Shown one piece after another: positions 1 to 64,000 of a DNA stretch of 64,000 nt; position 1 is the first letter of the stretch; every line of letters starts with the position of its first letter. The notes under the pieces are model-generated. The model was not told the origin of the DNA. It was given only the letters and a program-made list of their open reading frames with translations, and searched no databases. A program made the position numbers and the translations under genes. Origin of the DNA: Ensifer oleiphilus. Its GTDB lineage: Bacteria > Pseudomonadota > Alphaproteobacteria > Rhizobiales > Rhizobiaceae. The stretch covers positions 847,666-911,665 of the forward strand of contig NZ_JABWDU010000002.1 of NCBI RefSeq assembly GCF_013371465.1, given 5' to 3'.

Positions 1-1059
1 CGAGTTGTAGCCGGCAGCAACCCAGTAGCCTTTCACCTCCGGCGCCTCGCCGAGATAGTAGCGGTCGTCGGGCGTAAAGCTTTCCGGCCCGTTGAAGAAG
101 GTATGGATGCCCGCCGTCTCCAGCATCGGCATGCGATTGACCGCCATTTCGAGGATCGGCGAGAAATGATCGAAATCGTCGGGCAACTGGTCGAAGCAAA
201 AATCCTCGCGGATGCCGTCCATGCCCCAGGGCTTGGCCTTGAGCTCGAAGGCGCCGACCAGCATCTTGCCGGCATCCTCCTTGTAGTAGGTGCATTCGTC
301 CGGCACGCGCAGCACCGGCAGACGCGTAAGGCCGGGGATCGCCTCGGTGACGATGTAGAAATGCTCGCAGGCATGCAGCGGCACGGTGACGCCGGATTGC
401 CGCGCGAACTCGCGACCCCACATGCCCGCGCAGTTGACGACGTTGTCGGTCTCGATCGTGTAGGTCTCGCCGTTCTGCTCGCAGGTGACGCCGGTTACCC
501 GGCCGTCCTTCTTCAGCACGGCCGTCACCTTGACGCCCTCGATGATCGTCGCGCCATTCTGGCGCGCGCCCTTGGCGAGCGCCATGGCGATGTTGGCCGG
601 GTCGCACTGGCCGTCGAGCGGCAGGTGCACCGCCGCCTTCACGTCCGAGGTGTTGAGATGCGGATACATCGCCTTCACCTCATCCGGCGTGATCTCACGC
701 ACATCGACGTTGAAGGCGCGTGCCAATGAGGCCTGGCGATAGATCTCTTCCTTTCGCTCCTCCGTCAGTGCCACGGTGATCGAGCCGTTCTGGCGCATGC
801 CGGTGGAAATGCCGGTCTCGGCCTCGAGCTTGACGTAGAGGTCGGCCGAGTATTTCGCCAGCCGCGTCATGTTCTGCGAGGCGCGCAGCTGGCCGATCAG
901 GCCGGCCGCATGCCACGTGGTGCCCGAGGTCAGCTGCTTTCTCTCAAGCAGCACCACGTCGGTCCAGCCGAGCTTGGCGAGATGATAGGCGACGGAACAG
1001 CCGGAGACGCCGCCGCCGATGATGACGGCCCGGGCTTTCGAGGGAATGGGCTTCGTCAT
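1..1059 (-). CDS. FAD-dependent amine dehydrogenase (GcvT/DMGDH family), N-terminal part
   Basis: The gene is cut by the window edge: 353 residues are visible, from the start codon to the middle of the FAD domain. The N-terminus carries a dinucleotide-binding motif (VIIGGGVSGCSVAYHLAKLG, residues 13-32) and the segment TSGTTWHAAG, whose His is the flavin-linked residue in dimethylglycine and sarcosine dehydrogenases. Members oxidise N-methylated amino acids and pass the C1 unit to tetrahydrofolate through a C-terminal GcvT-like domain, which would lie outside the window. The ATG overlaps the stop of the upstream paralogue (ATGA), so the two are probably translated together. Exact substrate unknown. 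Confidence 0.85.
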   Translation of the reverse strand, partial: MTKPIPSKARAVIIGGGVSGCSVAYHLAKLGWTDVVLLERKQLTSGTTWHAAGLIGQLRASQNMTRLAKYSADLYVKLEAETGISTGMRQNGSITVALTEERKEEIYRQASLARAFNVDVREITPDEVKAMYPHLNTSDVKAAVHLPLDGQCDPANIAMALAKGARQNGATIIEGVKVTAVLKKDGRVTGVTCEQNGETYTIETDNVVNCAGMWGREFARQSGVTVPLHACEHFYIVTEAIPGLTRLPVLRVPDECTYYKEDAGKMLVGAFELKAKPWGMDGIREDFCFDQLPDDFDHFSPILEMAVNRMPMLETAGIHTFFNGPESFTPDDRYYLGEAPEVKGYWVAAGYNS

Positions 1060-3503
1060 GCGCGCAGTCTTTCATTGGAGGGATCCCAGAGTGGCTGGTC
1101 GGCCTCGACCGTCGCCTTGAAGCGATCGCCGAAGATCTCGACCTCGATCTCGTTGCCGGGCACTGCGAGATCGGCCCTGAGCATGCCGAGCGCGATCGAC
1201 TTGCCGACGCGGTAGCCCCAATTGCCCGAGGTGGTCTCGCCGACCACCTGGCCATCCGACCAGAGCGTCGACATATACGGCGCGTCGCAGCCGTCGGCGG
1301 CGACCGTCAAGGTGACGAAGCGTTTGCTGACGCCTTGCTGCTTCTCTCGCTCCAGCGCCGCCTTGCCCTTGAAGCCGGGCTTTGCCCAATCGACGAAGCG
1401 CTCGAGCCCACCTTGCAGGATGGTGTAGTCGGTCGACAGGTCACCCTTCCAGGCGCGGTAGCCCTTCTCTATACGCAGGCTGTCGAGCGCCTCCATGCCG
1501 AAGGGTTTGAGACCATGTTTCTGACCGGCGGCCCAGACGGCATCGAAGATCGCAGCGGTATCGTCGACCTTGGTGTGGATCTCCCAGCCGAGTTCACCGG
1601 CAAAGGAGACGCGCACCAGTTGGCAATAGCGCCCGGCAATCTGCGCCGTCTGGTGGGTGAGCCAACCCTTGGCGAGGTCCGCATCGCTGACCTCGGTCAG
1701 GATATCGCGCGATCTTGGGCCTGTCAGGATCTGGCAGCTGAACTGCGTGGTGACGTCGTCGAGCGTGAAGGCGGCACCTGTGGGCAGATGTTTTTGCAGC
1801 CACTCGAGATCGTGCCACTGCGCCGTTGCCGCCGTGATCAGGAAGAAGAAATCCTCGTCCAGCATCATGACCGACATTTCGGTGACAATGCGGCCCTTGT
1901 CGTCGGAGAAATAGGCAAGGCCGATGCGACCCGGCTTCGGCACGCGGCCGGTGATCAGCCCCGACAGCCATTCGCTCGCGCCCTTGCCCTTGACCCGGAA
2001 GCGCGAGAAGCCCGGCAGGTCGAGTATCCCTGCGGCATCGCGCACGGCGATGCACTCTTCCTCGATGCGCTTGGCCCAAGGTCCCGCCCGGCCCCAGGTC
2101 TGCGTTGCCTCTTCGGAGATGTCGTCGCCCGGTTTGGCGTACCACATCGCCCGTTCCCAGCCGTTATAGGGCTTGAACTGCGCGCCGAGGGCGGCGATCC
2201 GATCGTGGATTGGCGACAGCTTCTTGCCGCGGCCGGCCGCCCAATAATGCCTAGGAAAATGCATCGCGTACTCGTGGCCGTAGATCTCCATGCCCTTGGC
2301 GATGCAATAGTCCTGGTCGGTGTAGTCGGTGTAACGCCTAGGATCGCAGGACCACATGTCCCACTCCGTCTGGCCCTCGGTGATCCATTCGGCCAGCACC
2401 TTGCCGGCACCGCCCGCCTGGCAGATGCCAAAGGTGAAAACGCAGGCCTCGAAGGCATTGGGCACGCCCGGCATCGGCCCGATCAGCGGGTTGCCGTCGG
2501 GCGCATAGGGGATCGGGCCGTTGATGATCCTCGAAAGGCCCGCCGTTCCGAGGATCGGCACGCGCTCGACGGCGTCGTTCAGATACCATTCCAGCCGGTC
2601 GAGATCGTCGGGGAAAAGCTGGAACGAAAAGTCTTCCGGCATCGGATCGTCAGGCGTCGTCCAGTGGGCGCGACAGTTGCGCTCATAGGGCCCGAGGTTC
2701 ATTCCGTTCTTCTCCTGGCGGAGATAGTAGGAGCTGTCGACGTCACGCAAGAGCGGCAGCTTGTGGCCTGCTTCCTTCGACCAGGCGGCCAGCTCCGGGA
2801 TCTCGTCGAACAGGACATACTGGTGGCTCATCACCATCATCGGCACGTCGCGGCCGAACATCTTGCCGACCTCGCGGGCATAATAGCCGGCGGCGTTGAC
2901 GACATATTCGCAGCGGATCTCGCCCTGCGGCGTGGTGATCACCCACTCGTCGTTTTCGCGGCGCGCCGCCGTGACGGGACAGAAGCGGATGATTTTCGCG
3001 CCCATGTCGCGCGCGCCCTTGGCGAGCGCCTGCGTCAGCTGCGCCGGGTCGATGTCGCCGTCATAGGGGTCATAAAGCGCCCCGGTCAGCTCGTGAGTTT
3101 CGAGGAACGGATAGCGGCTGCGCATTTCGTCGGGCGACAGGATATCGAGATCCATGCCCTGGTAGCGCCCCATGCCGACGACGCGCTTGAACTCCTGCAG
3201 CCTCTCCCTGGAGTGGCCAAGCCGGATCGAACCGGTGACGTGATAGTTCATCGGGTAGTCGACCAGCGCGCCGAGATCGCGATAGAGCGAGGCGGAATAG
3301 CGCTGCATGTTCATGATCGACCAGGACGACGAGAAGGTCGGCACGTTGCCGGCCGCATGCCAGGTCGATCCAGCCGTCAGCTCGTTCTTTTCCAGAAGCA
3401 CGCAGTCGGTCCAGCCGGCCTTGGCGAGATGGTAAAGCGAGGAAGCGCCGATCGCTCCCCCACCGATGATCACGACACGCGCGTGAGACGGCAAATTCGA
3501 CAT
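1056..3503 (-). CDS. FAD-dependent oxidoreductase with GcvT aminomethyltransferase domain
   Basis: A complete 815-residue two-domain protein of the dimethylglycine/sarcosine dehydrogenase type. The N-terminal half is a DAO-type FAD domain (VVIIGGGAIGASSLYHLAKA near residue 9; TAGSTWHAAG with the flavin-linking His). The C-terminal half, from about residue 440, is a folate-binding GcvT domain (GFSRFRVKGKGASEWL, GELGWEIH). The start at 3503 is chosen because AGGGA precedes it; an upstream in-frame ATG at 3557 has no good ribosome site. It is the first gene of a two-gene unit with a paralogue. Likely role is oxidative demethylation of a methylated amine; substrate not determinable. Confidence 0.88.
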   Translation of the reverse strand: MSNLPSHARVVIIGGGAIGASSLYHLAKAGWTDCVLLEKNELTAGSTWHAAGNVPTFSSSWSIMNMQRYSASLYRDLGALVDYPMNYHVTGSIRLGHSRERLQEFKRVVGMGRYQGMDLDILSPDEMRSRYPFLETHELTGALYDPYDGDIDPAQLTQALAKGARDMGAKIIRFCPVTAARRENDEWVITTPQGEIRCEYVVNAAGYYAREVGKMFGRDVPMMVMSHQYVLFDEIPELAAWSKEAGHKLPLLRDVDSSYYLRQEKNGMNLGPYERNCRAHWTTPDDPMPEDFSFQLFPDDLDRLEWYLNDAVERVPILGTAGLSRIINGPIPYAPDGNPLIGPMPGVPNAFEACVFTFGICQAGGAGKVLAEWITEGQTEWDMWSCDPRRYTDYTDQDYCIAKGMEIYGHEYAMHFPRHYWAAGRGKKLSPIHDRIAALGAQFKPYNGWERAMWYAKPGDDISEEATQTWGRAGPWAKRIEEECIAVRDAAGILDLPGFSRFRVKGKGASEWLSGLITGRVPKPGRIGLAYFSDDKGRIVTEMSVMMLDEDFFFLITAATAQWHDLEWLQKHLPTGAAFTLDDVTTQFSCQILTGPRSRDILTEVSDADLAKGWLTHQTAQIAGRYCQLVRVSFAGELGWEIHTKVDDTAAIFDAVWAAGQKHGLKPFGMEALDSLRIEKGYRAWKGDLSTDYTILQGGLERFVDWAKPGFKGKAALEREKQQGVSKRFVTLTVAADGCDAPYMSTLWSDGQVVGETTSGNWGYRVGKSIALGMLRADLAVPGNEIEVEIFGDRFKATVEADQPLWDPSNERLRA

Positions 3504-3579
3504 GCACTGTTCCCTCGTTTTGCCGGAATTCTTGCCGTTGAAACGGGGCGCCATCAAGCGATGGAAACAGGCTTTATTG

Positions 3580-3594
3580 ATCGATGAATTCGAT
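3580..3594. promoter_or_regulatory. LysR-type operator candidate
   Basis: ATCGA-N5-TCGAT, a T-N11-A type interrupted palindrome, lies between the divergent dehydrogenase operon and the LysR gene. This is the usual place for autoregulation and control of the divergent target. It is inferred from sequence and position only. Confidence 0.5.
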
Positions 3595-3625
3595 TAGATT
3601 GGAATGATCTTCGAAACCGGACGCA

Positions 3626-4504
3626 ATGCCGATGCAAGTGGATCTCATCGAGACGTTCCTGGACCTGATGGAGACCCGTTCCTTCAACCGCACTGCCGAG
3701 CGGCTGAACATCACCCAGTCCACCGTGTCCCACCGGGTGAAGGCGCTGGAGGGCCAGTTCAACCGCAAGCTCTTTACCCGCAACAAGGGCGGGACCGTGC
3801 CGACGGCCGCAGGCCTCCGGTTTCTGGATTACGCAAAAGCCCTGCAAAACCAGTGGCATGAGGCAACACGCGCGGTCACCAGTGCCGGCGCGCTGGAGCG
3901 CTCGATGCGGCTCGGCATCCAGCACGACCTGGCGGAAGCCTTTGCCGGCGAATGGCTATCCGCCATCAGGCTGGAGCTGCCGACCACCGAGATCTACATG
4001 GAGGCGGACTATTCCAACCAGATGAACCGGGATCTCGGCGCCGGCGACCTCGACCTCGCCTTGCTCTACACTCCGCATTACCTGCCCGATCTTCACTATG
4101 AACGGATCGGCGATCTGCATTACGTGATGGTCGGCACCGATGCCGCCTCACTAGCCGATATCAAGGTCGAGACCTATATCCAGGCAATCTATTCGCCGGC
4201 CTTCGATCGCGCTCACCGGCTGGCTTTGCCACATCTCTCGGCGGCACCGGTGGCGACCGGCCAGAACATGGCGATTACCGTGCTCCTGCACTCGCTCGGC
4301 GGTGCCGCCTATGTGACCGCCGCAACTGCCGATCGGCTCGTCCAGTCCGGCCGGGCAATGCTCGTTGCCGATGCGCCGGTGATCTCGCAGTCGATCTATG
4401 CCGCCACCAGCCTTCGAACCCGCCACGCCCACCAGCACCGCAAGATCATCGGCGCGATGCAGGCGCTGCTTTCCGCAGGGAGCGACGCCGCGGCCGGAAG
4501 CTAG
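3626..4504 (+). CDS. LysR-family transcriptional regulator
   Basis: 292 residues. The N-terminal winged helix-turn-helix is plain (NRTAERLNITQSTVSHRVKA, about residues 20-40), followed by a periplasmic-binding-like effector domain. A second ATG at 3632 is an equally possible start. The gene is transcribed away from the amine dehydrogenase pair, with an interrupted palindrome between them, so it probably controls that operon. Its last codons overlap the end of the convergent ABC permease gene by 4 bp. The inducer is unknown. Confidence 0.9.
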   Translation: MPMQVDLIETFLDLMETRSFNRTAERLNITQSTVSHRVKALEGQFNRKLFTRNKGGTVPTAAGLRFLDYAKALQNQWHEATRAVTSAGALERSMRLGIQHDLAEAFAGEWLSAIRLELPTTEIYMEADYSNQMNRDLGAGDLDLALLYTPHYLPDLHYERIGDLHYVMVGTDAASLADIKVETYIQAIYSPAFDRAHRLALPHLSAAPVATGQNMAITVLLHSLGGAAYVTAATADRLVQSGRAMLVADAPVISQSIYAATSLRTRHAHQHRKIIGAMQALLSAGSDAAAGS

Positions 4505-5172
4505 GCCATGTGGCGCTGGATCAAGCGTTGCAGGGCCATCAGGATCGAAACGATCGCCAGATAGTAGACGAGTGCTGCCGAATACCATTCGACGAAGCGG
4601 AAGCTCGAGGCGATCGCGTCGTTGACGACGGCCATGATCTCCCGCATCGAGATGACATAGGCAAGCGAGGTCAGCTTGATCAGGTTGATGAACTCGTTGA
4701 CCAGCACCGGCATGACGATGCGCAGCGCCTGCGGCAGGACGACGAGAAAGAAGGTCTGCAGCCGGTTGAGGCCGAGCGCACGGGCAGCATCCGTCTGCCC
4801 CTGGCCGATCGCCGAAAGCGCACCGCGCATCGCCTCGGCCATGTAGGCGGTGGTGACCAGAGTAAAGGCGATGAAGGCGGCGGCAAAGGGCGTGTACCAG
4901 GGCGCCCGCGTCAGGCCGGGAAAGAGTTGCGGAGCACCGTTCCAGACGATCAGCAGCACGAGGATGAGCGGGGCCGAACGAAACAGCCAGACATAGATCT
5001 GGGCCAATGTGCGCCGAACCGCCGCCATCGAGTTGAGCGCGACGGCAAGCGGCAGGCAGAGCAGGAACGAGGCGGCCTGAACCAGGATGGAGAGCAGGAT
5101 CGCGATGGCCGCACCCTGCAGCATGACCGGCATGGTCAGGGCATCGAAAAACAGTTTGGTGTCGAAGTTCAT
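4501..5172 (-). CDS. Amino-acid ABC transporter permease (HisM/GlnP type)
   Basis: 223 residues with several hydrophobic segments (for example residues 18-45 and the last 20 residues) and the EAA-like cytoplasmic loop AARALGLNRLQTFFLVVLPQ that docks the ATPase. This is the inner-membrane subunit of a polar amino-acid importer. It lies 84 bp downstream of a matching binding-protein gene on the same strand. Only one permease and no ATP-binding subunit are present here, so the system would need an ATPase, and perhaps a second permease, encoded elsewhere. Confidence 0.88.
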   Translation of the reverse strand: MNFDTKLFFDALTMPVMLQGAAIAILLSILVQAASFLLCLPLAVALNSMAAVRRTLAQIYVWLFRSAPLILVLLIVWNGAPQLFPGLTRAPWYTPFAAAFIAFTLVTTAYMAEAMRGALSAIGQGQTDAARALGLNRLQTFFLVVLPQALRIVMPVLVNEFINLIKLTSLAYVISMREIMAVVNDAIASSFRFVEWYSAALVYYLAIVSILMALQRLIQRHMA

Positions 5173-5256
5173 GCCCTGCCCGCTTCCTTGGATTAAGTTG
5201 GAGCGGGATGCGGGCGGAAAACCGCACGCACTTTTCCTGATCCCGCTCTCAAAGCA

Positions 5257-6072
5257 TCAACGGTCGTAATCGACGTCGAACAGCGCCGGATCGAGGCCAT
5301 ATTTCTTGGCGACACCGCCGAAGAAGCCCTGTTCCTTCAAGGTCTTCAGCCCTGCCTTCACCTGGGCGGCATCGCTACCTTCGCGCCTCGAGTAGATGCC
5401 GTAGGTGAAATCCGACACCCATGTATAGGGAAGCTTCAGCGTCCCCTCGGAGCGCGAGGCGCGATAGGCGCCTTCGGCCTCTTCGGTCATCGTCGCATCG
5501 ACGCGGCCGACAAGCACCTGCTGGTAGGCTGCCTGCTGGGTCGGATATTCCTGCACCTCGACCGGCGGCTGGCCCTTGGCAGCGAGCGCTTTGTTCAGGG
5601 GCTCGATCCGCTCTTCCTTGTAGTAAGCGCCGGCTTCGAGCGCGATCACCTTGCCGCTCAGGTCCTCCGGTACCTTGATGGTGTCGCTACCGGCCTTGGT
5701 CACCATTGCGGTCGCCGATTTCATGTAGGAGACGCCGTCATAGGTCTCGCGGCGCTTGGCGTTGATGTAGATGCCGCTGACGATCACGTCGCAGCGCCCG
5801 GCACCGAGCGTCGGCAGCAGCCCGGCAAACTCCGTGACGGTATAGTTGACCTTGGCGTTCCAGAGACCGGCAAGCGCCTCGACGATCTCGATATCGATCC
5901 CGGTCGGCTTTGCATCGGCCGGGCTCTCCTTGAAGGTCAGCGGCGGAAACGCGGCGGTGGTGCACACGCCGATGTCGCCATCGGCGGCAAAGGCCGGTAC
6001 TTCCGCATGGGCAAGCCCCGCCGACAGCAGAATAGTTGCGAGAAGGGTTGCATGCGATGCCAGTCTGATCAT
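5257..6072 (-). CDS. Amino-acid ABC transporter substrate-binding protein
   Basis: 271 residues. A signal peptide is clear (residues 1-23, cleavage after AHA). The rest is a family-3 periplasmic solute-binding fold, with PLTFKESPADAKPTGIDIEIVE-like N-lobe sequence and the GRCDVIVSGIYINAKRRE segment typical of polar amino-acid binders. It lies upstream of the permease gene and downstream of the GYD and hydrolase genes on the same strand, so these probably form one operon. The ligand cannot be told from sequence; the neighbouring hydrolase suggests an amide- or amine-type compound. Confidence 0.88.
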   Translation of the reverse strand: MIRLASHATLLATILLSAGLAHAEVPAFAADGDIGVCTTAAFPPLTFKESPADAKPTGIDIEIVEALAGLWNAKVNYTVTEFAGLLPTLGAGRCDVIVSGIYINAKRRETYDGVSYMKSATAMVTKAGSDTIKVPEDLSGKVIALEAGAYYKEERIEPLNKALAAKGQPPVEVQEYPTQQAAYQQVLVGRVDATMTEEAEGAYRASRSEGTLKLPYTWVSDFTYGIYSRREGSDAAQVKAGLKTLKEQGFFGGVAKKYGLDPALFDVDYDR

Positions 6073-6087
6073 CTCTATTCCCCTCGA

Positions 6088-6387
6088 TTAGGTTGGTGAA
6101 ACGCGCCCGACGATGTCGCCATAGGTCTGGCTGTCGAAGGCGGGAAGAATAAGCGGGTCGACGAAACCGTCGCGCCGCGCCGTCAGCACGTATTGCATCA
6201 TCGACGCATTGTCGGGCATCTCGAAAACCTGGACGAAATCATAGGTTCCGAGCGTGGCGTAGAAGGCGACCGAACGGCCGCCGAGCGATGAGACGCGATC
6301 TTCGCTCACCTTTCGCCGCGCGCCACTGTCGGCAAGTTCGGCCAGTCCCTTGGCCGTCAGTTTCATCAGCGAGATATATCTTTGCAT
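6088..6387 (-). CDS. GYD domain-containing protein
   Basis: 99 residues, matching the small GYD family (MQRYISLMKLTAKGLAEL at the start; LGTYDFVQVFEMPDN, the family-defining GxYD motif, near residue 45). These proteins form a ferredoxin-like fold and have no settled biochemical role. It begins 61 bp after the hydrolase gene stops and ends 15 bp before the binding-protein start, all on one strand, so co-transcription is likely. A second GYD gene sits near 45.1 kb. Confidence 0.8.
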   Translation of the reverse strand: MQRYISLMKLTAKGLAELADSGARRKVSEDRVSSLGGRSVAFYATLGTYDFVQVFEMPDNASMMQYVLTARRDGFVDPLILPAFDSQTYGDIVGRVSPT

Positions 6388-6448
6388 GGGGCATCATTCC
6401 GTTGAAACGGTTGGCAGAACGCTTTGAAATGGAAGTGTGCCGTCGGCG

Positions 6449-7114
6449 TTAGCTGATGGCTTTGGCCAGCCCGGCGATGACGGCGTCGCTGGTCGAAACC
6501 GTGCCGAAAATGCCGTTCTCGATCGAGATCATGTTGATCGCCGCCTCATGCGCCCATTGCTCGCCACTGGCGCAGCAATCCGAGATCGTCAGGCACTGGA
6601 AATTGCGGTCACAGGCCTCGCGCAGCGTCGTATGCACGCAGACATCGGTGGTGCAGCCGGTAAAGAGCATATGGGTGATGCCCCGCGCCCGCAGCACATG
6701 CTCGAGATCTGTATAGGTGAACGAGCTGTTGCAGGTCTTGTCGATGATGACGTCGGTGTCGGTGACATCGAGTTCCGGTAACAGCTGAAAGCCGGGGCTT
6801 GAGCGCAAGAGGACCTGGGTATTCTCCAGGCCCGAACGCTTGCGCCGCCATTTCTCGTAAGGTGTCATATCGGCGAGGTCGGCGCGGTAGCCCTGGCGTG
6901 TGTGGATGATCAGGCAGCCGGCTTGGCGCGCGGCCGATATCACCCGGTTGACGGCCGGCACGATGGCCGCGAGCGGCGCCGGATCGTAGCCCATGGAAGC
7001 GAAGTAGCCGTTGGGCGAGCAGAAGTCGATCTGAAGGTCGATCACCATCAGCGCGGTCTGCGACGGAACCAGCTTGCCGTCATAAGGAAAATCAAATGGT
7101 TGCGCTGCAATCAT
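6449..7114 (-). CDS. Isochorismatase-family cysteine hydrolase
   Basis: 221 residues with the family triad in place: Asp26 (MVIDLQIDF), Lys126 (DKTCNSSF) and Cys159 (GCTTDVCV). Family members hydrolyse amides, ureidoacrylate, nicotinamide, N-carbamoyl compounds or isochorismate. It is the first gene of a reverse-strand set followed by a GYD protein, an amino-acid binding protein and a permease, so a role in breaking down an imported nitrogen compound is a fair inference. The specific substrate is unknown. Confidence 0.85.
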   Translation of the reverse strand: MIAAQPFDFPYDGKLVPSQTALMVIDLQIDFCSPNGYFASMGYDPAPLAAIVPAVNRVISAARQAGCLIIHTRQGYRADLADMTPYEKWRRKRSGLENTQVLLRSSPGFQLLPELDVTDTDVIIDKTCNSSFTYTDLEHVLRARGITHMLFTGCTTDVCVHTTLREACDRNFQCLTISDCCASGEQWAHEAAINMISIENGIFGTVSTSDAVIAGLAKAIS

Positions 7115-7151
7115 GGTCTTACTCCCTCTCTCCGATCCGATTCATAGGAGT

Positions 7152-7208
7152 AAAAATCGATTGGGAATAGCGATTTTTTATGCTTGATATTGTCTAGTTT
7201 AACTAAAC
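7152..7208. promoter_or_regulatory. Divergent regulatory region with two inverted repeats
   Basis: Two interrupted palindromes lie between the hydrolase operon and the LysR gene. One is AAAAATCG-N11-CGATTTTT at 7152-7178. The other is GTTTA-AC-TAAAC at 7197-7208. Both are plausible LysR-type binding sites. The region is AT-rich compared with its surroundings, fitting divergent promoters. Confidence 0.5.
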
Positions 7209-7263
7209 AATTATCGATGACGCGAACGCATCGATCGACTGCCAATCAGGGCTCGGAGCTCAA

Positions 7264-8154
7264 ATGAAAGCGCTGCATTTCCTGCCCTATCTCAGGGTCT
7301 TCGAAGCCGTTTCCCGAATTGGATCGGTGCGCCAGGCGGCTGACGAACTCGGCCTCAGCCCCGGAGCCGTATCGCTACAACTGCGCCGGCTTTCTGAAAC
7401 GACGGGTCTGACGCTGCTGGAGAAATCGGGGCGCAATATTCGCCTGACCGCCGCCGGGCGCGATTTCGCCCAGACCGTTTCCCATGCCATCGGCAATCTT
7501 GCGGTTGCCGTTGAAAACAATGCCGAACGGCAGCTCGAAAACCACCAGACGAAGCTGACGGTCGCTTTGCCGCCGGCGCTGGCAATCGCCTGGATGGCGA
7601 GCCTGCTGGTGCAATTCGCCGACGCGCGCGGGGTCAGCGATCTCGCCATGCGCAGCTGTATCCGGGCAAGCGACGTGCAATGGGACGATGTCGACCTGGC
7701 TGTGGTCTACGACAATCCGCCGTTCAACGGCCTGTGGTGGCAGGTGGTCAGCGACGTGAAGCTCAGGACCATTTGCTCGCCGCTTCTTTTCCCGCGCCTG
7801 GAAGGGTCGCACCGCGACCGGAAGCTGCGCGACGTCACCTTGCTGCACGAGGACGACGGCCGGGAATGGACGCGCTGGGCAGCCGCCGCGCGCATATCTC
7901 TTGAAGGCAGCCGCAGCGTCCGGGTGCCTTCGGTCGCCGTCGCCGTCGCATCAGCCCTGCAGGGACAGGGCATTGCGCTGGTCTCGGATGTTCTCACCCG
8001 CTCCTATCTGCAGGAAGGGCGGCTGATCCAGCCGTTCGCAACGGCGATACCGGCGTCCGCGGGCTATTACCTTCTCTGCCCGACGGAGAAGGCAGAGGCG
8101 CCGCTGATCCAGGCGCTTGCCCATCAGATCGCCGCCCATCTGCGCGGCGACTGA
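7264..8154 (+). CDS. LysR-family regulator (GcvA-like)
   Basis: 296 residues. The helix-turn-helix (VRQAADELGLSPGAVSLQLR, about residues 22-41) and the opening phrase LPYLRVFEAVSRIGSVRQAA resemble the GcvA/AmpR branch of LysR regulators. The C-terminal half is an effector-binding domain. It faces the hydrolase-ABC operon across a region with two interrupted palindromes and is the likely regulator of that operon. The effector is not known. Confidence 0.88.
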   Translation: MKALHFLPYLRVFEAVSRIGSVRQAADELGLSPGAVSLQLRRLSETTGLTLLEKSGRNIRLTAAGRDFAQTVSHAIGNLAVAVENNAERQLENHQTKLTVALPPALAIAWMASLLVQFADARGVSDLAMRSCIRASDVQWDDVDLAVVYDNPPFNGLWWQVVSDVKLRTICSPLLFPRLEGSHRDRKLRDVTLLHEDDGREWTRWAAAARISLEGSRSVRVPSVAVAVASALQGQGIALVSDVLTRSYLQEGRLIQPFATAIPASAGYYLLCPTEKAEAPLIQALAHQIAAHLRGD

Positions 8155-8184
8155 CATGGGCCGACTTTCAATAGCGGCCGGCTT

Positions 8185-9876
8185 TCAATAACGCCCCTTG
8201 AGCAGCGCCTTCAGCCGGGTCGCGTCATCAGTCGTCACCCCAGGCGGATCGACGACCGCCATCCACGCATCGATGTAATGTTCCGGCGCATAGACATGGC
8301 CGTAGCCGATCGGCGTGGTCGTACCCGTCGCCGCGTCGGCCAGAAGCTGGAACATCGTTACCACAGGGAACCATCTAAGGTCGGGCGAGACATCATGGCC
8401 ACGCGGCGCCTTCATCCAGTCCGGCTCGCGATAGAAGGAATGCGCATCGAAGAAGGTGATCGGGTCGCTGGCATATTGCAGGTAGACGATGCGGACATTT
8501 CCCCATATCGCGCCGGGGATATCCAGCGCATTCTTCTGGCCGGTAAAGCGGATCACCGAACCGTCGCGATAGAGCGGCAGCCACTCCGGAGAGCCCGGAT
8601 TTCGGCCGGCTGTCACCGAAAGCCAGGTCCGCGTCGGGAACGGCGTGCCGACCCAGAGCGCGCCCTGGAACGGGTCGCTGATGATGCCGAACGGGTCGAC
8701 CGAGCCCTGCGAGTTCATCGAGCCGAGGCTGAGGCCGTAGAGGTAGAGGCGCGGACGTTTGTCCTTGGGCAACGTCGTCCAGTAACCGTAGACCGCGTCG
8801 AACAAGGCGTCGGCAGTCTCGCCGCCATATTCCGGTTCGACCAGAAGCGACAACCAGCTCGCCAGATAAGAATACTGCACCGCGACACTCGCGACGTCGC
8901 CCTTCAAGAGATACTCGACCGAATCGATGCCCGGCGGATCGACCCAGCCGGTGCCTGTCGGCACGACGATCACGAGGTTGGACCGCTCGAACCCGCCGAC
9001 ACGCTTCAGTTCTTCGAGCGCCAGCTTGGCCCGCTCCTTCGCCGTCTCGGCCGAATTGAGCCCGGCATAGACGCGCAAGGGCTCCTTCACCTCACCACTG
9101 AAGACGGCGCCGATATCCCCGGCGCTCGGCCCTGAGGCGATGAACTGGCGGCCCTGCCGGCCGAGTTCGTCCCAGGTCATCAGCGACGCGCCGCTGCCCG
9201 TCTTCAGCGGGTCGCTCGGCGGCGCCACATCGGGGTCGATCAGCGCATCGAGCCTCTGGAACGAGCTGTCGGCCACATGCAGAGCGAAGCGGAAGATCAC
9301 CCCGTCGGTCGCCGACCAGAAGAGAGCGATGGCCGCGGCAATGGCCGTGACCTTTGCCAGTGGCCGCGTCAGCACATACTCGAAGCGCCCGGCAAGAAAG
9401 CGGAATGTCAGCCGGAACAGGCGTGCCAGCAACACGATGAGGATGAAGACGACAGCAGCGATGAGGCCAAGCTTGAACGGCTCGGCGCTCTCGACGGGAT
9501 CGAGCCCCATGAGGCTGCGCACGGTATTCTGCCATTCCGCCGCCCGCCAAAGAAAGGTCAGCGCAAAAATTCCGCAGCCGAGGGCCGCCGCAAGCTTGAG
9601 GAACAGGCCAGTCTTCGGCCGTACGTCCGGCAGTTCGAGATAGGACCAGAGCCAGCGCAGGAAGACGCCGATGGCATAGCCGGCAGACAGCGAAAGGCCT
9701 GAGATCATCGCCTGAATGACATAGGGCCGCGGGATCAGGCTCGGCGTCAGAGACGCGGCGAAGAACAGCACCCCGACGATGAGCCCCGTCGTCGACAACG
9801 ACGCCCAAAGCCCGGACACGAAACGTGGAACGGGCCACCTCGTCCTGCGCAGGCCCGTCTCTTCAAGGTGATCCAC
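8185..9876 (-). CDS. Membrane-anchored alpha/beta-hydrolase (Abhydrolase_9 type)
   Basis: 563 residues. About five hydrophobic segments lie in the first 200 residues (for example 27-45, 55-75, 95-110, 137-152, 175-190). A hydrolase domain follows, with the nucleophile elbow GLSLGS (Ser383) and a late His in GYGHVYAPEHY. This two-part layout matches the family pair with a separate N-terminal membrane domain. The substrate is unknown. The gene stands alone, with only 30 bp to the LysR gene converging on it. Confidence 0.8.
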   Translation of the reverse strand: MDHLEETGLRRTRWPVPRFVSGLWASLSTTGLIVGVLFFAASLTPSLIPRPYVIQAMISGLSLSAGYAIGVFLRWLWSYLELPDVRPKTGLFLKLAAALGCGIFALTFLWRAAEWQNTVRSLMGLDPVESAEPFKLGLIAAVVFILIVLLARLFRLTFRFLAGRFEYVLTRPLAKVTAIAAAIALFWSATDGVIFRFALHVADSSFQRLDALIDPDVAPPSDPLKTGSGASLMTWDELGRQGRQFIASGPSAGDIGAVFSGEVKEPLRVYAGLNSAETAKERAKLALEELKRVGGFERSNLVIVVPTGTGWVDPPGIDSVEYLLKGDVASVAVQYSYLASWLSLLVEPEYGGETADALFDAVYGYWTTLPKDKRPRLYLYGLSLGSMNSQGSVDPFGIISDPFQGALWVGTPFPTRTWLSVTAGRNPGSPEWLPLYRDGSVIRFTGQKNALDIPGAIWGNVRIVYLQYASDPITFFDAHSFYREPDWMKAPRGHDVSPDLRWFPVVTMFQLLADAATGTTTPIGYGHVYAPEHYIDAWMAVVDPPGVTTDDATRLKALLKGRY

Positions 9877-9974
9877 CGGCAGGCTCCTTGTTGGCAGTCA
9901 TTCGTCAAGAGCGCCATTCGGGTTGGCGCGGCACCCATTGATAGCCGCCATCCCCTACCCACGGCATGCGCGGA

Positions 9975-10607
9975 TCAGCTTTTCTGGAAGGCCAGGTGCA
10001 CGCCGAGCCCGACGAGCATGCCGCCACCGACGCGCTGCATCGCACGCTGCGCCATGCTCGAGCGCTTGAGCCTGGCCATCAGTACCCCCGCCAGAATGAC
10101 GCAGACGATATCAGCCGACGAAAACATCAGGTTGACGATGGTGCCGAGGATGACGAACTGCAGCCAGACCGGGAACGCCGCGGATGCGTCGATGAACTGC
10201 GGCAGGAAGGCCAAGAAGAAGATCGCCGTCTTCGGGTTGAGCACTTCGACAGTGATGCTTTCGAGGAAGGCGCGCCGGCCGGATTTCGCTCCGATGCCGG
10301 GCAACTCACCGGCCCCTTGCGCCTTGGCGCGAAACAGCGAAATCCCGAGCCAGACGAGGTAGGCGGCACCGGCAAACTTGACGATCATGTAGAGCACCGG
10401 CACCGCATGAAACAGCACCGACAGACCGGCGGCCGCCGCAAAGACATGCACATAGCCGCCGAGGTGAATGCCGAGCGTCGCCATCAAACCGGACCAGCGG
10501 CCGCGCGCCATCGTCTGCGCTGCCGCATAAAGCATCGCAGGACCCGGGATATAGGCGAAAATTGCCGTCGTCACGACGAAAGCCAGAAGCAGTTCCATAG
10601 ACGGCAT
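9975..10607 (-). CDS. LysE/RhtB-family amino-acid exporter
   Basis: 210 residues, a typical length for the family. It shows the signature PGPAML (residues 21-26) at the end of the first membrane helix, then further hydrophobic segments, ending with a long helix (MLVGLGVHLAF). Members export amino acids or related metabolites from the cytoplasm. The start at 10607 is chosen because GGGAG lies 12 bases upstream; the longer frame to 10712 adds a non-conserved, charged tail. The Lrp/AsnC gene upstream on the same strand could regulate it. Confidence 0.87.
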   Translation of the reverse strand: MPSMELLLAFVVTTAIFAYIPGPAMLYAAAQTMARGRWSGLMATLGIHLGGYVHVFAAAAGLSVLFHAVPVLYMIVKFAGAAYLVWLGISLFRAKAQGAGELPGIGAKSGRRAFLESITVEVLNPKTAIFFLAFLPQFIDASAAFPVWLQFVILGTIVNLMFSSADIVCVILAGVLMARLKRSSMAQRAMQRVGGGMLVGLGVHLAFQKS

Positions 10608-10774
10608 AGAGAGGCTCCCAACAGGTCGGATCGTGTGGAATAGCCAGCAATAGACAATGCCTTCGCGTTCTTGGCAAGGCGAGATCGATCTCAGCGCACG
10701 CTGGCATTGCAACAGGGCGGCCGGCTGCGTCTCGCGACCGCCTTAAACTTCCAGGCGCGTTGTCGGATCGGCTT

Positions 10775-11233
10775 TCAGATCCGCCGTTCCTTGATCGTGT
10801 TCATCACGAAGCTCGTCTCGATCGAGGCCACGCATTTGAGCCGGGCGATCTTCTCTTTGATGAACCGCTCGTATTGTTCGAGCCCGGCGCTCATCACCTT
10901 CAGCACATAGTCGCGTGAGCCGGTGACGAGATGGCATTCGAGCACTTCGTCCCAACCGCGGATCGCCTGCTCGAACATGACGATTTCGTCCTCGTGTTGG
11001 CGGCTGAGGCGGACGGTGGCGATCGCCGTCATCGTCCAGCCCTCGACCGCCGGGTCGATCAGCGCCGTATAGCCGCGGATGACGCCGGTCTCCTCCAACC
11101 GCCGCAGCCGCCTGAGGCAGGGCGAAGCCGACAGGCCGACACGTTCGGCAAGGTCATTGTTGGTGATGCGCGCGTCGGCCAGCAACTCCCTCAAGATTCG
11201 GCGGTCAGTCTCGTCGGCAATTTTCCGCGTCAT
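10775..11233 (-). CDS. Lrp/AsnC-family transcriptional regulator
   Basis: 152 residues, the standard length. The N-terminal helix-turn-helix (NNDLAERVGLSASPCLRRLR, about residues 25-44) is followed by the RAM ligand-binding domain (LECHLVTGSRDYVLKV). It is divergent from the gamma-synthase/lyase-type PLP enzyme gene 125 bp away. Lrp-like proteins often sense an amino acid and control its degradation, so the neighbouring PLP enzyme is the likely target. Confidence 0.9.
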   Translation of the reverse strand: MTRKIADETDRRILRELLADARITNNDLAERVGLSASPCLRRLRRLEETGVIRGYTALIDPAVEGWTMTAIATVRLSRQHEDEIVMFEQAIRGWDEVLECHLVTGSRDYVLKVMSAGLEQYERFIKEKIARLKCVASIETSFVMNTIKERRI

Positions 11234-11312
11234 ATCTCTTCAATCCCGGCAATAGTTTGCGCAACTCAAGGGTATGTGATCGCAAATAGCAAGGATCGGT
11301 CCAAGCGTCTGA

Positions 11313-11318
11313 TATAAT
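11313..11318 (+). promoter_or_regulatory. -10 element of the PLP-enzyme promoter
   Basis: A perfect TATAAT lies about 40 bases before the start codon of the cystathionine gamma-synthase-family gene. No -35 resembling TTGACA is found 17 bases upstream. That is what one expects of a promoter needing an activator such as the divergent Lrp-like protein. TTTGCGCAA and TGATCGCAAATAG upstream are possible binding sites. Confidence 0.4.
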
Positions 11319-11357
11319 TTGCCTGCCAGTCGCCCCGTTTCGCTTCAGGAGAAAGCC

Positions 11358-12641
11358 ATGACCGCGCCGCACCCCTACAAGACCCATATCGGAAACCACA
11401 AGCTGCATCCCGAAACGCTGATGCTGAACTATGGTTACGACCCTGAACTGTCTGAGGGGGCCGTCAAGCCGCCGGTGTTCCTGACCTCTACCTTCGTCTT
11501 CCGCACCGCCGAGGAAGGCCGCGATTTCTTCGATTTCGTCTCGGGCCGCCGCGAGCCGCCGGCGGGTGTGGGTGCCGGCCTCGTCTATTCGCGCTTCAAC
11601 CATCCGAACAGCGAGATCGTCGAGGATCGCCTGGCCGTCTATGAGCGCACCGAAAGCTGCGCGCTGTTTTCCTCCGGCATGTCGGCGATCGCGACGACCC
11701 TGCTTGCCTTCGTGAAACCCGGCGATGCGGTGCTGCACAGCCAGCCGCTCTACGGCGGCACCGAGACGCTGCTGGCGAGAACCTTCCTCAATCTCGGCGT
11801 TTCGGCCGTCGGCTTTGCCGATGGCGTCAACGAGGCGGCGGTGACTGAAGCTGCCGAAGCGGCGATGGCCAAGGGCCGCGTCTCGGTCATCCTCATCGAA
11901 ACGCCCGCCAACCCGACCAACAGCCTCGTCGACGTCGCCATGATCCGCCGCGTCGCCGACGCCATTGGCGCCAAACAGGGCCACACGCCGGTCATCGCCT
12001 GCGACAACACCCTGCTCGGCCCGGTGTTCCAGCGGCCGATCGAGCACGGTGCCGATATCTCGCTCTATTCTCTGACCAAGTATGTCGGCGGCCACTCCGA
12101 CCTCATCGCCGGCGCCGCCCTCGGGTCCAAGGCGGTGATGAAGCAGGTGAAGGCGCTGCGCGGCGCGATCGGCACCCAGCTCGACCCGCATTCCTGCTGG
12201 ATGCTCGGCCGCTCGCTCGAAACGCTCTCCGTGCGCATGCACAAGGCCAACGACAATGCCCTGGTGGTGGCGGAATTCCTGCGCGACCATCCCAAGGTCG
12301 AGCGCATCCACTACCTGCCGTTCCACGACGAAGCCTCGCCGCTCGGCAAGGCCTATGCGGCGCAATGCACCGGCGCCGGCTCGACCTTCTCATTCGATAT
12401 CACGGGTGGCCAGGAGGCGGCCTTCCGGTTCCTCAATGCGCTGCAGATCTTCAAGCTCGCCGTCAGCCTCGGCGGCACGGAATCGCTGGCAAGCCATCCG
12501 GCGGCGATGACCCATTCCGGCGTGCCGATTGACGTGCGCCGCCGCATCGGCGTTCTCGACACGACGATCCGGCTTTCGATTGGCATCGAGCACCCGGACG
12601 ATCTGGTCGCAGACCTCGCGAACGCGCTGACGCTCGCCTGA
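11358..12641 (+). CDS. Cystathionine gamma-synthase-family PLP enzyme
   Basis: 427 residues of the Cys/Met metabolism PLP family. The cofactor lysine is Lys241 in [11 protein letters not shown], with Asp216 (CDNT) holding the pyridine nitrogen. The phosphate-binding region SSGMSA lies near residue 106, and ETPANPT is at 181-187. The start is set by AGGAGAAA just upstream of 11358. The family includes methionine gamma-lyase, cystathionine gamma-synthase and O-acetylhomoserine sulfhydrylase; the exact reaction cannot be fixed here. A divergent Lrp-type regulator suggests amino-acid-responsive catabolism. Confidence 0.85.
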
Positions 12642-12682
12642 TTTGACGGGCTTGCCGCCGATCCCTTCGGCGGCAAGCCTCC

Positions 12683-13033
12683 TCAATGGGACAGGATGTT
12701 GATCACGTTGCCGAAGGGATCGCGCAGATAGAAGCGCCGGACACCCCAGGGCTCGTCGGTGATATCATAGACGACCTCCACGCCCTTTTCCCTGGCTTGG
12801 GCATAGACCGCGTCGACATCGTCCACTTCGATCGACAGCACCGGCACCGGCGTGCCGTTTCCGCCCTCGCTCGCCACGCCCACCTGCGGCATCGCCGTCT
12901 GGCCTTGTGCCGCGAATGTCAGGATCCAGCCATGATCCATCATCAGCTCAAGCCCCAGCAGGTCGGCGTAGAAGGCGCTCGCGGCCTTAGGATCTGGCGC
13001 GTACAGATTGGAAACGATGCGTTTGACTGCCAT
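12683..13033 (-). CDS. VOC (glyoxalase/bleomycin-resistance) family protein
   Basis: 116 residues with one VOC unit: beta-alpha-beta-beta-beta pattern beginning KRIVSNLYAPDPKAASAFYA and ending RRFYLRDPFGNVINILSH, the usual C-terminal signature. The family covers metal-dependent isomerases, dioxygenases and drug-binding proteins. Nothing nearby fixes its substrate. It ends 41 bp from the end of the convergent PLP-enzyme gene. Confidence 0.8.
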   Translation of the reverse strand: MAVKRIVSNLYAPDPKAASAFYADLLGLELMMDHGWILTFAAQGQTAMPQVGVASEGGNGTPVPVLSIEVDDVDAVYAQAREKGVEVVYDITDEPWGVRRFYLRDPFGNVINILSH

Positions 13034-13141
13034 GTCGCTCTCCCGGTTTTCGAGCGCAATCTGTATCGCGACAACGCGTTTGCCAAGAGCGCGGTCACGG
13101 GCTGCAAAGGGATAGGGATAAAGTGGGCTTTCCGCGTCCTG

Positions 13142-14089
13142 TCAGGTGCGCGGCGCTGCCGGTGATCGGGGCAACACGGTGCGGATCGCCGTTTCCACCA
13201 GAACCTTGAAGCGTGCGATTTCCGGCCGTCGCTGCTGTTGGCGCGAGGCTTCCAGAAAGACCGTTCCCTCGGTGCCGTCGATCGCAAGCGGGCGGATGGT
13301 GAGATCAGGGTGCAGCGCCGTCAGATGACGCGCAAGCGACGACGGGATGGTGGCGACCAGCCGGCTGGCAATCAGCGCGTCGCCGATCCCCAGATGCGAT
13401 GGCATGGTGAGCATGATCCGGCGCGAGCGCCCGTCGCGCGCCAGCAGTCGGTCGAAGTGATTGTCCGACGCCGGCCAGGGCAGCGAATAAAGATGCGCGG
13501 CCGAGAGATAGTCGTCGACCGACACCTCATCCGTGCCGGCAAGCGGGCAGAGCGGTCCGCACAGGCAGACGAGCCGATCGCATGCGACCGGTATCCGCTC
13601 GACGAGACTACGGTCGTCGCGATCGCCACCGACCGAGATGACCGCATCGACCTCGCCCTGCGACAGCTCGGTGGCATAGGAGCGGCGTTCGAAGACGCGG
13701 ATGTCCAGGCTATGGCCCGCATGGTCCTGAACCAGGCTGTGTATCAGCACCGGCAGGAGTTGCTGGCGCAGACCGTCGGGCACCACGAGCGTGAACCGGC
13801 GCGCCTGGGGCAGCGCCTCCAGTGCGCCGGACGAAACCGCAAGCGTGATGCTGGCGATCATTTCGCTCAGCGGCACGGCGATTTCTTCCATGCGCGGCGA
13901 CGGCGCCATACCCGTGGGCGTGCGCACAAACAGTTCGTCGGCAAAGTCTTCCCGCATGCGACGGAGCCGGTGGCTGATCGAGGATGCCGTTACCCCCAGC
14001 CGGTCGGCCGCCCGCCCCACATGGCGCTCCAGCATCAGCGCGTGCAGCACTTTCAGGTTGTTGAGGTCGATCCGACGCCAGTCGAGCAT
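13142..14089 (-). CDS. LysR-family regulator (NodD/LeuO-like branch)
   Basis: 315 residues. The N-terminus (MLDWRRIDLNNLKVLHALML, then HVGRAADRLGVTASSISHRL) is the LysR helix-turn-helix, in the form seen in the branch with a conserved DLNLL-type opening. The effector domain follows. It is divergent from a small secreted protein gene 90 bp away. Target and ligand unknown. Confidence 0.88.
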   Translation of the reverse strand: MLDWRRIDLNNLKVLHALMLERHVGRAADRLGVTASSISHRLRRMREDFADELFVRTPTGMAPSPRMEEIAVPLSEMIASITLAVSSGALEALPQARRFTLVVPDGLRQQLLPVLIHSLVQDHAGHSLDIRVFERRSYATELSQGEVDAVISVGGDRDDRSLVERIPVACDRLVCLCGPLCPLAGTDEVSVDDYLSAAHLYSLPWPASDNHFDRLLARDGRSRRIMLTMPSHLGIGDALIASRLVATIPSSLARHLTALHPDLTIRPLAIDGTEGTVFLEASRQQQRRPEIARFKVLVETAIRTVLPRSPAAPRT

Positions 14090-14179
14090 GCTGAATTCCG
14101 TTCAATGCGAGATGAGGAGCCATCATTTTCCAGCGATGACAGGCCTTGCTAGAGCGCCTGCTTAACACAGGAGACCTCA

Positions 14180-14569
14180 ATGTTTGACCTGACGCGGATC
14201 GCCCGCATTACTTTCCTGGCTCTTCTCCTGCTGCCGACGCCGTCGACTGCAGAAGACGGCGGCCCGCATGTGACAAGCTGCGAGGCGATCGTCCCTATGG
14301 TCGCCGGCTGGCAGAAGCAGCCGCCGGAATGGCCGGATGTCGAACTGACGGCCGAAGTCGTATCGCTGGAGGTTCAGGATCCGATCGCCGTCACAACGCT
14401 TTGCCCGAATACCAAGACCCGCGTCGTCTGCCTCGAATACAACAACAGCGCGCTGAAGCCAGGAGACCGGGTCGATGTCAGCGGGCTGGTGTCCGGGACT
14501 TTCGAAAACGGCGTCGTGCTCGACCCCTGCGGCACAACCAAGGCCGAGGCGGAAGACAGCAGTCCTTGA
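14180..14569 (+). CDS. Small secreted protein of unknown function with four cysteines
   Basis: 129 residues. A signal peptide is evident (hydrophobic run ITFLALLLLPTPSTA, about residues 10-24). The mature part has four Cys residues (TSCEA, TLCPN, RVVCLE, LDPCG), enough for two disulfides in the periplasm. The stretch PGDRVDVSGLVSG followed by FENGVVLDPC looks like a small beta-barrel strand pattern, but I do not recognise the family. The stop is immediately followed by the end of the convergent TetR gene with no gap. Confidence 0.7.
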   Translation: MFDLTRIARITFLALLLLPTPSTAEDGGPHVTSCEAIVPMVAGWQKQPPEWPDVELTAEVVSLEVQDPIAVTTLCPNTKTRVVCLEYNNSALKPGDRVDVSGLVSGTFENGVVLDPCGTTKAEAEDSSP

Positions 14570-15154
14570 TCAGCGAGCAGTCGTCGCGGCGCGAACCAGC
14601 GTCGCCGCGGCCTTGCCGGCACTCTCCATGTAGCTTGCATCCCGGTGCAGGAGGACGACGGCAAAACTGCCGTCGAGCAAAAGCAGCATCTGTCGGGCCA
14701 GTTCGCCGGCATCAGCGATGCCTGCTTCGGAAAACACCTGCGCCAGCCAGGCCTCGAATTTCTTCTTGTGGGCGGCACCGATGCGGATCGCGGGATGGCC
14801 GGGCATGTTGGCAAGCTCAGCCGAGGTGCGCAGGAAGCCGCAGCCCTTCCACTTGGGATGCCGGGCGGCGCGGGCGAGATTGACGAAGATCGCCTCGGCC
14901 TTTGCGGCGAGGTCCCCGTCGGCCGCTTCGAACCACTTGCGAAAAAGCAAGAGGTTCGGCTGGTCGCGGCCTTCGAGATAAGCGGCGATCAGGTCGTCCT
15001 TGCTTTCGAAGTGATAGTAGAGCGTGCGCTTCGTCACCCCTGCAGCCTCGGCTACCACATCGACGCTCACCGCGCGGATGCCCTGCGCATAGAACAGCTT
15101 TGCTGCGGCCGCGACGATCGTTTCCCGGGTCGATTTCTGAGCTTTCACCATCAC
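14570..15154 (-). CDS. TetR-family transcriptional regulator
   Basis: 194 residues. The N-terminal TetR helix-turn-helix is clear (RAVSVDVVAEAAGVTKRTLYYHFESKDDL region, about residues 23-52). The C-terminal ligand domain has the KGCGFLRTSAELA segment of a common TetR subgroup. A GTG at 15154 and an ATG at 15151 are both possible starts; neither has a strong ribosome site. It is divergent from an enoyl-CoA hydratase-like gene, with a palindrome directly upstream of the start, so it likely represses itself and that gene. Confidence 0.88.
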   Translation of the reverse strand: MMVKAQKSTRETIVAAAAKLFYAQGIRAVSVDVVAEAAGVTKRTLYYHFESKDDLIAAYLEGRDQPNLLLFRKWFEAADGDLAAKAEAIFVNLARAARHPKWKGCGFLRTSAELANMPGHPAIRIGAAHKKKFEAWLAQVFSEAGIADAGELARQMLLLLDGSFAVVLLHRDASYMESAGKAAATLVRAATTAR

Positions 15155-15156
15155 AA

Positions 15157-15180
15157 TGTATACCGCCTAGTGAATATACA
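15157..15180. promoter_or_regulatory. TetR operator candidate
   Basis: TGTATA-N4-CTAG-N4-TATACA is a 24-bp site whose outer arms and central CTAG share one symmetry centre. It begins 2 bp upstream of the TetR start and lies in the 79-bp gap before the divergent hydratase gene. Position and symmetry fit an autoregulatory operator. Confidence 0.6.
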
Positions 15181-15233
15181 TGACATCCTTCCGCGCCTAA
15201 CCTCTCCGTGTCAACACTTGCCGGAGAGCAACC

Positions 15234-16049
15234 ATGTCCAACACCGTTCTGATGCAGATTTCCGAAGGCATTGCCCAACTGACGCTGAACCGGGCAGAGA
15301 AACTCAATGCGCTGAACTACGAGCTGATCGACCGACTGCTGGCCCTGCTGGACGCGATCGAGGTGAACGACAAGGTCGGAGCCGTCATCATCACCGGCGC
15401 AGGCGAGCGCGCCTTCTCCGCCGGCGGCGATATTCACGAATTTTCCGAAAGCGTGGCGAAGGGCGTGAACCCGGCGGTGCGCGATTTCGTCCGCCGGGGC
15501 CAGCGGCTGACCGCGCGGCTGGAGTCCTTCCCGAAGCCGGTCATCGCTGCCGTCAACGGCATCGCCTATGGCGGCGGCTGCGAGATCACCGAGGCGGTGC
15601 ATCTCGCGATCGCCAGCGAGCGCGCGCGCTTTGCCAAGCCAGAGATCAAGCTCGGCATGCCGCCGACCTTCGGCGGCACGCAGCGCCTGCCACGGCTTGC
15701 CGGCCGCAAGCGCGCGCTCGAACTGCTGCTGACGGGAGAGGATTTCTCGCCGGACCGCGCCCGGGACATGGGGCTGATCAACCACGTCGTTGCCCATGAG
15801 GAGCTGATGCCGGCTGCCCGCGATCTCGCGACCCGCATCATGGGCTATTCCCCGCTCGCCGTCCGCTCGATCATCACCGCCGTCACCCGTGGCCTCAACA
15901 TGTCGATATCGGAGGGGCTGCTGGTGGAAAGCGAACAGTTTGCCCAGATGGTGCCGACCGACGACCTCTGCGATGCGCTTGCCGCATGGAAAGGACGGCA
16001 TATTCATGATGATCCGCCGCGCGACCACTCCTTCGTGCGTTACTACTAA
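15234..16049 (+). CDS. Enoyl-CoA hydratase/isomerase family protein
   Basis: 271 residues, crotonase fold. The oxyanion-hole segments are present (FSAGGD at 61-66; GGG at 113-115), and both glutamates that activate water in true hydratases are kept: Glu117 (GGGCE) and Glu137 (FAKPE). Hydration of an enoyl-CoA is therefore likely, although the pathway is not shown by neighbours. The divergent TetR gene probably controls it, as fatty-acyl or aryl-CoA responsive TetR proteins do elsewhere. Confidence 0.85.
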   Translation: MSNTVLMQISEGIAQLTLNRAEKLNALNYELIDRLLALLDAIEVNDKVGAVIITGAGERAFSAGGDIHEFSESVAKGVNPAVRDFVRRGQRLTARLESFPKPVIAAVNGIAYGGGCEITEAVHLAIASERARFAKPEIKLGMPPTFGGTQRLPRLAGRKRALELLLTGEDFSPDRARDMGLINHVVAHEELMPAARDLATRIMGYSPLAVRSIITAVTRGLNMSISEGLLVESEQFAQMVPTDDLCDALAAWKGRHIHDDPPRDHSFVRYY

Positions 16050-16051
16050 AT

Positions 16052-16110
16052 TCAACCAAACGGTTGACAATAGCCACAGCATCGGCAATATTCAACAACA
16101 TGGTTGAATA
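16052..16110 (+). promoter_or_regulatory. ArsR-type promoter with two operators, probably leaderless
   Basis: A TTGACA (16064-16069) and AATATT (16087-16092) are spaced 17 bp. Two related palindromes cover the promoter: TCAACC-AAAC-GGTTGA (16052-16067) overlaps the -35, and TATTCAAC-N6-GTTGAATA (16089-16110) covers the -10 and the start codon. The predicted transcript would start within a few bases of ATG 16100, with no ribosome site in between. Confidence 0.65.
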
Positions 16111-16480
16111 TAAGAACGATCGGCTCGACGCCGTATTCCATGCGCTCTCCGACCCGACGCGGCGAGCGATGCTGCAGGATCTGTCGGCGGGCGAAAGGCT
16201 GGTGGGCGAGCTTGCCGCCCCCTTCTCCATTTCGCTTGCCGCCGCATCGAAACACATAAAGGTGCTCGAAGGCGCCGGCCTCGTCAGGCGCGAAGTGCGC
16301 GGTCGGGCGCATGTCTGCCGGCTCGACGCCGAGCCAATGCATGCCGGTATGGAATGGATGCGCCACTACGAAGCCTTCTGGCGCCAGCGCATCGACGTGC
16401 TGGAGGCATTGCTCCTGGCGGACGACGCGGCCAAGGGCGTAGACGCGCAGGCAACGACGGAGACGGAGGAGAAGAGATGA
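16100..16480 (+). CDS. ArsR-family winged-helix regulator
   Basis: 126 residues. The winged helix is plain (LSDPTRRAMLQDLSAGERLV, then ISLAAASKHIKVLEGAGLVR as recognition helix, about residues 35-60). No metal-binding Cys pair is visible, so it belongs to the metal-independent group often paired with SRPBCC proteins. The start at ATG 16100 is favoured because an operator spans it; the longer frame from TTG 16064 would begin inside the -35 box. It overlaps the next gene by ATGA, so the two are co-translated. Confidence 0.88.
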   Translation: MVEYKNDRLDAVFHALSDPTRRAMLQDLSAGERLVGELAAPFSISLAAASKHIKVLEGAGLVRREVRGRAHVCRLDAEPMHAGMEWMRHYEAFWRQRIDVLEALLLADDAAKGVDAQATTETEEKR

Positions 16481-17037
16481 CGTCGTCAACCGGCACCGAC
16501 GACGGATATGCCCGGATCGTCGCGCCGGATACCGCGCGCATCGAGCGACTGTTGCCGGGGCCGATCGAACGTATCTGGGCTTACCTGACGGAAGAAGACA
16601 AACGCCGCCGCTGGATGGCATCGGGAACCATAGGCGCCGCGACGGGGACAGCCGTTGAACATATCTTTCGCCATGAAGACCTCGGCACGGATTGCGGAGA
16701 ACCGCCGCCCAAATACGCTGCCCTTGCCGGCGAAAGCCGCATCCATGGCCGCATCATCGCCTGTGATCCGCCGCATCTGCTCGCCTATAGCTGGGGTGAA
16801 GGCACGCAGACGCCGTCGCAGGTGCGGTTCGATCTGGAAAAAAGGGGTGCCAACGTGCTGCTGGTGGTCACCCATTCGCGCATCGCGAAACAGGAGACGA
16901 TGGCGAGCTTTGCCGCAGGATGGCACACCCATCTCGACATTCTCGCCGATGTCATTTCCGGCCGGATGTCGCATGGCTTCTGGAACAAGCATACCCGGCT
17001 CGAACTGGAATATGCCCAGCGGCTATCGCCGCCCTAG
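16477..17037 (+). CDS. SRPBCC-domain protein (AHSA1-like)
   Basis: 186 residues of the START/Bet v1-like AHSA1 group, shown by IERLLPGPIERIWAYLTEED at the start, the ACDPPHLLAYSWGEG turn and the closing WHTHLDILADVISG helix. Such proteins bind hydrophobic ligands, but their individual roles are seldom known. The start overlaps the ArsR stop codon. ArsR-SRPBCC pairs are common, and the ArsR protein probably controls this gene with its own. Confidence 0.85.
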   Translation: MTSSTGTDDGYARIVAPDTARIERLLPGPIERIWAYLTEEDKRRRWMASGTIGAATGTAVEHIFRHEDLGTDCGEPPPKYAALAGESRIHGRIIACDPPHLLAYSWGEGTQTPSQVRFDLEKRGANVLLVVTHSRIAKQETMASFAAGWHTHLDILADVISGRMSHGFWNKHTRLELEYAQRLSPP

Positions 17038-17149
17038 CACTCTTTAACCCTCCGAAACTGCTGCGTGATTTTCCGCCTTGGATCCCTGCCGATCCAAAGG
17101 GCCTCATGCCGCATGTCCAAACAACGAGGCAGGATCAAGGGAGTTTGAA

Positions 17150-17947
17150 ATGTTGCTTCAGAACAAGGTGGCGATCGTTTATGGCGGCAGCGGTGCAATC
17201 GGCGGCGCTGCGGCGTCTGCCTTTGCCCGCGAAGGCGCGAATGTCTTTCTGGTCGGACGTACAGCCGAAACCTTGAGCCGCACGGCCGACACAATTCGAG
17301 CGGCGGGCGGAAAGGCTGAGTTCGACGTCGTCGACGTTCTGGATCAGGCCGCCGTCGAACGGCATGCGCAATCGGTCGTCGATCGCGCCGGCCGGATCGA
17401 CGTGGCGCTGACCGCCGTCGGCTTCACGCACGTCCAGGGGCCGCCGCTGTCCGCGCTGTCGCTGGAGGAGTTCGAGCGCCCGATCGCCGCCTACACCCGC
17501 GCCAATTTCATCACCGCCAAGGCGGTTGCGCCCCACATGCAGAGAGGCGGCAAAGGCGTGATCCTGACGGTTTCGACGCCGGGCTCGCGGCTCTCAGGCT
17601 CCGGCTTCCTCGGCTATGGCACCACCTGTGGGGCGATCGAGACCTTCTCGCGCATTCTCGCCGGCGAAGTCGGCAGCCACGGTATCCGCGTCATCTGCCT
17701 GCGCCCGGACGCCATACCCGAAGCGCTGCCGGTCTCGCACGCACGCGCCGTCTTTCAAGGCTTTGCCGACCGTTTCGACACGACCGTTGAGGAGATGCTC
17801 GATGGGCGAGCAAAGACCGGAACGTTGCTCGGTCGCTTCCCGCGGCTCGACGAGGTCGCCGACTATGCCGCCTTCGTCGCCTCGGATCGGGCGGGCGCCA
17901 TGACGGGCGTGATCGCCAATCTCACCTGCGGCTCGTTGGTCGACTGA
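17150..17947 (+). CDS. SDR-family oxidoreductase with altered active site
   Basis: 265 residues with a Rossmann nucleotide motif (YGGSGAIGG, residues 11-19) and the general SDR layout. The catalytic YxxxK reads YGTTC (Tyr156 to Cys160), so the usual Lys is replaced by Cys. Either catalysis is unusual, or the protein binds cofactor without classical reduction, or it belongs to a divergent subfamily. The start at 17150 follows GGGAG. It lies 112 bp after the SRPBCC gene on the same strand, so co-transcription is possible. Confidence 0.8.
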   Translation: MLLQNKVAIVYGGSGAIGGAAASAFAREGANVFLVGRTAETLSRTADTIRAAGGKAEFDVVDVLDQAAVERHAQSVVDRAGRIDVALTAVGFTHVQGPPLSALSLEEFERPIAAYTRANFITAKAVAPHMQRGGKGVILTVSTPGSRLSGSGFLGYGTTCGAIETFSRILAGEVGSHGIRVICLRPDAIPEALPVSHARAVFQGFADRFDTTVEEMLDGRAKTGTLLGRFPRLDEVADYAAFVASDRAGAMTGVIANLTCGSLVD

Positions 17948-17995
17948 GATAAAACGACCGGCGCAACCTTGCAAAGGTCCGCCGGTCGTACGCCT

Positions 17996-18475
17996 TCAGG
18001 CACGGGCAAAGCCCAGGATGAACAGCGCCAGCGCCCCAATCGAAGACACCGTGCGCAGATGGTTCCACCAGACCCAGTCGGTCAGGTAGCGCTGCTGCCA
18101 GAATTCGGTGGCGGCCTGGCCGGGCGCAGCCGCGCCCAGCGCATCGTTCATCGGCACATTGAACACGATGGTGACGATCAGCACGCCGGCGAGGTAGACG
18201 ATGCCGCCGCCCGCCAGGAGCATGCTGCCATTGCCACCCCAGACGAAGGCGGCAATCACCAGGGCAAGCGCCAGCAGCGCCGTGCCCATGAAAACGCTGA
18301 GGAACAGCGGGTTCTGAATCACCACGTTGATCGCGTTCATCGCCGCGATCCCCTGCTCCGCCGGCAGCCGCGCCAAGGCTTGCATGATGCAGACCGAGAA
18401 GATGAAGAACAGCCCCGCCATCAGGCCGGAGCCGATCGCGGCGGCGAACGCAAGAGCGGGGATGAAGGGGATCAT
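17996..18475 (-). CDS. DUF1772 (anthrone-oxygenase-like) membrane protein
   Basis: 159 residues with four hydrophobic segments (about 5-27, 55-80, 85-107 and 138-157) and the NVPMNDAL motif between helices 3 and 4, a hallmark of DUF1772. Fungal relatives act as anthrone oxygenases; the bacterial role is not established. It overlaps the end of the upstream NAD(P)-binding protein gene by ATGA, so the two are translationally coupled and probably controlled together by the divergent TetR gene. Confidence 0.85.
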   Translation of the reverse strand: MIPFIPALAFAAAIGSGLMAGLFFIFSVCIMQALARLPAEQGIAAMNAINVVIQNPLFLSVFMGTALLALALVIAAFVWGGNGSMLLAGGGIVYLAGVLIVTIVFNVPMNDALGAAAPGQAATEFWQQRYLTDWVWWNHLRTVSSIGALALFILGFARA

Positions 18476-19302
18476 GCGGCAATACTCCAGACACCTGTTG
18501 CGGCAGCCTCCCGGGCAAAGTCAGCGAAGTCGCGCGGCCTGCGCCCAAGCACGCGCTCGACATCGGAGGTCAGTTGCGAATTGCGCCCGTCGAGCACCGA
18601 GCTGAAGAGATAACGGATGAGTTCGACATAGTCATCCGGCAAACCATCGGCTTGCAACTGCGCAGCGAAGTCGGCAACCGGCACGGACTGATAGCTGATC
18701 CGGCGGTTGGCGGCCGCGGCGATCTCCGCCACGGCCTGAGCAAACGTCATCAGCCGCGGACCTGTCAGCTCGTAGATCTTGCCGACATGCCCGTCATCCA
18801 GAAGCGCTGCAACCGCCACCTCGGCAATGTCGTCGCAGCTGATGAAGGGTTCGGTGATCTTATCCGGCGGCAGGAACACGGAACCGCTGGCAACGCCGCC
18901 GGCCAGAAAATCCTCGCTGAAATTCTCGAAGAACCAGCTGGCCCGAAGGATCGTCCAGTCGGCGCCGGAGGCCTGCAGCGCGCGCTCGGCGGCTTGCGCT
19001 TCATCCTCGCCACGCCCCGACAGCAGTACCAAGCGCTTGGTGCCCGAGCGAACGGCAAGGTTCGAGAATTTGCGAATTGTCTCGACGGCGCCCGGAACCG
19101 CCAGATCCGGTTGGAAGCTGACATAGATGCGCTCGACATTTTCGAGGGCTGCCGCCCATGTCTCTTCGTTGGTCCAGTCGAAGGACGGCGAGGCCGAGCG
19201 GGCGCCGATCCGCACCGCAATACCACGCTCCTGAAGGCGGGCGGCGAGCCGTCGTCCCGTCTTGCCCGTACCGCCCAGAACCAGTGTGAGTTTGTCCGTC
19301 AT
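18472..19302 (-). CDS. NAD(P)H-binding NmrA-like protein
   Basis: 276 residues, atypical SDR of the NmrA/quinone-reductase-2 type: the N-terminal motif LVLGGTGKTGRRLAARL carries GGTGKTG (residues 10-16), and there is no YxxxK site. Members act as redox sensors or quinone reductases. The start at 19302 is set by AGGAGG; a longer frame to 19332 would run into the palindromic operator. It is coupled to the DUF1772 gene and divergent from a TetR gene, suggesting a small stress- or quinone-responsive unit. Confidence 0.85.
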   Translation of the reverse strand: MTDKLTLVLGGTGKTGRRLAARLQERGIAVRIGARSASPSFDWTNEETWAAALENVERIYVSFQPDLAVPGAVETIRKFSNLAVRSGTKRLVLLSGRGEDEAQAAERALQASGADWTILRASWFFENFSEDFLAGGVASGSVFLPPDKITEPFISCDDIAEVAVAALLDDGHVGKIYELTGPRLMTFAQAVAEIAAAANRRISYQSVPVADFAAQLQADGLPDDYVELIRYLFSSVLDGRNSQLTSDVERVLGRRPRDFADFAREAAATGVWSIAA

Positions 19303-19330
19303 CGCTTCCTCCTGAGGTTGATCCACAAAC

Positions 19331-19407
19331 ATGAGTATCTCTCACATTTGCAAATGTGATAAATCCTCGTATTTTAGGAGTCAAGTCAAAATGTGAGCAT
19401 TACTCAT
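19331..19407. promoter_or_regulatory. Nested TetR operators
   Basis: Two levels of symmetry are visible. A perfect 18-bp palindrome, TCACATTTGCAAATGTGA, lies at 19342-19359. A larger inverted repeat has 19-bp arms at 19331-19349 and 19389-19407 (ATGAGTA-N3-CTCACATTT against its complement, 16 of 19 matching). The right arm covers the TetR start codon. Both promoters of the divergent pair lie inside, so mutual repression is likely. Confidence 0.7.
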
Positions 19408-20098
19408 GATTCCCGATGCAAGCCCTTCCACAATCCCCGCCGACGACGAGCCGGCGCTACGCCGCACGCCCAGCCAGAAGCGCAGTCGCGAGCGCGTCGA
19501 GCACATCCTTGCCTGTGCGACAGCGATCATTCAGGAGAAGGGCAGCGACGCCATGCGCATGAGCGAAGTCGCTGAAAAGGCTGGAATTTCGATCGGATCG
19601 CTCTACCAGTATTTTCCCGACAAGGCAGCGATCGTGCGCACGCTGGCCGAGCGCTACAATGCGGTATGCAGCGAGTGCATCGCAGCCGAGCTTGCCAAGG
19701 TCACGTCACTCGCGGAGCTGCGTGACGCCTTCGCCGTGCTGTTCGACGTCTATTACGACATGTTCCTGGCCGAGCCCGTGATGCGCGACATCTGGTCGGC
19801 GATGCAGGCCGACAAGGCGCTGCGCGAGATCGACCTCCAGCAAAGCCGCATTGGCGGCCAGCTTCTTGCCGACGTCTGGGCGCGGTTTGCGCCAGACACG
19901 CCGCGCGCGGCGATCGACAGCGCCGCCTTTTTGATCATGCATCTCGGCGATTGCACCATGCGGCTCGCGGTCTCGGTCGAGCGGGCGCAGGGCGACCAGA
20001 TCGTCGAGGCCTATAAACGCATGATCCTTCGGGATTTTGTCGCGGATGGGCCGGGCGGGGGCGCAAGTTTAATTGACATCTCCGGGGTGCGATCCTAA
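19406..20098 (+). CDS. TetR-family transcriptional regulator
   Basis: 230 residues. The DNA-binding domain (SEVAEKAGISIGSLYQYFPD, about residues 51-70) follows a 25-residue charged leader. The C-terminal domain has the MRDIWSAMQADKAL segment seen in one TetR subgroup. The start codon sits inside a palindrome, supporting autoregulation. The divergent NmrA-like/DUF1772 operon is the probable target. The ligand is unknown. Confidence 0.88.
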   Translation: MIPDASPSTIPADDEPALRRTPSQKRSRERVEHILACATAIIQEKGSDAMRMSEVAEKAGISIGSLYQYFPDKAAIVRTLAERYNAVCSECIAAELAKVTSLAELRDAFAVLFDVYYDMFLAEPVMRDIWSAMQADKALREIDLQQSRIGGQLLADVWARFAPDTPRAAIDSAAFLIMHLGDCTMRLAVSVERAQGDQIVEAYKRMILRDFVADGPGGGASLIDISGVRS

Positions 20099-20108
20099 TC
20101 ATCATCAG

Positions 20109-20357
20109 ATCGATTGGTTCCCGCAACGCGAACGCGTTTCGGGAGTAAACGGGAACGTGACGGATGGACCCATGCTGGGCATTCAAATCACGGCCGACCC
20201 CGCGACTGTAGAGCGACGTGAATGCGCCGTTCCGGAGCGATCCGGAAAAAGCCACTGGAGACGAGACCGCGAGAGGGCGGACCTTGGCTCTGGGAAGGCG
20301 AGGCAAATCCAGGGTGATTTCACCCGACGTCCTGAGCCAGGAAACCTGCCAGTCGAT
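20109..20357 (+). ncRNA. Cobalamin riboswitch
   Basis: All main marks of the adenosyl/hydroxocobalamin aptamer are present in order. The closing stem is ATCGATTGG (20109-20117) with CCAGTCGAT (20349-20357). Then come the GGGAA-containing core near 20146, the GCCGACCCCGCGACTGTA box (about 20190-20210), AAGCCACTGG (20249-20258) and the B12 box AGCCAGGAAACCTGCC (20335-20350). It lies directly before cbtB and should lower expression when cobalamin is plentiful. A 14-bp palindrome at 20377-20390 may be part of the expression platform. Confidence 0.92.
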
Positions 20358-20376
20358 GCGGGCATAGGGCCCAAAC

Positions 20377-20390
20377 CGGGAAATTTCCCG
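20377..20390 (+). promoter_or_regulatory. Hairpin between riboswitch and cbtB
   Basis: CGGGAAATTTCCCG is a perfect palindrome 10 bases before the GGAGG of cbtB. It has no U-run, so it is more likely a translational-control or spacer hairpin than a terminator. Confidence 0.45.
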
Positions 20391-20410
20391 ATGCCATCAC
20401 GGAGGTTGTC

Positions 20411-20587
20411 ATGGCTACGTCTACTGTTTCGAGCATTCCGCTCTCCCTCAGCGATCGTCTGACCGCGGGTATCATCGCGCTTCTCATCGGCGGCTTCCTC
20501 GTCTTCGGCGCCGGCCTGGCGAACTCGGCCGTGCTGCACGACACCGCGCACGACACCCGCCACTCCTACGGCTTCCCCTGCCACTAA
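20411..20587 (+). CDS. cbtB: Cobalt transporter subunit CbtB
   Basis: 58 residues: one membrane helix (AGIIALLIGGFLVFGAGLAN, about 19-38) followed by a short His-rich tail (HDTAHDTRHSYGFPCH). This matches CbtB, a small protein proposed to bind cobalt on the outer face of the membrane and work with CbtA in cobalt uptake. A good GGAGG lies before ATG 20411. A cobalamin riboswitch immediately upstream and cbtA downstream fully support the call. Confidence 0.9.
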   Translation: MATSTVSSIPLSLSDRLTAGIIALLIGGFLVFGAGLANSAVLHDTAHDTRHSYGFPCH

Positions 20588-20588
20588 G

Positions 20589-20669
20589 CGATGCGGAGGG
20601 ACGCGACATGCGTTCCGCATCGACATAGCTGCGGACAAAAACGCTTCCGGCGAACAGCCGGACGCGTTT
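20589..20669 (+). other. Two strong RNA hairpins between cbtB and cbtA
   Basis: The first hairpin pairs CGATGCGGA (20589-20597) with TCCGCATCG (20614-20622), with an inner ACGC/GCGT. The second pairs AAACGC-TT-CCGGC with GCCGG-AC-GCGTTT (20639-20669). Neither has a U-run. They fill most of the 196-bp gap and may tune the ratio of the two subunits or protect the mRNA. Confidence 0.55.
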
Positions 20670-20783
20670 GCTTGCGTCTGATGCAGACCAAAGATCTGCC
20701 GGCCGGAGCCGTTCGCGGAATTGCAATGGGACACGGCGCTGCCTGCCAGATGTATGGCGCGCCGATATCGAGGGATATCGAAA

Positions 20784-21578
20784 ATGATTGTCAGAACGCT
20801 TCTGGCCGCGATCGTGGCTGGATTGATTGCCGGTGTCTTCATGACCGGCGCCCAGGAACTGCGCGTCGTACCGCTGATCCTGCATGCAGAAGAATTCGAA
20901 GGTGAGGCACCGGCTGCCGGCGAACAGCCCGCCGCCCAACCGGGAACGGCCGATCCGGCCGCCGCCAACCACGAGCAGCATTCTTCGCTGAAGGCGGTCT
21001 CGCCGATCGGCGCCCTGCTCGACGCGCTGTCGCCGATCACGCCCGCCTACGCCCATGAGGGCGAACACGAGGAAGGCGGCATCATGTTCGGCATGAGCCG
21101 TTTCTCCGGCACGCTGATCGCCAATCTGGTGACAGGCTCCGGTTTCGCGCTGCTGCTGGCCGGCGTCAGCCTCGTCATCGGCTACCCGATCACGCTCAGG
21201 AACGGCGCGCTCTGGGGCGCCTGCGGCTGGCTCGCGGTGCACATGCTGCCGGCGATCGGCCTGCCGCCGGAACTGCCGGGGTTCCCGGCCGCCGAACTCG
21301 GCGACCGCCAGGTCTGGTGGCTGGCAACGGTGGCGCTTTCGGCCGTCGGCCTCTATCTGCTGGTTCTGCGCGAAGAAATCGTCGCCAAGATCATCGGCCT
21401 CGTGCTGATCGCTGCACCCCACGTCTATGGCGCTCCGCAGCCGTCGGACATCTCCAGCAATGTTCCGGCCGTGCTCGGCGCCGAGTTCGCCGTGGTGGCG
21501 CTCGCCACCACGCTCGCCTTCTGGATCGTGCTCGGCGTCGTCTCGGGCTTCATCAACGATCGTTTCGCCAAGGCGTAA
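20784..21578 (+). CDS. cbtA: Cobalt transporter subunit CbtA
   Basis: 264 residues with five or six membrane helices (about 1-20, 105-125, 135-160, 180-200, 205-222, 235-258). A hydrophilic, His/Glu-bearing loop lies between the first two (AYAHEGEHEEGG near residue 95), a plausible metal-sampling site. Together with the riboswitch and CbtB this fits the CbtAB cobalt uptake system found in B12-producing alphaproteobacteria. The start at 20784 follows AGGGA. Confidence 0.9.
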   Translation: MIVRTLLAAIVAGLIAGVFMTGAQELRVVPLILHAEEFEGEAPAAGEQPAAQPGTADPAAANHEQHSSLKAVSPIGALLDALSPITPAYAHEGEHEEGGIMFGMSRFSGTLIANLVTGSGFALLLAGVSLVIGYPITLRNGALWGACGWLAVHMLPAIGLPPELPGFPAAELGDRQVWWLATVALSAVGLYLLVLREEIVAKIIGLVLIAAPHVYGAPQPSDISSNVPAVLGAEFAVVALATTLAFWIVLGVVSGFINDRFAKA

Positions 21579-21600
21579 GCCGTCCGGATATCGCGACAAA

Positions 21601-21643
21601 GACAGAGCCCCTGATATCGCCGATATCAGGGGCTCTGTCGTTT
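21601..21643. terminator. Strong bidirectional terminator
   Basis: A 19-bp perfect inverted repeat, GACAGAGCCCCTGATATCG against its complement, is separated by one base and followed by GTTT. It sits between the convergent cbtA and FhuF-like genes and can serve both strands. Confidence 0.8.
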
Positions 21644-21648
21644 AACAT

Positions 21649-22515
21649 TCAGCCGGACTGCGATGCCAGCAGATGCGCCTGCAATCGTTCCCGACGCTCG
21701 TCGGGCGCAAGCAGCACGCAGCTGTCGCAGAAGCGACCGCCTTCGGTTCGATAATAGAGACAGCAGCCGCCGCGCAGGCGATAAACCCGCGACAGCGGCA
21801 GGTCGTAGTCACCCTTCCCAGCCTCGATGGTCTCGTAGCAAAGCTTGTCGGAATAGAGCGGTGTCCCCTCGCGCTTGACGATCGCCAGTGCCTTGGACAT
21901 CGCATCCTCTTCATTGCCGAGCGCGCGGCCGATCTCCAGGAAGCCGCCGGCCAGCGAATCCGCCGCAAGCCGCCATTGCGCCCCGGAGGAAAGCCCCGTG
22001 CGGCGCTTGAGCCTGGCGATGACTGGCGCGAGATGCGCGCCGAATGCTTCACGGAAGACGTCCGCGCCGACGGGGGTATCATCCCTGACGGCGGGCAAGG
22101 TCAGGCTGAAATGAAAACGCTTGGCCACAATCAGCCGTTCGCCATAGGCCCGCGAAAATTCTTCGAAGCGAAGGCCGCTTACCCCCGCCACGATACCCGC
22201 ACCCAGATAGAGACTGCCAAGCGCCAGGGCGAGCTGGTTACTATAGAAGGCGATCAGATGGGCGGCGCGGATCTTGTCGTCCATGCCAATGGCAAAACAA
22301 TCCTGATAGGCGAGCCCGGCTTCGAGCCCCGCACCATCTTCAGCCCAGAACTGCACCTCGGAAAGACAGTCATTGCCGGCCGCATCGAGCGAAAAGCCGA
22401 CCTCGGGAAAGAACGGCTGCAGGCGCGCGAGCACGTGTAGTGCGCTCCGGCGCTGCGCCATGTCCATGCCCTCCTCCACTGGGCGATCGTCCTGTCGCTC
22501 GTGAGCGAAGCTCAT
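21649..22515 (-). CDS. FhuF-like siderophore-iron reductase
   Basis: 288 residues. The C-terminus has the family's unusual [2Fe-2S] ligand set CC-x10-C-x2-C (Cys251, Cys252, Cys263, Cys266). FhuF proteins reduce ferric iron bound to hydroxamate siderophores in the cytoplasm, releasing it. The ATG overlaps the stop of the upstream glycoamylase-like gene, so the two are co-translated, which is an unexpected partnership. No Fur-box-like sequence was recognised upstream. Assignment to FhuF rather than a relative rests on the cysteine motif. Confidence 0.78.
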   Translation of the reverse strand: MSFAHERQDDRPVEEGMDMAQRRSALHVLARLQPFFPEVGFSLDAAGNDCLSEVQFWAEDGAGLEAGLAYQDCFAIGMDDKIRAAHLIAFYSNQLALALGSLYLGAGIVAGVSGLRFEEFSRAYGERLIVAKRFHFSLTLPAVRDDTPVGADVFREAFGAHLAPVIARLKRRTGLSSGAQWRLAADSLAGGFLEIGRALGNEEDAMSKALAIVKREGTPLYSDKLCYETIEAGKGDYDLPLSRVYRLRGGCCLYYRTEGGRFCDSCVLLAPDERRERLQAHLLASQSG

Positions 22516-23822
22516 GCCGTCCCCCTGGTCGCAAGCCAGCCGCCGCGAAAGTCCGCCCGCTCCAATCCGCGCCGAATGGCCGGGATGCCGCGCGTCAGCT
22601 GCCAGACAAAACCGTTTCTGGCGTTCTCGATCATCATGACGATGAGCCCCTGGTCAAGCGCGACCACGCGGTCGTCGACCCAGCCCTCAGGGCCCGCACC
22701 GGGCAGGCTCGGATTGAACCCGCCGGGAAAGCGGCCTTCGCACAGGAGGTCGGGATAGCGGTTTTCCAATGCGGCCAGCGCCGAGCGCGACGCATCCGCG
22801 TCGAATGGCAGGCAGGCACCCGGCGCCCAGGGGATCAGCGTGCCATCGTCGGGTCCGCCGGGCGCACCGCGGGCGGCATAGCCGAGCATCCGCTGCCAAC
22901 GCCCATCGACAAGCCGCTGCCGCCCCTTCGGTCCATCACAGGCGCTGAGGCCCCATCCATCCCTGTCATAGCCGGCGAAACCTCGGGGATTGTTCTCGGC
23001 ATACTGACGCTGCAGGTCGATCGCCCGGCAGGTGTTTTCAAAATAGTCCGTCGCCTTGTCGCGCATCGGCGGATCGCGAAGACCACGAAGGTCGATCCAG
23101 GCCTGCGGAAAGAGATGGATGAACAGCGGGCCGGCCCGCAGGTGCGGCGCGCCGTCGACCGCGGTCCAGTCATAGGCGGCGGTAAAGGCGCGGTAGTGCT
23201 CCGGCCCGATTGCATGCTGCGGCGCGCCAAGCGCCAGGATATAGAGCAGCAGCGCCTCGCTATAGCCCTGCCAGCGATATTTCAGAAATCGCCCCGGCGG
23301 CCGCCAACCCATCGTCAATGTCTCGCCGCGCCCAAGCGCCCAGCGCCAATCCACCCGGGCATAGAGCTCTTCCGACAGCATGCGGATCTCCGTCTCCGTC
23401 GCATCCTCGCCCGCGAAATAGGCGGCAGCCGTCAGGACGCCTGCAACCAGCAGCGCGGTATCGATGGTCGAAAGCTCCGACTGCCACACCCGCTCGCCGG
23501 TCTTCATGTGGAGAAAGTGATAGTAAAAGCCGCGATAGCCGGTGGCGCGCGCATCGCTGCCCTGCCGGCATTGTTGGAGAAACCGCAGGGTCGTCAGCAC
23601 CCGGCTAGCCGCCTCGCCGCGCCCGATCCAGCAGCGTTCGACGCCAACAGGGTAGCAGGAAAGCCCGAAACCGGTCGCAGCAACGCTCGAAGGCGCATCG
23701 GCGAGCGAGGTATCAGCGACAAGCCCCGTTTCGGCGTCGCTGTAGCGCAGGAAATAGTCGAAGGCGGCGGCCTGAAGCCTATCGACCTGAAAACATTCCG
23801 TATTCCGTGTCTGCTGAAGCAT
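22512..23822 (-). CDS. Glycoamylase-like protein (PF10091 type)
   Basis: 436 residues. It resembles the glycoamylase domain of cyclic beta-1,2-glucan synthases: an alpha/alpha-barrel pattern with GFYYHFLHMKTGERVWQSEL-type sequence near residue 110 and EALLLYILALG near 205. Such domains cleave beta-1,2-glucans. No signal peptide is visible, so it would act in the cytoplasm or be exported by an unknown route. It overlaps the start of an FhuF-like gene (ATGA). Confidence 0.75.
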   Translation of the reverse strand: MLQQTRNTECFQVDRLQAAAFDYFLRYSDAETGLVADTSLADAPSSVAATGFGLSCYPVGVERCWIGRGEAASRVLTTLRFLQQCRQGSDARATGYRGFYYHFLHMKTGERVWQSELSTIDTALLVAGVLTAAAYFAGEDATETEIRMLSEELYARVDWRWALGRGETLTMGWRPPGRFLKYRWQGYSEALLLYILALGAPQHAIGPEHYRAFTAAYDWTAVDGAPHLRAGPLFIHLFPQAWIDLRGLRDPPMRDKATDYFENTCRAIDLQRQYAENNPRGFAGYDRDGWGLSACDGPKGRQRLVDGRWQRMLGYAARGAPGGPDDGTLIPWAPGACLPFDADASRSALAALENRYPDLLCEGRFPGGFNPSLPGAGPEGWVDDRVVALDQGLIVMMIENARNGFVWQLTRGIPAIRRGLERADFRGGWLATRGTA

Positions 23823-23982
23823 ATTCTCGGCTCATTTGGACCCGCTGGCACAGTATCGATCGGCTGTCACCCATGTCGATATCACCTTTTATTGAAGATC
23901 GGCCAAGCCCAGACAGTCGCCGACAGCCAATCCTGTGCTACATTTCGTCAGATAACGCGGCTCGCAATGACGGGTTGAAGCT

Positions 23983-24777
23983 ATGTTGAGCATGCTGGCG
24001 TTGATCCTTTCCCTGACGGGCAGCCCGACCCAATCGGGCACTGCGCCGACCGATGTCGACGTCGAGCTGGTGCTGGCCGTCGACATGTCCGGTTCGATGG
24101 ACCTGGACGAAGCACGGATTCAGCGCTCCGGCTATGTGCAGGCGCTGCGCCATGCGGACTTCCTCAATGCGGTGACCAGCGGTCGATATGGCCGGATCGC
24201 GCTTGGCTATTTCGAATGGGCCGGCACGGTCAACGAATCCTCTGTCGTCGCCTGGCGGGTGATCTCCAACGCGGCCGAGGCCGACGCCTTTGCCGCGATG
24301 ATCGAGGCACGACCCGTCGGCACCCGCCGCGGCACCTCGATCTCAAACGCGATCACCTATGGCACGGCGCTGATCGATTCCAACGCCTTTTCCGGCATGC
24401 GCCGGGTCATCGATGTCTCCGGCGACGGGCCCAACAATATCGGCCCGCCGGTCATTCCCGCCCGCGATATCGCCATTGCCCGCGGCATTATCATCAACGG
24501 GCTGGCGATCCTGATCCGGCCGTCGGTCTCGACCGGGCCGCTCGACCAGTATTACGCCGAATGCGTGGTCGGTGGCCCCGGCTCCTTCGTGCTGCCGGTG
24601 CACGAGCCGGAAGATTTCGCCATCGCCATTCGCCAGAAGCTGATCCTGGAGGTGAGCGGCCTGCCGCCGCCGCCACGCGTAAGGCTCGCCGATGCCATGC
24701 CGGCGTCCGACTGCCTGATCGGCGAAAAGCTGCGGCCAGGCTTCCTCGATCGGGTGTACCCCGAACTCGACAAGTAG
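23983..24777 (+). CDS. DUF1194 secreted von Willebrand factor A protein
   Basis: 264 residues. A short signal peptide (hydrophobic residues 2-15) precedes a VWA domain with the metal site DMSGSMD (Asp34, Ser36, Ser38). The body has the DUF1194 pattern (RRGTSISNAI, then VIDVSGDGPNN). These proteins are probably periplasmic and bind partners through a divalent metal, but their function is unknown. It stands alone, divergent from the glycoamylase gene. Confidence 0.85.
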   Translation: MLSMLALILSLTGSPTQSGTAPTDVDVELVLAVDMSGSMDLDEARIQRSGYVQALRHADFLNAVTSGRYGRIALGYFEWAGTVNESSVVAWRVISNAAEADAFAAMIEARPVGTRRGTSISNAITYGTALIDSNAFSGMRRVIDVSGDGPNNIGPPVIPARDIAIARGIIINGLAILIRPSVSTGPLDQYYAECVVGGPGSFVLPVHEPEDFAIAIRQKLILEVSGLPPPPRVRLADAMPASDCLIGEKLRPGFLDRVYPELDK

Positions 24778-24869
24778 CCGGCGCCGATCCACCACCATGC
24801 CAGATTGTCGTTTCCCTTCACCGCGCGCGACGATAAGATGCCGCACTCATTCGCGGATCGATCTCCTTC

Positions 24870-25580
24870 ATGCCCCTGCCCCCCCATCCGGCACCTGCCG
24901 ATGCAACCACCGACACCAGCACCCGGCAAATCCATGACAAGCTGCGCGATGCGATCGTCGAACGTCGGCTCGCGCCGGGAACCAAGCTGTCGGAAAGCGA
25001 TGTCGGCGATCTCTTCAATGTCAGCCGCACGCTGGTGCGCGCCGCCCTGCAGGCGCTTGCCTATGAAGGGCTGGTCACCGTCGAGAAGAACCGCGGCGCC
25101 TTCGTGGCCCATCCCTCGCCCGATGAAGCCCGCCAGATTTTTGCGACCCGCCGGCTGATCGAGCCAGGCCTCCTGCGCGCGGCTGCGGCCCGGATCGGCC
25201 AAGCCGAGATCAATGAGCTGCGCCGCCTGCTTGCCACCGAACAGCACCTGACCGCCCAGCGCGGCCGTACGGCCCGCCGCGCCGAGATCAAGGCGTCCGG
25301 GGACTTCCACCTGGCGCTCGCCGACCTCACCGGTAATGCCATCCTCAGGCGCTTCATGGACGAACTGGTCGCCCGCTCCTCGCTCGTCATCGCGCTCTAT
25401 GGACAATCGACCGTTTCGAGCTGCGGCCACAACGAACACGACGACATCCTGACCGCGATCGAAACCGGCGACATCGAGACGGCCTCAACGCTGATGATCC
25501 GCCATATCGATCACATCGAGGCCGATCTCGACCTCAGGGAGCGCAAGCCGACCGACCTCAGGGCCGCGCTCGACCTCTGA
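24870..25580 (+). CDS. GntR-family regulator, FadR/FCD type
   Basis: 236 residues. The GntR winged helix (LSESDVGDLFNVSRTLVRAA, about residues 46-65) is followed by the all-helical FCD ligand domain, with the usual metal-ligand His residues in DFHLAL and in the final SFMIRHIDHIE-like helix. Effectors of FCD proteins are commonly small organic acids. It lies 92 bp downstream of the DUF1194 gene. No operon partner shows its target. Confidence 0.87.
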   Translation: MPLPPHPAPADATTDTSTRQIHDKLRDAIVERRLAPGTKLSESDVGDLFNVSRTLVRAALQALAYEGLVTVEKNRGAFVAHPSPDEARQIFATRRLIEPGLLRAAAARIGQAEINELRRLLATEQHLTAQRGRTARRAEIKASGDFHLALADLTGNAILRRFMDELVARSSLVIALYGQSTVSSCGHNEHDDILTAIETGDIETASTLMIRHIDHIEADLDLRERKPTDLRAALDL

Positions 25581-25670
25581 AAGAGCGCCGGTCGAACCCC
25601 GCCGTGCGCCACAGCGAAGATTTTCGGCGAAAAATGTCGGCGTGGAAATTCCGTTCCCGGGGCTTCGAAA

Positions 25671-25687
25671 GGCCCGCGATTGCGGGC
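25671..25687 (+). other. GC-rich hairpin in the GntR-DUF982 gap
   Basis: GCCCGC-GATT-GCGGGC lies about 90 bp after the GntR stop. It has no U-run and is followed by more GC-rich sequence, so termination is only a possibility. The rest of this 240-bp gap shows nothing clear. Confidence 0.35.
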
Positions 25688-25822
25688 ATTGCGCCTGCCC
25701 GCCTATTCCCAACCATGTCTGCCCGCCACCATCATGGTTAAAAAAGCGCATCCTCCGAGGGAACCATCGGCAATCCCCGGCGTTGCCCTCCCGCTCAAAA
25801 GACTATGAATGAGGAATGCAAG

Positions 25823-26062
25823 ATGAGCGAAAAGACCTTCGCAACGCCGATCCACCTGAAACTGTCGTCCAAGCGGCAGACCGTCATCAGGACGGTCTGG
25901 GAGGCGCTTGAGCTGCTGCGGCAATGGCCGGGCAGACGTGGACGGGAATATCGTGCCGCCCTTCAGCGCTGCCTGGATGCGCTCGACGGGCTGACCAGCG
26001 TCAGCAGGGCAAGCCGCTGCTTTGCCGCCGCCGCCCGCGAATCGGGCCTCCTGCTCGCCTGA
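25823..26062 (+). CDS. DUF982 protein
   Basis: 79 residues of the small DUF982 family, which is abundant in Rhizobiales: FATPIHLKLSSKRQTVIRTV at the start, LLRQWPGRRGREYRAALQRC in the middle, then a helical end. Function is unknown. The start at 25823 (MSEK) is preferred over ATG 25805 because GAGGA lies at the right distance before it. The gene stands alone. Confidence 0.82.
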   Translation: MSEKTFATPIHLKLSSKRQTVIRTVWEALELLRQWPGRRGREYRAALQRCLDALDGLTSVSRASRCFAAAARESGLLLA

Positions 26063-26112
26063 GAAAACTCCAGCTTTCCGAAGTTCACGCACCGGCCGAC
26101 CGGCCGGTGCCG

Positions 26113-27123
26113 CTATTGCGTCGGCCGGCCGACATTTTTGCCGCCATCGGAAACAAGTGCGGCAAGCGACGCCTTGTCCAGCCGCCAGTCCGGCGAGCCG
26201 TAGCCAAGCGGCCACTTGTAGGGTTCCTTGTCGTTGAAGAACACCACGGCCGTCAGAAGCGGGAAACGATCGCGATAGGTGTTGCGATCGAAGATCTCCG
26301 CATACCAGGCGCGCTTGTAGTCGGCCGAGCCGGAAACGCCGAGTTCTGCAACCATCACAGGCTTCCCGAAACCTTCGACCCGCCGGTACTTTTCGCCAAG
26401 CGTTTCGCCAAAACTGCGCTCGCGGCCCCAATAGTCCACATCCATCTTCTGCAGACCCCAGACGGGAATGCCGATGGCATCGACCACGTCGTCACCGGGA
26501 TAGTAACCGGTCAGGTTGCGATGGCCCTTGGGCGACCAGACGAAGCGCACGTCGGGCGCAAGCTCCCGGCAGCTTTCGACAAAATACCGAAACGCCTTCC
26601 TGTATCCATCCGTGTCGCGCCGCGCCCAGGGATAGCGTCCATCGGGATCTTCCATCTCGTGGCCCCAGCGCATGTAGACCGGGGCGGCCACCGCGCCGGC
26701 GCGCTTGCAGATATCGCGGATCTCGCGATCGAAGCGGCCGCGGCCGATATCGGCAAACAGCCGCTCGCCGCCCGCCCGCCAGTCGCTCGCATGGGTATAG
26801 GGCTCGACGGAGATCATCAGCGCCCGGCCTTGCTCCTCGGCAATGGCGATCTTGCGCTTCAGCATCGCCTTGTCGAGCGCCTGCCAATAGACGAACACAT
26901 GCTCGATCGTCAGCGCATCGCTGTTCGTCACCGCGTCATGCGGGTCGTAGACGCCGATCGCAACCGCGCCGCCGGATTTGCCCGCGGCCTTGCCGGCCGT
27001 ACCGATCGAGGCCGTCGTCAGCACCCGGTCGACCGTGTCGCCGAGATCGGCAGCCACGGCGCGCGCGCCATCCATCGCCGGCGAAAGCGCCACAAGGCCG
27101 GCCAGGAACACCGATCTGAACAT
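26113..27123 (-). CDS. Secreted glycoside hydrolase, GH26-like
   Basis: 336 residues. A signal peptide covers about residues 1-25. The two catalytic glutamates expected of clan GH-A enzymes are visible: acid/base Glu156 in RWGHEME and nucleophile Glu260 in MVAELG. The spacing and the GHEM signature resemble GH26 mannanases and related exopolysaccharide hydrolases. The true substrate could be mannan, mixed glucan or the cell's own polysaccharide. The start is chosen as the first ATG before the signal peptide; no ideal ribosome site precedes it. Confidence 0.75.
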   Translation of the reverse strand: MFRSVFLAGLVALSPAMDGARAVAADLGDTVDRVLTTASIGTAGKAAGKSGGAVAIGVYDPHDAVTNSDALTIEHVFVYWQALDKAMLKRKIAIAEEQGRALMISVEPYTHASDWRAGGERLFADIGRGRFDREIRDICKRAGAVAAPVYMRWGHEMEDPDGRYPWARRDTDGYRKAFRYFVESCRELAPDVRFVWSPKGHRNLTGYYPGDDVVDAIGIPVWGLQKMDVDYWGRERSFGETLGEKYRRVEGFGKPVMVAELGVSGSADYKRAWYAEIFDRNTYRDRFPLLTAVVFFNDKEPYKWPLGYGSPDWRLDKASLAALVSDGGKNVGRPTQ

Positions 27124-27317
27124 CGCAATCGACAAGAGCTGTCTCCGACGGAGGATGAGACTTTTCCCGGAATAGAACGACGAGCGCTTCCCCCGAAAAA
27201 ATGCAGGACGACAAGAAACTCGAGTATCCCCGTAGCTCAAACCCTCAAGCGGAAACACTTTGACGAAACTGTATGAAGGCGAAGCATTTCAGGCGCATCA
27301 CCCAAATGGGAATGGCT

Positions 27318-27665
27318 TTACAGCGAACTTCTGAGGAAGCACCGCGACGTATGGCCGAAGCCGCTCGGCGAGCAGATATAGGGCGCGCGGCCGAGATAGG
27401 CGGTGGTCCGCTTCCTTGCCGGCAGCGGCTCGACGATATCGTCCTCCTGCGCAACCCTGATGAGCTTGCCCGCTTTCGGGGCAACGTTCGGCGTGCCCGT
27501 CACGGCCTTCGAGCCGGCAGACGCAAACAGCGGATTTTCCGCCATGCCCGCCGACGAACAGCCGGAAGAGACAAGCAGAAGACCGAGAAACGATGCAGGT
27601 ACGAGAGACTTGAAACCCGAAACGGTCATGCGGCGGAGGCCGCCCAAGGCGGTTAGGCTTCGCAT
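27318..27665 (-). CDS. Small lipoprotein with C-terminal CSPSGFG motif
   Basis: 115 residues. A lipoprotein signal with lipobox LVSSGC follows a basic n-region. The mature part ends in YICSPSGFGHTSRC, a two-cysteine motif I recall from many small rhizobial secreted proteins of unknown function. The start at 27665 has AGG six bases upstream; 27629 is an alternative. It lies 194 bp upstream of the glycoside hydrolase gene on the same strand. Confidence 0.68.
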   Translation of the reverse strand: MRSLTALGGLRRMTVSGFKSLVPASFLGLLLVSSGCSSAGMAENPLFASAGSKAVTGTPNVAPKAGKLIRVAQEDDIVEPLPARKRTTAYLGRAPYICSPSGFGHTSRCFLRSSL

Positions 27666-27740
27666 AAGCATCCTTTCGAACGAGCGGCCAGCGCCGCTTC
27701 GCAATCCCCTAGCGGGAATCGACCGTGAAGTTCAACCCCC

Positions 27741-28391
27741 ACTTCTTATTATTGACAGCTAAAATTAAGAGTTTCTTTCTGAGCGCATTCTTTTCGAATG
27801 CAGGAACGCTGCCAGGCCGCCGCCGCCCGCGCCGACCCCTGCCCCGCCAACCGCACGCCCGCGGGGTCGAGATCCGCAACCACAACGAAGAAACACCATG
27901 AGATCATGAGGTTGGGCAGCCAGACCGCGCCTGCCGAATTCAAACGAGCACCGGTTGAGGCCTCACCTCCCCCGTTTCACAGCATAGACGGACACAGCCG
28001 CCATCGAAGCCGTGCACGCCGCCACCCTGTCAAGCCGGAACAAACGTTCTCCCGCGGGACGCTCGCCGCTTCAGCGGGAGGCCGACGCGCGCCGCTTCGA
28101 CCAAAGTCCCCCTCATTTCTGGCCGCCGGCTGTTTACACAGTGTTGACCTCTCTGACGCACCTTGGCTTCCAGGCGCAACATGTTTGAGCGTATGCGCCC
28201 ACTCCAAAACTGCCCGCTTCTGGCGGGCATTTTTTTGGGAATCAATTTAGGCGGAAATTCTCTGTGAGCGTAGACCTACACGTGCCATGAGCGGAAAAGT
28301 GCGACGTCCCGGAAAATCGGTTGAAGGCTGAAAACGTGAAGACGGCGTTGCGGACGCCCCGAGGGGCGTCCGCTGCGACGCTCGTTTAAGG
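27741..28391. other. 650-bp gap with a terminator but no convincing gene
   Basis: The only long frame here (27798-28250, plus) is rich in Arg, Ala and Pro without domain character and is probably not a gene. TTGACA at 27752-27757 and TTGACC at 28144-28149 could be -35 elements. A clear terminator follows at 28211-28237. A short non-coding RNA is possible. Confidence 0.4.
28211..28237 (+). terminator. Intrinsic terminator
   Basis: TGCCCGC (28211-28217) pairs with GCGGGCA (28223-28229) around a 5-base loop, followed by eight T residues. It points along the plus strand, where no coding gene ends nearby. Confidence 0.8.
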
Positions 28392-30098
28392 TCAGTCGCG
28401 CCCTGTCTTCATCTCCCGGACCTGCTGCATGACCTGTTCAAGATTGTAACTTGCAGGATTTTGCATCGGCGGAAACTTGACGTAGCTCTCAAGATGCCTC
28501 AGCCACAGCTGCTGCCCGATCGGCAACATGTTCCAGTCATAGACATAGGCCGTTGATGGAGAGGCGATCGCGCCCCCCATGCCGAACAGTGTCTTGATCT
28601 GCTGACCGACCGACGTTTCGAACGGGTCACGCTTGATGTTGACAACCTGCGTCCACGAATAGGGCTGCACGCCGGAAATGAAGCCCGCAGGGTCATCAGA
28701 CACCATCGCGAAATACATCTTCCAGTTCTTGTAGCGGACCGCCGACGGCTCTTTGCCGGAATAGTAAAGGAACGTGTCGCGCGCCGACTTGTCCGATTTT
28801 CCTTCAAGGTAGGCGCGTTGATTGACGCCGTCGAGCGTGGTCTTTGCTATGCCGGGATACTCACCCCGCTCGATTGTGGCCTTAAGTTCATTGCCCTTGG
28901 GCCCGCCGGCGATTTCGACCAAGGTGGGCAGCCAGTCCAGCGCGGCAAACATATCGTTTTTCACCGTTCCCGGTTCGATGTGGCCGGGCCAGCGTACGAC
29001 CAGCGGTGCCCGCATGCCGCCTTCCCAGGTGCTCAGCTTGCCGCCCTTGAACGGGGTGGTGCCGCCGTCCGGAAATGTAATCGTCTCGGCACCGTTGTCC
29101 GTGGTGAAGACGACGATGGTGTTGTCAAGCTCTCCCATTTCCTCGAGCTTCTTCAGCACGTAGCCGATATTGTCGTCCATCTGCTTCATGCCGGCTTCAT
29201 TAACGCCCCAGTCCTTGCCGCCCGGTTCCCCCACCATGTTGAGGTATTTGTCGGGCAAGACGGTCGTGATGTGCATGCGGGCGGGGTTGTACCAGACGAA
29301 AAAGGGCTTCTTGGTTTTCTCGGGGTCATTCCGGTCCAGGAAGTCGATGACCTTCCCTGAAATCTCTTCATCAATCGTCTTTGAGCGCTCGAGCGTTAGC
29401 GGCCCTTCGTCCTTGCAGGTCTGATTGGCCGCAGTCCCGTCGGAGGACGTGCACGCGAGCATCGGACGCGGCGGTGTAAGACACGTAGTGGTCGCCGGGT
29501 CGACTGCCGCTGGATCTTCGTTAAGCCCCGGTATCGGTGTATTCTTGCAAGGCGGCGCGAGGGTCTGCTCGGTCGCTGTCTTGTTGATGTCTGGGAAACT
29601 TACACCCTGCATGGCATCGAGGTGATAGAGATAACCCCAGAACTCCTGAAAACCATGTGCGGTTGGCAGAGACTCCGTGTGATCGCCAAGGTGATTCTTG
29701 CCGAACTCGCCAGTATTGTAGCCGAGATCGCGCAGGAAGCGGGCAAGAGTGGGTGTGCCGGTCCGAAGGTAGGATGGGCTTCCGGGAATTTCGGGTAGGA
29801 CCATGCCAACACGCACCGGCTGCATGCCGGTGAGGAAGGCAGTACGACCAGCCGTGCAGCTTTGCTCGGCGTAGTAGGTCATGAATTTCGCACCCTCTTT
29901 GCCGATGCGATCGATGTTGGGCGTCTCGCCCACCATTAGGCCCTGGTGATAGATGCTGGGTTGCATCCAGCCGATATCATCGCCCATGATGAACAGAATG
30001 TTGGGCTTGGGCTCCTGTGCTCGGACACTCGGCGTGCCGGCCAGAATACTTGTCGCGGCTAACGCTGCTGCAATACACGTCGCTCTTGTATGAGACAT
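28392..30098 (-). CDS. Arylsulfatase-type sulfatase
   Basis: 568 residues. A signal peptide (residues 1-28, ending VRA-QEP) sends it to the periplasm. Metal ligands Asp40-Asp41 (IMGDDIGW) and the formylglycine motif CTAGR (Cys81-Arg85) mark a type I sulfatase; the Cys must be converted to formylglycine. It hydrolyses sulfate esters, giving sulfate for growth. GAGGGAGGGA precedes ATG 30098. No sulfatase-modifying enzyme or sulfate transporter is next to it. Its base composition looks a little more AT-rich than the flanking core genes. Confidence 0.88.
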   Translation of the reverse strand: MSHTRATCIAAALAATSILAGTPSVRAQEPKPNILFIMGDDIGWMQPSIYHQGLMVGETPNIDRIGKEGAKFMTYYAEQSCTAGRTAFLTGMQPVRVGMVLPEIPGSPSYLRTGTPTLARFLRDLGYNTGEFGKNHLGDHTESLPTAHGFQEFWGYLYHLDAMQGVSFPDINKTATEQTLAPPCKNTPIPGLNEDPAAVDPATTTCLTPPRPMLACTSSDGTAANQTCKDEGPLTLERSKTIDEEISGKVIDFLDRNDPEKTKKPFFVWYNPARMHITTVLPDKYLNMVGEPGGKDWGVNEAGMKQMDDNIGYVLKKLEEMGELDNTIVVFTTDNGAETITFPDGGTTPFKGGKLSTWEGGMRAPLVVRWPGHIEPGTVKNDMFAALDWLPTLVEIAGGPKGNELKATIERGEYPGIAKTTLDGVNQRAYLEGKSDKSARDTFLYYSGKEPSAVRYKNWKMYFAMVSDDPAGFISGVQPYSWTQVVNIKRDPFETSVGQQIKTLFGMGGAIASPSTAYVYDWNMLPIGQQLWLRHLESYVKFPPMQNPASYNLEQVMQQVREMKTGRD

Positions 30099-31558
30099 TT
30101 CATGTCCCTCCCTCAGAGATAAACTTGGGGGGCGAAAATGCCCCTCACCAGATTTGATGTGTATGAAGAGTTGAATGCGACGCGGTACCGTCATCACGAC
30201 GCGGCGGTTCCTGCGCCACTACGCAGTTGTCTGTCCGCGTTTCAGCGCGAAATCAGATGGCCAGGTCATTAGCAAGTGCGCAGATCAGCCCGAGCAGCCT
30301 ATGCCGAAAATTGGAAGCGTGTCTGCGCAAACAAAAAAGGTATGCCCAATGAATGCGTGGAGAGGCCACTCGCGCTCGAGCTTGATTATGGTGCAGAGGT
30401 GAGGCATTTCAAGACTAGAATTCTCAATAAAATACACGCCGCAGTCGACAAACTGCCTACAAGATCAAAAGTAATTCTAACGAGTTATTCGACCAACTGA
30501 CAGGTCTGTGAAATGCATTTACGATTGTATCCGACGTCGGCTCTGTGAGACTTTTCTGGGGACCGCCAATGGCGCGCAAAAGCTGACATGGTCCTACCGG
30601 TTGTTGTTTGTCACCTCTATCCGGAATTATCCGGGGAGATCGGGGGAGACCATGGAACAAGCGGAGAGTGCTTGAAAACCAACGGGTTGGTGGTGGGGAT
30701 GGCCGATCCGTCGCGGGGAGGTTTTGACACCGACGTTTGTCAAAATCGCCTTCAACCCACTTTGATGACTAGGCGGCTGGCCGGTACGGCAAGGAAGCTG
30801 CTGAAACCCCTTAAAGACCCTTCAAGGCATCTTCAACTGATTGATATTTAACGAGCAAGCCGACTTCAGGAATTTCGGCTCAGGAGGCGAAATTCCTCCG
30901 ATTTGATGCCGTTTCTCCAATTTAGATAAGTCCACTCTGGTCTTTTTCGCCGAGGAACGCGATTTCCGCAATAAAATCAGCGGGCTAACGATTAACCACG
31001 GCCGAAAAGAAAAGTTCAGCCCGATCCGTTGCCGTGGATATGTGGTTTGCGCATTTACGCCGCGTGACTATAACCGTGATGGGCTTGAACACCCTGACTT
31101 CACATAGGCACGCCGCCATAGCGGTGGCCGAACACATGCGCAGCTTGGCGGCTGGCGCATTCGCCGTGGCCATTTCGGCCGGGGGCGATGTGCCATGTCC
31201 AAGCTCCGGCTAAAAGCGCATCGGCGTGTCTGTGAAGCGCGTGTTCAACCCCCGGCTCCGGCGCCGTTTGCCGGCACATAGAGGCGGGCATCGCATGCAA
31301 ATTATCACTTGAGAATATTCGCGTTTACCTTGCGGAGCGAGCATAGCTTGCCTTTAGGTGGTGGTGCGCCTTAGCCTTAACCAAGGGTTAATGGGCATTC
31401 GAGGGCATACCTGAGTTGATCGCATAAAGCAGCACACGCCAGTCATTCTGAAGCGAATGCTTCTCTCACCATATCGTCGATGCATCTCACCTGGTTGACC
31501 TGACCGGGACCGCTCGGCCCTGCCCCATTTTCACGGATTGCCAAGCATGGTTTCACAA
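30099..31558. other. 1.46-kb region without a convincing gene
   Basis: Only short, low-quality frames occur. A perfect 10-bp inverted repeat (AGGAATTTCG-N10-CGAAATTCCT) lies at 30868-30897. A 44-codon frame at 31080-31214 (MGLNTLTSHRHAAIAVAEHM start) is doubtful. GAAGC-N4-GCTTC occurs near 31450. The right part should hold the left end of the Mu-like element next to its repressor gene, but I could not define the end. Confidence 0.45.
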
Positions 31559-32080
31559 TCATGAGGCCTCGCGTTTCCCGCTACCAGGCTCGGCGCTAGC
31601 GATCCGTTCCTTGAAGCGATCCCGCAAGACCGGGATCAGTGCAGCCACCACCGCTTTGTCCCTGATATCGGCGACCATCCCCAGCAACTGATTGTAGAGT
31701 TCACCGGCCTCGGCGGTTACTGCTCGAGGCGGCGGCGTCTGCTTGCACTCGACGAAGACGGCCTGGACTGTGTCGTGCAGTTGCTGAAGCAGGACGACAT
31801 CAACGCCCGCGCTCGGCGCCGGTCCTTTCGAAGTATCCTCGAACATGTCCCCTTGGCCGGTGATGAGCCAAGTCAGACTTACGCCGTGTTCCGTGCGATA
31901 CGCGGACAGTGCCAAGGCGTCGGGAGTTCGGTCTCCCCGCTCATAATAGCCAAGCATCGGCTCCGTCAGACCAACGGTTTCAGCGAACGCCGCTCGCTGC
32001 TGAGAAAACCCTAGCTTTTCCCGAGTTTGTACCAGCCGCTCGCCCAGCGGCGTCTTCGACGGTTTTGGTTTCTTCCCCAA
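31559..32080 (-). CDS. Phage repressor, XRE/CI-like
   Basis: 173 residues. The N-terminal helix-turn-helix (FSQQRAAFAETVGLTEPMLG, about residues 25-44) resembles phage CI-type repressors, and the C-terminal part is helical and uncharacterised, without a visible LexA-type protease site. It is divergent from a Ner-like gene across a 35-bp operator palindrome. This is the standard lysogeny switch of Mu-like phages. Confidence 0.82.
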   Translation of the reverse strand: MGKKPKPSKTPLGERLVQTREKLGFSQQRAAFAETVGLTEPMLGYYERGDRTPDALALSAYRTEHGVSLTWLITGQGDMFEDTSKGPAPSAGVDVVLLQQLHDTVQAVFVECKQTPPPRAVTAEAGELYNQLLGMVADIRDKAVVAALIPVLRDRFKERIASAEPGSGKREAS

Positions 32081-32092
32081 TGATCAATGATC

Positions 32093-32127
32093 TCACAAAT
32101 TGGTATTTACTATATACCAAATTGTGA
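32093..32127. promoter_or_regulatory. Operator of the Mu-like lysogeny switch
   Basis: TCACAAATTGGTAT (32093-32106) and ATACCAAATTGTGA (32114-32127) form an inverted repeat with two mismatched positions around a 7-bp spacer. It lies between the divergent repressor and ner genes, in AT-rich sequence fit for two promoters. Both proteins could bind it. Confidence 0.65.
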
Positions 32128-32209
32128 TATCCCTTTCTGTGTTCGCAGACTTCATCACCCCAAAAAAGGAGGCCGGCCAGGGCCTCCCATCTGGATCAAG
32201 GATTTACTT

Positions 32210-32533
32210 ATGCATCGTGCCTCCACGAGCGACAAGGCCAGCCGCGCCGAACGCCGCCGCCTTGAAGAGGTGGCCCGCATTCGCGGACGCCTTACCCTCG
32301 CCAAGCTCACCCTCACCGGGATCGACAAGGCCTACAATTTGCCCGCCGGCACGGCCGGGAATGCGGTGCACGAACCGCACCTTGCAGGCGAGCGCGCTAT
32401 CGCCGCTGCGCTGAAGACGCGTCCCGAATATCTGTGGCGCACCCGCTACCACGCGGATGGCCAGCGCATGACGCCCCAGCCAGCGGAGAACTATCGTCAT
32501 GCGCGCCGCCAGCTCGCGCCGGAGGCTGCATGA
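32210..32533 (+). CDS. ner: Ner-like DNA-binding protein
   Basis: 107 residues. The part LTLAKLTLTGIDKAYNLPAG to RPEYLWRTRYHADGQRM (about residues 23-84) matches the Ner/Nlp family, including the closing W-x-x-R-Y element. In Mu, Ner turns down the early and repressor promoters at the start of lytic growth. It is the first plus-strand gene after the operator, preceded by AAGGA, and its stop overlaps the next start codon. Confidence 0.82.
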   Translation: MHRASTSDKASRAERRRLEEVARIRGRLTLAKLTLTGIDKAYNLPAGTAGNAVHEPHLAGERAIAAALKTRPEYLWRTRYHADGQRMTPQPAENYRHARRQLAPEAA

Positions 32534-33120
32534 TGGGGCCGATCAGCTTTGAAAACCGGGAAGCAGCAGCGCGCCACGCACGTGCACGGCGCGATTTCAG
32601 ACGTCATCTGAAGGCGATGACTGCTCTTGGCCGGGACCACCTGACGTCGGACGACGTTGCCGAGATTTGGGCTTCGTCGGTTGCCGAGTACGCGCAGGAG
32701 ACGTCCGAGCAGATTGCTTCACGCCTCGGCCCTCGGCCTGCTCTTCCTCGAGGCCGAACCATTCTAAGCTCATCCCGAAGGGAAGATCCTCGGCAAACGG
32801 ATACAATTGCGGGCGCCCTGCAGCGACCGCGTGAAGAGCGGCCGCGGATTGCCCAATCATCATGCTCTTCGACGGGTTCGCACCCGCTGATACGCCGTAT
32901 TTACACAGCGCTTCGAGCATCATTAGCGAGCTTCGCGCTTGATGCAGCAGCACGACTAGAACCGCGTGCAGGTCTTCCGTGTCGCCGATGCTGCCAAGCA
33001 ACTTTGCCCGTTGACGCCGAGGCGTGTGGAAGAACTGCTCGACCACGTCCGGATAGTACCCGGCCTTCTCCCGAATTTCCTCCTCACCGTACCGAAGGCA
33101 ATTCGCGAGAATTGCCATAA
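32530..33120 (+). pseudogene. Early-operon ORF, probably real only in its first ~65 codons
   Basis: The frame starts at ATG 32530, overlapping the ner stop (ATGA), with GGAGG just upstream, so translation here is likely. Residues 1-66 (MMGPISFENREAAARHARAR onward, to ETSEQIASRLG) look like a helical protein. After that the sequence turns into Arg/Pro/Ser-rich text that mirrors a well-formed gene on the other strand (32597-33301). I read it as the truncated start of an early phage gene, or as a short gene whose end I cannot place. Confidence 0.45.
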
Positions 33121-33301
33121 CGCCCTCTTTTTCCATGAGCGAACCGATGAACAGGCATTCTTCGCGTGCCCAGTCTTCGTACGTGTCCAGATCCATGCAG
33201 ATACCCTTCCTTGCTGGATTTCGTGGCGCATCGAAGCCGAAATCTGACGAGTCGCCAATGGCGAAACGTCGCTCCGAAATAGACAGCCGAAACCCCTTCA
33301 T
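32597..33301 (-). CDS. Unknown protein inserted backwards in the phage early operon
   Basis: 234 residues. AGGAGG stands 5 bases before ATG 33301; a second possible start, also with a good ribosome site, is the ATG of MDLDTYEDWAREE at 33196. The core is acidic and helical with a hydrophobic pattern typical of a folded protein (LHAVLVVLLHQARSSLMMLE). The last 37 residues are Arg/Pro/Ser-rich and disordered and may be an artefact of joining. I do not recognise the family. It opposes the direction of all neighbouring early genes. Confidence 0.65.
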   Translation of the reverse strand: MKGFRLSISERRFAIGDSSDFGFDAPRNPARKGICMDLDTYEDWAREECLFIGSLMEKEGVMAILANCLRYGEEEIREKAGYYPDVVEQFFHTPRRQRAKLLGSIGDTEDLHAVLVVLLHQARSSLMMLEALCKYGVSAGANPSKSMMIGQSAAALHAVAAGRPQLYPFAEDLPFGMSLEWFGLEEEQAEGRGVKQSARTSPARTRQPTKPKSRQRRPTSGGPGQEQSSPSDDV

Positions 33302-33410
33302 CCCGTCCTCCTCTCCCGTGTGCCGTGTGGCCGACCAGGTGCTTGTGTTTAGCGTAGCCCTGGCCGGTCTCGTGGCGGGAGCTGCGGCCATTCTCCGACA
33401 GGTGCTGTGA
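33258..33410 (+). CDS. Small membrane protein, doubtful
   Basis: 50 residues with one hydrophobic helix (VADQVLVFSVALAGLVAGAA, about 25-44). The stop overlaps the next gene's start (TGATG), which favours a real, coupled gene. Against it, the ribosome site is poor and the first 44 bases overlap the start of the reverse-strand gene. It may be the remainder of a longer early gene. Confidence 0.4.
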   Translation: MAKRRSEIDSRNPFIPSSSPVCRVADQVLVFSVALAGLVAGAAAILRQVL

Positions 33411-33766
33411 TGCTGAACCGCTTCGACCAGAAGGCGCTCTATGAAGCCTGCATGCATGTCTGCACGATCGCCGTGCGGGATGGGTTCCCGCACCTTTCGG
33501 CCGCCGACATTCTCGATCCGCCGCATCAGTGGTTCGATGCGGCCCTCGCCCGCCAGATCGTCATGCATCTGATGATCCGCGAATGCGGCTGGCCGAAGCG
33601 ACGTGTCGTCGAGGTCGAGGAGCGGTCCCGCGAGGCCATCAACCGGGCGCTGCGCACTGTCGATGCTCGCATGAAGCATCCCCGATTTGCCAACCACTAC
33701 CAGACGATCAAGACGCAGGCGCGCTCGCTCCTGACCATGATTGCCTCCGAAGAGGAAGCGGCCTGA
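33410..33766 (+). CDS. DnaA domain IV-like phage protein
   Basis: 118 residues. The C-terminal half (ARQIVMHLMIRECGWPKRRV, then EERSREAINRALRTVDARMK) resembles the helix-turn-helix domain IV by which DnaA binds its boxes, but the signature region is degenerate and no ATPase domain is present. A replication- or host-control role in a Mu-like phage is an inference. A GTG at 33407 is an alternative start. It lies 3 bp before the ParB-like gene. Confidence 0.6.
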   Translation: MLNRFDQKALYEACMHVCTIAVRDGFPHLSAADILDPPHQWFDAALARQIVMHLMIRECGWPKRRVVEVEERSREAINRALRTVDARMKHPRFANHYQTIKTQARSLLTMIASEEEAA

Positions 33767-33769
33767 CCC

Positions 33770-34606
33770 ATGCTCAAGACCCTACCCATTTCCTCGATCC
33801 TGGTCGCCGACCGCGCCCGTCCGGTCGATCTGGACCATGCGGCGGCAATCGCCGGCTCCATGGTCGATCGCGGCCTGATCAACCCCGTCACCGTGCGCGC
33901 CACGCCTGCCGCCCAGGGCGGCAAGACGCCCTACACGCTTGTTGCAGGCGGCCACCGCCTAGAAGCGGCCCGCATGAACGGCTGGGAGGAGATCGAGGCG
34001 GTCGTAGTCACGGCCGACGCTGCCGAGGCGCAGCTGATCGAGATCTCCGAGAACCTGTTTCGCAACGATCTGTCCGCCCTCGATCGCGCCATCTTCGTGA
34101 TGAAGTTCCGCGAAATCTATGAGGACAAGCACGGCAAGATTGAGCGCGGTGGCGACCAAAAATCAAACTGCAACGATTGCAGTTTGATTTTCGCTCCAGG
34201 GAAGGAGCTTTCACAGCGGGTTCAAGAGCGCCTCGGGTTCGGTGAACGCACATATTTTAATGTGACGAAGATCGGGCAGAAGCTCCACCCGATGCTGCGC
34301 AGCTCACTGCGCGGCACGCCCTACGAAAACGACCAAAAACAGCTGCTGAAGCTCGCCGGCTTGCCCGAGGCCGAGCAGACCGGCATCGCCGCCGCCCTCA
34401 AATTCGAGCCCGACCTGAAGAAGGTCATGGCAATGGACAAGCCGGCGAAAGCGACTGCTGACGAGAGCCAAGCCACCATCCTCAAGAAGCTGATCGCAGC
34501 CTGGGAGAAGGCGAGCGACGAAACCCGCAACGAATTCCTTGAGCACATGGGCCTCTCCGATCGCGGAGATCCGTTGATGCGTGAGATTATGGAGGACGCG
34601 GCATGA
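33770..34606 (+). CDS. ParB-like nuclease/partition-domain protein
   Basis: 278 residues. The N-terminal ParB/Srx fold is clear: GLINPVTVR, VAGGHRLEAARMNGW (near residue 65) and the helix-linker motif ISENLFRNDLSALDRA (near 92). The rest is a helical DNA-binding region. Such genes are common in the early operons of Mu-like phages of alphaproteobacteria; their role there is not settled. The coding sequence contains a perfect 15-bp hairpin at 34159-34191. The stop overlaps the next start (ATGA). Confidence 0.82.
   Translation: MLKTLPISSILVADRARPVDLDHAAAIAGSMVDRGLINPVTVRATPAAQGGKTPYTLVAGGHRLEAARMNGWEEIEAVVVTADAAEAQLIEISENLFRNDLSALDRAIFVMKFREIYEDKHGKIERGGDQKSNCNDCSLIFAPGKELSQRVQERLGFGERTYFNVTKIGQKLHPMLRSSLRGTPYENDQKQLLKLAGLPEAEQTGIAAALKFEPDLKKVMAMDKPAKATADESQATILKKLIAAWEKASDETRNEFLEHMGLSDRGDPLMREIMEDAA
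34159..34191. repeat. Perfect 15-bp hairpin inside the ParB-like gene
   Basis: AAAATCAAACTGCAA (34159-34173) and its exact complement TTGCAGTTTGATTTT (34177-34191) surround CGA. The insert keeps the reading frame and encodes KSNCNDCSLIF, after the common GGDQKS. The right arm ends in TTTT, so it could pause or end early transcription. Confidence 0.85.
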
Positions 34607-35061
34607 AGCCCAACCATACCCAACTCGACTTTTTCCTTGAGCCCGTTTTCCCTGTCCGCGACCCGGCGCAGAAACTCGACCTCGACCGCTACCGCACCAA
34701 ACTGAAGCGGGCCATGGCGCGGGCGATCCGCGAATGCCCCTATGACCGGCCGACCATCGCAGCGCGCATGGCGCAGTATCTCGGCCTGCCGTCAATCAAC
34801 AAGGCCACGCTCGACGCCTATACGGCGGAAAGCAAAGCGCACGACATCACTATGCCGCGCTTCGCTGCCCTGGCGCACGCCACCGACGCCTTGTGGCTTT
34901 GGGACGAGGCCGCGTCCCTGCAGGGCGTGACGATGCTGATCGGCGAAGAGGCGGTGCTGGCGGAAATCGCCTACTGCCGCCAGGAGCAGAAGCGGATCTC
35001 GGCCGAGCTGAAGCGCCTGACCGCCCGCCCCATCCGCATCCAGTCGCGGGGGAAAGTGTAA
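34603..35061 (+). CDS. Mu-like phage early protein of unknown function
   Basis: 152 residues without a recognised domain. It is helical and basic in the middle (RTKLKRAMARAIRECPYDRP, about 31-50) and ends with a coiled-coil-like segment (EEAVLAEIAYCRQEQKRISA). Start and stop both overlap the neighbouring genes (ATGA with the ParB-like gene, TAATG with the transposase), which shows it belongs to the same early operon. By position it lies just before transposase A, where comparable phages carry a small DNA-binding accessory gene. Confidence 0.7.
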   Translation: MKPNHTQLDFFLEPVFPVRDPAQKLDLDRYRTKLKRAMARAIRECPYDRPTIAARMAQYLGLPSINKATLDAYTAESKAHDITMPRFAALAHATDALWLWDEAASLQGVTMLIGEEAVLAEIAYCRQEQKRISAELKRLTARPIRIQSRGKV

Positions 35062-35490
35062 TGGACGGCTGGTTCACGCTCGATGCCCTGTTCGATCTGC
35101 GCCTGCCCGGCATGCCGACCAGCCTGTCGAGCCTGAAGCGGCTGGCAAACGATGGCAATTGGCGCCTGCGCGAGGGCCAAGCCCGTCAGGTTCCGACGAG
35201 CACGAAACCCGCCTGGCAGTATCACGTCTCGCTGCTACCGGGCCTTGCCCAGGCGAAGCTTGCACAGATCGCGCAGCGGGACGCCACCCTGGCGGAAACG
35301 CGCGAGAGGCGCCGGGCTCTCTACTGGAAGACATTCGAGGCGATGACCGAGGAACACCGGCAGGTGGCGCACCAGCGGCACGCGTTGATCATCACGGCCG
35401 AGGATGCCTTGGCGAAGCGGGAGCTTGCCGGTTCGGTGTTGTCGATCGAGGAGACGCTTGCTCCTGTGCTTCGCAAGTGCGCGCGACGAC
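35061..35490 (+). pseudogene. Transposase A (MuA-like), N-terminal fragment
   Basis: The first ~140 residues match the start of MuA: a DNA-binding winged domain (WFTLDALFDLRLPGMPTSLS onward) and the RRRALYWKTFEAMTEEHRQV helix. The open frame runs on to 35837, but after about 35480 it reads the antisense of the mupB gene, so the real homology ends there. The remainder of the gene is found on the opposite strand at 36592-37581, and residues equivalent to about MuA 145-350 are missing. The product cannot catalyse transposition. Confidence 0.82.
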
Positions 35491-35491
35491 A

Positions 35492-36514
35492 TCACACCTC
35501 CTCCACTTCGCGGTTGTTCCAGGCGGCTTCGATGTGCTTGCGCTCCAGCTCGGAGGCAGGTTTCTGTGTGGCCAGGCAAGCCATCTTGACCGTGCGGTCA
35601 ATCTGCCGGAGCGCGCCACCCTTCAGCCCGATGCCGAGCAAAAGCTTGACGCAGGAGGCGTCGTGGATATCCCAGGCGTCGATGAATGTACGCACATCGG
35701 CCTCCCGGCCGGGGTCGCGCTTCAGGTTCTTATCGATCCGGCTCAGGATCTGGTCGCGACTGGACGTCTGCTGCGCGGCTTGCGTCATCCGCTTGCGCAC
35801 CTCCTCGTTCCCGACCAGCGCCAGGCCGACGCGGTAATTGTCGGAGAAATAGCGCAGCTGGTTAACGCTCTCCGGGTCGGCGTGCTGCGCCTCGTCGATG
35901 ATCAGGAGGGCGCGGTCACCCGATGAAGACAGCCGCTCGCCGACCATGTCGACCAGGTCGGCCGGGTTGAAAACCCGGACACCAAGCTTGCGTGAAAGCA
36001 GGCTCATGACGCCGTGAACCGTCTTCACTTTGGGATTGAGGGTGACCATGTGCACATGCGGCTTAACCCGCTGGTACTCTCTGCATGCGGTGGTCTTGCC
36101 GCGTCCGGCCGCAAGCGTGATGGTGACAAAACCGGTCATGGTCTGTGCCAGGAGCAAGGTGGAGTGGATTTCGCGCGCCGCCAATGTCCGCAGGAAATGC
36201 GGACCTTCCGGCATGGCGGCTTCTACCGCCGCGCTTTCCTCGATAGCGTCCAGCCAGCGGCGCGCCTGCGCGTTCTGGTTATCGAGGACGCCAAGAAGTG
36301 TGCCGGAAAGCCACTGTGAAAACGAACTTTCCGCCATGCCGATGCGTCGGCCGGTTTCGGCCTTTGTCCAACCGTTCTTGGCGGCTTGGTTGGCCACGCC
36401 CTCGCGAAGGCGTTCCCACGTCGAGATTTCATCCGCGGAGTGCTTCGCGACGAATTTTGCTGCCGGTTCGGGCAGGTCCCAGGTGGCGGGTATTGCATTC
36501 AGGATATCAAGCAT
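35492..36514 (-). CDS. Transposition ATPase B (MuB-like)
   Basis: 340 residues, intact. An N-terminal helix-turn-helix (KAETGRRIGMAESSFSQWLS, about 51-70) precedes an AAA+ domain: Walker A AAGRGKTT (135-142) and Walker B LLIIDE (203-208), followed by the C-terminal DNA-binding region. MuB activates transposase A and picks target DNA. The first Gly of the P-loop is replaced by Leu (position 134), which may weaken nucleotide binding. It follows the A fragment by 77 bp on the minus strand, the normal A-B order, but the pair is reversed relative to the rest of the operon. Confidence 0.87.
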   Translation of the reverse strand: MLDILNAIPATWDLPEPAAKFVAKHSADEISTWERLREGVANQAAKNGWTKAETGRRIGMAESSFSQWLSGTLLGVLDNQNAQARRWLDAIEESAAVEAAMPEGPHFLRTLAAREIHSTLLLAQTMTGFVTITLAAGRGKTTACREYQRVKPHVHMVTLNPKVKTVHGVMSLLSRKLGVRVFNPADLVDMVGERLSSSGDRALLIIDEAQHADPESVNQLRYFSDNYRVGLALVGNEEVRKRMTQAAQQTSSRDQILSRIDKNLKRDPGREADVRTFIDAWDIHDASCVKLLLGIGLKGGALRQIDRTVKMACLATQKPASELERKHIEAAWNNREVEEV

Positions 36515-36591
36515 TCAAAAGGGTTCCTATTCAGCGCTATGGACGGGCGGGTTTCGTGGACCCGCCCTGTTTTTTGTCGGAACCGTACTCA

Positions 36592-37581
36592 CTACGTTTC
36601 GGCTCTGCTTTTACGGCCGGACGCACTACCTGCCGGCCGATCCCCTCTCGGGAATGGGATGATCGAGCTGTCGCCCGAAATCAGGGAAAGACCGCGCGCG
36701 ATGCCGGCCTCGTATTCGTCTTGCGACATCACGTCGGTTTCCTGCTCGATCGCGAGGTTGCCGGTGACGATGCGGGTGATGGTCGGACGGATGGGCTCCG
36801 GCTTCTCCGGCGGATCGGCGGCATAAAGCTCGCCGAGCTGGGCGGCCGACATCTGCTTGTGCAGCTTGGCCTTCGCCTTGTTGAGCTTGACCAGGGCGCG
36901 GCGGTTCCGCTCGTGACGGGCGGCCTTGGCCTGCTCGTTGTAACCGGCCTTCTCGGTGCAAGGCGCATCGCAAATGAAGCGGCCTTCAGGATCGTAGACC
37001 TTGACCGGCTGGTGCAACTTGTCGGGGTCAAAGCGAACGGTCAGGTGCTTGCCCATCCATTCGTTGAGTTCGGGAGCCCAATAGACATTCTTCTGGAAGT
37101 GGATCTCGCCATTGCGGGGACGTGTCTTCAGGACCTTAGCCGCGAGCATCCAGAGTGAGCGTTGCGCTTCCGTGGCCCGCCGAACGATGGTGGCGGGATG
37201 GCGCATGCTTTCCGCGAATGTTTCGTCGAAGCTTCGGCCCTTTGCCGTCTCGGATCTGCGTCCGGTGCGGGCGTTGTGCTCGGCGATGCGCTCGGCAACG
37301 TGCCGCTCCAGAACGTCGAGCGGGACGGCCCAGGTGCGGTAGTTCTCGGGCTTGTTTTCGGGCTTGTTGCCGGTGTAGGCGCCGGACATGGCCGGGTGCT
37401 TGGAAATCTCCTCGGCAAGGTCTTTCCAGGCGCGCTCGATCGGCTTCGACTGGCCGGAGTAGGGCTTGGTGAAATGCGGCTCGATATCGAGCGTCTTCAG
37501 AAGGCCGGCGACTTCGTTTTCGATCTTCTTGAACCGATTGCGGCTGAGCGCCTCGTCGAAGAGCATGGCATGCAGGCTCAT
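36592..37581 (-). pseudogene. Transposase A (MuA-like), C-terminal fragment
   Basis: 329 residues that align with MuA from just after its second catalytic Asp to the C-terminus: NRFKKIENEVAGLL, SKPIERAW with the third catalytic residue Glu49, HPAMSGAYTG, NARTGRR, VRFDPDKLHQPV and DPEGRFICDA. An in-frame TAG stands immediately before its first ATG, which marks the break. The N-terminal fragment lies on the plus strand 2 kb away. Asp residues 1 and 2 of the DDE triad are absent from the window. Confidence 0.85.
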
Positions 37582-38076
37582 CTAAGGCCGACCCCAATTA
37601 TCGCCACCGCACGGTTCCTCAAGGAGCACAACCTGCCACCGATTAATCGCTTCGACGCGGCTACACGCATGCAAGTATTGCGCGCTGCGTTGCAGCCTGG
37701 AAGCATGCTGCTTCGCACACCCGATGGAGATGTCCTTAACGGTCCAGCCCTTATGGTGATCGCCTTTGAATTGGTGCGGCTACCGATTGCAGATCGACAG
37801 AGCATTACGCGCATGATGATGATCGTCACGGCGGCAGCGCACGGGCACCGTGGCGATCCAGCAGTTGCCAGGAAGCTTGCAAGCCCAGAGGCAATGTCGA
37901 GGTTCAGGCGCTTGATCGAGCAGGCGTCGGGCTCGTCCGCCGGTGGTGTGGGCCTCTTCCTTGAAGAGAAGCAAACCGAAGACCCGACAGCCGCTTTAAT
38001 GCGGGCGATTGACACCGGCTCGTTGCCGTCGAAGAAGAATGGAGGCGGCTCGCCCGTACTTCTGGGAAGGCGATGA
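37582..38076 (+). pseudogene. Unknown gene truncated at the inversion junction
   Basis: The frame is open from the inversion boundary and codes for about 164 residues, beginning LRPTPIIATARFLKEHNLPP. No ribosome site is seen; an internal ATG at 37669 could give 135 residues. The 5' end is probably lost. The product is helical in the middle (ALMVIAFELVRLPIADRQSI) and ends in a Gly/Lys-rich tail. I recognise no family. The last codons overlap the next start (ATGA), so the two form a unit. Confidence 0.55.
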
Positions 38077-38420
38077 CCCAACAAGTCATTCTCGCAATTG
38101 CACAGGCCATCGGCGCCGGGAAAGCGCGTGCCATTCGGGAAAGAGCTTCGCCCCAAGAGGTCGACGAACTGGGCTTACTACCTAGCGACTGCCATTCGAA
38201 CGCGGAGAAGTTCGCTAGTGCGCGCGGCGGCAGGGTCGTTCGTGGATGGCTCGCAGGGCGCAATTTTTTCATCCCCCATTCAGTCGTCGATCTGCATGGC
38301 GTGCTCCACGAGGCCACGCCCGTAGATAATGCATTGTATGACGCTTGCGTATTCGTGGCGGAGAAAGACGTGCCGGCGGTGGACTGGAGCAAGGAGCCGC
38401 CTGTGCTCTTTTGCGAGTAG
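38073..38420 (+). CDS. Unknown protein with papain-like Cys/His pattern
   Basis: 115 residues. SDCHSNAEKFASARGGRVVR and FFIPHSVVDLHGVLHEATPV recall a family in which a Cys in a CHxNA motif, a His in HSVV and a polar residue in TP lie in order, suggestive of a papain-like fold. This is inference from pattern only. The ATG overlaps the stop of the truncated upstream gene. It is the last gene before the tRNA and may be cargo of the phage-like region. Confidence 0.6.
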   Translation: MTQQVILAIAQAIGAGKARAIRERASPQEVDELGLLPSDCHSNAEKFASARGGRVVRGWLAGRNFFIPHSVVDLHGVLHEATPVDNALYDACVFVAEKDVPAVDWSKEPPVLFCE

Positions 38421-38454
38421 CGTTCAAGGGGTCTTTGAAAGACACTCAAATCGC

Positions 38455-38541
38455 AATTTTTGACACCAGAGCCGGAATTGCCGTTTTTCCGGTTTTCGCT
38501 GTCAAAATTCCGGAAAATCGCGGCGAGCTACACCGGTGTAG
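38455..38541. repeat. Cluster of inverted repeats beside the tRNA gene
   Basis: AATTTTTGACA (38455-38465) pairs with TGTCAAAATT (38500-38509), and within it CCGGAAT (38472-38478) pairs with ATTCCGG (38508-38514). A perfect palindrome CTACACCGGTGTAG follows at 38528-38541. They lie between the last unknown gene and tRNA-Ile, and may be an element end, a recombination site or a terminator region. Confidence 0.55.
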
Positions 38542-38612
38542 TCGCATTATTATCGGGGAATGAAATTGCTACGCTTCGAGGGGAGAATTACCTCAAGCGC
38601 GCGATCGAAAAC

Positions 38613-38688
38613 TGGTGGGCCCGGAGGGACTCGAACCCCCAACCAAGCGGTTATGAGCCGCCGGCTCTAACCATTGAGCTACAGGCCC
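38613..38688 (-). tRNA. tRNA-Ile (CAU, lysidine type)
   Basis: A 76-nt cloverleaf with encoded CCA. The acceptor stem is GGGCCTG paired with CGGGCCC, the D-arm is AGCTCAATGGTTAGAGC, the anticodon loop is CTCATAA, and the T-loop contains GGTTCGAGTCC. The CAT anticodon could mean Met, but the body matches the ileX-type isoleucine tRNA whose C34 becomes lysidine to read AUA. The gene marks the right edge of the phage-like segment. Confidence 0.92.
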
Positions 38689-38847
38689 ACGCCGGATCAG
38701 GTCCGGGACTCAGCGAACCAATGGCAGTTCGTGAACGGCAATGGCTCTAGCCGAAAACCTTTTTGACGACAAGTCATTGCCGCAATGCCCACACAATCGA
38801 TAAGCATGAAGTGAGCAGGGACAGAAACAACCGGAGAGACACGACCC

Positions 38848-39597
38848 ATGACTTCCACACGCACTGCCCGCACGCTTTCCATCGCTGCCTTGGCCGCCGC
38901 CTTTGCGGGTATTGCCGCTGCCGGCGCACACGCGCAGGATGCCGCCAGGGACCGCGAAGCGATCATCACGGTTGCCGGCGAAGGCCGCTCGTCGATTGCG
39001 CCCGATATGGCGATCCTGCAGCTGAGCGTCGTCAAGGATGCCAAGACGGCGCGTGAGGCGCTCGACGCCAACAACAAGACGATGGCCGAGGTTCTGACCG
39101 CCCTCAAGGCAAGCGGCATTGCCGACCGCGACCTGCAGACGAGCGGCTTCTCGATCAACCCGCAGTTCAACTTCCCGACCAACAATGACGGCGGCAACCG
39201 CCCGCCGGAGCTGATCGGCTACCAGGTGGCCAACGGCGTGAGCGTACGCGTGCGCGACCTTACCAAGCTCGGCGAGATCATCGACAAGTCGGTCACGCTT
39301 GGCGTCAACCAGGGCGGCGGCATCCAGTTCACCAATGACAAGCCGGAAGGCGTGATCACCGAAGCCCGCAAGGCCGCAGTCGCCGATGCCATCGAGAAGG
39401 CCAAGGTTCTGGCGGAAGCTGCCGGCGTTTCGCTCGGCAACGTCGTCAACATCACCGAGCAGGGTTTCCGCCCGGAGCCGGTGCCGATGATGCGCGCCGG
39501 CATGGCCAAGGAATTTGCGGCCGATTCCGTGCCGATGGCAACGGGCGAAAACAGCTACAACGTCACGGTCAACGTCACCTTCGCGATCAAGCAGTAA
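38848..39597 (+). CDS. SIMPL-domain (DUF541) secreted protein
   Basis: 249 residues. A signal peptide (cleavage after AHA, about residue 31) precedes a SIMPL domain: ITVAGEGRSSIAPDMAILQL at the start of the mature part, DLQTSGFSINPQF in the middle, and the closing NVTVNVTFAIKQ strand. Bacterial members (YggE, BP26) sit in the periplasm and form ring-like channels or help with oxidative stress; the exact role is unclear. It ends in a good terminator. Confidence 0.87.
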   Translation: MTSTRTARTLSIAALAAAFAGIAAAGAHAQDAARDREAIITVAGEGRSSIAPDMAILQLSVVKDAKTAREALDANNKTMAEVLTALKASGIADRDLQTSGFSINPQFNFPTNNDGGNRPPELIGYQVANGVSVRVRDLTKLGEIIDKSVTLGVNQGGGIQFTNDKPEGVITEARKAAVADAIEKAKVLAEAAGVSLGNVVNITEQGFRPEPVPMMRAGMAKEFAADSVPMATGENSYNVTVNVTFAIKQ

Positions 39598-39699
39598 CGC
39601 CCGCCGCCTGAGCCCGCGCGCCAACAGCGCTGGCGGGTTTTTGCGGTTTGCGGCTCGCCGCCGACCAAGGGTCGGGAGGCCAGCACCGGAAAAGACAAG

Positions 39700-39733
39700 G
39701 CCCCGCGCAGTGGCAACCGCGCGGGGCTTTTTC
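39700..39733 (+). terminator. Terminator after the SIMPL gene
   Basis: GCCCCGCGC (39700-39708) pairs with GCGCGGGGC (39719-39727), followed by TTTTT. It lies about 100 bp after the SIMPL stop codon on the plus strand. Confidence 0.85.
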
Positions 39734-39782
39734 GTGTCGTGCTCAAGCGCGATGCATGCCCGTCTGTGGCTTGCAGACAAAG

Positions 39783-39812
39783 AAAAACCCCTCACGCCTG
39801 GGGCGTGAGGGG
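39783..39812 (-). terminator. Terminator for the secreted protein gene
   Basis: Read on the minus strand, CCCCTCACGCC (39788-39798 complement) and its partner at 39802-39812 form an 11-bp stem with a 3-base loop followed by TTTTT. It is 45 bp beyond the stop of the small secreted protein gene. Confidence 0.85.
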
Positions 39813-39856
39813 TGCATTTCCGCCGGCCGGGGGAGACAGGACGGAAAAGGCTTGGA

Positions 39857-40255
39857 TTACCAGCGGCCGATAACCGGGCAACCGCGCTGATTGGCGAAAG
39901 CGATTGTCTGGCGGTAGCCGCGGCGGCTGCCTTCGACGACGATGCGGCGGTGCGAGACATCGGCGACATAGGCACGGCGCAGGCCATGGTCACGGGCCTT
40001 GTCGACAGCCATCCAGGGGGCGCAGCGGCTGCGGCGGCCACCGCCATCCCAGCCACGGTCCGGACCGCGGCGATCACGACCCCAGTCGCGCTCGTCGCCG
40101 TAACCACGGTCGAAATCGCGATACTGAACCTGAACGCCATCGCCCGAGCCGAAACCGAATTCGACGGTGTCTGCGGAAGCGGTGGAAGCGGCACCGAAAA
40201 GGCCGGTCAAACCGATGACGGCGGCGGCGGCGGCGTTGATGAGGATGTTCTTCAT
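39857..40255 (-). CDS. Small secreted protein of unknown function
   Basis: 132 residues. A signal peptide (AAAAAVIGLTGLFGAASTAS then ADT, about residues 8-28) is followed by an Arg/Asp/Gly-rich low-complexity stretch (DRGYGDERDWGRDRRGPDRG) and a compact C-terminal domain of about 50 residues with two Cys (SRCAPWM and RGCPVIG). I know the C-terminal pattern only as a conserved rhizobial hypothetical. The start at 40255 is set by the signal peptide; the longer frame upstream is not coding-like. Confidence 0.7.
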   Translation of the reverse strand: MKNILINAAAAAVIGLTGLFGAASTASADTVEFGFGSGDGVQVQYRDFDRGYGDERDWGRDRRGPDRGWDGGGRRSRCAPWMAVDKARDHGLRRAYVADVSHRRIVVEGSRRGYRQTIAFANQRGCPVIGRW

Positions 40256-40590
40256 GGTCTTTCTCCGAGGGCTTGAAGGGTTCAATCTGCAATCACCGTC
40301 CCAAGCGATTGATCGGACAATAGCGCCGCCAAACTGAACGCTAGCGGAACTGCACATTCATGCGGGGTTCAGATTGCGGGCACATGCCGCAAACGGGCGG
40401 GAAACAGAGATTCGTTCGACTTCCAGGCGAGGTGCCTCGATGGATGATCGGCAAACCTTACGCACATTTTTTCTAGCGATATCAAATTGATAGAGGGTTG
40501 ATCGACAGATGGCCTTGCCATCCCACGCGCGACAGGCGGCGTGAAAATCAGCGCGATTTTCCTGAGGAGGTTGCGATGCGAAGACGCGGC
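40256..40590. other. 335-bp gap, no gene seen
   Basis: The left part should hold the promoter of the secreted protein. TATCAA-A-TTGATA, a 13-bp palindrome, lies at 40480-40492. I see no open frame or RNA gene worth naming. Confidence 0.4.
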
Positions 40591-40995
40591 TCAGCCGGCA
40601 AGTTCGGCTTCGAAAGCGCGCATGTTGCGATAGTGGCTGATCCGGGTGATCGACTGATCCTCGATCTCGATCACGAAGACGCTCGGGATCGAATAGGTCT
40701 GGCCGGAGGCGGCGGGGAACCCCTCCAGCGTCTCGCGGTAAGTGCCGCGTGCCGTCAGGTCCACGGCGATCCGCTGGCCGAAATTGTCGCGCATCAGCAC
40801 GACGTCGCCATAGGTTTCGTCGAAATGGCGCAGGAAGGTCATGATGCTGGATCTGAGCGGCTCGACGCCGACGGTGCGCTGACCGGTCAGAGAATCGAGC
40901 GCCACGTCCTCATCGACAATCCGCGCCAGAGCGTCGAAGTCGCGGTCGTTCAATGCGTCGATGAAGCGGCTGGCGATGGTCTGCGCGTCGGTCAT
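40591..40995 (-). CDS. SnoaL/NTF2-like protein
   Basis: 134 residues with the cone-like NTF2 pattern: ASRFIDALNDRDFDALARIV helix at the start, then beta strands ending in EIEDQSITRISHYRNM. The family includes ketosteroid isomerase-like and polyketide-cyclase-like proteins, and many have no known function. The start at 40995 follows GAGG; the upstream extension to 41079 has none. No operon partner gives a clue. Confidence 0.75.
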   Translation of the reverse strand: MTDAQTIASRFIDALNDRDFDALARIVDEDVALDSLTGQRTVGVEPLRSSIMTFLRHFDETYGDVVLMRDNFGQRIAVDLTARGTYRETLEGFPAASGQTYSIPSVFVIEIEDQSITRISHYRNMRAFEAELAG

Positions 40996-41159
40996 ATCTG
41001 CCTCGGATGCTGATTTCGGGTTCGTCCATGTCTTTTGGACTGCAACCATGGAAACGACGAAAGCCAATATCGGTTCCATGTACGATCATCCAACGAATAT
41101 GGAGGGATGGAGACGCCCTTCAAGGCGGAGCCGCGATCGATCGGGCAATCGGGCCGATG

Positions 41160-41582
41160 TCATCGCCCAAGATGCAGCACGATCTCGCGACGGTGCGGCC
41201 GGTCGCGGTGTTCGAACAGATAGAGGCCTTGCCAGGTGCCGAGCGCCATGCGGCCGGCATTGACGGGGATACCGATCGAGACCTGCGTCAGCGCCGCCTT
41301 GATGTGCGCGGGCATATCGTCAGGTCCTTCCTGCGTGTGCACCACCCAGCGCATCGACGGATCGGAGGATGGCGGCACCAGCCGGCCAAAAAACGCGCTG
41401 AGGTCGCGCTTCACATCCGGATCGGCGTTTTCCTGGATGAGGAGCGAACAAGAGGTGTGGCGGACAAACAGGGTCAACAGCCCCTCGCCCCGGCCATTGG
41501 CGCTGACGAACTCCGCCGCCTCGTCGGTGAACTCGTAGAGCCCCTGGCCGCGGGTGGAAATGACGATCGTGGTCTGCGGCAT
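41160..41582 (-). CDS. YjbQ-family protein (UPF0047)
   Basis: 140 residues. The family hallmarks are present: VRHTSCSLLIQENADPDVKRD (abridged: HTSCSLLIQENAD), then the metal-site His in RWVVHTQEGPDDMPAHIKAA, and the closing GTWQGLYLFEHRD. YjbQ can show weak thiamine-phosphate synthase activity, but its real role is unclear. GGGGAGA precedes the ATG at 41582 by ten bases. The gene stands alone. Confidence 0.88.
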   Translation of the reverse strand: MPQTTIVISTRGQGLYEFTDEAAEFVSANGRGEGLLTLFVRHTSCSLLIQENADPDVKRDLSAFFGRLVPPSSDPSMRWVVHTQEGPDDMPAHIKAALTQVSIGIPVNAGRMALGTWQGLYLFEHRDRPHRREIVLHLGR

Positions 41583-41723
41583 GGCTGACTGTCTCCCCTG
41601 GCGCGCGGCGGCGGCAAAGTGCGACCACCGCTTGAACGGGTCCGGCAAAGCCGCCGCCAAGTCAAGCCCAGGCCCTCTGCCGGGTCAGTTTCTCGCGGCC
41701 AAGGGACCGTCCCGAGGCGCGAT

Positions 41724-42077
41724 CTATTTCTCGAGAAAGGCCTCGAAGCCGCCATAGATCATGCGCTTGCCGTCGAACACGTCTTTCCACGCCTCGCCCT
41801 GCAGTCGCGGATCCTCCATCACCTTGGCAACGATCGCGTCCCGGTCGGCACGCGACTTGTAAGTGATCCAGGAGAAAACCACCGTCTCGTCTTCCCTGGC
41901 CTGTACCGCTCGGGGAAAGGACGTCACCTCGCCATAGGGAACGTCGTCTCCAAGGCACTCGGCATAGGAGAGCGCGCCATGCTCCATCCACACCTCACCC
42001 GCTTGCCGCGCCATGTCCTTGTAGGCCTCGATATTGGCCCTGGGCACCGCAACGATGAAACCATCCACGTAGCTCAT
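41724..42077 (-). CDS. DUF1428 (YbaA-like) protein
   Basis: 117 residues of the DUF1428 family: SYVDGFIVAVPRANIEAYKD at the start, AECLGDDVPYGEVTSFPRAV in the middle, and FDGKRMIYGGFEAFLE at the end, where the GGF motif is highly conserved. The fold is ferredoxin-like; function unknown. AGGAGG lies seven bases before ATG 42077, which rules out the longer frame to 42140. Confidence 0.87.
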   Translation of the reverse strand: MSYVDGFIVAVPRANIEAYKDMARQAGEVWMEHGALSYAECLGDDVPYGEVTSFPRAVQAREDETVVFSWITYKSRADRDAIVAKVMEDPRLQGEAWKDVFDGKRMIYGGFEAFLEK

Positions 42078-42294
42078 GTTGATATCCTCCTCGGTTGCTT
42101 CGACCACCAAAGGACGAACGGGATCGAAAAGTTCCGACATGAGCCTCAGATTTTCCGCTCGATGCGTGCTTGACGCCCTTCAAGGGCTGCCGTTGCGGCC
42201 GCGCCGGGCCTTGCGAAAAAGTTATGATCGCCTGTCGGCAAGTCCCCTTCCCGTTCGTCCTTGGCTGAGACCATCACCCAAGGGAGCAACCGCC

Positions 42295-42747
42295 ATGCAG
42301 AAGATCACGCCCTTTCTCTGGTTCGACAACCAGCTTGAAGACGCCATCCAGTTCTACACCGCCATCTTCCGCAATGCCCGCATCACCGACGTCAAGAAAG
42401 GCCCTGATGGCAGAGCCTTCACCGCCGCCTTCGAGCTCGAGGGACAGGCATTCATGGGGCTCAACGGCGGCCCGCATTTCAAGTTTTCCGAAGCCGTCTC
42501 GTTCTTCGTGCGCTGCGCCGATCAGGCGGAGGTCGATTACTACTGGGAACGGCTGCTCGACGGAGGCACACCGCAGCGCTGCGGCTGGCTGAAGGATCGC
42601 TTCGGTCTGGCCTGGCAGATCATACCCGATGCGCTGATGCGGCACCTGAGCGATCCCGATCCGGCACGCGCCGGCCGCGCCCAGCAGGCGATGATGGGCA
42701 TGGTCAAGATCGACGTCGCCGGGCTTGAAAAGGCAGCCGCCGGCTGA
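42295..42747 (+). CDS. PhnB-like VOC protein
   Basis: 150 residues of the PF06983 VOC subgroup: KITPFLWFDNQLEDAIQFYT at the start, FMGLNGGPHFKFSEAVSFFV in the middle, and WLKDRFGLAWQIIPDAL at the end. These proteins are often annotated as 3-demethylubiquinone methyltransferase-like, but they lack a methyltransferase fold and their function is open. It begins 217 bp from the divergent DUF1428 gene and has a GGGAG site. Confidence 0.82.
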   Translation: MQKITPFLWFDNQLEDAIQFYTAIFRNARITDVKKGPDGRAFTAAFELEGQAFMGLNGGPHFKFSEAVSFFVRCADQAEVDYYWERLLDGGTPQRCGWLKDRFGLAWQIIPDALMRHLSDPDPARAGRAQQAMMGMVKIDVAGLEKAAAG

Positions 42748-42858
42748 GCCTTGTCCTAAAGCACGTTGCGTCTTTCATATAAGCTTGGCGCACTTTAAGG
42801 TCTTGTTTTCATGCATGTCGTTATCGCAGAACCGCTGCACATTTTTGCGCGACGTGCT

Positions 42859-43428
42859 CTAGCTACCGCAGCTTTTCAACTGGCGGCTATAGAGCGAGGC
42901 CATTCCGGTGGCGCGCTTGGCGCCGGTCTTGGCAGTGTCGCTCCAGTTGCCGCGGGCGTAGCCGGCGTGGCCATGGTAGTAGGCGATGTAGAGCCGATAG
43001 GTGTCGTTGAGCGCGATGCCGTTCTTCTCGCCGCTTTCGCGGTGGTACCAGGCGATGAAGCGGATGGCGTCGCCGAAGTCGGAACGCCGCGCCGTCCAGC
43101 GGCCGGTTTCGCTCTGATAGCGCGCCCAGGTGCCGTCGAGCGCCTGCGAATAGCCATAGGCCGACGAAACCCGCGTCCACGGAATGAAGCCGAAGAGTTT
43201 GGTGCGCGGCGGCTTGGCGTTATGGCGGAAGCCGGATTCCGTATAGATCGTCGCCATCAGCACCGGCACGGGCACGCCATATTCGCGCTCCGCCTGATAG
43301 GCGGCGCGGCGCCAGTTGTTGAAAAGGCCATCTCGCTGCTCGAAAACCGCGCATGCGTTTCGGGTGTCTCTCGGCACCGTCGCGCAACCGGCCAGCAACA
43401 GGAGGACGACGACAAAAACGCAACGCAT
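42859..43428 (-). CDS. Lytic transglycosylase-like lipoprotein
   Basis: 189 residues. A lipoprotein signal (LLLLAGC, lipid on Cys15) anchors it in the outer membrane or inner membrane outer face. The SLT-like domain has the catalytic Glu64 in TIYTESGF and the later SSAYGYSQALDGTW motif. It should cleave glycan strands of peptidoglycan. ATG 43428 is preferred to 43443 because AGAGG sits seven bases upstream. Confidence 0.8.
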   Translation of the reverse strand: MRCVFVVVLLLLAGCATVPRDTRNACAVFEQRDGLFNNWRRAAYQAEREYGVPVPVLMATIYTESGFRHNAKPPRTKLFGFIPWTRVSSAYGYSQALDGTWARYQSETGRWTARRSDFGDAIRFIAWYHRESGEKNGIALNDTYRLYIAYYHGHAGYARGNWSDTAKTGAKRATGMASLYSRQLKSCGS

Positions 43429-43781
43429 CTTCGAACCTCTCATTTCGGAGAGATTGATAAAACGTAAACGTTAAGGATCGGTTTTGAATCGAATGCGAGT
43501 GATTGCGGGACTGCCGCATGATTCCTTGGGGCGCATTCGATCCAGGGATGGAATTATGCAGCACGTTCAAATCACCAAGGCGCCCTTTGCACGTTATGTT
43601 TGACGCGCGCGCCTCAGCGTGCATCGGCTAAAATTCCGCTATCTGAAGTTTCAGCTTTGACCTATCCTCGGAGGGTCGGAGGACGTCGGCAGGCGAGCAC
43701 CCAAGCCACGATCCCGAGGCTTTCGGGGATCATGCGAGCGCGCGTCGACGGCGGCACGCGCGAAACGAGGAGAGCGAAGAA
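43429..43781. other. 353-bp gap, no gene seen
   Basis: Promoters for both flanking genes should lie here. AACGT-AA-ACGTT at 43461-43472 is a short inverted repeat near the transglycosylase start. No open frame of note was found. Confidence 0.4.
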
Positions 43782-44195
43782 ATGCGATTTCCTGTCTTGA
43801 TGTTTGCCACCCTTGTCGGTCTGGCGGGCTTGGCGCCGGCCGCTTGGGCCGACGATTGCGCCAATGCCAGCGACCAGGCAACGCTGAACGAATGCGCTGA
43901 CAAAGCCCTGAAGGCCTCCGACACCGAGCTCAACACGCTCTACAAACAGATCGAGGCGCGCCTGAAGGACGATCCGGACAAGACCAGGCTGCTCGTGTCG
44001 GCGCAGAAAGCCTGGATCGCCTTTCGTGATGCGGAATGCGACTTTTCCGCAGCCGGCGTTGCGGGAGGCTCGGTCTATCCGATGATCGTTCTTCAATGCC
44101 GGGATGGCTTGACGCAGAACCGCGTCAAGGACTTCAAGACCTATTTGAGCTGCGAAGAAGGCGACCTCAGTTGCCCCGTGCCCTCAGCCAACTGA
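43782..44195 (+). CDS. LprI-like (DUF1311) secreted protein
   Basis: 137 residues. A signal peptide (cleavage after AWA, about residue 22) precedes the DUF1311 domain: CANASDQATLNECADKALKA, then the helix LLVSAQKAWIAFRDAECDF, and a final Cys near CRDGLTQNRVKDF. The six Cys residues could form three disulfides. Family members can inhibit lysozyme. It is followed after 8 bp by a DUF2066 gene. Confidence 0.85.
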   Translation: MRFPVLMFATLVGLAGLAPAAWADDCANASDQATLNECADKALKASDTELNTLYKQIEARLKDDPDKTRLLVSAQKAWIAFRDAECDFSAAGVAGGSVYPMIVLQCRDGLTQNRVKDFKTYLSCEEGDLSCPVPSAN

Positions 44196-44203
44196 AGCCT
44201 GCC

Positions 44204-45028
44204 GTGACGACGCCGGCGAGGACATGTGTTTTCGCCGTCGCCCTTGCCACTGCCTGGCTTGGCGGCGCGGCAAAGGCAACTGACCGATCGAACCTCTACA
44301 CCAGCGATGCGATCGTCACCGGCACCGGCGAAGAGAACCGGCAGATCGCCTTTCGCGAATGCCTGAGCGAAGTTTTGGTCAAGGCTTCCGGCGATGCCAG
44401 GCTCGCCGACAGCACCGCGCTGCCCACCCTGCAGGCGCGGGCGGCGGAGTTCGTCGCAAGCTTCTCCTATCGCGACCGGTTGGAAGGCGTCCCGATCCAT
44501 GACGAGCAGGGAACGCACGACCGTCCGCACGATCTCACCTGCCGTTTCGAGCCGAAGATCATTGACCCTCTGCTGGCAAGACTTGGGTCGAAGCCGTGGC
44601 TTTCGCCGCGTCCGATCATCGCCGTGCTGCTGGCCGTCAAAGACCAGACGCGCCGCTTCGTGCTGGCGCGCGACGGCAGCGAAAGCCCCTATATGGCGCA
44701 ATCGCTTGCCGCTGCCACGGTTCCGCTGGCTCTCATGGCCCGCCTTCCCGACGCTGAAACGCTTGCCGCCGCAAGGCTCGATTTCGACCATCTATCCCGG
44801 TTGAACTCGACTGAGCTGAAACAGCTGGCCGCGGATATCGGCGCAGAAATCCCCCTCGCCGGCACGCTCGTCTGGTCCGACGCCGCACGTGGCTGGATCG
44901 CCGATTGGCGCCTCGTCGAGAACGGCAAGGCGTATCGTTGGCAGATCAAGGGCGTCAGCTTCGATGACGCATTTCGCAACGCCATGCGGGGCGCGGCACG
45001 CGTTCTCTCCGGCAACGGCCCGCCCTAG
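44204..45028 (+). CDS. DUF2066 secreted protein
   Basis: 274 residues from a GTG start at 44204. The first 28 residues form a signal peptide (TCVFAVALATAWLGGAAKA). The body matches DUF2066: LYTSDAIVTGTGEENRQIAF, LSEVLVKASGDARLADS, and the late GAEIPLAGTLVWSDAARGWI segment. The role is unknown. The GTG is chosen because it places the signal peptide first and lies 8 bp after the LprI-like stop; the longer frame to 44036 runs inside that gene. Confidence 0.75.
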   Translation: MTTPARTCVFAVALATAWLGGAAKATDRSNLYTSDAIVTGTGEENRQIAFRECLSEVLVKASGDARLADSTALPTLQARAAEFVASFSYRDRLEGVPIHDEQGTHDRPHDLTCRFEPKIIDPLLARLGSKPWLSPRPIIAVLLAVKDQTRRFVLARDGSESPYMAQSLAAATVPLALMARLPDAETLAAARLDFDHLSRLNSTELKQLAADIGAEIPLAGTLVWSDAARGWIADWRLVENGKAYRWQIKGVSFDDAFRNAMRGAARVLSGNGPP

Positions 45029-45072
45029 TCGAGCGTTGCGCGCTTGCCGACTGTTGCTCGATGCTGCTGATC

Positions 45073-45366
45073 TCACCCGAGAGACGCAACCAGTTCGCGG
45101 TAGGCCGCTTCCGGGAATGCCTTGAGCGTGCGGGTGCGCACATTGCCGCCCATGCCGAGCGTCATGGCAAAACGTGCCGCCACCGCATCGTCAGGCGCCT
45201 CGCATATCGCCACCATGTCGTACTCGCCCATGGTCAGAAAGAAATGTTTGAAGGAGCCGCCCATGTCGCCAAGCATCTTCTTGGCCGCGTCGAGGCGCTT
45301 CGGAGACTCACGCACATTCTTCACGCCCTGCTCAGTCCAGTTGAGGAGCACGACATAAGTGGTCAT
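45073..45366 (-). CDS. GYD domain-containing protein
   Basis: 97 residues with TTYVVLLNWTEQGVKNVRES at the start and FLTMGEYDMVAICEAPDD, the GxYD motif, near residue 45. This is the second GYD protein in the window, only distantly similar to that at 6.1 kb. AGGAGG stands 7 bases before ATG 45366. It ends 44 bp from the end of the DUF2066 gene, converging on it. Function unknown. Confidence 0.83.
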   Translation of the reverse strand: MTTYVVLLNWTEQGVKNVRESPKRLDAAKKMLGDMGGSFKHFFLTMGEYDMVAICEAPDDAVAARFAMTLGMGGNVRTRTLKAFPEAAYRELVASLG

Positions 45367-45512
45367 TTCACACCTCCTACAGGACACGTTTCACGCCCGC
45401 GGTGCGACTGCTCCCGCGCTTTGGCCGGGTGCCCCGATTGCTCGGAAAGGGGGAGTATAGTCCTCCGGGCAAGCCGCCACAAGAAAACCGGCAGAGCGCC
45501 CGCACAGAAACG

Positions 45513-45535
45513 AAAAAGCCGGGCGATGGCCCGGC
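45513..45535 (-). terminator. Terminator of rpoD
   Basis: On the minus strand, GCCGGGC and GCCCGGC (45518-45535) pair around a four-base loop and are followed by TTTTT (45517-45513). It lies 62 bp beyond the rpoD stop codon. Confidence 0.87.
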
Positions 45536-45596
45536 CTTTGAATGTTGGATTTTCGACCGCTTAGCTCTAGAGGAACGAGCGCAGCTTGCGGCTTGT

Positions 45597-47657
<2,061 letters not shown>

Positions 47658-48117
47658 TTAGTTCGTCGCTTTCCTTGTCGCAACCGGCGTGAGCCCGGTG
47701 CAAATGCCGCTCGAAGGTCCGGGTGCGCCGCGCACCCGCCACCGAATCATTTCCCCTGACGTAACGGGATGATGTTTAATTCCTGATTAACCACGATAGC
47801 GATCGTGGCAAAGCGGACAAGCTTCGACAGTCCTGCCACTGAAGCACTACTGGCATGATATCCTAACCGCCGTGTCATTTCGCCATTTCTTGCTTGGAAA
47901 TGGTGATTCCCAGAATTTTCGATCCCGTCAAGCATTTCCGCTGAAAAACCGCCTGATTCGGCAAAAATCGCCTCAGTTCACGTTTTCGGGTGTTTATCAG
48001 CTTCCGCTGAACATGTAGGCGTTGCCCATAAAAAGACAAGGGTCGATACTGCCTATCGGCAAGGCAAGATTGCGTCACATCCGCAAGCGCAACCATACCT
48101 ATGCACAATACCGCCGA
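47658..48117. other. 460-bp gap upstream of rpoD
   Basis: This holds the rpoD promoter region and the end of the GFA gene. A frame at 47875-48108 on the minus strand has no ribosome site or domain character. AT-rich patches around 47770-47800 (GTTTAATTCCTGATTAACC) are probably promoter sequence. No RNA gene recognised. Confidence 0.4.
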
Positions 48118-48462
48118 TCATACCGATAGCCCGTCATATTTGACGATGTTCACCGCCTCGATATCGAACTCCGGCAGACAGCGCAGGTTGATGGCCGCCA
48201 TCGGTCCGTTCGGACCCGCCCCTTCGCCGAAAGGCGCGATACCGCAATGGCTGCAGAAGTGATGTTTGATCACATGCCTGTTGAATTCATAAGTCGAGAG
48301 ATCGGCTTCCGATGTCTTCAGGCTCAGACTGTCGCGTGGAACGAAGGCGAGCAAGCCGCCGCGCCGGCGGCACATCGAACAATTGCAATCGATCGCCTCG
48401 GCGAAGTCTCCCTCGACCTCGAAAGCGATTTTGCCGCAATGGCAACTTCCCTCGTAACGCAT
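48118..48462 (-). CDS. GFA/CENP-V family zinc protein
   Basis: 114 residues with the GFA zinc ligands: SCHCGKIAFEVEG (residues 6-18), DCNCSMCRRRG (near 30) and FCSHCGIAPFG (near 73). The family includes glutathione-dependent formaldehyde-activating proteins, but most members have unproved roles. AGGAG precedes ATG 48462; the longer frame to 48561 adds unrelated sequence. Confidence 0.85.
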   Translation of the reverse strand: MRYEGSCHCGKIAFEVEGDFAEAIDCNCSMCRRRGGLLAFVPRDSLSLKTSEADLSTYEFNRHVIKHHFCSHCGIAPFGEGAGPNGPMAAINLRCLPEFDIEAVNIVKYDGLSV

Positions 48463-48679
48463 GCACTGGCTCCTTTGGCCGCCACAACCGTTGATCGCGG
48501 CCGCCCGCGACTGTCGGCAAAGATAGTGCGCGAACACGGGCGAACAAGCCGGATTGAACAACCCGTGCCAAGACGCAAAACAATTCCCGGAAACCCCAAC
48601 TTCGCCCGTCTGTTCGCAACATTATTCCGGTTTTCCGCTTGCCCTCGACCCAATCTCGACTGACCTTCCGGCCGAGAAA

Positions 48680-49150
48680 ATGGAGGCACTCTTGAATATC
48701 AAGGAAACCGACGCGATGCGCGTCATCAGCATTCAACGCAGGCTGACTATTCCCGACATCAGGCATGCAAGCGCCGAGCTTGCGCCGTTGATCGCCGCGG
48801 AAATCGACCGCGCGGGCCTGAAGCCCGCAGGGCCATGGATCTTCATTGCCCAGAACCTGCCGAAAAATGCCAAGTCCGCATTTGACTGGCGCATCTGCCG
48901 CCCCGTCGAAGGCGGTGAAGCCTATGACGGCATGCTCGACATGATCGAGCTGGAGCCGATCATGGTCGCCTCGACCCTGCATCAGGGGCCGATGCGAAGC
49001 CTCTTCACCCAGGGCTATGCGCCGCTGGTCGAAAAGATCGAGATGAGCCGACACAATTTCTCCGGCGAGAGCCGCGAGATCTATCACCGTTGGGCAGGTC
49101 CCGGCTCTCGCTACCACGAGATCGAGATCCAGTTCGGCCTCGCCAATTGA
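48680..49150 (+). CDS. GyrI-like small-molecule-binding protein
   Basis: 156 residues from ATG 48680. The start may really be TTG 48692, since GGAGG lies 5 bases before it. The sequence resembles the GyrI/AraC effector-binding fold, with RVISIQRRLTIPDIRHASAE at the start and the strand FDWRICRPVEGGE in the middle. Such single-domain proteins bind or modify small aromatic compounds, but no function is known. It is divergent from the GFA gene. Confidence 0.68.
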   Translation: MEALLNIKETDAMRVISIQRRLTIPDIRHASAELAPLIAAEIDRAGLKPAGPWIFIAQNLPKNAKSAFDWRICRPVEGGEAYDGMLDMIELEPIMVASTLHQGPMRSLFTQGYAPLVEKIEMSRHNFSGESREIYHRWAGPGSRYHEIEIQFGLAN

Positions 49151-49154
49151 CAAG

Positions 49155-49186
49155 AAGACCGCGCATCGATGGCGATACGCGGTCTT
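49155..49186. terminator. Hairpin between GyrI-like and tdh genes
   Basis: AAGACCGCG (49155-49163) pairs with CGCGGTCTT (49178-49186) around a 14-base loop, 5 bases after the GyrI-like stop. It has no strong U-run on either side. Probably a weak bidirectional terminator for two converging genes. Confidence 0.5.
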
Positions 49187-49231
49187 GTGGATTTCGGCTT
49201 TCTAGCGAAGCGCCGCCTCACCACGCCCCGT

Positions 49232-50266
49232 TCACCAGTCCATGACGACCTTGCCGGAATTGCCGGAGCGCATGGCCTCGAAGCCGTCGCGGAAATCGTC
49301 GATACCGATGCGGTGGGTGATGACGGGCGAAAGATCGAGCCCGCCCTGGACGAAGGCGATCATCTTGTACCAGGTCTCGAACATCTCGCGCCCGTAGATG
49401 CCCTTGAGGTTGAGCATCTTGAAGATCACCTTGTTCCAGTCGATCTCGAAACCGGCCGGCGCGATGCCGAGAATGGCGATCTTGCCGCCATTGTTCATCT
49501 TGTCGATCATGTCGCGGAACGCCGGTGCCGCCCCCGACATCTCCAGCCCGACATCGAAGCCCTCGGTCATGCCGATCGCCTTCATAACGTCGGCAAGGTT
49601 CTCCTTCGAGGCGTCGACGACATGGTCGATGCCGAGGTTTCGGGCAAGTTCAAGCCGCGTCGGGTTGATGTCGGTGATGACAACCTTGCGCGCGCCCGAG
49701 CGCTTGGCAACCAGCGCGCCCATGATGCCGATCGGGCCCGCACCGGTCACCAACACGTCCTCGCCGACGAGATCGAAGGAAAGGGCAGTGTGCACCGCAT
49801 TGCCGAAGGGGTCGAAGATCGCCGCGATCTCGTCGGGAACATCTTCCGGGATCGGCACGACGTTGTATTCCGGCAGGCAGACGAACTCGCCGAACGAGCC
49901 CGGTCGGTTGACGCCGACGCCGAGCGTGTTGCGGCACAGATGCCCACGACCGGCACGGCAGTTGCGGCACTTGCCGCAGACGATATGCCCCTCGCCCGAG
50001 ACCCGCTCGCCGACATGATACTTCGTCACCGCCGAGCCGACCTCGGCGATCTCGCCCATGAATTCATGGCCGACGACCATCGGCACCGGAATGGTCTTTT
50101 GCGCCCACTGGTCCCAGTTCCAGATGTGCACGTCGGTGCCACAGATCGCCGACTTCTTCACCTTGATCAAAACGTCGTTCGGCCCGACCTCGGGCACCGG
50201 CACGCGCTCCATCCACAGCCCGACCTCGGGCTTCGTCTTCACCAGCGCCTTCATCATGTTCGTCAT
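49232..50266 (-). CDS. tdh: L-threonine 3-dehydrogenase
   Basis: 344 residues of the zinc-containing medium-chain dehydrogenase type. Catalytic zinc ligands are Cys42, His67 and Glu68 ([15 protein letters not shown]); the structural zinc is held by Cys97, Cys100, Cys103 and Cys111. The NAD motif [11 protein letters not shown] is near 175. The enzyme oxidises threonine to 2-amino-3-ketobutyrate, which Kbl, encoded 11 bp upstream on the same strand, cleaves. Start at ATG 50266, agreeing with the family length. Confidence 0.95.
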
Positions 50267-50277
50267 CGATCCAATCC

Positions 50278-51465
50278 TCAAATCACGCCGAGGTCGCGGC
50301 CGACCTCTTCGAAGGCGGCAATCGCCCGACACACGTCCTGTTTGCTGTGGGCCGCCGACATCTGCGTGCGGATGCGGGCCTGACCCTTCGGCACCACCGG
50401 GAAGGAGAAGCCGATGACATAGACGCCCTTTTGCAGCATGCGTGCCGCCATCTCCTGCGCCAGTGCCGCATCGCCGAGCATCACCGGGATGATCGGATGG
50501 CCCTCGCCGGCCAGCGTAAAGCCGAGCTTCGACATCTCGGTCCGGAAAAGGGTGGCATTGGCATAAAGCCGGGCCCGCAGCGCATCGCCGTTGTCGATCA
50601 GGTCGAACACTTTCAGCGAGGCAGCCGCAATCACTGGCGCCAGCGTGTTGGAAAAGAGGTAGGGCCGCGACCGCTGCCGCAGCCACTCGACCACTTCGGC
50701 CTTGCCCGAGGTGTAGCCGCCCGAAGCGCCGCCGAGCGCCTTGCCGAGCGTGCCGGTGATGATGTCGACCCGGCCCTCGACGCCGCAATGTTCGGCCGAG
50801 CCGCGGCCATGTTTACCCACGAAACCGACCGCATGGCTGTCGTCGACCATGACCATGGCACCGTATTTCTCGGCGAGATCGCAGACGCCGCCGAGATTGG
50901 CGATGATGCCGTCCATCGAGAACACGCCGTCGGTGGCGATCAGCTTGAAGCGGCTGCCTTCGGCCTTCTTCAATTCCTCTTCCAGTGCCGCCATGTCGTT
51001 GTTGGCATAACGGAAGCGCTTGGCTTTCGACAGCCGCACGCCGTCGATGATCGAGGCGTGGTTCAAGGCGTCGGAGATGATCGCATCCTCTTCGCCAAGC
51101 AGCGTCTCGAACAGGCCGCCATTGGCATCGAAGCAGGAGGAATAGAGGATCGTGTCTTCCAGGCCGAGGAAGGACGAGATGCGCGCTTCGAGCTGCTTGT
51201 GCTCTTCCTGCGTGCCGCAGATGAAGCGCACCGACGCCATGCCGTAGCCATAGCGGTCGAGCGCCTGCTTGCCGGCTTCGGCCAGTTCCGCATTGTCGGC
51301 AAGCCCGAGATAGTTGTTGGCGCAGAAGTTCAGCACCCGCTCGCCCGAGGCAACCTCGATCTCACCCGCCTGCTTCGAGACGATCACCCGCTCCGACTTG
51401 TAAAGGCCTGACGATTTGAGACCGTCCAGTTCGGAACGAAGGTGGGAGAGAAAGGCTGAGGTCAT
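50278..51465 (-). CDS. kbl: 2-amino-3-ketobutyrate coenzyme A ligase
   Basis: 395 residues, alpha-oxoamine synthase family. The PLP lysine is Lys242 ([14 protein letters not shown]), with the cofactor-binding DDSHAVGF at 208-215 and NHASIIDG at 135. It cleaves 2-amino-3-ketobutyrate with CoA to give glycine and acetyl-CoA. It forms an operon with tdh just downstream, so the two genes together degrade threonine. The start at 51465 matches homologues. Confidence 0.95.
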
Positions 51466-51788
51466 GGCTGGCCGCTTTCGCTGTGAAGAGGACGTTTCGT
51501 GCCAAACGAGTACCACGCCAGCTTTCCCGTTGCAGCAAATTCCCGCGGCTTGAGAGGGCCAGGCGGCATTCCCTAGGCAAAACGACAGGGCATTGCATCG
51601 CGAGGCTGGCCACGCGACATTTTATGTCGTGGCCTTCGCCGTGCATGACAGATTGCTTCAGTCAAAGTTGGGCTTGCGGGCGCAGTCAGCGACGCTGGAA
51701 CCTCATGTCAAATTGGGCACTGTCTATCGCATCGCGTCGGCGGCGCGATCGATTGAGGGCACGCCGCGGCAGCCCCTGGCGCGCAGTA
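51466..51788. other. 323-bp gap between kbl and recQ
   Basis: The kbl promoter should lie here. I see no gene; the long plus-strand frame that crosses it is a shadow of recQ. No clear hairpin terminator for recQ was spotted. Confidence 0.4.
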
Positions 51789-53666
51789 TCACCCCTCGAG
51801 ATACCCGTCGATGACAGCGAGAAATGCCTCGCCGTAGCGCTCGCGTTTGCTTTCGCCGATGCCGGGGATGTCGAGCAATTCGTCAAAACTGCGCGGGCGC
51901 TCCTTGGCGAGCGCGATCAGCGTTGCGTCCGGGAAGACGACGTAGGGCGGCACGTTCAGGTCCTTGGCGATGGTGAAGCGTTCGGCGCGCAGCCGTTCGA
52001 ACAGCTCGAGGTCGGAGCCGGCGAGGTCGGCGCGTTCGCGCTGGCTGCCGGATTTCGCCTGCCGTGCCCCCTTGCCCGTCTGCGGGCGGTCCTTGCGAAA
52101 CAGCACCTGGCGCTCGCGCTTGAACACCGCGCGCGCCTCCGGCTCGAGCTTGATCGCGCCGAAGGCGGTGTGATCGACACTGACGAGACCGGCCGCCAGC
52201 AATTGTCGAAACACCGATTGCCAGGTCCGGGCCGGCAGATCCTTGCCGGCACCGAAGACCGGCATGTCGACATGGCCGAAACGCTCGGTCTTTTCGTTGA
52301 CGGTCCCCATCAGCACGTCGACGACGTGGCCTGTGCCGAAACGTTCGCCCGTGCGATAGACGGCGGCAAGCGCCTTGATCGCAGCCTCGGTTCCATCCCA
52401 GGTTTCCACCGGCTTCAGGCAGGTGTCGCAATGGCCGCAGCGGCCGGGATGCGCCTCGCCGAAATGCGCGAGGATCGCCTGGCGGCGGCAGCCGGCCGTC
52501 TCGCAGATCGCCAGAAGCGCGTTGAGCTTGCCGCGCTCGATGCGCTTGATATCGTCGCCCGCCCCACCCTCGTCGATCATCCGGCGGCGCTGCAGCACAT
52601 CGGCCATGCCATAGGCCATCCAGACCTCGGACGGCTGACCATCGCGGCCGGCGCGGCCGGTCTCCTGGTAATAGGCCTCGATCGAACCCGGCAGATCGAG
52701 ATGGGCGACATAGCGCACATCAGGCTTGTCGATGCCCATGCCGAAGGCGACGGTCGCAACCAAGCAGAGACTTTCCTCTTTCAGGAACGCGTCCTGGTGG
52801 GCGTCGCGCAGCGTCCGGTCCATGCCGGCGTGGTAGGGGAGCGCGCGAATCCCCTGCCCGTTCAGCCACTCGGCCGTGTCCTCGACCTTGGCGCGCGACA
52901 GACAGTAGACGATGCCGGAGGAACCGCGAAAGCGGCTGAGGAAGCGCAGCAGTTGTTGACGCGGCTGGTCGCGCTCGACGATTTCATAGGCAATGTTCGG
53001 ACGGTCGAAGCTGGTGGTGAAGACTTCGGCGCCCTGCAGCGACAAACGCTCGATAATGTCTTCACGGGTATGTGGATCGGCCGTCGCCGTCAGCGCGATG
53101 CGCGGCACGCCGGGATAGCGCTCGGCAAGCAGGCCGAGCGTGCGGTATTCCGGCCGGAAATCATGGCCCCACTGCGAAACGCAATGGGCCTCGTCGATGG
53201 CGAAAAGCGCAATGCGGGCATTGCCGATGAGGTCGGCGAAGCCGTCGGTAACGATGCGCTCGGGCGTAACGTAAAGCAGATCCAGCGTGCCGTCGGCAAT
53301 CTGCCGGCGCACCGCGATCGCCTCTTCGCGTGTCAGCGACGAATTGAGGGCGGCCGCATTGACGCCGAGCTGCTTCAGCGCCTCCACCTGATCGCGCATC
53401 AGCGCGATCAGCGGCGAAACGACGATACCAAGGCCGGGACGGCACAGAGCCGGAATCTGGAAGCAGAGCGACTTGCCGGCGCCGGTCGGAAACAGAACGA
53501 CGGCATCGCCACCGCCGGCCACATGCTCGACCACTTCCTGCTGCCGGCCGCGAAAGGCCGAATAGCCGTAGACGCGCTTGAGCACATCGAGCGGCGCTCG
53601 GCCGGCGTCGTCGAAGAGTTGGCTGGCAGCACTTCTGTCGTGCTGCGCACGTTCGACGAACTCCAT
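51789..53666 (-). CDS. recQ: ATP-dependent DNA helicase RecQ
   Basis: 625 residues. Walker A TGAGKS (61-66), DEAH box (158-161) with the aromatic-rich loop [14 protein letters not shown], motif VI ([11 protein letters not shown]), a zinc-binding C4 domain ([19 protein letters not shown]) and a C-terminal HRDC domain ([20 protein letters not shown]) are all present. It unwinds DNA in 3'-5' direction and acts in recombination repair and fork restart. A complete, standard-length protein. Confidence 0.95.
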
Positions 53667-53865
53667 TGCATCTCCTTCGGGGAATCACACACTGCCATCA
53701 TCGCCAGATGCGACGGCAATGCCATAGGCGTCAGCCTATTTGAAGACACAGGCTGGATATCCGGGAGGATCGGCAGGTGTTTTCGGTCGAGGATTGGTGT
53801 TTTTGACAGCGCGGCCTTATTCATGCATCGGTACTTTAGGAAGCCGATATCATCGGAAGGGCATC

Positions 53866-54705
53866 ATGGCGAATATTCTGGCGGCAAGCGGCGGCGTCAA
53901 GCAAGTGATCTGCATCAACTGGGGTACGAAATACGGCGCTCCATTTATAAACCGGCTCTATGCCATGGTGGCGCGCAACATCACCCCACCCTTCACCTTC
54001 ACCTGTTTTACCGACAATCGCGACGGACTGCGCAACGAAATTCTCTGCGAGGACCTGCCACCGCTCGACATTGCCAACATGCCCACGAAGACGCCAGGCA
54101 TCTGGCAGAAATCGCGACTGTGGGGGCCGAAGCTCGGCAATCTCAAGGGACCGGTCCTTTTCCTCGATCTCGACATCGTCGTTGTCGGATCGCTCGATTG
54201 CTTCTTCGAGAGGGAAGGACCCGACGACGTTGTCCTGGCGAGAAACCAGACGACGCCTTTCGAGCGGCTCGGTCAAACCTCAGTTTTCCGTTTCCCTGTG
54301 GGCAAGCTCGTGCCGCTTCAGGAAAAGTTCAGGGCCAACCCACAAGCCATCGCGGACGAATATCGTTTCGAGCAGCGCTTCGTCACCCGCAATGCGCCGG
54401 GTGGCGTGAAGCTCTTTCCCAGACGCTGGGTGCTGCATTTTCGACGGGACTGTCGCCACATCTTTCCTCTGAACTACTTCCTGGCGCCGCGCCTGCCGGC
54501 CGATGCGCGCGTCGTGCTCTTCCCCCGCAACCTGCTGCCGCAACACGCGATCGACGGGCAATATGGTGAGCGCGGCCGCGTCGACACGCCGCTTGGGCAC
54601 ATTCGCCGGCTGTTTACCGGCGACCACCGCGAAAAGAGCCCGATCAGCCACCTCCGCCATTACATCCACCCGTCTGCCTGGGTGGCCGAACATTGGCGCG
54701 AATAG
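53866..54705 (+). CDS. Glycosyltransferase-like protein
   Basis: 279 residues resembling GT-A type enzymes: VICINWGTKYGAPFINRLYA at the start and a DxD-type metal motif in FLDLDIVVVGSLD (Asp residues near 105). The remainder matches a group of rhizobial proteins of unknown sugar specificity. It has no membrane segment. It lies between recQ and dnaG on the opposite strand; GGAAGGG precedes ATG 53866. Confidence 0.7.
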   Translation: MANILAASGGVKQVICINWGTKYGAPFINRLYAMVARNITPPFTFTCFTDNRDGLRNEILCEDLPPLDIANMPTKTPGIWQKSRLWGPKLGNLKGPVLFLDLDIVVVGSLDCFFEREGPDDVVLARNQTTPFERLGQTSVFRFPVGKLVPLQEKFRANPQAIADEYRFEQRFVTRNAPGGVKLFPRRWVLHFRRDCRHIFPLNYFLAPRLPADARVVLFPRNLLPQHAIDGQYGERGRVDTPLGHIRRLFTGDHREKSPISHLRHYIHPSAWVAEHWRE

Positions 54706-54762
54706 CGGGGATCCTGCCCGCACTGGACAGGACCTCGACCTCGCTGAGCGGCTTTTCAGTGG

Positions 54763-56781
54763 TTACCGGGCCGCCGGCCCCTTCACCCGGCCCGAAAGCA
54801 CGCCAAAACCTTCGATGATCGCTTCCTGGTTCTCAAGCCGGGTCACTTCGAACTGAACCTCCTGCAGCGTGCGCAGCAGCTGCGGCACGGCTTCGAGATC
54901 TCCCTCCTCCGTTGCGTGCGCCAGTTCCCGCTCCAGTTCGCGCTTTTGCCAATGCAGCGCCTTGGAGCGCTGATGCAGCGCCAGCGCCTGGAGATACCCC
55001 TCGCGGGCATCTTCGGGTGCTGCAGCCGCCGTCGCCGTCCAAAGCCGGGCATAGCGGATCTGCTGGTCGATGGCCGCAATCAGGTGCGCAAAGCCTTCGG
55101 CGTCGAGCTGCTCCACCAGCCCCTCGCGCGTCAGGCGCGGGCCGTTGGCGGCAGCAGCATTCAGCACCGCCGCCCAGCAGCGCTGCAGATCGCGATGGTC
55201 GAACTCGATGGTCGAGATCTCGTCGTACTCGTCGAAAAGCAGCTGCGGGTGATTGACGATGGTGAGCGCCAGAACGCTTTCGCGCAGCGAAGGCACCACC
55301 TGTTGGCCGCTGACCAGCGACGAGCGCGCCAGCCGATCGGAAACGGCCGTCGGCCCCGAGGTGTTCTGCGGGCGTGCACCAGGTCCGCCCCGTTGGCCGC
55401 CACCCTGGCGGCCGCCGCGCTCGAACTGCCGCCGCTCGCCGCCGCGACCGCCGCTTGATGCCTGAAGGAAGGCGTGCAGCCGGTCGCGCATGTCCTGGCC
55501 GTAGTGGCGCCGCACACTCTCGTCGGCGATCACGGCGGTGACCTGCTTTAGCCTCGCTTCCAGCTCGGCGCGTTTTTCCGGCGTATCGAACGAGCCGCCC
55601 TGAATTTCGCGCTGCCAGACCATCTCGGCAAGCGAGCGGGCATTGGCAAGCACCTGATCGAAGGGCGCCCGGCCCTCCTGGCGCACCAGATCGTCGGGAT
55701 CCTTGCCATCGGGCAGCATGGCGAACCGCACAGAGCGGCCGGGCTTCAGATGCGGCAGCGCCAGATCGACGCCGCGGTTGGCGGCGCGAATGCCGGCGCC
55801 GTCACCGTCAAAGCAGAGCACCGGCTGCGACGTCATCTTCCACAAGAGGTCGAGCTGGTTTTCGGTGAGCGCAGTTCCAAGCGGAGCGACCGCATTCTCG
55901 ACACCCGCCTGGTGCAGCGCGATCACGTCCATGTAACCTTCGACCGCGATAATCGTCGCGGCACCGCTTTCGTTCTGCCCGGTGTCGCCCGGACGGCTGC
56001 CCGCAGACATCGCCCGTCGCGCCCGCGCAAAGTTGTAGAGCACGTTGCCCTTGTGGAAGAGCTCGGTCTCGTTGGAATTGAGATACTTTGCCGGCGCATC
56101 CGGCGACATGGCGCGGCCGCCAAAGGCGATCACCTTTTCGCGCGACGACAGGATCGGAAACATGATGCGGTCGCGGAAACGGTCGTAGGAAACCGGCACG
56201 TCGGGGCCATGCACCACCAGACCGCAGGCCTCGATCTGCTCCTTGCCGATGCCCTTGCCGGCCAGAAATTCCTTCAGCGCATTGCGGCTGTCGGGCGCAA
56301 AACCCAACCGGAACGTCTCGATCGTGCGGCCCGTCAGCCCGCGCTCGCGAAGATAGGCCCGTGCCTTGGCGCCATTGGCCTGCTGCAGTTGATCCTCGAA
56401 GAATTGCGTCGCCAGCTCCATCACGTCGAGCAGGCTGGTGCGCTCCTTCTCGCGCCTCTCTGCCTGCGGGTCCGGCTGCGGCATGGCGACACCCGCCATA
56501 TCGGCGATCTGCTGCACCGCCTCGGGAAAGCTCAGCCCTTCGAGATCGGTGAGGAAACGGAAATGGTCGCCGGTAACCCCGCAGCCGAAACAATGGTAGC
56601 GACCCTTGCGGTCCTCGCAGTGGAAGCTTGGGGATTTCTCGCCGTGGAAGGGGCAGCAGGCCCAGTAGTCGCCGCGCGAGACATTCGTCTTGCGCCGATC
56701 CCAGGTGACGCGTTTGGCGATCACGTCCGAAATCGGCACGCGGTCGCGTATCTCGTCAAGAAAGGACTGTGAAAAGCGCAT
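54763..56781 (-). CDS. dnaG: DNA primase DnaG
   Basis: 672 residues. The N-terminal CHC2 zinc ribbon (Cys43, His46, Cys64, Cys67 in CCPFHGEKSPSFHC and YHCFGCG), the primase core and TOPRIM domain (EGYMDVIALHQAG near residue 285, then LCFDGDGAG) and a helicase-binding C-terminal region are present. It makes the RNA primers for replication. The start at 56781 follows AGAGG. A Gly/Arg-rich linker (residues near 440-470) lies before the C-terminal domain. Confidence 0.95.
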   Translation of the reverse strand: MRFSQSFLDEIRDRVPISDVIAKRVTWDRRKTNVSRGDYWACCPFHGEKSPSFHCEDRKGRYHCFGCGVTGDHFRFLTDLEGLSFPEAVQQIADMAGVAMPQPDPQAERREKERTSLLDVMELATQFFEDQLQQANGAKARAYLRERGLTGRTIETFRLGFAPDSRNALKEFLAGKGIGKEQIEACGLVVHGPDVPVSYDRFRDRIMFPILSSREKVIAFGGRAMSPDAPAKYLNSNETELFHKGNVLYNFARARRAMSAGSRPGDTGQNESGAATIIAVEGYMDVIALHQAGVENAVAPLGTALTENQLDLLWKMTSQPVLCFDGDGAGIRAANRGVDLALPHLKPGRSVRFAMLPDGKDPDDLVRQEGRAPFDQVLANARSLAEMVWQREIQGGSFDTPEKRAELEARLKQVTAVIADESVRRHYGQDMRDRLHAFLQASSGGRGGERRQFERGGRQGGGQRGGPGARPQNTSGPTAVSDRLARSSLVSGQQVVPSLRESVLALTIVNHPQLLFDEYDEISTIEFDHRDLQRCWAAVLNAAAANGPRLTREGLVEQLDAEGFAHLIAAIDQQIRYARLWTATAAAAPEDAREGYLQALALHQRSKALHWQKRELERELAHATEEGDLEAVPQLLRTLQEVQFEVTRLENQEAIIEGFGVLSGRVKGPAAR

Positions 56782-56984
56782 GGATACCTCTGGTCGATCC
56801 TCCATATAGGCGGCAAGACCGCCGGACGCCACAGGGCTGAAAGACCGTGCCCGCAATTCACAGGCCATGACGATGGCAATTGTAAACCCGGCTTGCTGTG
56901 CATCGCGATCAACACACGTTAAACGAGAATTTATTTCTACACGCAGGCCGTGTCTCGACCTTGACTCCGGTCCGGCCCGATAGG

Positions 56985-57935
56985 ATGAATTCGCCTCCCG
57001 ACCTCGGATCCCGCATCATGGCCCTCTCCGTCGAAGCACTTGCATCCAGCGCCGGCTTCTTCAACGCCGTTCTCAGCTATGCGCGCGGCATGGTCGAGAT
57101 GTATGGCGCAAACCCGCGGCTCGCCTCGATCTTCGCCTCGCAGCAGCGCTGGCTGATGGCACAGTCGGGCCTTGCCCTCTATCACGAGCGCGACCCGCAG
57201 GACCCGGCAAGCGGTTTCTATTCCGGGCGGTTCGTTGACTATATCGTCGCAAACGCGATCGCCAGCCGCAACACCGCCGCCTCGTTCACGCAGGAGATGG
57301 TCGCCTATCGCTTCGCCCGCCATATCGCCGATCGGCCAGACAAGCGAGCCCGGCCACTGGAGCCGACCGAGGTGGCCCTCGACTACGTCTGGAAATGGCT
57401 GCAAGCCCATCTGACGATTTTGGACGCCCTCGACGGCGGCACAAGGACGACCGCTATCGAGCAAGCGCCTGATTTGTTTGCCCGACTGCAGCCGGCCATC
57501 GCTCACGCCCTTGTCGGCAACGACCGGGTTCGTCGCCCGGGGCCGACCTTCGATCTCTTCACCTGGGTCAATTCCGGCGGCGTCGTCATGGACGACCTGT
57601 TCTCACGCATTGGCCTTTTCGACCCGAATGCCCAACGGGCCGATATCGGCGCCGTCTCGTCGAGCGATCTCAGCGATCGCTTCATGATCTCGAAGACGCA
57701 TCTCAAGCGCATCTTCAGCAAGGCGGCGGAGTTGGGCAGTATGGGGTGGGATGGCCCACCGGGCCGGGGCAACCTCTGGCTGTCGAAGGGCTTCATCCGG
57801 GAGTATTGGGATTATCAGGCGGAGAAGTTCGCGCTGATCGATCAGGTCTATGCCAGGCTCGCCGGAGGGTTCAGTGCCGCAACGGCGCCCGCTGCAAAAG
57901 AGCGGGCGCTGTCGATTACTTCAGCAGATCCTTGA
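56985..57935 (+). CDS. Unknown protein with a helix-turn-helix-like segment
   Basis: 316 residues from ATG 56985; ATG 57018 (MALSVEALASS) is also possible, and neither has a strong ribosome site. The protein is helical throughout and ends with SSSDLSDRFMISKTHLKRIF, which looks like a helix-turn-helix (about residues 224-243 of the product). I do not recognise the family, though the segment suggests a regulator. It is divergent from dnaG and its end overlaps the end of the YqeY-like gene by 20 bp. Confidence 0.65.
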   Translation: MNSPPDLGSRIMALSVEALASSAGFFNAVLSYARGMVEMYGANPRLASIFASQQRWLMAQSGLALYHERDPQDPASGFYSGRFVDYIVANAIASRNTAASFTQEMVAYRFARHIADRPDKRARPLEPTEVALDYVWKWLQAHLTILDALDGGTRTTAIEQAPDLFARLQPAIAHALVGNDRVRRPGPTFDLFTWVNSGGVVMDDLFSRIGLFDPNAQRADIGAVSSSDLSDRFMISKTHLKRIFSKAAELGSMGWDGPPGRGNLWLSKGFIREYWDYQAEKFALIDQVYARLAGGFSAATAPAAKERALSITSADP

Positions 57936-58365
57936 CGAGGCCGGAGGCCTTGGCGAAATCCATCTGGCCGGGATAACGCTCCTTGAGCGCGTTCATGCAC
58001 TTGCCCATGTCGCGAAGGCCGTGCGCCCCGGTCTCCTGGATCACCGAAGCACACAGTTCCCTGACCTTTTCCTCGGGCAACTGAGCCGGCAGGAACTGGT
58101 TGATAATGACGATTTCCTGGCGCTCCTGCTCGGCGAGTTCCGGCCGGCCGCCCTGGTCGTACATGCGGGCGGATTCCTCACGCTGCTTGATCATCTTGGC
58201 GAGGATCTGCAGGATCTCTTCATCGCCGACCGGATCCTTGCCCAGGCCACGGTTGGCGATATCACGGTCCTTGATCGCAGCCTGGATCAGCCGCACGGTC
58301 GACGTGCGGCGCGTGTCCTTGGCCTTCAAGGCTTCTTTCAGTACCTCAGCGAACTGGTCGCGCAT
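57916..58365 (-). CDS. GatB/YqeY domain protein
   Basis: 149 residues, a standard-length YqeY protein: LKEALKAKDTRRTSTVRLIQ at the start, EILQILAKMIKQREESARMY in the middle and FLPAQLPEEKVRELCASVIQ, then GKCMNALKERYPGQMDFAKA at the end. It resembles the tail domain of GatB; a tRNA-related role is suspected but unproved. It is divergent from carA, with a TATAAT-like -10 element (58494-58489 on the minus strand) upstream. Confidence 0.9.
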   Translation of the reverse strand: MRDQFAEVLKEALKAKDTRRTSTVRLIQAAIKDRDIANRGLGKDPVGDEEILQILAKMIKQREESARMYDQGGRPELAEQERQEIVIINQFLPAQLPEEKVRELCASVIQETGAHGLRDMGKCMNALKERYPGQMDFAKASGLVKDLLK

Positions 58366-58529
58366 GTCTTTACTCCATGTCGAAGCCGGCCCGCGGTGCT
58401 CTGCCCGGAACCGGTTCGATGCGTCAATGTTGTCGTCGTCTTAAACCAGTGTGGCAGGTGCAATCAAACGGATTACACAACCGCTTGAATTATAAGGAAT
58501 TTTATTTCCGGACAATTCACAGCGGCCGG

Positions 58530-58558
58530 TTGACCGGGCTTTGCGCTTTGGCTATTTT
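58530..58558 (+). promoter_or_regulatory. carA promoter
   Basis: TTGACC (58530-58535), a 17-bp spacer and TATTTT (58553-58558) make a near-consensus sigma-70 promoter. The predicted transcript would have a leader of about 125 bases before the carA start codon at 58692. Confidence 0.75.
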
Positions 58559-58691
58559 CCCGCACCTGCACGACATCGGCATGTGAGCACTTTTCGCGGG
58601 GATTCCGCGCGTCCATGCCTGACCACATGAAATGGCGATCAGCCGCCGGGCTTTCAAGCCCCGCGCTCCACGCCACAACGGGATAGGAACG

Positions 58692-59897
58692 ATGACCGCG
58701 ACACCCGCATGGACCACTGAAAAACCAACCGCTTTGCTCGTTCTTGCCGATGGCACAGTCATCGAAGGCAAGGGCATCGGCGCGACCGGCAAGGTGCAGG
58801 CGGAAGTCTGCTTCAACACCGCGCTCACCGGCTACCAGGAAATCCTGACGGACCCTTCCTATCTCAGCCAGATCGTCACCTTCACCTTCCCGCATATCGG
58901 CAACATCGGCGCCAATGACGAGGACATCGAAGACCTGACGCCGGCAGCCCGCCACGGCGCGGTCGGCGTCATCTTCAAGGCCGATATCACCGAGCCGTCG
59001 AACTACCGCTCCGTCAAGCACCTCGACGCATGGCTGAAGGCCCGCGGCATCATCGGCCTTTGCGGCATCGACACCCGTGCGCTCACCGCCTGGATCCGCG
59101 AAAACGGCATGCCCAACGCCGTCATCGCCCATGATCCCCAAGGCGTCTTCGACATCGAAACGCTGAAGAAGGAAGCCAAGGCCTGGAGCGGGCTCGAAGG
59201 CCTCGACCTCGCCAAGGTCGCCACGTCAGGCCAGTCTTCGCAGTGGACCGAGAAGCCCTGGGTCTGGGACGAAGGCTATTCGACGCTCGGCGAAAAAGAG
59301 GCCGAGTACCACGTCGTGGCGCTCGACTACGGCGTCAAGCGCAACATCCTGCGGCTCTTCACCGGCCTCAACGCCCGCGTCACCGTGATGCCGGCAACCA
59401 CGAGCGCCGAAGACGTGCTCGCCCAGAAGCCGGACGGCATCTTCCTCTCCAACGGCCCGGGCGACCCGGCGGCAACCGGCGAGTATGCCGTGCCTGTCAT
59501 CCAGGACCTGCTGAAGAGCGACATTCCGGTGTTCGGCATCTGCCTCGGACACCAGATGCTGGCGCTGGCGCTCGGCGGCAAGACCGAGAAGATGCACCAG
59601 GGTCACCATGGCGCCAACCATCCGGTCAAGGATCACACCACTGGCAAGGTCGAAATCGTCTCGATGAATCATGGCTTCGCAGTCGATTCGAAGTCGCTGC
59701 CGGAAGGCGTTGAAGAGACTCACATTTCGCTGTTCGACGGCACCAATTGCGGCCTGCGCGTCGCCGGCAGGCCGATATTCTCGGTACAGCACCATCCGGA
59801 AGCCTCGCCGGGCCCGCAGGACAGCCACTACCTCTTCCGCCGGTTCATGAACCTGGTGCGCGAGAAAAAGGGCGAACCGGCATTGGCCGAGCGCTGA
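58692..59897 (+). CDS. carA: Carbamoyl-phosphate synthase small subunit
   Basis: 401 residues. The C-terminal glutaminase has nucleophile Cys284 (GICLGHQML) and His in SVQHHPEASPGPQD. The N-terminal CPSase domain is intact (DGTVIEGKGIGATGKVQAEV). With CarB it makes carbamoyl phosphate from glutamine, bicarbonate and ATP for arginine and pyrimidines. carB is not in this window. The gene has its own promoter and ends in a good terminator. Confidence 0.97.
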   Translation: MTATPAWTTEKPTALLVLADGTVIEGKGIGATGKVQAEVCFNTALTGYQEILTDPSYLSQIVTFTFPHIGNIGANDEDIEDLTPAARHGAVGVIFKADITEPSNYRSVKHLDAWLKARGIIGLCGIDTRALTAWIRENGMPNAVIAHDPQGVFDIETLKKEAKAWSGLEGLDLAKVATSGQSSQWTEKPWVWDEGYSTLGEKEAEYHVVALDYGVKRNILRLFTGLNARVTVMPATTSAEDVLAQKPDGIFLSNGPGDPAATGEYAVPVIQDLLKSDIPVFGICLGHQMLALALGGKTEKMHQGHHGANHPVKDHTTGKVEIVSMNHGFAVDSKSLPEGVEETHISLFDGTNCGLRVAGRPIFSVQHHPEASPGPQDSHYLFRRFMNLVREKKGEPALAER

Positions 59898-59920
59898 GCC
59901 CGCCACCCAGACAAGCATTG

Positions 59921-59950
59921 AAGGCCCGCCCGGTGCGGGCCTTTTCTTTT
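59921..59950 (+). terminator. Terminator of carA
   Basis: AAGGCCCGC (59921-59929) pairs with GCGGGCCTT (59935-59943), followed by a T-rich run. It begins 23 bp after the carA stop codon. Confidence 0.87.
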
Positions 59951-59978
59951 CGAGCGCAGGCGTTCGAAAAGGCCCCTC

Positions 59979-60869
59979 TCATCCGGCAGGCAGACGCGCG
60001 GCAATGAAATCGACCACCGCGCGCACCGACGGCAACTGCCCGCGGCGATGCGGCATCAAAAGGGTCGTCGTCACGCTCCCCGCTTCCCAGTCCGGCAGCA
60101 CGCGCACCAGGATGCCCGCCTCGATTTCCGCCCGGCAGATCTTTCGCGGCAGCGCGGTGATGCCGAGGCCGGAGACGGCGGCGGCGAGCAGCACATGGGA
60201 TTCGTCCGCAACGAAGCGCGGCTCGGGGCGAACCCGGACGACGACGCCCGCGTCATTGCGCATCGTCCATCCCTCCGAGGTCAGGGACGCCAGAAGACCG
60301 TCGTGACGCGAGAGATCACTGGGCTCGCGCGGGTGCCCGCAACCCTCGAGGTAGGCCGGCGCTGCCACCAGCAGGATCGCATCCGTTGCCACCCGCCGCT
60401 GCACCATGCCGGAATCCGGCAACGGCGCAAAGTGATCGCGCACGGCGATGTCAAACCCCTCCTGCACCACATCGACGAAGCGGTCGGTCGCGTGCAGCAT
60501 CACCCGCATTTTCGGATAGGCCGCCGCCAGCGGCGGCAGGAGACCGGCCAGCGTCATCTGCGCCGTCGGCACCGAGGCGGTGATCCTGACCGTGCCGCTT
60601 GGCTCGGCGAGCCGCCCCATGACGACGGCTTCGGCCGCCTCCGCCTCGATCAGCATCGCCGCGGCATGGCGATAGAAATCCTCGCCGATCTCGGTGACGG
60701 TGAAACGCCGCGACGTGCGATTGATCAGCCTGACGCCAAGCGTCTTTTCCAGTTCGGCCACGCGCTTGCTCAGCGTCGATTTCGGCACGTTCAGTGCGCG
60801 CGCCGCCGGCGCGAACCCCTTGTGATCGACGACATGGGCAAAGACGATGAAGTCGTTGAGGTTGCGCAT
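59979..60869 (-). CDS. LysR-family transcriptional regulator
   Basis: 296 residues with the LysR helix-turn-helix ([20 protein letters not shown], about residues 19-38) and a CrgA-like effector domain. ATG 60869 is taken as start; TTG 60881 is in frame upstream. It is divergent from an SDR/imine-reductase-like pair. GTGGA-N7-TCCAC in the gap (about 60892-60908) is a likely binding site. Its ligand is not known. Confidence 0.88.
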
Positions 60870-60984
60870 TGCCGCTCCCAATGTCTACAAATGTGGACGA
60901 TTGATCCACGTTTGCCAGACTTTCGCAATATCGTCCACGAATTTATCTCTTCCTCGTCGAAACCTGATATCGAAGGAAGAGAAG

Positions 60985-61746
60985 ATGAGTATCTATCAGA
61001 ACAAGAAAGCCGTCGTCATCGGTGGCACGCACGGCATGGGTCTGGCGACGGTCGAACGGCTCGTCGACGGTGGCGCCGAGGTGCTTTTGACCGGCAACAA
61101 CGAGGCCAACCTCACCAGGATCCAGGAGCGTTTCGGACCACGCGTCCATGCGGTAAAATCCGACATTTCCGACCTCGGCGAGATCGCCGTGCTCGGAGCG
61201 ACGGTCGGCCAGAAGCTGGGCTCGATCGACCTGCTGCACATCAATGCCGGCACGTCGCTGCTCGAACCCTTCGATCAGGTGACGGAGGCCTCCTACGATC
61301 GCCAGTTCACCATCAACACCAAGGGCGCCTTCTTCACCGTCCAGCGGCTGGCGCCGCTGGTCCGCGATGGCGGTTCGATCGTCTTTACCTCCTCGGTCGC
61401 CGATGTCGGCGGTTACCCCGGCATGGCGGTCTACAGCGGCAGCAAGGCGGCGCTGATCTCGTTTGCCTCGGTCTTTGCCGCCGAGCTGCTGCCGCGTGGC
61501 ATTAGGGTCAATTCGGTCAGCCCCGGCTTCATCGACACGCCGACCAAGGGTGTTGCCGGCATCACCGACGCCGAGCGCGCCGAGTTCAAGGCGCTGGGCG
61601 ACGCGATCACGCCGATGGGCCGCAATGGCACGGCCGACGAAGTGGCGCGCGCCGTGCTGTTCCTTGCCTTCGACGCGACGTTCACCACAGGTGCGAGACT
61701 GACGGTCGACGGCGGTCTCAGCCAGCAACTTTCGCCTGCGGCCTGA
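60985..61746 (+). CDS. SDR-family oxidoreductase
   Basis: 253 residues, a classical short-chain dehydrogenase: cofactor motif GGTHGMG (13-19), NAG near 89, catalytic Ser in TSSVADVGG and YSGSK as the Tyr/Lys pair, all in place. Such enzymes reduce ketones or oxidise alcohols. GGAAGAGAAG precedes the start. The next gene, 24 bp downstream, encodes an imine-reductase-like protein, so the two may act together under the divergent LysR regulator. Confidence 0.88.
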
Positions 61747-61770
61747 AACGCGCCAGAACAGAGAGACAAG

Positions 61771-62637
61771 ATGTCGAAGACCATCTCCCTCATCGGCCTC
61801 GGCGCGATGGGCACGGCGCTTGCCAACGCCCTCCTCGATGCCGGCCACGTTACGACCGTGTGGAACCGCACATCGGCGCGGGCTGACGCTCTCATTGCCC
61901 GCGGTGCCCGCCTGGCCGAAACCGTCACGGAGGCCATTGCAGCAAGCGACGCCATCATCCTGTGCCTCACCGACTATGTCGCAGTCGAAACCACAGTTGC
62001 CGACGTCGGCCCCAGGCTCGCCGGCAAGACGGTCGTCAACCTCACCAACGGTCGCCCGGATGAAGTCCGGGCGGTCGCCACCCGGCTTGGCGCATCCGGC
62101 GCGCGCTATCTTGATGGCGGCATCATGGCGACACCACCGATGATCGGTACACCGGACGCCTTCATTCTCTACAGCGGCAGCGCCCAAGCGTTTGAGGACG
62201 CCACGGAGCACCTGGCGACCTTCGGTCAGAACCACTATCTCGGCGAGGATCCTGTGCTTGCCGCTGTCAACGACCTCGCCTTGCTGTCGGCGATGTACGG
62301 CCTCTTCGGCGGCTATCTGCATGCAACAGCGCTTGCCGGCAGCGTCGGCGTCACGGCCAAGCAGTTCCTGCCCCTGGTCGAGCCCTGGCTCGCCGCGATG
62401 ATGACGGCGCTGCCCGACTATGCCGAGCGAATCGACAGCGGCGATCACGCCCGCGACGTGATGTCGAACCTGGCGATGCAATCGGTGGCGATCACCAACA
62501 TCGTTGCCGCGAGCCGCAGCCAGGGCATCGATCCGGCGTTCATGGAGCCGATGGAACGGCTGGCGCAAAAACGTCTCGCCGGCGGCTTCGGCGCCGACGA
62601 GGTCTCCGGTATCATCGAGGTGATGAGGGGGAAATAA
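61771..62637 (+). CDS. Imine-reductase-like NAD(P)-dependent oxidoreductase
   Basis: 288 residues of the 6-phosphogluconate dehydrogenase superfamily. The N-terminus reads SLIGLGAMGTALANALLDAG with the NAD(P) motif (9-14), then TVWNRTSARA as in imine reductases. LDGGIMATPPMIG (about 111-123) is a hallmark of that group. An Asp in AVNDLALLSAMYG is at the position of the proton donor in many imine reductases. It would reduce cyclic imines or iminium ions, but the natural substrate is unknown. Confidence 0.8.
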   Translation: MSKTISLIGLGAMGTALANALLDAGHVTTVWNRTSARADALIARGARLAETVTEAIAASDAIILCLTDYVAVETTVADVGPRLAGKTVVNLTNGRPDEVRAVATRLGASGARYLDGGIMATPPMIGTPDAFILYSGSAQAFEDATEHLATFGQNHYLGEDPVLAAVNDLALLSAMYGLFGGYLHATALAGSVGVTAKQFLPLVEPWLAAMMTALPDYAERIDSGDHARDVMSNLAMQSVAITNIVAASRSQGIDPAFMEPMERLAQKRLAGGFGADEVSGIIEVMRGK

Positions 62638-62808
62638 GGCTTCCACCTTCAATGGACGGCGGAGATATCTGGCAAGGTCCACCCTGCCCCTGCCGAGCGT
62701 CTCCAACCGATACAGGCAAACGGTCCGTGGTCGAAAGGTCGCGGACGCCTTGCTTGCGGTTGACCCGTCGCAGGCCCTCGCGCATCCTCCACTCAACTGG
62801 AGGTGACG

Positions 62809-63114
62809 ATGATTACAGGTTCACAGTGCCGCGCCGCCCGGGCGCTGATCGAAATTTCCCGCGAGATGCTGGCAAGCTTTTCAGGCGTCGATGAAGACAC
62901 GATCCTGAAGTTCGAGCGCAAACTGGAAAAGCCCGCCGATGCGGTGATCCTGTCTTTGACGCATGCGCTCGAGAATGCAGGCGCGGTGTTTCTTCCGGAA
63001 GGCGAACGCGGCATCGGCGTCTGCCTGAAATTCACCCGCTCCGAGACCCGCCGCCTCTCCATCCTCGAAAGCGAGGGCGGCGTCGTCGGCGACGACGAGG
63101 TTCCGGGCGCTTAG
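62809..63114 (+). CDS. Short XRE-like DNA-binding protein
   Basis: 101 residues. The N-terminal half is a small helix-turn-helix: SQCRAARALIEISREMLASF, then SGVDEDTILKFERKLEKP (about residues 5-43). The C-terminal part (GVCLKFTRSETRRLSILESE, then GGVVGDDEVPGA) recurs in a rhizobial group of such regulators. GGAGG lies five bases before ATG 62809; a GTG at 62803 is also in frame. It stands alone after the imine-reductase-like gene. Confidence 0.8.
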   Translation: MITGSQCRAARALIEISREMLASFSGVDEDTILKFERKLEKPADAVILSLTHALENAGAVFLPEGERGIGVCLKFTRSETRRLSILESEGGVVGDDEVPGA

Positions 63115-63198
63115 ACAAAAGGCAGATCGAATCTGAATTCAACGCCTTATCCGGCGGGATTGAATCAGTTTGACCGCGTGTTGAATCGGTTTGCCAAC

Positions 63199-63230
63199 AA
63201 AAAAGCCCACCGTCACCGGCGGGCTTTTTC
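63199..63230. terminator. Bidirectional terminator before aspartate aminotransferase
   Basis: AAAAAAGCCC-ACCG pairs with CGGC-GGGCTTTTT (63199-63229) around TCAC, with one A-C mismatch. A-run on the left and T-run on the right let it work in both directions, ending both the XRE-like gene and the aminotransferase gene. Confidence 0.82.
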
Positions 63231-63252
63231 TATTGCATGCAAAGCCTCAAGC

Positions 63253-64000
<748 letters not shown>

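Follow-up and report, generated by a model that had tools for sequence, protein, structure and literature searches.

An internally deleted Mu-like prophage remnant in Ensifer oleiphilus with both ends retained and an inverted transposase A–B block

Results

Limits and location of the element

The 64,000-nucleotide stretch of Ensifer oleiphilus contig NZ_JABWDU010000002.1 analysed here (the window, to which all positions refer unless another record is named) contains a decayed, mini-Mu-like prophage remnant at 30602–38532 (7,931 bp), internally deleted but with both Mu-like ends present, in which the C-terminal part of transposase A and the whole of B lie inverted behind an N-terminal fragment of A. 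The repressor, Ner and B frames are intact and the element is no new system; it is a real instance of an ordinary kind of prophage decay, in which the rearrangement is unusual and well resolved.

The termini were placed by comparison with Sinorhizobium phage Aussie (OR786373). The left end (TGTTGT..., 30602–30740, plus strand) aligned with Aussie 17–115 over 101 bp (78% identity), with Aussie base 1 mapping to 30602, and the right end (...CGAGCTACA, 38440–38532, plus strand) has a near-identical terminus in Aussie and in other elements. These TG...CA termini, at 30602 and 38532, are bounded by perfect copies of CCGGT (30597–30601 on the left and 38533–38537 on the right), a 5-bp duplication that would match by chance about once in 1000, the ends being fixed by Aussie. 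The target duplication of Mu is likewise 5 bp.

The element lies in a variable island (28239–38612) flanked by a tRNA-Met gene (CAT; 38613–38688, minus strand), which looks like an integration hotspot. The island was delimited against seven of the 15 same-genus genomes found: shared sequence ends near 28238 and resumes near 38613 in six of the seven, and the seventh (L042) matched on the right side only. No empty site was found in these seven relatives, whose islands at the tRNA-Met differ, and a search of 394 genomes with the left flank returned the own genome, one partial match (72%) in G393 and no empty site. Immediately left of the prophage, close to the 28238 limit of shared sequence, the island carries a sulfatase gene (PF00884, 28392–30197). 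In the same-genus record L043, 49 bp of tRNA-Met are duplicated 15.4 kb apart (1874–1922 and from 17269 onward) and bound an island; the corresponding tRNA-Met gap in L046 measures only about 0.4 kb.

Gene content and comparison with known phages

The closest intact counterpart was a Mu-like prophage from IMG/VR (UViG_2751185817_000003, hereafter L008), whose c, ner, phrog_9734, ParB-like, phrog_2345, A (both pieces) and B products showed 92–100% protein identity to those of the element. The c-type repressor (31559–32080, minus strand; HTH_3, phrog_4/phrog_8) was 92% identical to that of L008 and 40% to the Aussie c repressor, and the Ner-like early regulator (32087–32533, plus strand; HTH_35) 97% identical to that of L008 and 52% to Aussie Ner. 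They are followed on the plus strand by the early gene phrog_9734 (33407–33766; assigned by PHROGs and 100% identical to L008), a ParB-like early gene (33770–34606; ParB_N in Pfam, phrog_3264) and the early regulator phrog_2345 (34603–35061; PHROGs). All five frames are open, as are those of B and, over its matched length, the C-terminal part of A. The early gene order is common to L008 up to A codon ~140, except for a 657-bp segment (32595–33251) that separates ner from the following early gene and is without an L008 match, whose scanned ORFs had no PHROG match; 32662–33305 is 79% identical to L005/L011, which marks the segment as mosaic. L008 differs in having a 677-aa A that is open throughout and A and B on one strand, within a record of 40,369 bp.

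Aussie has in common with the element the early gene order, both termini and a relative of the right-end gene, and Sinorhizobium phage StopSmel (OR786374) matched the C-terminal part of A at 53%. Both differ from the element in being complete phages, with C-terminal A parts 53–55% identical to that of the element and, in Aussie, collinear A and B. Escherichia phage Mu is related through the domains of A and B and the 5-bp target duplication; it is, however, intact, and its A is about 37% identical to the C-terminal part in the element.

The inverted block is followed on its right by a right-end gene reduced to its C-terminal half (37547–38076, plus strand), identified by tblastn and annotation as a relative of AUSSIE_53, the last gene of Aussie, and lacking its N-terminus. 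The tblastn match to AUSSIE_53 (38% identity, E=7e-21) starts at the first residue of the query, where the query had been cut; with the whole element as subject, AUSSIE_53 matched from its residue 115 and from 37510 (E=2e-25). Relatives of this gene were found neither in plasmids nor in viral contigs, and among phages in Aussie alone; 151 relatives yielded the own genome and one weak match (G064, 30%, E=2.5e-4), and the 14 records behind the compared loci three weak matches (best E 0.13). The rightmost ORF (38073–38420, plus strand) had no match in Pfam, PHROGs, PADLOC or plasmids. A reading of 37547–38420 as host DNA was overturned by the AUSSIE_53 match and the Mu-like right end.

Nine of the 53 Aussie proteins matched the element, namely AU5–AU12 (c repressor to B) and AU53, and none of the 40 encoded between B and the right-end gene (AU13–AU52) did so at E<=1e-3. 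A PHROGs scan of 15 of its ORFs gave no structural-gene match either, and no head, tail or lysis genes were detected in these comparisons. The lost DNA would amount to about 29 kb in Aussie coordinates and up to about 34 kb by the 40,369-bp L008 record, plus about 0.66 kb of A.

Transposase A and the target-capture ATPase B

A preliminary description of this DNA, made from the sequence alone, had proposed that A is split over two strands about 2 kb apart, with an intact B following the minus-strand part, and this was borne out by profile matches and by alignment with L008. The N-terminal part (35061–35477, plus strand) matched HTH_Tnp_Mu_1 in Pfam (E=1.1e-5) and the phrog_310 transposase in PHROGs (E=4e-15) and was 93.5% identical to residues 1–139 of the L008 protein, corresponding to MuA 1–137. 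Beyond A the plus-strand frame stays open into antisense B, giving 258 aa in all and ending at 35837. The ORF carrying the C-terminal part (36592–37581, minus strand) contains Mu-transpos_C and DDE_2, the latter from profile position 94 of 221 (Pfam), and matched L008 A at 98% identity from residue ~361 onward (MuA ~352), just past the second catalytic Asp, as had been described. Homology to A ends at about 37546–37548, and the ORF start beyond it is non-A sequence.

The catalytic roles of MuA D269, D336 and E392 are treated in passages of PMC3362531. Alignment with MuA from NC_000929 equates these residues with D273, D345 and E397 of L008, and the missing middle of A (L008 ~140–360) includes D273 and D345. 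The loss of both catalytic Asp residues was accordingly corroborated: the element lacks the equivalents of MuA D269 and D336 and retains that of E392 (L008 E397). A search of the own genome, rated 99.94% complete, with full L008 A returned the two pieces and one weak match (34%, residues 13–71, E=0.02), and the middle of A was not found elsewhere; the DDE_2 profile hit a single place in this genome, without a second A. Because the Asp, Asp and Glu of a DDE transposase are not all present, the element is a remnant and not a functional Mu-like prophage. Neither an active transposase nor virus particles can be made from it. That A might be naturally split, an idea taken from phrog_15639 and phrog_14727, was rejected on the single full-length A frame of vB_RhkS_P1 and vB_ThpS-P1.

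The target-capture ATPase B (35492–36514, minus strand; AAA_22 and Phage-MuB_C in Pfam) has an intact frame of 340 aa, the same length as L008 B and 95.9% identical to it. It adjoins the C-terminal part of A, and the two are inverted together.

Rearrangement junctions

Direct comparison with intact L008 supported the proposed inversion with deletion. Window 33252–35481 matched L008 1466–3695 on the same strand, and window 35471–37546 matched L008 6429–4354 on the opposite strand, both at 91% nucleotide identity. The left junction, at which A codon ~140 is joined to inverted DNA just past the B stop, therefore falls near 35478–35490 by the L008 alignment (it was first placed at about 35480). 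The right junction, where inverted A (~codon 361) is joined to the right-end gene, was moved from the 37582 first given to 37546–37547, the end of the A match. This boundary is blurred by about 36 bp (from 37510) in which the AUSSIE_53 match overlaps the A match of 91–98%, which we attribute to a weak alignment extended too far. That the sequence beyond this junction belongs to the right-end gene of the phage itself had escaped the preliminary description; the lesion has thus also cost the element what lay between B and the right-end gene.

A Mu end is present at neither junction, and the element retains its two ends and the 5-bp duplication intact. Failed transposition, to which the preliminary description had attributed the inversion, was on these grounds rejected as the cause. 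Its view that site-specific inversion is unsupported stood: no gix-like site with up to three mismatches was present, and of the 43 inverted pairs the 25 listed include no long repeat linking the two junctions. The parent sites of the left junction share AAGT in L008, GGAAGT in L004, AAG in L003 and AGT in L006, and since the shared bases differ between relatives this microhomology is suggestive only. A 14-nt perfect inverted repeat (32861–32874 and 37554–37567) comes within 8 bp of the right junction, and the left one is spanned by a direct repeat of 22 nt and 86% (35470–35491 and 38211–38232). As causes of the rearrangement both were judged to be chance among the 32 families of direct repeats and 43 pairs of inverted repeats returned, part of which were listed.

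Survey of relatives

Matches to the C-terminal part of A were present in 42 of 394 family genomes, the own genome included. At all 46 loci compared, every detected part of A and B lay on one strand in the normal order, so related phages with the broken order, which had been looked for, numbered 0 of 46. All four parts (A N-terminal, A middle, A C-terminal and B) were detected at 40 loci, the N-terminal part of A being undetected at three and B at three. These 46 include repeat sightings of one prophage, with identical figures (L003/L009, L005/L011 and L006/L010/L059), and the order check used the 29 places with loci out of 48 outside the own genome, L007 (29% identity) being left out. At least four of the remaining places fall in frames shorter than 330 aa, candidates for additional A fragments. 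Among 151 genomes, searched through the best few candidates of each, the junction DNA was matched in full by the own genome only, and two others gave 32–37-bp matches. The inversion is a one-off in the material examined.

The Mu-like right end was found in 34 of the 394 family genomes, the own genome included, at E<=0.01, the weakest of these matches probably being chance. Three same-genus genomes (G007, G009 and G010) have the right end and no match to the C-terminal part of A. Eleven stretches preceding such right ends were inspected and a left end was found in none of them, so a two-ended deleted element is documented for the window alone. In G010 (L119 17225–19694) a GemA-like frame directly precedes a Mu-like right end, within a few hundred bp, and this element is probably another internal deletion. 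In G296 (L120 7376–19650) c, ner and a right-end methyltransferase are present, with no detectable A or B between them. In G456 (L121 19538–19636) a Mu-like right end runs straight into the final 24 bp of another such end, an arrangement that insertion of one element into the terminus of another would produce.

Discussion

Origin of the rearrangement

The anatomy of the element is most probably the outcome of a normal transposition insertion, a later A–B inversion and then one deletion. A Mu-like prophage would have inserted by normal transposition into the variable island beside tRNA-Met, as its ends and target duplication indicate. Illegitimate joining, perhaps assisted by microhomology, would then have inverted the DNA between A codon ~140 and a point just beyond B, the left junction being its visible product. 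A single deletion, from the interior of the inverted A into the right-end gene, would have removed the middle of A, the far junction of the inversion and the genes that had followed B. The inversion is placed first because the lost middle of A and the genes beyond B then adjoin, and one deletion takes both; had the late genes been deleted first, the middle of A would have stayed. This order holds on the assumption of two simple events. The right-end gene (38% protein identity) and the right end are compared with Aussie, and neither was recovered from the searched part of the L008 record (22000–40369), for which reason a single L008-like ancestor of the lost DNA is presumed. A Ku homolog is present in the genome, so end joining would be possible.

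The same final anatomy would result from one catastrophic event of at least three breaks, in which two fragments were lost and the A–B fragment was rejoined backwards by end joining. The little or no homology at the junctions and the presence of Ku agree with such an event, which differs from insertion, inversion and deletion in history only; it needs simultaneous breaks, however, which nothing in the sequence demands, and we consider it possible but rather unlikely. That one or both junctions of an otherwise intact prophage were misassembled is very improbable. The order is known from the assembly alone, in a genome of 32 contigs, but A is single copy, its middle was not recovered from this nearly complete genome, the ends, duplication and flanks are coherent, and the contig extends well beyond the window. 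An inversion that switches A and B in a programmed or site-specific manner would explain a block that is cleanly flipped; with DNA missing on both sides, no gix-like site or inverted recombination sites at the two borders (among the pairs listed), and a single orientation at all 46 of the relatives' loci, its probability is negligible.

Domestication under selection, for example of the c repressor, B and the C-terminal part of A as an immunity or interference module, is doubtful. It is favoured by the frames of c, ner, the ParB-like gene, B and the C-terminal part of A, open over their matched length, and by assigned changes of 29 nonsynonymous to 64 synonymous on the window branch versus 29 to 105 on the L008 branch (p=0.12, not significant), a comparison that drops 221 unassignable changes and uses an outgroup, L059, that is seemingly the same prophage as L006. 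Open frames are, however, equally expected from a young lesion; the window branch is, if anything, the more nonsynonymous (7:22 versus 5:45 on the L008 branch for the C-terminal part of A plus B, p=0.11), and the junction DNA was found in full in none of 150 relatives, so long-term retention is not seen. The substitution pattern is compatible with a recent lesion as well as with weak residual constraint, and is proof of neither. Insertion followed by inversion and a single deletion remains our preferred account.

Significance

Decayed Mu-like prophages are known, and laboratory mini-Mu retains both Mu ends around a deleted interior. The element resembles mini-Mu in this arrangement, its termini being candidate transposase-bound ends by sequence, and differs in that it is natural, has its C-terminal A part and B inverted and has a non-functional A. 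No mini-Mu-type mobilisation into further copies was seen: the C-terminal part of A occurs once in the own genome, where one right-end match was found among the best 2 of 14 candidates, and the junction was not matched in full in 150 relatives. An inverted block of this kind was not reported in the titles and abstract openings of the literature searched. Passages of PMC6379469 give FluMu and Sp18 as prophages and also discuss a link between grounded prophages and immunity.

The repressor may still be expressed, giving immunity to related phages, and the remnant may serve as a passive substrate for the transposase of a related phage. Taken further, it could be a naturally arisen mini-Mu, immune and transposase-dead, moved in trans and packaged as a parasite of related Mu-like phages, and similar elements sharing one conserved right end may be scattered across Rhizobiaceae-type hosts; we give this extended idea little credence at present.

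The element is a clean case of a transposable prophage disarmed by loss of the active site of A and of the genes beyond B, with repressor and ends kept, and its anatomy lets the order of events be deduced. It also carries a warning for annotation: a C-terminal A ORF beside an intact B resembles a transposition module and cannot be active. Decayed Mu-like elements with retained right ends seem not to be rare in the family, which makes the present element less surprising, and the conserved right end of about 50–75 bp offers a handle for those decayed elements of the family that gene-based searches may miss.
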